Origin: Bacteroidales bacterium
GTDB taxonomy: Bacteria > Bacteroidota > Bacteroidia > Bacteroidales > F082
DNA: 11,199 nt
Direction of reading: 5' to 3'
Assembly (NCBI GenBank): GCA_016281295.1
Contig: JAEEII010000174.1
Span: 1 to 11,199 of the forward strand
In this document: one piece after another, positions 1 to 11,199 of the stretch
Position numbering within the stretch: position 1 is the first letter of the stretch
Layout: each line of letters begins with the position of its first letter
Program-made: the position numbers and the translations under genes
Notes under the pieces: generated by a model
Told to the model about the DNA's origin: nothing
The model's database searches: none
What the model saw: the letters and a program-made list of their open reading frames with translations, nothing else

Positions 1-662
1 GTTTCAACGTTGAACACATTGTTGATGTTCTCGGAAGAGATCACGGTCGAATCGGCCAGAGCCGAGTTGATGTGATAACGAGCATAGCCGAACGAGTACT
101 CGACAACACCACCTGCACCCCCTTTACCAATGAGCTCTATAATTGTGAGATACTCATCTGCAGTAAGGCCAAGAGCGGCCTTAAGATCGCCAACCGTATT
201 AGCAGTAGGTGTCAGACTGATTTTGCCACCATACGTTTCTGGTGTTACAGCAGAGGGAAGAACTGCATTACCCTCAGAAACTACGTAAACACCGGGGAAC
301 GCACCTTTCTCCTTGAACGCATTGAGCAAGAACTGATTTCCGCTAGCAGGATGAGCTGCAACATCAGCCTTGATCAGTGCATAGTTGCGTGAGATGAACT
401 CAGAGATAGAGGGTTGGCCAGTCGGAACGTTGTCGAACGAATGATCGATAATCTGACGCATTGCGCTAACGGCCTGCATCACGGTCGACATGATCATACG
501 GCCACGCATCTGAGCAACCGTCTGGGGGTTAGCAACGGTTTCAGCCAGCGAGCGAACAACCTGCTGCTTGGCTCCTTTAGCATCGCGGCCAATTGAATAG
601 ACGTCAGCACCCACGCGGCCACGAATGTAAGAACGGGTACCACCACTTTTACTTTTTGCCAT
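1..662 (-). CDS. Candidate structural protein A, N-terminal part (continues at 10809-11058)
   Basis: This is the first gene of the late-like unit. The ATG is at 662-660, and the frame runs off base 1 and continues at 11058 down to a TGA at 10811-10809, giving 303 residues. The N-terminus is basic and Gly-rich (MAKSKSGGTR, then GRVG at 15-18). Residues 1-96 align without gaps to the protein encoded at 9735-10736, sharing about 25 positions including GGT 7-9, VG 17-18, QTV 47-49, F76, F89 and N93. The pattern (GRVG, then NPQT, then an amphipathic helical stretch) resembles from memory the Bacteroidota family DUF6266; I could not test this. The remainder (about 130-303) is Gly/Ala/Thr/Ser-rich and probably beta-rich. 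Its first place in the unit, next to lysis-type genes, suggests an abundant virion protein, perhaps a capsid protein. That role is inference. The start is supported by a promoter whose transcript would begin about 75 nt upstream. Confidence 0.85.
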   Translation of the reverse strand, partial: MAKSKSGGTRSYIRGRVGADVYSIGRDAKGAKQQVVRSLAETVANPQTVAQMRGRMIMSTVMQAVSAMRQIIDHSFDNVPTGQPSISEFISRNYALIKADVAAHPASGNQFLLNAFKEKGAFPGVYVVSEGNAVLPSAVTPETYGGKISLTPTANTVGDLKAALGLTADEYLTIIELIGKGGAGGVVEYSFGYARYHINSALADSTVISSENINNVFNVE

Positions 663-744
663 AATTGCAATTGTATTAAAATGAGAACTAGTGGCCGCTA
701 CCCTTGGCCGTTGGGGTTTTGAATTGTGCATTCTTCAACGTCGG

Positions 745-775
745 CAAAGGTACAAAAAATATTTTCTCGGACAAA
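745..775 (-). promoter_or_regulatory. Bacteroidota promoter of the late-like unit
   Basis: Read on the minus strand, TTTG (775-772), 19 nt, then TACCTTTG (752-745) match the Bacteroidota primary sigma consensus TTTG-N19/21-TAnnTTTG. Transcription would start near 738-741, leaving a 5' leader of about 75 nt before the ATG at 662. Confidence 0.82.
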
Positions 776-1059
776 ATTCGGACTTGGGTGGGAGTTGCCC
801 CCACCTAGGTCGGGATTAACTGACTTAATTTTTACAAACGAGCCCGATAGGGCGAGCCGATTTTTAGATTTAATTAAGTTTATTTAAGATAGGGGTGCAG
901 GGGGCGAGAGCCCCCGCCCGCCGTGGCGGGTGATCTCCTATCCCGCCAAGGAGCCCGAAAAACGGGCTAAACACATCGACAAACCGCCATAAAACCTAGA
1001 TAAAGAGCCATATAACACCCACGAACTATCCATAAAAAGGGGCTATTCGTCGAACGACA
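776..1059. other. Intergenic region with clustered hairpins between divergent promoters
   Basis: No gene is visible. The left part has GGTGGG/CCCACC (785-803). GATAGG (888-893) and CCTATC (937-942) can close a three-way junction holding two GC-rich hairpins (GGGGGC-gaga-GCCCCC and CCCGC/GCGGG), followed directly by AGCCCG-AAAAA-CGGGCT (952-968). It lies between the divergent late-like and plus-strand promoters. Confidence 0.6.
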
Positions 1060-1091
1060 TTTGCAAATGTCAAAAAAAAGTCGTATCTTTG
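1060..1091 (+). promoter_or_regulatory. Bacteroidota promoter of the plus-strand unit
   Basis: TTTG (1060-1063), 20 nt, then TATCTTTG (1084-1091) match the Bacteroidota promoter consensus. It is the only convincing plus-strand promoter I see and lies about 70 nt upstream of the preferred start at 1160. Confidence 0.82.
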
Positions 1092-1159
1092 CAGTAGCAA
1101 AGAACAAAATGTATCACCCTTTAGGAACCCCGAGCCGATGGGCTAAACGGCAAACAGAT

Positions 1160-1393
1160 ATGCAGAAATCAGTAATAGTAACGATTGAGCGCCTTGCTAA
1201 CAAGGTGGTCGTATCTAATGACCAGGGTAAAAAATGGGAAATCCCCGTAGATGAACCTGGGAATGATGACTCCTCGGTTAATGGAGTAATCGCGCATATC
1301 GCATCAGCGATGCTAACGGGAACCATAGCAAGCCAACTAAGGCACATTAACGCACGGACTCTTAGATACACCCTAACAATAGACACGATATGA
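1160..1393 (+). CDS. Hypothetical small protein of the plus-strand unit (77 aa)
   Basis: One of only two convincing plus-strand genes. I prefer the ATG at 1160 (MQKSVIVTIERLANK, 77 aa). The same frame is open from an ATG at 1109 (94 aa), but that start would leave only about 10 nt of 5' leader after the promoter at 1060-1091. The protein starts with two likely beta strands (KSVIVTIERLANKVVVSNDQ), a short acidic loop (DEPGNDDSS), then a helix and a final strand (RTLRYTLTIDTI). I do not recognise the family. The TGA stop overlaps the ATG of the next gene (ATGA at 1390-1393), and promoter, two genes and a terminator form a compact unit. Being opposite to the rest of the circle, it may be independently regulated. 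Confidence 0.7.
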   Translation: MQKSVIVTIERLANKVVVSNDQGKKWEIPVDEPGNDDSSVNGVIAHIASAMLTGTIASQLRHINARTLRYTLTIDTI

Positions 1394-1563
1394 TAGAAAC
1401 TCTTTACCCACATAAGCCCTTGAAGCCTGCCGACATCAGCAGGCTTGGGGCAGATCCCTGCAATGGATGTCAGCTGCGTGAGTGGTGCTCTGACGAATGC
1501 GGTGCAATCATACCACTCGACAAAGAAGATAGTGCGCCATTTATATGGCCAAGGTTTAATTAA
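1390..1563 (+). CDS. Small cysteine-rich protein of the plus-strand unit (57 aa)
   Basis: A 57-residue protein starting MIETLYPHKP and ending FIWPRFN, translationally coupled to the gene before it by an ATGA overlap. Residues 24-37 read CNGCQLREWCSDEC, with spacings C-x2-C-x6-C-x3-C that suggest one bound zinc. The D-x-C-x-G-C-x-L-x3-C core matches the minus-strand protein at 3296-3514 (DACDGCDLVSLC). The intrinsic terminator begins at the stop codon. The short length, the terminator and the overlap support a real gene, although no family name can be given. It may be a small DNA- or protein-binding regulator; nothing in the sequence proves this. Confidence 0.72.
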   Translation: MIETLYPHKPLKPADISRLGADPCNGCQLREWCSDECGAIIPLDKEDSAPFIWPRFN

Positions 1564-1592
1564 AAGGGGGCTTTTAGAGCCCCTTTTTTTTT
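1562..1592 (+). terminator. Terminator of the plus-strand unit
   Basis: A stem made from AAAAGGGGGC and GCCCCTTTT arms around a short AT-rich loop is followed by a run of nine T (1584-1592). It starts at the stop codon of the Cys-rich gene and bounds the gene-free region on its left side. Confidence 0.88.
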
Positions 1593-1814
1593 AGAGATTG
1601 GTGTTCGTCCAGCATCGGCGGGCGAAGCCAGCAGACGTGTCCAGACGGGGCAATCTGGCCAAATTTTGTGGAACCCGCGAACAAGGCGCAAGCAAAATAA
1701 AACCATGAAAAACACTCGGGGGGAGCGCGAGGGGGGCAGACAGCCCCACTTGCAAACCGCCGTAGATCATTTATTTTCTGCTGCCGATTTAGAAGGCGGT
1801 AGCCACTAGGGCGA

Positions 1815-1953
1815 GGGGCTATAGCCCCGAGGAAGGTGGGTGGGCGAGGGGCTTAAGCCCCGAGGAATTTGCCCGCGAACGCTACAGCGGGCGCGGGCAC
1901 TGCCCACGTAGCCTATAGGCGAAGAGGGCAGAGCGCAGAGGGGCTATAGCCCC
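1815..1953. repeat. Three GGGGC-centred palindromes
   Basis: GGGGCTATAGCCCC at 1815-1828 and 1940-1953, and GGGGCTTAAGCCCC at 1848-1861, are perfect 14-bp palindromes. The first two are embedded in a longer shared unit (GGGCGAG before, GAGGAA after). A separate palindrome GCCTATAGGC lies at 1911-1920. Confidence 0.85.
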
Positions 1954-2072
1954 GGCGCGCCTGGCGATGGACGTTAAGAAAACGATGAGAGAAGAGATAG
2001 CCAGCCGCCGCAAAAGTAACTTGAAACCACGATGAAAGCCCGACCCCGACGATTTAGCCCCAGCGATATTTA

Positions 2073-2159
2073 TCATAATTCAGCATCGGATTCTCACTTG
2101 AGCAACCAAAAAAACTAAATGCGATGGTATGCCTACCCTCATGAGAATCCGAATTATGA
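2073..2159. repeat. Long inverted repeat with a 6-nt bulge
   Basis: TCATAATTC (2073-2081) and GGATTCTCA (2088-2096) on the left pair perfectly with the continuous right arm 2142-2159, giving 18 bp interrupted only by the unpaired AGCATC (2082-2087). The 45-nt loop carries a small hairpin GGTA-TGCC-TACC (2126-2137). It is much more AT-rich than its surroundings. Confidence 0.8.
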
Positions 2160-2319
2160 CTAAATAACGCCCTCGTGAACCGACAGAGCCTACTGCCAAA
2201 GACTAGGGCGCGCGCAGACCCGGAGCCCAAAGGGCGAGGACACCAGCGCGCCCGCCCCAATTCCCGCCTACATGTACCCGCAATATGGGTAAGCGGGATG
2301 GCGCAAAATCAACGCGACA

Positions 2320-2372
2320 GGGCAGGTCGCGACATTCCGCAGACGGTAACGGCGAGGACGCGCGACCTGCCC
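2320..2372. repeat. Perfect 12-bp inverted repeat
   Basis: GGGCAGGTCGCG (2320-2331) and CGCGACCTGCCC (2361-2372) are exact reverse complements with a 29-nt centre. On its left lie two more hairpins (GGGCGCGC/GCGCGCCC at 2206-2253; TCCCGC/GCGGGA enclosing TACCC/GGGTA at 2262-2298). Confidence 0.85.
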
Positions 2373-2450
2373 GAAGCGGAACATCCTGCGCGCAGCACCG
2401 GGGGTTCGACGGGGGCAGGCAGCCCCCGACGGCGGCAGGATCATCATTAT

Positions 2451-2600
2451 TTCTGTGCGGTAGCCGATAAATTCGGGGGAGCGAAGCGGGGGGCGGCTAA
2501 ATAGCGGCCCCCCACCTATTAGAGCGCAAGGCGGGCTGATAGCTACTTGCAGCGAGCGTCCCTCATAGCTGTGCGGAGAGGGTCGCTCGCTGCAACTAGC
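2451..2600. repeat. Structured module, copy 1
   Basis: Begins TTCTGTGCGGTAGCCGAT (2451-2468). Stem alpha is GGGGGGC-G-GCTA / TAGC-G-GCCCCCC (2488-2513), then ACCTAT. It is followed by a very long hairpin 2542-2600: 4 + 12 + 5 bp (GCTA, TTGCAGCGAGCG, CCCTC with their complements) broken only by one C-C and one T-T mismatch, around a 13-nt loop. Confidence 0.8.
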
Positions 2601-2746
2601 GACAAGCCTGCCTGGAGCGGTCTGCTGCTGCCTATCAACTAATATCGAACCGACGGAATGCCGAAGACAGATGAACCAACCCCAGTTAGCAGGAGGGAGG
2701 GCTAGAGATAGTTAGCCCTCGCCCTGCGGGGATGAACTATGCGCTG

Positions 2747-2930
2747 TTCTGTGCGGTAGCCGATGAACAATGTGCAGGCGGCTAATTAGCGGCCTGCAAC
2801 CTATCTCCCTTTAAGCAGGGGGCAGGGGTAGACGTGGTGCAGGCTTGCCTGCGCGCGCCTATCCCCTGCCGCCTGCGTGGGGTTCACCCCCTCGGGGAGT
2901 GCGAGGGGGAAGGGGGGAGTGGGTGGGGGT
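2747..2930. repeat. Structured module, copy 2
   Basis: Begins with the same 18-mer as copy 1 (2747-2764). Stem alpha is TGCAGGC-G-GCTAATTAGC-G-GCCTGCA (2773-2798), perfect apart from one G-G. Then ACCTATCTCCCTTTAA and stem beta, GCAGG-G-GGCAGGGG with CCCCTGCC-G-CCTGC (2815-2828, 2863-2876). Stem gamma is CCCCCTC/GAGGGGG (2887-2909). A run of G blocks fills 2905-2930. Confidence 0.82.
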
Positions 2931-2978
2931 ATGGTGGGTGGATGAAATGCAAGGCCATCCGCAACCCGTAATCCGCAA

Positions 2979-3185
2979 GTCTGTGCGCCAGCCGACAAAA
3001 ACGGTCGAGGCGGCGCGTAGCGCGGCCGCAGTCCTATCTCCCTTTAAGCAGGGGGCAGGCATTCCAGAACGTAGCCCAAGGGGCCCCATCATAAAAGGGG
3101 AATGGGCGCAGGGCTGGAATGCCTGCCGCCTGCGTGGGGTTACCCCCTCTGGGAGTGAGAGGGGGTAGGGGGAGTGGGTGGGGGC
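2979..3185. repeat. Structured module, copy 3
   Basis: Begins with a diverged copy of the 18-mer (2979-2996). Stem alpha is GGC-G-GCGC / GCGC-G-GCC (3009-3027). Then CCTATCTCCCTTTAA and stem beta, GCAGG-G-GGCAGGCATTCCAG with CTGGAATGCCTGCC-G-CCTGC (3048-3067, 3114-3133), 19 bp with one G-G. Stem gamma is CCCCCTC/GAGGGGG (3143-3165), followed by G blocks to 3184. Confidence 0.82.
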
Positions 3186-3204
3186 TCTGTGGGCTGGACT
3201 AGAA

Positions 3205-3226
3205 GCTATGCGGTCTGCCGCATAGC
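3205..3226. repeat. Perfect 9-bp hairpin
   Basis: GCTATGCGG (3205-3213), a TCTG loop, CCGCATAGC (3218-3226). It sits between module copy 3 and the terminator of the replication unit; its loop and stem echo parts of the module's leading 18-mer. Confidence 0.8.
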
Positions 3227-3230
3227 GACA

Positions 3231-3261
3231 AATAAAAGGTGGGCGATTGAGTGCGCCCACC
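3231..3261 (-). terminator. Terminator of the replication unit
   Basis: On the minus strand GGTGGGCG (3261-3254), an 8-nt loop, CGCCCACC (3245-3238), then TTTTATT. The 8-bp stem is perfect. It lies 35 nt after the last Cys-rich gene and bounds the gene-free region on its right side. Confidence 0.83.
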
Positions 3262-3295
3262 TGCGTAGGGCGATCATGTGCGCCCGGAGCATCCA

Positions 3296-3514
3296 TCATG
3301 AAACCAAGATAAGGAAGCAATTATCCCTTGTTATACTATCGCATTCTTCGCACAGATCACATATAGGATTGCCTTTGTGACAAAGGCTAACCAGATCACA
3401 ACCATCGCAGGCATCCATTTCAAATGGCGCACGGCTCATCCTAACGCATAGGCCAGATACCTCGACAATACCACCTTCTACAAGCCTAATGGCTTTTTCA
3501 TGAACATCTTTCAT
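3296..3514 (-). CDS. Small zinc-finger-like cysteine-rich protein (72 aa)
   Basis: Last gene of the replication unit, 72 residues, starting 1 nt after the PP-loop enzyme's stop. The first 33 residues (MKDVHEKAIRLVEGGIVEVS...) look like a helix followed by strands. Residues 34-60 carry a dense cysteine set: ACDGCDLVSLCHKGNPICDLCEEC, giving C-x2-C, C-x-L-x3-C and C-x2-C-x2-C spacings typical of zinc binding. It shares the D-x-C-x-G-C-x-L-x3-C core with the plus-strand gene at 1390-1563, so the element carries two diverged versions of one Cys module. Small proteins of this pattern are frequent in Bacteroidota mobile elements, from memory without a known function. An intrinsic terminator follows 35 nt after the stop. 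Confidence 0.78.
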   Translation of the reverse strand: MKDVHEKAIRLVEGGIVEVSGLCVRMSRAPFEMDACDGCDLVSLCHKGNPICDLCEECDSITRDNCFLILVS

Positions 3515-3515
3515 A

Positions 3516-4388
3516 TTAAAACTTTGGTTTTGGTAATTTTCTCATCACATCTTCTCTGTCCAGAAAGAAATAATTCTCTAGTATCTCCCAAGGGTCTGTA
3601 TCGAACAGCCCTTGATATGTCTGCTGGAACTTCTCATACCCATGATTTGAGTAGAAGAGGTTATACACCAAGTTGAGTGCTGCATCATTCTCTGTTCGGC
3701 CTTGCCTTTTATGAAAGAGAATACCTCGACGAAGTACCTGCTTGAGTAGGATCGGATAACCCAGATAGTCGAGTTTTCCTCTGTCACCTTGCAAGGGGCA
3801 ACCAATGCACCCTAATCGCCTATCTACACAGAATTTGCCTTGAGCATCATAATAGATTGGATGCATTTCAATATCATGCTCATTGACAATATTCTGGATA
3901 TCCTCATCAGTGAACAAGAGTATCGGAAAAAACCTATTCGAAAAGATCTTTTTTGTGTAATAATACACATCATCAAATGCTGAATAGCACTTTGTCCTTT
4001 TGACTGACTCACCTTTCCTAATGCCAAAGAAACCATAACTATCAATATAACGCTCTTTCAATTCTTCACAACAAAATCGCCTGAACATTGTAGGAAATCC
4101 TTTCATTTCCACTAAATCCAGAAAGGAGTGATTATTTCGCCTTAACTCACAATTGTGCTTTACAGCGAACGGTAAAGTGCCCTCTGGATCAATCGTTGTG
4201 ACATTATGAACCATTCGCACCTTTGCACCTGCTTCTTTAGCTAGGAACTCCAGTACACACGAATCCTTACCCGACGAAAAGGCAAGAAAGCAATTATGCT
4301 GACTCGCCACAGAACGAATAAACCGAACGGCCTTTTCAACTTTCTCTTTTGTCGTAAGTATATCCCATTTATCTGTATTATCTTCCAT
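3516..4388 (-). CDS. PAPS reductase-like PP-loop ATPase (DndC/CysH superfamily)
   Basis: A 290-residue protein of the adenine-nucleotide alpha-hydrolase (PP-loop) superfamily, subgroup phosphoadenosine phosphosulfate reductase-like. Visible features are the PP-loop FSSGKDS (37-43), a CC pair in RRFCCEELKE (103-112), GIRKGES (122-128), the usual substrate-side GIRxxES motif, and GCIGCP (193-198) giving CxxC at 194-197. CC plus distal CxxC is the ligand pattern of the [4Fe-4S] APS reductases and relatives, so an iron-sulfur cluster is likely. Family members reduce PAPS/APS, install sulfur in DNA backbone (DndC) or act on tRNA. Phage copies are common and their substrate is usually unknown. Here it lies in the replication unit after Rep, flanked by two small Cys-rich genes. 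A DNA- or tRNA-thiolation or anti-defence role is plausible but unproven. The downstream gene starts 1 nt after its stop. Confidence 0.88.
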   Translation of the reverse strand: MEDNTDKWDILTTKEKVEKAVRFIRSVASQHNCFLAFSSGKDSCVLEFLAKEAGAKVRMVHNVTTIDPEGTLPFAVKHNCELRRNNHSFLDLVEMKGFPTMFRRFCCEELKERYIDSYGFFGIRKGESVKRTKCYSAFDDVYYYTKKIFSNRFFPILLFTDEDIQNIVNEHDIEMHPIYYDAQGKFCVDRRLGCIGCPLQGDRGKLDYLGYPILLKQVLRRGILFHKRQGRTENDAALNLVYNLFYSNHGYEKFQQTYQGLFDTDPWEILENYFFLDREDVMRKLPKPKF

Positions 4389-4574
4389 ATTTCTTCAATT
4401 TTTTGGCTGTTTATGTGGGTGCGCCCGGGGGCGCGGGGGTGCGCGGGCGGGTGTGCCCGCATCCGTGAGAGAAAATCGCCCGAAATCCCTGCCTACAGGG
4501 GGTTTTCGCCGTATTACACACTGAAATCGCAGTGCGGTATTACTGTACCGCACTGTCTGTGCGGAAAATCAGCC
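4389..4574. other. Gap in the replication unit with hairpins, including a perfect 10-bp one
   Basis: This 186-nt gap interrupts an otherwise tightly packed unit. It holds CAGTGCGGTA-TTACTG-TACCGCACTG (4530-4555, perfect 10 bp), GCGGGC/GCCCGC (4443-4460), CCCTG/CAGGG (about 4488-4501) and TCTGTGCGG (4556-4564), which matches the start of the structured modules. It is GC-rich like the gene-free region. Its place just downstream of rep makes it a candidate nick site or RNA-processing signal. Confidence 0.55.
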
Positions 4575-4742
4575 CTAGAAAGGGCGGTTTTTCGGGTCGT
4601 AGGGCTCGAAATGGCGGCAAGCCATGGAGCCAGCATACACTCCGCAACCTAAGAATTTGCAATGTATCATATTCTCTTTGTTAGGTTGAGTGATGCACCA
4701 AATGCAGTCGGCACATTTCCAGTTCTTTCCATTCTTTTCCAT
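4575..4742 (-). CDS. Small cysteine-rich protein, putative metal-binding (55 aa)
   Basis: A 55-residue protein starting at the ATG at 4742, 1 nt after the Rep stop, so translation is probably coupled. Seven of its residues are cysteine or a plausible metal-binding histidine in an ordered pattern: KCADCIWC at residues 9-16, then HC at 28-29, GC at 32-33, C42 and H44. Pairs spaced as in zinc ribbons or iron-sulfur proteins suggest a structural Zn or Fe-S site. I know no named family. The next gene is an enzyme that is itself cysteine-rich, and a further Cys-rich protein follows it, so the three may work together in sulfur or redox chemistry. This is inference from neighbourhood. Confidence 0.75.
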   Translation of the reverse strand: MEKNGKNWKCADCIWCITQPNKENMIHCKFLGCGVYAGSMACRHFEPYDPKNRPF

Positions 4743-4743
4743 A

Positions 4744-6033
4744 CTAGAACATTTCATCGTTAAACAACATTTCTTGGATTTCCGCAATCGTTTCGAGTAT
4801 CTTCACCTCTGGGTGCTTCATTCGTAGGGCTAGCGTGCGTCGCAGGGCTTCTACCTCTGCAAATATCTGCTTCGGAGTGTATCGACGAAGATCTTCGGTT
4901 TCGATGAACTGAAGCAGGGCAGAACAAGCATCGCGAACGGCCATATCGGAGTGAGTGTTTCGGAAGGTGGTCAATCGCCTGCGAAGCACCTCCAAATCAT
5001 TTTCGGGTTTTCTGCCCTCGACACAATTGTCGATGTGGAGAAATTCGCGGTCAGCTGCCCACTTGAACAGCTTCTTTTCTGGACAGAGGTCTTTTCTGAC
5101 GGGTGTCCATTCTGATTTATTCACCACCTTACCTAGAGCGACCGCCACAAGTGATCTTGATTCCTCTTTAAAACGAGCCACCTTGAATTGGAAATAGTGG
5201 AATGCAAGGTCTTGGAATCTCTGCCAGAGTTTATCGGGGCTATCGAACAAATCAAGGGTGTGAGGAATAGCACGTTTCTTCATTCGCTTACCCTCTTGCG
5301 ACTCTATCACCAACCATCTTTCGGCCTTACTTTTCAGACTAAACTCGACTCGCCAAATCTCGGGTTTATAGACCTCACCATTGTGTCTGCGCTTTGTTCC
5401 GTTTATAGGATCGTCTATTAACCCTGCGTTGAACCAGGCAAGTTTAATGTAGGTCTTTTCACGGCTTACGGTGTCTATCTCTAGCGACTTGTTGTATAGC
5501 TTTGTTGACACCATCGATGTAGGGCTACCCCATGACAATGACTCCCAATTAAATTGGCTCCAATTGTCCATGCCAAAGGCATTCAGTTTGGATTGATTCA
5601 CTTTGCGATAACGGCCTTGTATATACCTGCGAGCGAAGCGAGCAGGCTGGTCACCGTAATCAAACTGCTCGAAGTCATAAGCAATGTCTATACGAAAGAT
5701 CTTTTTGAAAACATATCCATGTCGTAGCATAAACTGCCGCAATCGCTCGATGCAGTCGGTCACATAACACTGCGAGTTAACCAAACGTAGCCTGCATGAG
5801 TATTCTGTAAGACCCGTAAATGAACTTGCACCCGACGGCGGGCATCTACGCACCTCAATCCATGGATGGCCATCGGCATCTTCGAGCGTAAAGACCTGGC
5901 TCCAGACTCTGGTACCATACTCACGCTCCTTGACGAAATAACCCTGCTCTCTGAAATATTCAGCATTGCAGGGAAAGTTTCGTGCAGACTCTTCGCAAGA
6001 GACCTCTAGCCAATCGAGATTGATACAGCGCAT
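4744..6033 (-). CDS. rep: Rolling-circle replication initiation protein (Rep)
   Basis: A 429-residue protein of the phage/plasmid replication initiator type (Rep_trans-like). Visible signatures are FRIDIAYDF at 113-121 (the RiD-x-A-x-DF motif that positions the metal and active site), STKLYNKSLE at 176-185 with the candidate nucleophilic Tyr180, and WRVEFSLK at 227-234, the RxE motif following it. Such proteins nick one strand at the double-strand origin, stay attached through tyrosine and start leading-strand synthesis with host polymerase and helicase. The C-terminal 180 residues are helical and charged, probably for DNA binding or oligomerisation. Similar Reps occur in Bacteroidota plasmids and small phages, including, as I recall, the Flavobacterium ssDNA phage FLiP. 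The stop codon is 1 nt from the next gene. The cognate nick site cannot be assigned by eye. Confidence 0.88.
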   Translation of the reverse strand: MRCINLDWLEVSCEESARNFPCNAEYFREQGYFVKEREYGTRVWSQVFTLEDADGHPWIEVRRCPPSGASSFTGLTEYSCRLRLVNSQCYVTDCIERLRQFMLRHGYVFKKIFRIDIAYDFEQFDYGDQPARFARRYIQGRYRKVNQSKLNAFGMDNWSQFNWESLSWGSPTSMVSTKLYNKSLEIDTVSREKTYIKLAWFNAGLIDDPINGTKRRHNGEVYKPEIWRVEFSLKSKAERWLVIESQEGKRMKKRAIPHTLDLFDSPDKLWQRFQDLAFHYFQFKVARFKEESRSLVAVALGKVVNKSEWTPVRKDLCPEKKLFKWAADREFLHIDNCVEGRKPENDLEVLRRRLTTFRNTHSDMAVRDACSALLQFIETEDLRRYTPKQIFAEVEALRRTLALRMKHPEVKILETIAEIQEMLFNDEMF

Positions 6034-6072
6034 ATTAGTTGATGATGAACTTAAAACATCGACACAATCAAG

Positions 6073-6303
6073 TTAAAACCAAGTTCCAACGGACTTTAGA
6101 ATTAACTTATCCTCGATGATCTTATAACCGTCAGGTTTCCACTTGACAATGAGTGTACGGCCATTGCTACGGTGATGCAGTTTAATGACCCACAGATTGT
6201 CAGAGTGCGAAAAGAAAACTCGCTGATAACCGTTAAACTCGAGGTCGGAACACTCTTGGAGTGCCCCGACCTGCATTTCGGTTCTAACTACTAGTTCGCT
6301 CAT
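6073..6303 (-). CDS. Hypothetical protein between SSB and Rep (76 aa)
   Basis: A 76-residue protein starting MSELVVRTEM. Its start overlaps the SSB stop in an ATGA arrangement, and it ends 39 nt before Rep starts, so it is a genuine member of the replication unit. It looks like a small, soluble, mostly beta protein (YQRVFFSHSDNLWVIKLHH, then GRTLIVKWKPDGYKIIED) with no membrane span, signal peptide or cysteine motif; the single Cys is at residue 18. I do not recognise the family. Position suggests an accessory factor for Rep or for host interaction, but nothing in the sequence identifies the activity. Confidence 0.75.
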   Translation of the reverse strand: MSELVVRTEMQVGALQECSDLEFNGYQRVFFSHSDNLWVIKLHHRSNGRTLIVKWKPDGYKIIEDKLILKSVGTWF

Positions 6304-6830
6304 ATCTGCTCCTCTTCGGGCTGTTCTAACACTGCCTTGGGAACCACGAAACCAGCCTTGTTCTGCGCATACTCACCACCACGATTATCGACAAGCACAC
6401 GGAACTCATCTTTCTTCAATGGCTTTGTATCCATGTTACACCAATAGTGCTTCGTGACATCATACAATGCACCATCGGCAGGATCTATCAACTGACGTGG
6501 AACCTCATCAGACTGGCCACCACATAACTCAATCTCTTGCGCTGCAATCGACAATCCTGCCACCATTCTTTTGAGTTTGGGTGACGAATAGCATCTGAGC
6601 GAAGCATTGCCCCGGGCAAAGATCTTCACTCCTGCTTTGAGATAGGGTAAAACCTTGGAGTCAACATTGTTGAACGTAACATCGACCCACTCAGTCTGTT
6701 CGTGAGTCTTCTGGTCTTGGTCAGTCCACTTACTAGAGTGCGCAACGCGCATAGCCACAAACTTAGAGCCATTGGATTCTTTAACCTCGGCATCGGCTCC
6801 CAAATTACCGATAATTTCACATTTAAGCAT
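6300..6830 (-). CDS. ssb: Single-stranded DNA-binding protein (SSB)
   Basis: A 176-residue protein whose first 105 residues match the bacterial/phage SSB OB fold: IIGNLGADAEVKESNGSKFV at 6-25, VAHSSKW at 29-35, TEWVDVTFNN at 46-55, KVLPYLKAGVKIFARGN at 59-75. It binds single-stranded DNA, protecting the displaced strand during rolling-circle replication, which fits its position two genes upstream of Rep. Residues 106-176 do not look like the usual flexible Gly/Pro-rich linker. They form a compact-looking segment (YDVTKHYWCNMDT, then DEFRVLVDNRGGEY). The tail ends EQPEEEQI and lacks the canonical acidic DDDIPF-type tip, so recruitment of host repair and replication proteins may differ. It overlaps the next gene by 4 nt (ATGA), indicating coupled translation. 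Confidence 0.92.
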   Translation of the reverse strand: MLKCEIIGNLGADAEVKESNGSKFVAMRVAHSSKWTDQDQKTHEQTEWVDVTFNNVDSKVLPYLKAGVKIFARGNASLRCYSSPKLKRMVAGLSIAAQEIELCGGQSDEVPRQLIDPADGALYDVTKHYWCNMDTKPLKKDEFRVLVDNRGGEYAQNKAGFVVPKAVLEQPEEEQI

Positions 6831-6870
6831 AAGACGTAAATTATTTAAAATGAAACAAAAAAGTGATTAA

Positions 6871-7404
6871 TCACATGGAACGTTCAAGGCCCTCTAGTAA
6901 TGCACCAAGTAAGAAGAGAATAACACATGCCAACATACCAAACGCTGCATTAAACAATACCCACTCGCCTTGTGGACTTAGGTTTTTACGTAGGTTAGGT
7001 TGGCGCGATGTATTACAATGAGAGGATGATTTGGAGGATAAAAAGGCGGGGCAGAGGATCGAGAGTAGGCGAAAGCGGTTGCGATTGTAAACCGAATCTG
7101 GCTTGATGTAATCTAGTGTACCGTCGATGATGGACTTATACAATTCTGCAACAGAGATAACTACGGTCGAATATAAAACATCGAAACCGCTAGAACCTCG
7201 CATAGAGCCACCACAGCGCAGAATTAACTCAGAGTGGGTGACATCATCAAATGGGCGAAAGTAGTACCCACAATCCTGCGCATAGTTCTCCAAAAGGGAA
7301 CGTTTTACTTGATCACGATGCGTGGTACCCACCTTGACTTTGAACACGATGGAACCTGGACTGAATTGCCCACAATCCTTGAAAAAACAATAATACTTTA
7401 CCAT
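6871..7404 (-). CDS. Hypothetical protein with C-terminal membrane segment (177 aa)
   Basis: First full-length gene of the replication unit, not recognised. The N-terminal 110 residues look like a soluble alpha/beta domain (MVKYYCFFKD, then KVKVGTTHRDQVKRSLLENYAQD). They are followed by a Ser/Asn/Arg-rich linker (about 115-145) and one strongly hydrophobic segment at about 148-172 (WVLFNAAFGMLACVILFLLGALLEG) near the C-terminus. That topology predicts a tail-anchored inner-membrane protein facing the cytoplasm. The 11 nt ending 3 nt before its ATG can pair perfectly with the upstream leader RNA, so its translation is probably controlled. Position upstream of SSB and Rep suggests a role in replication, membrane attachment of replication, or host takeover; this is inference only. 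Its stop codon overlaps a 12-bp palindrome at 6863-6874. Confidence 0.7.
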   Translation of the reverse strand: MVKYYCFFKDCGQFSPGSIVFKVKVGTTHRDQVKRSLLENYAQDCGYYFRPFDDVTHSELILRCGGSMRGSSGFDVLYSTVVISVAELYKSIIDGTLDYIKPDSVYNRNRFRLLSILCPAFLSSKSSSHCNTSRQPNLRKNLSPQGEWVLFNAAFGMLACVILFLLGALLEGLERSM

Positions 7405-7407
7405 AAT

Positions 7408-7553
7408 GTTATGCGTTTTAGGTAGTTACGTAATAAGGCTGCTTAACTCCCTAGAATCGGCATTGTGATAAATAGAATCGCAAGCCCGAAGAGAAAAAAA
7501 AGACCCGAGCAATCTATCTAGCAAAGAACCAATCACTCGGGCAAACGCATAAC
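7408..7553. repeat. 11-bp inverted repeat linking leader RNA and ribosome-binding region
   Basis: GTTATGCGTTT at 7408-7418 and AAACGCATAAC at 7543-7553 (plus strand) are exact reverse complements 124 bp apart. On the transcript the downstream arm ends 3 nt before the ATG at 7404, where the ribosome would bind. Confidence 0.8.
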
Positions 7554-7581
7554 TGCGCCAAACCTTCGCTTTTACGTTCAT
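7426..7581 (-). CDS. Putative leader peptide of the replication unit (51 aa)
   Basis: A 51-codon frame starting MNVKAKVWRS at 7581 and ending TAA at 7428-7426. An AGAGG sequence lies 7-11 nt upstream of its ATG, which is unusually Shine-Dalgarno-like for this molecule. It starts about 30 nt after the predicted transcript start from the promoter at 7619-7650. An intrinsic terminator (hairpin 7504-7541 plus U tract 7494-7501) sits in the middle of the frame, so most transcripts would end before the stop codon unless the hairpin is prevented from forming. It may therefore be a regulatory leader ORF whose translation controls read-through, rather than a functional protein. The product is basic in its first half and resembles nothing I know. 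It could also be a chance frame within a small RNA. Confidence 0.4.
   Translation of the reverse strand: MNVKAKVWRSYAFARVIGSLLDRLLGSFFSLRACDSIYHNADSRELSSLIT
7494..7541 (-). terminator. Intrinsic terminator inside the replication-unit leader
   Basis: On the minus strand CCCGAG...CTCGGG forms a stem (positions 7541-7536 with 7509-7504; inner pairs including wobbles extend it to about 11 bp), followed by TCTTTTTTTT. It lies between the only visible promoter and the first full-length gene, which makes it an attenuator. Confidence 0.75.
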
Positions 7582-7614
7582 GGGTCTACCTCTAGTTGCC
7601 CATTATCCTAAAGC
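7494..7614 (-). ncRNA. Attenuated leader RNA of the replication unit
   Basis: Predicted transcript of about 120 nt from the promoter at 7619-7650 to an intrinsic terminator. Elements in order: a 5-bp hairpin (arms 7603-7599 and 7584-7580) that holds the AGAGG of the leader ORF in its loop and overlaps its ATG, an anti-RBS segment 7553-7543, then a terminator stem (CCCGAG 7541-7536 with CTCGGG 7509-7504, extendable to 11 bp with G-U pairs) and a U-rich tract 7503-7494. The anti-RBS segment is perfectly complementary to 7418-7408, directly upstream of the 177-aa gene start. It could act in cis as an attenuator or in trans as a small RNA. Confidence 0.6.
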
Positions 7615-7618
7615 ACCG

Positions 7619-7650
7619 CAAATGTACGATTATAGTAGAACGTGGGCAAA
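7619..7650 (-). promoter_or_regulatory. Bacteroidota promoter of the replication unit
   Basis: On the minus strand, TTTG (7650-7647), 20 nt, then TACATTTG (7626-7619). No other consensus promoter is visible between here and the 177-aa gene at 7404, so the replication unit probably depends on it. Transcription would start around 7612-7614, upstream of the leader ORF and its internal terminator. Confidence 0.8.
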
Positions 7651-7654
7651 TATA

Positions 7655-7761
7655 ATCGACAAACCAAGTAGTTTTCATCGACAAACAAACTCAATCCATA
7701 CAGAAACGACACCATAACCAAACTGAAACCAACAGTACACTCACATAAAACATCGACATAC
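7655..7761. promoter_or_regulatory. ATCGACAAAC direct repeats upstream of the replication promoter
   Basis: ATCGACAAAC occurs at 7655-7664 and 7677-7686, exactly 22 bp apart (two helical turns), beginning 4 bp upstream of the -33 box, with a 9/10 match ATCGACATAC at 7752-7761. The same 10-mer recurs at 975-984 upstream of the plus-strand promoter. They may bind a regulator or Rep. The rest of 7651-7812 is AT-rich and holds no credible gene. Confidence 0.5.
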
Positions 7762-7812
7762 CAGAAACGTAACAAAACTGCTTCAAAAATCAGAATTATC
7801 TCAAACGTAACC

Positions 7813-7841
7813 AAAAAAATACCCGAAAATTAAGTTTCGGG
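7813..7841 (-). terminator. Terminator of the RHH regulator gene
   Basis: On the minus strand CCCGAAA (7841-7835), a 6-nt loop, TTTCGGG (7828-7822), then a U tract (7819-7813). It overlaps the last codons of the regulator and separates it from the replication promoter. Confidence 0.82.
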
Positions 7842-8072
7842 CTTCGGATCAATGGTTAACGACAGGTGCATTCGGTCAACTTGCGCCTTATCATGCTCAT
7901 AAGTATGCACAATCTGGCTGATATCCCGCTCATCGAGTTTGAGCAGGATAAACCATAGTAATTTGCACATCACGGCTGATCGGCTATACCACCTCAAACC
8001 ATGAGTAACAGCGTCTAGTTTGTCTAGTAAATCCCTCTCCATTCTGACGGAGACCGTTTTATCTTTTTCCAT
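7830..8072 (-). CDS. Ribbon-helix-helix transcriptional regulator
   Basis: An 80-residue protein. Residues 5-45 fit the ribbon-helix-helix fold: a short beta-strand KTVSVRM (5-11) followed by two helices (ERDLLDKLDAVTHG and SRSAVMCKLLWFILLKL). Such proteins dimerise and bind palindromic operators. I start it at the ATG at 8072 because the promoter's -7 box lies at 8100-8107, so the in-frame start at 8102 would fall in the promoter. The promoter spacer holds a 7-bp inverted repeat (GGTAATT / AATTACC), consistent with autorepression. The C-terminal 35 residues are charged and of unknown role. An intrinsic terminator overlaps the end of the gene, so it is probably expressed alone, placed between the late-like and replication units where a switch or copy-control repressor would sit. 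Confidence 0.8.
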   Translation of the reverse strand: MEKDKTVSVRMERDLLDKLDAVTHGLRWYSRSAVMCKLLWFILLKLDERDISQIVHTYEHDKAQVDRMHLSLTIDPKPET

Positions 8073-8099
8073 AACAGCTATTTTTAAAAGTTCACGGTG

Positions 8100-8131
8100 C
8101 AAAGATAGGTAATTTTCAGTGAATTACCAAA
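8100..8131 (-). promoter_or_regulatory. Promoter of the RHH regulator with embedded operator
   Basis: On the minus strand, TTTG (8131-8128), 20 nt, then TATCTTTG (8107-8100). The spacer is almost filled by an inverted repeat, GGTAATT (8108-8114), 7 nt, AATTACC (8122-8128). A dimer bound there would block RNA polymerase, as expected for autorepression by the ribbon-helix-helix protein encoded just downstream. Confidence 0.82.
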
Positions 8132-8143
8132 CTTTATTCATGA

Positions 8144-8181
8144 AATGTAATACAAAAGAAGATCTGCACTTGTATTACATT
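8144..8181. repeat. Perfect 12-bp inverted repeat upstream of the RHH promoter
   Basis: AATGTAATACAA (8144-8155) and TTGTATTACATT (8170-8181) are perfectly complementary around a 14-nt centre. It lies 13 bp upstream of the regulator's -33 box and contains the same GTAAT/ATTAC half-sites as the operator within that promoter, so it may be a second binding site for the same protein. The arm and spacer lengths do not fit a Xer dif site. Confidence 0.75.
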
Positions 8182-8214
8182 CTGGAGACGTTTCGGGATA
8201 TCTCATCGAGTATA

Positions 8215-8249
8215 TAAAAAAGCCCTGCGCGCAATCACTGCGAGCAGGG
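8215..8249 (-). terminator. Terminator of the late-like unit
   Basis: On the minus strand CCCTGC and GCAGGG arms, with a further 3 bp after one mismatch, enclose a 7-nt loop (8249-8223), followed by a run of seven T (8221-8215). It follows the lipoprotein gene by 29 nt. Confidence 0.88.
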
Positions 8250-8277
8250 ATAAAAGTCTAAACAACATAGTGGCCAC

Positions 8278-8481
8278 CTAGCGCACATTGTGAACTTTCG
8301 GACGAATTGAATCGGTGGCCAAAGTGTTCGGTTTCTCCGACCATTCCCACAGAACCTCTAATTGACCTGTGCGATGGTTATAGGTCGCAATCCCGCTGGA
8401 GTTGACCAGATACCATCGAGTTGGAGAACAAGCAGATACGACTATAAGGCCGAACACTAAAAAGAATACCACTTTTGCCAT
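8278..8481 (-). CDS. Small lipoprotein, possible outer-membrane spanin or entry-exclusion factor
   Basis: A 67-residue protein with a lipoprotein signal: hydrophobic residues 3-14 followed by the lipobox VSAC with Cys18, predicting a mature lipidated protein of about 50 residues. The mature part is Trp- and Tyr-rich (RWYLVNSSG, LEVLWEWSEK). I start it at the ATG at 8481 because that places the signal sequence at the N-terminus; an in-frame start further upstream would bury it. It is the last gene of the late-like unit, 33 nt after the P5-like gene and 29 nt before the terminator. Small lipoproteins at the end of lysis cassettes include outer-membrane spanins, but no inner-membrane spanin partner is evident, so superinfection exclusion is an equal alternative. 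Both are inference. Confidence 0.75.
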   Translation of the reverse strand: MAKVVFFLVFGLIVVSACSPTRWYLVNSSGIATYNHRTGQLEVLWEWSEKPNTLATDSIRPKVHNVR

Positions 8482-8513
8482 AACGTTGACGAATATGTTT
8501 AAAATGAAAAGAG

Positions 8514-8936
8514 TCACACCAAGTCGTAGGCGGTTTCGCACGCATCCTGGGATATGCGTTGGCCGCACTCGACGAAAGCCATGGCCATGACAATCTTAAT
8601 CATGGTCTTACGGTCTAGGAACCAAATCCGCTGATAAGGACTTATCCCTACTTCATCGGCCACAAAGTCGATATACTTTTTCGTGGCATTTTCAACCTCG
8701 GGAGCCCATCGCGAAATGATCTTCGCGATTGTGTCGCAAGGCTTGCGATGGCCATCGTCACCGGAGATATATTTTTTGAGCAGTTTGAAGCCAGCCCGCA
8801 GGCCCATCTCTATACTCTCAAACTCTTCAAAAGCAGGATCGGTTTGCGGATGCCTTTCGCCCTGCCAATTGTTACCCTTTCGGATGTTTAGGGGGTTGTT
8901 GTTTCTGATACCCCGAGGAATCTTTTTCTCAATCAT
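8514..8936 (-). CDS. P5-like virion peptidoglycan hydrolase
   Basis: A 140-residue protein whose N-terminus (IPRGIRNNNPLNIRKGNNWQGE, residues 6-27) carries the RGIRNNNPxNIR signature of proteins annotated in Bacteroidota and phages as structural protein P5 or muramidase-like. The following acidic stretch FEEFESIEMGLRA (37-49) and the pattern DTIAKIISRWAPEVEN (68-83) also fit that family. These proteins have a lysozyme-like fold and are thought to open peptidoglycan locally during entry or lysis. There is no signal peptide, so release to the cell wall would need the holin-like protein or incorporation in virions. Length is typical for the family. It overlaps the nuclease stop by 8 nt. The glycan-cleaving role is inferred from the family; I cannot assign the catalytic Glu with certainty. 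Confidence 0.85.
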   Translation of the reverse strand: MIEKKIPRGIRNNNPLNIRKGNNWQGERHPQTDPAFEEFESIEMGLRAGFKLLKKYISGDDGHRKPCDTIAKIISRWAPEVENATKKYIDFVADEVGISPYQRIWFLDRKTMIKIVMAMAFVECGQRISQDACETAYDLV

Positions 8937-9522
8937 GCTGGTTAGTAAATAATTGGCAGGCGATCACCGTAAGGGAATCAGCTGCGTAGATAACTTTTAT
9001 ATAGCCATGAGGGACGGCCACTTTGCCGCCAGCTATGCGGCTAGTGTCCTCATGTGTGAAGATAGGAGCGACGCGGATGTGCACGCGCCCAAGGCGAAGC
9101 GCGGCCACCCGTTCGTAGTTTTCCATACGTTTCCATGCACCCGTATTGAGTGATGGTAGTTGCGGACAGACGTTCGACATTACGAACGTTTCCTGCATCG
9201 CGGCCAGACTGCTTGAGCGGTCGGCCGCTGGTACCATGTGGCCACGATGGTAGCCCGATTGCGAGTAGTCATCTGAACACACAGCATCGGGGCCAAGGCG
9301 AGGATCAGCGCGGAACGGCATAGACGGTTCGCGCTTGACGGTACCAATATCATCGCGGGTTACATCCCAAGCGATGTAGATGGGCAAACCAAGCGACGAA
9401 CTGTACACTGCGTTCCACGTGGAAAAGGAGAGGTCAACCTCTGTAGTTTTACTCTGGGCGATGGCTACTGAAGCTATAACCCAGGAGCATAGTATCAATA
9501 TGGTAATGGTTCTACTTATCAT
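8929..9522 (-). CDS. Secreted DNA/RNA non-specific endonuclease (NUC family)
   Basis: A 197-residue protein with an N-terminal signal peptide (about residues 1-23, hydrophobic core TITILILCSWVIASVAIA), so it is expected in the periplasm or outside the cell. It carries the beta-beta-alpha-metal nuclease signature: RGHMVPAADR at 93-102, whose His95 corresponds to the catalytic His of DRGH, then SNVCPQ at 116-121, and N126 with E134, spaced as the metal-binding Asn and helix Glu are in the Serratia/NucA family. The Asp that normally precedes RGH is His here. Such enzymes cleave single- and double-stranded DNA and RNA. A secreted nuclease inside a lysis-type cassette could degrade host nucleic acid during release or entry, or salvage nucleotides; which is unknown. 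The gene overlaps both neighbours (11 nt with the membrane protein, 8 nt with the P5-like gene). Confidence 0.9.
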   Translation of the reverse strand: MISRTITILILCSWVIASVAIAQSKTTEVDLSFSTWNAVYSSSLGLPIYIAWDVTRDDIGTVKREPSMPFRADPRLGPDAVCSDDYSQSGYHRGHMVPAADRSSSLAAMQETFVMSNVCPQLPSLNTGAWKRMENYERVAALRLGRVHIRVAPIFTHEDTSRIAGGKVAVPHGYIKVIYAADSLTVIACQLFTNQHD

Positions 9523-9733
9523 TGTGTTTTGGTTGACGCGGATAAGTAAACTTATAGTCGATGCCGAAGATAGTTGCGGTCAATGTTAGGAACTGCGCGC
9601 ACATCATCAGCACTCCAGCTTCTATGTCGTGGTCAGGGCTTATGATTAAGGATGTGAAAGCCAATCCCACAGCGGCAAAAAAACTGCATACAGCCACAAA
9701 TTTTTCATGTTTACGTGATTGCATAATAATCAT
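9512..9733 (-). CDS. Small two-span membrane protein, holin-like
   Basis: A 73-residue protein with two hydrophobic segments, about residues 12-31 (FVAVCSFFAAVGLAFTSLII) and 39-58 (starting AGVLMMCAQF), joined by a short acidic turn (SPDHDIE). It has a basic N-terminus and a basic, proline-containing C-terminal tail. Size and topology are those of a class II holin. It sits between the putative structural genes and a secreted nuclease plus a muralytic protein, so a holin role is a reasonable inference, though small virion membrane proteins look the same. It begins 1 nt after the stop of gene B and overlaps the nuclease gene by 11 nt, so it is tightly embedded in the unit. A second in-frame ATG at 9724 (MQSRKHEK) could be the true start. 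No sequence motif identifies it as a specific holin family. Confidence 0.75.
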   Translation of the reverse strand: MIIMQSRKHEKFVAVCSFFAAVGLAFTSLIISPDHDIEAGVLMMCAQFLTLTATIFGIDYKFTYPRQPKHNDK

Positions 9734-9734
9734 A

Positions 9735-10736
9735 TCAATACGGGAATGGCACTGGAGCAGGAATCACGGGGTTCGTCCATGATGAAACGCAGGCGGCAGG
9801 ATATCGCCAATAACCCCACTCTATATCATGGTCATCAATCAAGTAATCAAGTCGAGCGGATGATATCTGTTTTCGGCCATTGACATACGTGATAGTGAAA
9901 GCCTTGCCTAAAACGGGCACATAGTCACCAATATCATCACCATGCCTAAAACCGATACAAAACGCATATTTCCATTGAGGTTGGTATTCTGTTGGCCGAC
10001 AGAACTGTGTTAATCCCCATTTATTAGACTTGATAGTAAACAAGGCTTGTATGTGCTCTTCATCTGCAGGATCAGACTCTCTCACTTGATGGTTCATGCG
10101 AACCTGGCACCACACATATTCACCTTCTTTATCCTCATCTTGATTTGTTGAGTATTGGGCTAGCCAAATCTCGGTAGACCATGTTAGCCGCAAGCGGCTC
10201 ATGAATTTCTTTATAGTCCAACCGGTAGGTGGCATCATAAAGAAAACACCGAAATGCAGCAGGCCGACTTTTACATCAGGATCAAGCCAATCATCAGGGA
10301 AAGCATGTCCGAAATAACCGTCGAAGCAATTATACTGAAGCGACCCCGAGGAAAGGATATAACGGCCACCCGTCCTTATTCGTTCACCCTTGAAAGCGAA
10401 CTCAAACTCATGCACTTCATCCCAATAATCCTTTGCTTCTCGGGCCAATAGCATGAGGTTATATGAAGAGAAAGCGTTTAGCGACTTGGACTTGTTCACA
10501 GCTGACTGAAACCCAACACTAGCGAGTGGTTTTAATTGCTTCATCATGGCTTCCACCATTCCTGTACACATCTGTTGGACAGCCAGTTTCACGGTCTGCG
10601 TCTGCGCCTTGGTAGGCACATAGGCCGACACCTTTTGAGCGTAGGATCCATTAGATTCCTGCACGATGCCGAGCACCGTATCACCGACTTTGCCCGACTT
10701 TAAAGATTTCGTACCACCAACTCTTCCACTTGCCAT
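9735..10736 (-). CDS. Candidate structural protein B, paralogue of A at its N-terminus
   Basis: A 333-residue protein of unknown family. I chose the ATG at 10736 (MASGRVGGTK) over an in-frame ATG 16 codons upstream because it aligns residue for residue with the start of protein A. Residues 1-96 form the shared module (GGT 7-9, GKVG 15-18, QTV 47-49, F76, F89, N93). From about residue 100 the two proteins diverge completely. B becomes rich in Trp, Tyr and Phe, looks beta-rich (for example RTGGRYILSSG and WCQVRMNHQV), and ends in a proline-rich tail (NPVIPAPVPFPY). A common N-terminal module carrying different C-terminal domains fits two virion proteins built on one assembly or membrane-attachment module, such as major and minor capsid, or vertex and spike; this is inference. 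The stop codon lies 1 nt before the next gene, suggesting translational coupling. Confidence 0.85.
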   Translation of the reverse strand: MASGRVGGTKSLKSGKVGDTVLGIVQESNGSYAQKVSAYVPTKAQTQTVKLAVQQMCTGMVEAMMKQLKPLASVGFQSAVNKSKSLNAFSSYNLMLLAREAKDYWDEVHEFEFAFKGERIRTGGRYILSSGSLQYNCFDGYFGHAFPDDWLDPDVKVGLLHFGVFFMMPPTGWTIKKFMSRLRLTWSTEIWLAQYSTNQDEDKEGEYVWCQVRMNHQVRESDPADEEHIQALFTIKSNKWGLTQFCRPTEYQPQWKYAFCIGFRHGDDIGDYVPVLGKAFTITYVNGRKQISSARLDYLIDDHDIEWGYWRYPAACVSSWTNPVIPAPVPFPY

Positions 10737-10808
10737 ATTCACCGAGGTAAAAACATGGGGCATAGGCAGGAGCCCACACCCCACGAAAATTTGCTAGTCT
10801 AAATCTGA

Positions 10809-11199
10809 TCACAACTCGCCACCGTTGAGGAACATTTCAGTTCCAACGGGATATGACGGAAGAACAACATCCGAAGCGTGTGCAGAAGCAGTTTCAGCTG
10901 CGGCAAATATCTGCATAGTAGCAGAGTTGTGGATATAGCCTGCACCACTCTTCTTCGAAATGATGACAGCAGCCGATGAGAGATCAGCATTCGGATCACC
11001 CAGGAAGATGTCGAACTTGCCGCCATCCGTGCTGAGCGAGATGTAGTCCTCGAGATTTGTTTCAACGTTGAACACATTGTTGATGTTCTCGGAAGAGATC
11101 ACGGTCGAATCGGCCAGAGCCGAGTTGATGTGATAACGAGCATAGCCGAACGAGTACTCGACAACACCACCTGCACCCCCTTTACCAATGAGCTCTATA
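10809..11199 (-). CDS. Candidate structural protein A, C-terminal part
   Basis: This is the 3' portion of the gene that starts at 662. Bases 11059-11199 duplicate 1-141, so only 10809-11058 adds new sequence, about 82 residues plus the stop. The frame is continuous with the 5' portion across the artificial ends; the encoded segment around the join reads NVFNVETNLEDYISLS. This is the best coding evidence that the molecule is circular. The C-terminal segment is rich in Ala, Ser and Gly and ends in FLNGGEL. It has no recognisable catalytic motif, membrane span or signal peptide. The paralogous gene B starts 72 nt further on in the same direction. Confidence 0.85.
   Translation of the reverse strand, partial: IELIGKGGAGGVVEYSFGYARYHINSALADSTVISSENINNVFNVETNLEDYISLSTDGGKFDIFLGDPNADLSSAAVIISKKSGAGYIHNSATMQIFAAAETASAHASDVVLPSYPVGTEMFLNGGEL
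11059..11199. repeat. Terminal duplicate of bases 1-141 (circular contig overlap)
   Basis: The last 141 bases equal the first 141 bases exactly. Because one gene reads through the join in frame, this is best explained as assembly overlap of a circular molecule of 11,058 bp, not a biological terminal repeat. Confidence 0.92.

Follow-up and report, generated by a model that had tools for sequence, protein, structure and literature searches.

The intergenic region of filamentous phages groups a packaging hairpin, which serves as the packaging signal, with a minus origin and a plus origin. Primosome assembly sites (PAS) of the phiX174 type, or ssi, are single-stranded DNA hairpins that load priming proteins and carry the PAS motif AAGCGG, and GOLLD and ROOL are large structured phage RNAs. 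Single-strand origins (sso), at which the complementary strand is started, are strand-specific, lie on the displaced leading strand, in most cases 5' of the double-strand origin, and reduce single-stranded DNA while stabilising the replicon. They are described in parts of two papers (PMC5703833, PMC4595007) as folded, orientation-specific, flexible in place and primed by RNA polymerase or primase. A passage in a third paper indicates that the CS-6 box of known sso seems to act as a terminator (PMC10378824).

Here we analyzed a stretch of 11,199 nucleotides from a Bacteroidales contig, referred to below as the window, which holds three structured modules. Like the sso (ssoA, ssoU, ssoT, ssoW, ssoL and the sso1 of ICEBs1), these modules are folded, lie in one orientation and stand beside the predicted double-strand origin (dso) of a Rep_trans-type replicon, and in larger circles they are separated from rep by accessory genes. 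Their leading motif, TAGCCGA or CAGCCGA, is similar to the CS-6 box TAGCGA/T but not the same. Unlike the sso, they come in three copies, are associated with Bacteroidales and have no sequence match in the plasmid records searched, and their mismatch hairpin and G-rich tail have a layout that is not known to us from sso. The row of hairpins beside a predicted nick site is also reminiscent of the filamentous-phage intergenic region, as is its setting in a small circle that carries virus-like genes, but the window genes lie on the strand opposite the assumed displaced strand and scans of ten window proteins per library gave no match to a filamentous coat or Zot family. As for the PAS, many leads have GCGG before TAGCC, whereas AAGCGG occurs only in some module copies. 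Finally, the region is long, GC-rich, multi-helix and non-coding like GOLLD and ROOL, but it has no Rfam match at the gathering score, no promoter inside and no clear G-U bias. We favour a reading of the modules as cis-acting DNA of a virus-like, Bacteroidales-associated rolling-circle element. The window has the following sequence features.

3-662, minus strand, continuing over the circle junction at 11198-10809: virus-like protein, with a promoter-like site at 775
1060-1091, plus strand: Bacteroidales-type promoter of the plus-strand genes, facing the structured region with the 1566-1592 hairpin in between
1566-1592, plus strand: terminator-like hairpin followed by T9, 3' of two plus-strand genes (the terminator scan lists only its minus-strand version)
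1593-3237, no strand assigned: GC-rich structured non-coding region with the modules, bounded by two terminator-like hairpins
3237-3262, minus strand: terminator-like hairpin of 9 pairs with a T-rich tail, after the minus-strand genes and before the modules
3516-4388, minus strand: PAPS-reductase-like protein (protein family match)
4530-4555, plus strand: putative nick origin (dso) hairpin, with a loop around TTACTG
4744-6033, minus strand: Rep, with the predicted fold of pT181-type (Rep_trans) rolling-circle initiators
6300-6830, minus strand: SSB, single-strand DNA-binding protein (Pfam SSB)
8514-8936, minus strand: endolysin-like protein (protein family match)
8929-9522, minus strand: NucA-like nuclease (protein family match)
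9735-10724, minus strand: second protein, with a start similar to that of the junction-spanning virus-like protein

The window is a circular molecule, virus-like or plasmid-like and related to circles from animal guts, with a unit of 11,058 bp, bases 1-141 being repeated at 11059-11199 (141-nt terminal repeat). No tandem repeats or tRNA were found in it. The Rep is predicted to have the fold of the pT181-type initiators: a search with its model returned 4cij, 4cwc and 4cwe as sole structure matches at E ≤ 0.001. By sequence the relationship is weak: of 42 relatives, 14 match Pfam Rep_trans at E ≤ 1, the best of them at 0.002, and the Rep sequence had no match among solved structures. The hairpin at 4530-4555 adjoins rep and is probably the nick origin; a similar hairpin was found in 11 of 16 related elements, part of this count relying on a looser test. 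The element combines a Rep with a dso, as a rolling-circle replicon does, and a Rep_trans fold with a nick hairpin, as a pT181-type replicon does, the fold being predicted and the hairpin putative. On the plus strand the modules lie 5' of this hairpin, with their lead in one strand orientation. The PAPS-reductase-like gene (3516-4388), which separates the modules from the nick-type hairpin, appears as accessory cargo.

A protein search, made without DNA context, yielded 1557 relatives of the Rep at E ≤ 1e-5 among 5119 candidates. DNA of relatives was taken from two genome contigs, L055 and L056 (49 and 48% identity to the window Rep), from a phage record, L057 (33% identity over 67% of the query), and from searches of whole genomes with a Rep profile. 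In these genomes, in groups that overlap, the Rep profile was found at E ≤ 1e-8 in 3/393 of the order of G001, 2/399 of its family and 8/358 of the family of G247, at E ≤ 1e-15 in 2/58 of the genus of G001 and 1/3 of the family of G228, and at E ≤ 1e-20 in 1/395 of the class of G001. A terminal repeat of 141 nt also closes several related small circles: L066 (14,752 with the repeat), which is the whole contig of L055, L064 (5,000), L063 (4,801), L144 (3,279) and L221 (9,707). The start of L056 is repeated at 11157, and L140 contains a 7,434-bp unit almost twice. Most of the relatives, not all, have a GC-rich stretch of their own. L056, a complete circle, was placed in the bin of a Saccharibacteria genome, probably wrongly, since the relatives of its Rep and the type of its promoters suggest Bacteroidales.

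The virus-like protein family is large: with the L056 homologue as query, 7995 candidates were scored and at least 3011 of them are relatives. The model of that homologue (mean pLDDT 81.7) had no PDB match at E ≤ 0.001, and in a viral library it had one strong match, to a virus sp. ctQiC1 protein (E 9.9e-28, 47% identity), and one weak match (5.4e-4). No match was obtained for the virus-like protein in plasmid records. Head or tail labels fell only on the endolysin-like protein at 8514-8936 (PHROGs, ten window proteins per library), through a domain shared with larger virion proteins. Since no capsid was recognised, we call the element virus-like. The relatives of this protein (window 3-662, 9735-10724 and homologues) have the N-terminal part in common, and single relatives match differing adhesin- or lectin-like domains, mostly weakly. 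Another relative, L131 (identical to L174, IMG/VR 2639762917), carries in 485-9538 major head, replication and pilot proteins of the microvirus type and an integrase, then an SSB, a Rep of the same family, a nick-type hairpin and repeats with GGGGTGGTGGTCGGGG; L131 appears to be a hybrid of a single-stranded DNA provirus and a rolling-circle element, or the two as neighbours.

The region between the two terminator-like hairpins, 1593-3237, also holds seven listed open reading frames of 61-153 codons. A protein-coding reading was set aside, none of the seven having a Pfam or PHROGs family at E ≤ 0.1. Within the region, all on the plus strand, the modules are composed as follows.

2451-2468, plus strand: lead of copy 1, TTCTGTGCGGTAGCCGAT, an 18-mer identical to the lead of copy 2
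2488-2513, plus strand: alpha hairpin of copy 1, G.G mismatch 2495/2506
2515, plus strand: CCTAT joint of copy 1
2524-2618, plus strand: long stem of copy 1, an inverted repeat (arms 2524-2564/2578-2618) unrelated to the beta of copies 2 and 3
2747-2764, plus strand: lead of copy 2, the same 18-mer as in copy 1
2773-2798, plus strand: alpha hairpin of copy 2, G.G mismatch 2780/2791
2800, plus strand: CCTAT joint of copy 2
2805-2919, plus strand: P1 of copy 2 (about 2805-2812 with 2910-2919), which encloses beta and gamma
2815-2876, plus strand: beta of copy 2, G.G mismatch G2820/G2871
2887-2909, plus strand: gamma hairpin of copy 2
2919-2944, plus strand: G-rich tail of copy 2, GTGGGTGGGGG..GGTGGGTGG
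2979-2996, plus strand: lead of copy 3, diverged; its GCGCCAGCCGACAAA also occurs in L057
3009-3027, plus strand: alpha hairpin of copy 3, G.G mismatch 3012/3024
3033, plus strand: CCTAT joint of copy 3
3038-3178, plus strand: P1, beta and gamma of copy 3
3048-3133, plus strand: beta of copy 3, G.G mismatch G3053/G3128
3143-3165, plus strand: gamma hairpin of copy 3
3174-3198, plus strand: G-rich tail of copy 3

An initial annotation of this DNA had described three successive copies of one structured module. All the sequences that it quoted are present where it placed them, and the G-G mismatch that it reported as kept in beta was recovered in copies 2 and 3 (G2820/G2871 and G3053/G3128). The shared layout holds for these two copies; copy 1 has only the lead, the alpha hairpin and CCTAT in common with them, its long stem being unrelated to beta and its gamma and G-rich end missing. 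Besides the beta mismatch, we observed a G.G mismatch at one place in all three alpha stems, which the annotation had not mentioned. G-quadruplex patterns occur on the plus strand of the window at 2894, 3151 and 4417 and nowhere on its minus strand; 4 of 10 other elements (L056, L057, L064 and L063) have one or two plus-strand matches, and none of the 10 has a minus-strand match.

Folding each copy with RNA and DNA parameters, as the initial annotation had proposed, gave energies far beyond those of shuffled sequence. The z values of the three copies ranged from -4.0 to -7.8 (60 dinucleotide shuffles, both strands, both parameter sets), compared to 0.0 to -1.4 for two coding controls, and for copy 2 as DNA none of 200 shuffles folded equally well; strong single-strand folding, a trait of the sso, is thus present. 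Two further stretches, 1600-1990 and 1991-2450, fold about as strongly (z from -3.3 to -7.1), and z is from -2.2 to -4.0 at 2641-2746. Therefore, strong folding belongs to the region rather than to the three copies alone.

To follow the modules in related elements, we scanned both strands of 13 elements for the lead motif AGCCGA-N(0-3)-AAA. Matches were found in the structured regions of the window (2), L056 (3), L066 (2), L057 (1) and L064 (1), always on the strand opposite rep; window copy 2, with TGAAC in place of the A tract, is left out of this count. In these five regions, chosen because the lead is present, the lead falls 9:0 by strand, compared to a shuffled mean of 0.32. L131 has an extra match outside its structured region. 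The lead was not found in the structured region of 8 of the 13 elements, and those regions are folded but different. Alignable copies are few and their stems vary in length. Window copies 2 and 3 align with copy Yb of L066 and copy Sc of L056 across the second half of the module, where CC..TCTCCC, GTGGGG and the G-rich tail are kept and the gamma arms differ in sequence and still pair. P1 is not in register, as its pairing partner in the window copies is not the one in the L066 and L056 copies, beta is unalignable, and Yb and Sc have the lead without an alpha hairpin.

Further sequences recur in these regions. The 16-mer GGGGTGGTGGTCGGGG is exact in the structured regions of L056, L066 and L131 (five times in L131), and in L057 it lies in another intergenic stretch, outside the structured region. 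Tandem repeats of 19 bp (GTTGGGAGCCCGTAGGCA.) occupy the place of the modules in L140 (7437-7590) and L141 (1-60). A GCGG-hairpin-ACACCGC motif is present in four copies in L057 (5066, 5597, 6029 and 6287, reverse strand), and also in L066 and L142. In six whole genomes the lead pattern occurred at 18 places. Three of them belong to circles already known, two to L066 and one to L064; of the remaining 15, the 12 covered by ten stretches look by eye like ordinary genes or intergenic sequence. In IMG/VR, 54 and 63 stretches matched the lead as a DNA pattern, and these were judged chance because HMM searches found no Rep or virus-like protein in them. The pattern of the G-rich 16-mer GGGGTGGTGGTCGGGG matched 74 IMG/VR stretches, with a Rep encoded only in L174. 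Peptide patterns of the Rep and the virus-like protein found no relative in IMG/VR; as L174 is present there, such scans miss diverged members.

The initial annotation had proposed selection on a folded single strand from compensatory changes between the copies. For the alpha hairpin this is supported by the sequence comparison. A pattern of GGC-purine-G...C-G-GCC with at least 3 inner pairs gave eight matches in 14 elements, five of them behind a lead: window copies 1-3, L056 (1357, reverse strand, behind the same lead as in the window) and L221 (8046, diverged lead). The other three matches, on the minus strand of the window and on both strands of L064, have no module context. Around the kept purine-G mismatch (G.G in four hairpins, A.G in one), 49 of the 55 cells of these five hairpins from three circles are Watson-Crick, and 7 of the 11 flanking positions (o7, o6, o5, o4, i2, i3 and i4) have changed on both sides. 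When the 3' arms were permuted, only the true assignment of 120 reached 49 (mean 33.6, next best 44); the hairpins were picked partly for pairing, and three of the five are paralogues. Support for the proposal does not extend to all module parts, given the partner swap of P1, a beta that differs in every copy and the absence of alpha from Yb and Sc.

We then considered whether the folded strand is DNA or RNA. With what we take to be the Bacteroidales promoter consensus (TTTG or TTG, 17-22 nt, TAnnTTTG), sites stand before gene groups of the window at 1060 (plus) and at 8131, 7650 and 775 (minus), and none inside 1593-3237. The promoters at 1060 and at 8131/7650 face the region, with only terminator-like hairpins in between. 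The terminator scan of 1400-4700 gave 6 matches compared to 3.9 in shuffles, so that a single terminator-like match is weak. Across 11 elements (the set without L143 and L145), one plus-strand promoter match lies at the edge of the interval (L131) and two minus-strand matches lie inside hand-drawn intervals (L142 and L144); the minus-strand promoter at 7716 in L140 could fire into its region. Single mismatches within the stems of 11 elements (here without L141 and L145) comprise 15 G-T and 10 A-C, with no clear RNA-type bias. By type, GG, AG and GT total 49 versus 21 for their complements CC, CT and AC, with 12 AA and TT; a rough hand estimate from composition would give about 41:29, and the mismatch types are only a hint that the plus strand is the folding one. 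Fourfold sites gave no consistent sign of an exposed strand. L135 and L065 enter only the 16-element origin-hairpin count, and L221 only that count, the alpha scan and the lead listing. Taken together, the evidence leans towards DNA, since there is no consensus promoter inside the window's region, terminator-like hairpins stand on both sides and no clear G-U excess is seen.

A structured non-coding RNA, made from the plus strand or as the 3' part of a minus-strand transcript, would also account for conserved unpaired sequence between covarying helices, which is typical of RNA, and for folding z values that are equally good with RNA parameters; read-through from the promoters on both sides could supply the transcript. 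We consider it distinctly unlikely, given the missing internal promoter, the flanking hairpins and the 15:10 ratio of G-T to A-C mismatches. Nor did Rfam return any family at the gathering score for the window, where two matches lay far below it, including one to the copy 1 long stem, or for L056, L066, L064, L221 and L057. Leftward transcription termination, in which the alpha hairpin and the A tract of the lead (a hairpin and then T on the minus strand) would shield the region and the virus-like gene promoter, appears very unlikely. In the gene-sense orientation the lead does read as a T tract with TCGGCT[A/G][C/G]CGC behind a hairpin: scans found T5-T6 no more than 2 nt behind a hairpin in Sa and Ya, L064 has by eye a short stem and then T7, and in 10 of the 12 leads listed T makes up five or more of the 9 letters that end with the first T of TCGGCT. 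However, window copies 1 and 2 have a poor tract (AATTTA, TTGTTCA) though the lead beyond it stays conserved, and neither the conserved TCGGCT[A/G][C/G]CGC nor the purine-G mismatch is needed by a terminator. Moreover, 3262-3237 already provides a distinct terminator-like hairpin, and terminator matches hardly stand out from shuffles (6 versus 3.3 in L056, 2 versus 3.2 in L066). The T tract and TCGGCT fit a primer ending there as well as a plain terminator.

A packaging or assembly signal, with DNA hairpins bound by a coat protein or a Rep-coat complex, is unlikely in our view, and it may coexist with priming. Virus-like genes are carried by these elements: the window protein at 3-662 (minus) is 58% identical to the L056 homologue whose model matches virus sp. 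ctQiC1, L057 was recorded from human faeces under the label "Bacteriophage sp.", and in 5 of 11 elements (L056, L066, L064, L140 and L142) a promoter that in our reading points towards the virus-like gene lies at the left edge of the region, although in the window two plus-strand genes stand in between. Multiple folded copies with a kept internal mismatch also resemble protein-binding sites. On the other hand, no capsid fold was recognised in the virus-like protein model and the modules are very variable between elements. Stem sequences that no two copies share, and unrelated repeats at the position of the modules in several elements (the L131 units, the 19-bp repeats of L140 and L141), would suit neutral filler, hairpin-forming or prone to recombination, with palindromes arising by replication slippage or shuffled between elements and no selection on folding. 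This is the least likely of the readings, as the lead, the purine-G mismatch, ACCTAT/ACACC or the G-rich tail are partly kept, in one orientation, between circles whose Reps are 48-49% identical to that of the window.

The reading that we prefer, tentatively and at somewhat less than even chances, is that the modules are the sso of the element, starting the complementary strand on folded plus-strand DNA. Rep would nick the hairpin at about 4530-4555 and so displace a single strand, on which the modules, 5' of the nick hairpin on the plus strand, would then fold. The folded strand could load host RNA polymerase or a primase or primosome, leading to a complementary-strand primer that would run towards the lead and may be ended or positioned there by the alpha hairpin and the T tract of the other strand; several module copies would give redundancy. 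The analysis shows the repeats, their pairing, the covarying alpha hairpin with its purine-G mismatch, the lead on one strand, the predicted Rep fold and the location next to a conserved hairpin; we infer the nick site at 4530-4555, the plus strand as the displaced one and the priming role. Several observations speak against an sso: the lead is not universal (absent from the region in 8 of 13 elements), P1 is out of register, Yb and Sc have no alpha, and promoters face the region in the window (1060 plus, 8131/7650 minus) and in L140 (7716 minus) or lie inside the drawn interval on the minus strand (L142, L144). In addition, distant blastn of the region found no similarity in phage records, nor, for 1560-3290, in 72,556 plasmid records searched as a whole, and fourfold sites do not consistently indicate the exposed strand. 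A bolder proposal, rather unlikely in our estimate, is that the AGCCGA lead, the hairpin with an obligatory purine-G mismatch, ACCTAT joint, variable long stem, second hairpin and G-rich tail form a new class of folded single-stranded DNA cassette, serving both complementary-strand priming and packaging in a large and hardly described lineage of small circular Bacteroidales single-stranded DNA viruses with pT181-type Reps.

In line with the initial annotation, which knew of none, the Rfam, phage and plasmid records searched yielded no named element of this layout. The literature searched yielded no described sso of Bacteroidales rolling-circle elements, and the element is not described in the parts of two gut surveys consulted (PMC8530359, PMC10159846). 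Structured control regions next to rolling-circle origins are a known kind of element; the layout of this one, its mismatch hairpin and the host lineage are new to us. A covarying single-stranded DNA hairpin with a kept mismatch could be useful as a marker for a family that our pattern scans of the virus collection hardly reached, despite 1557 relatives of its Rep and at least 3011 of its virus-like protein, and it may also serve as a recognition element and a vector tool.
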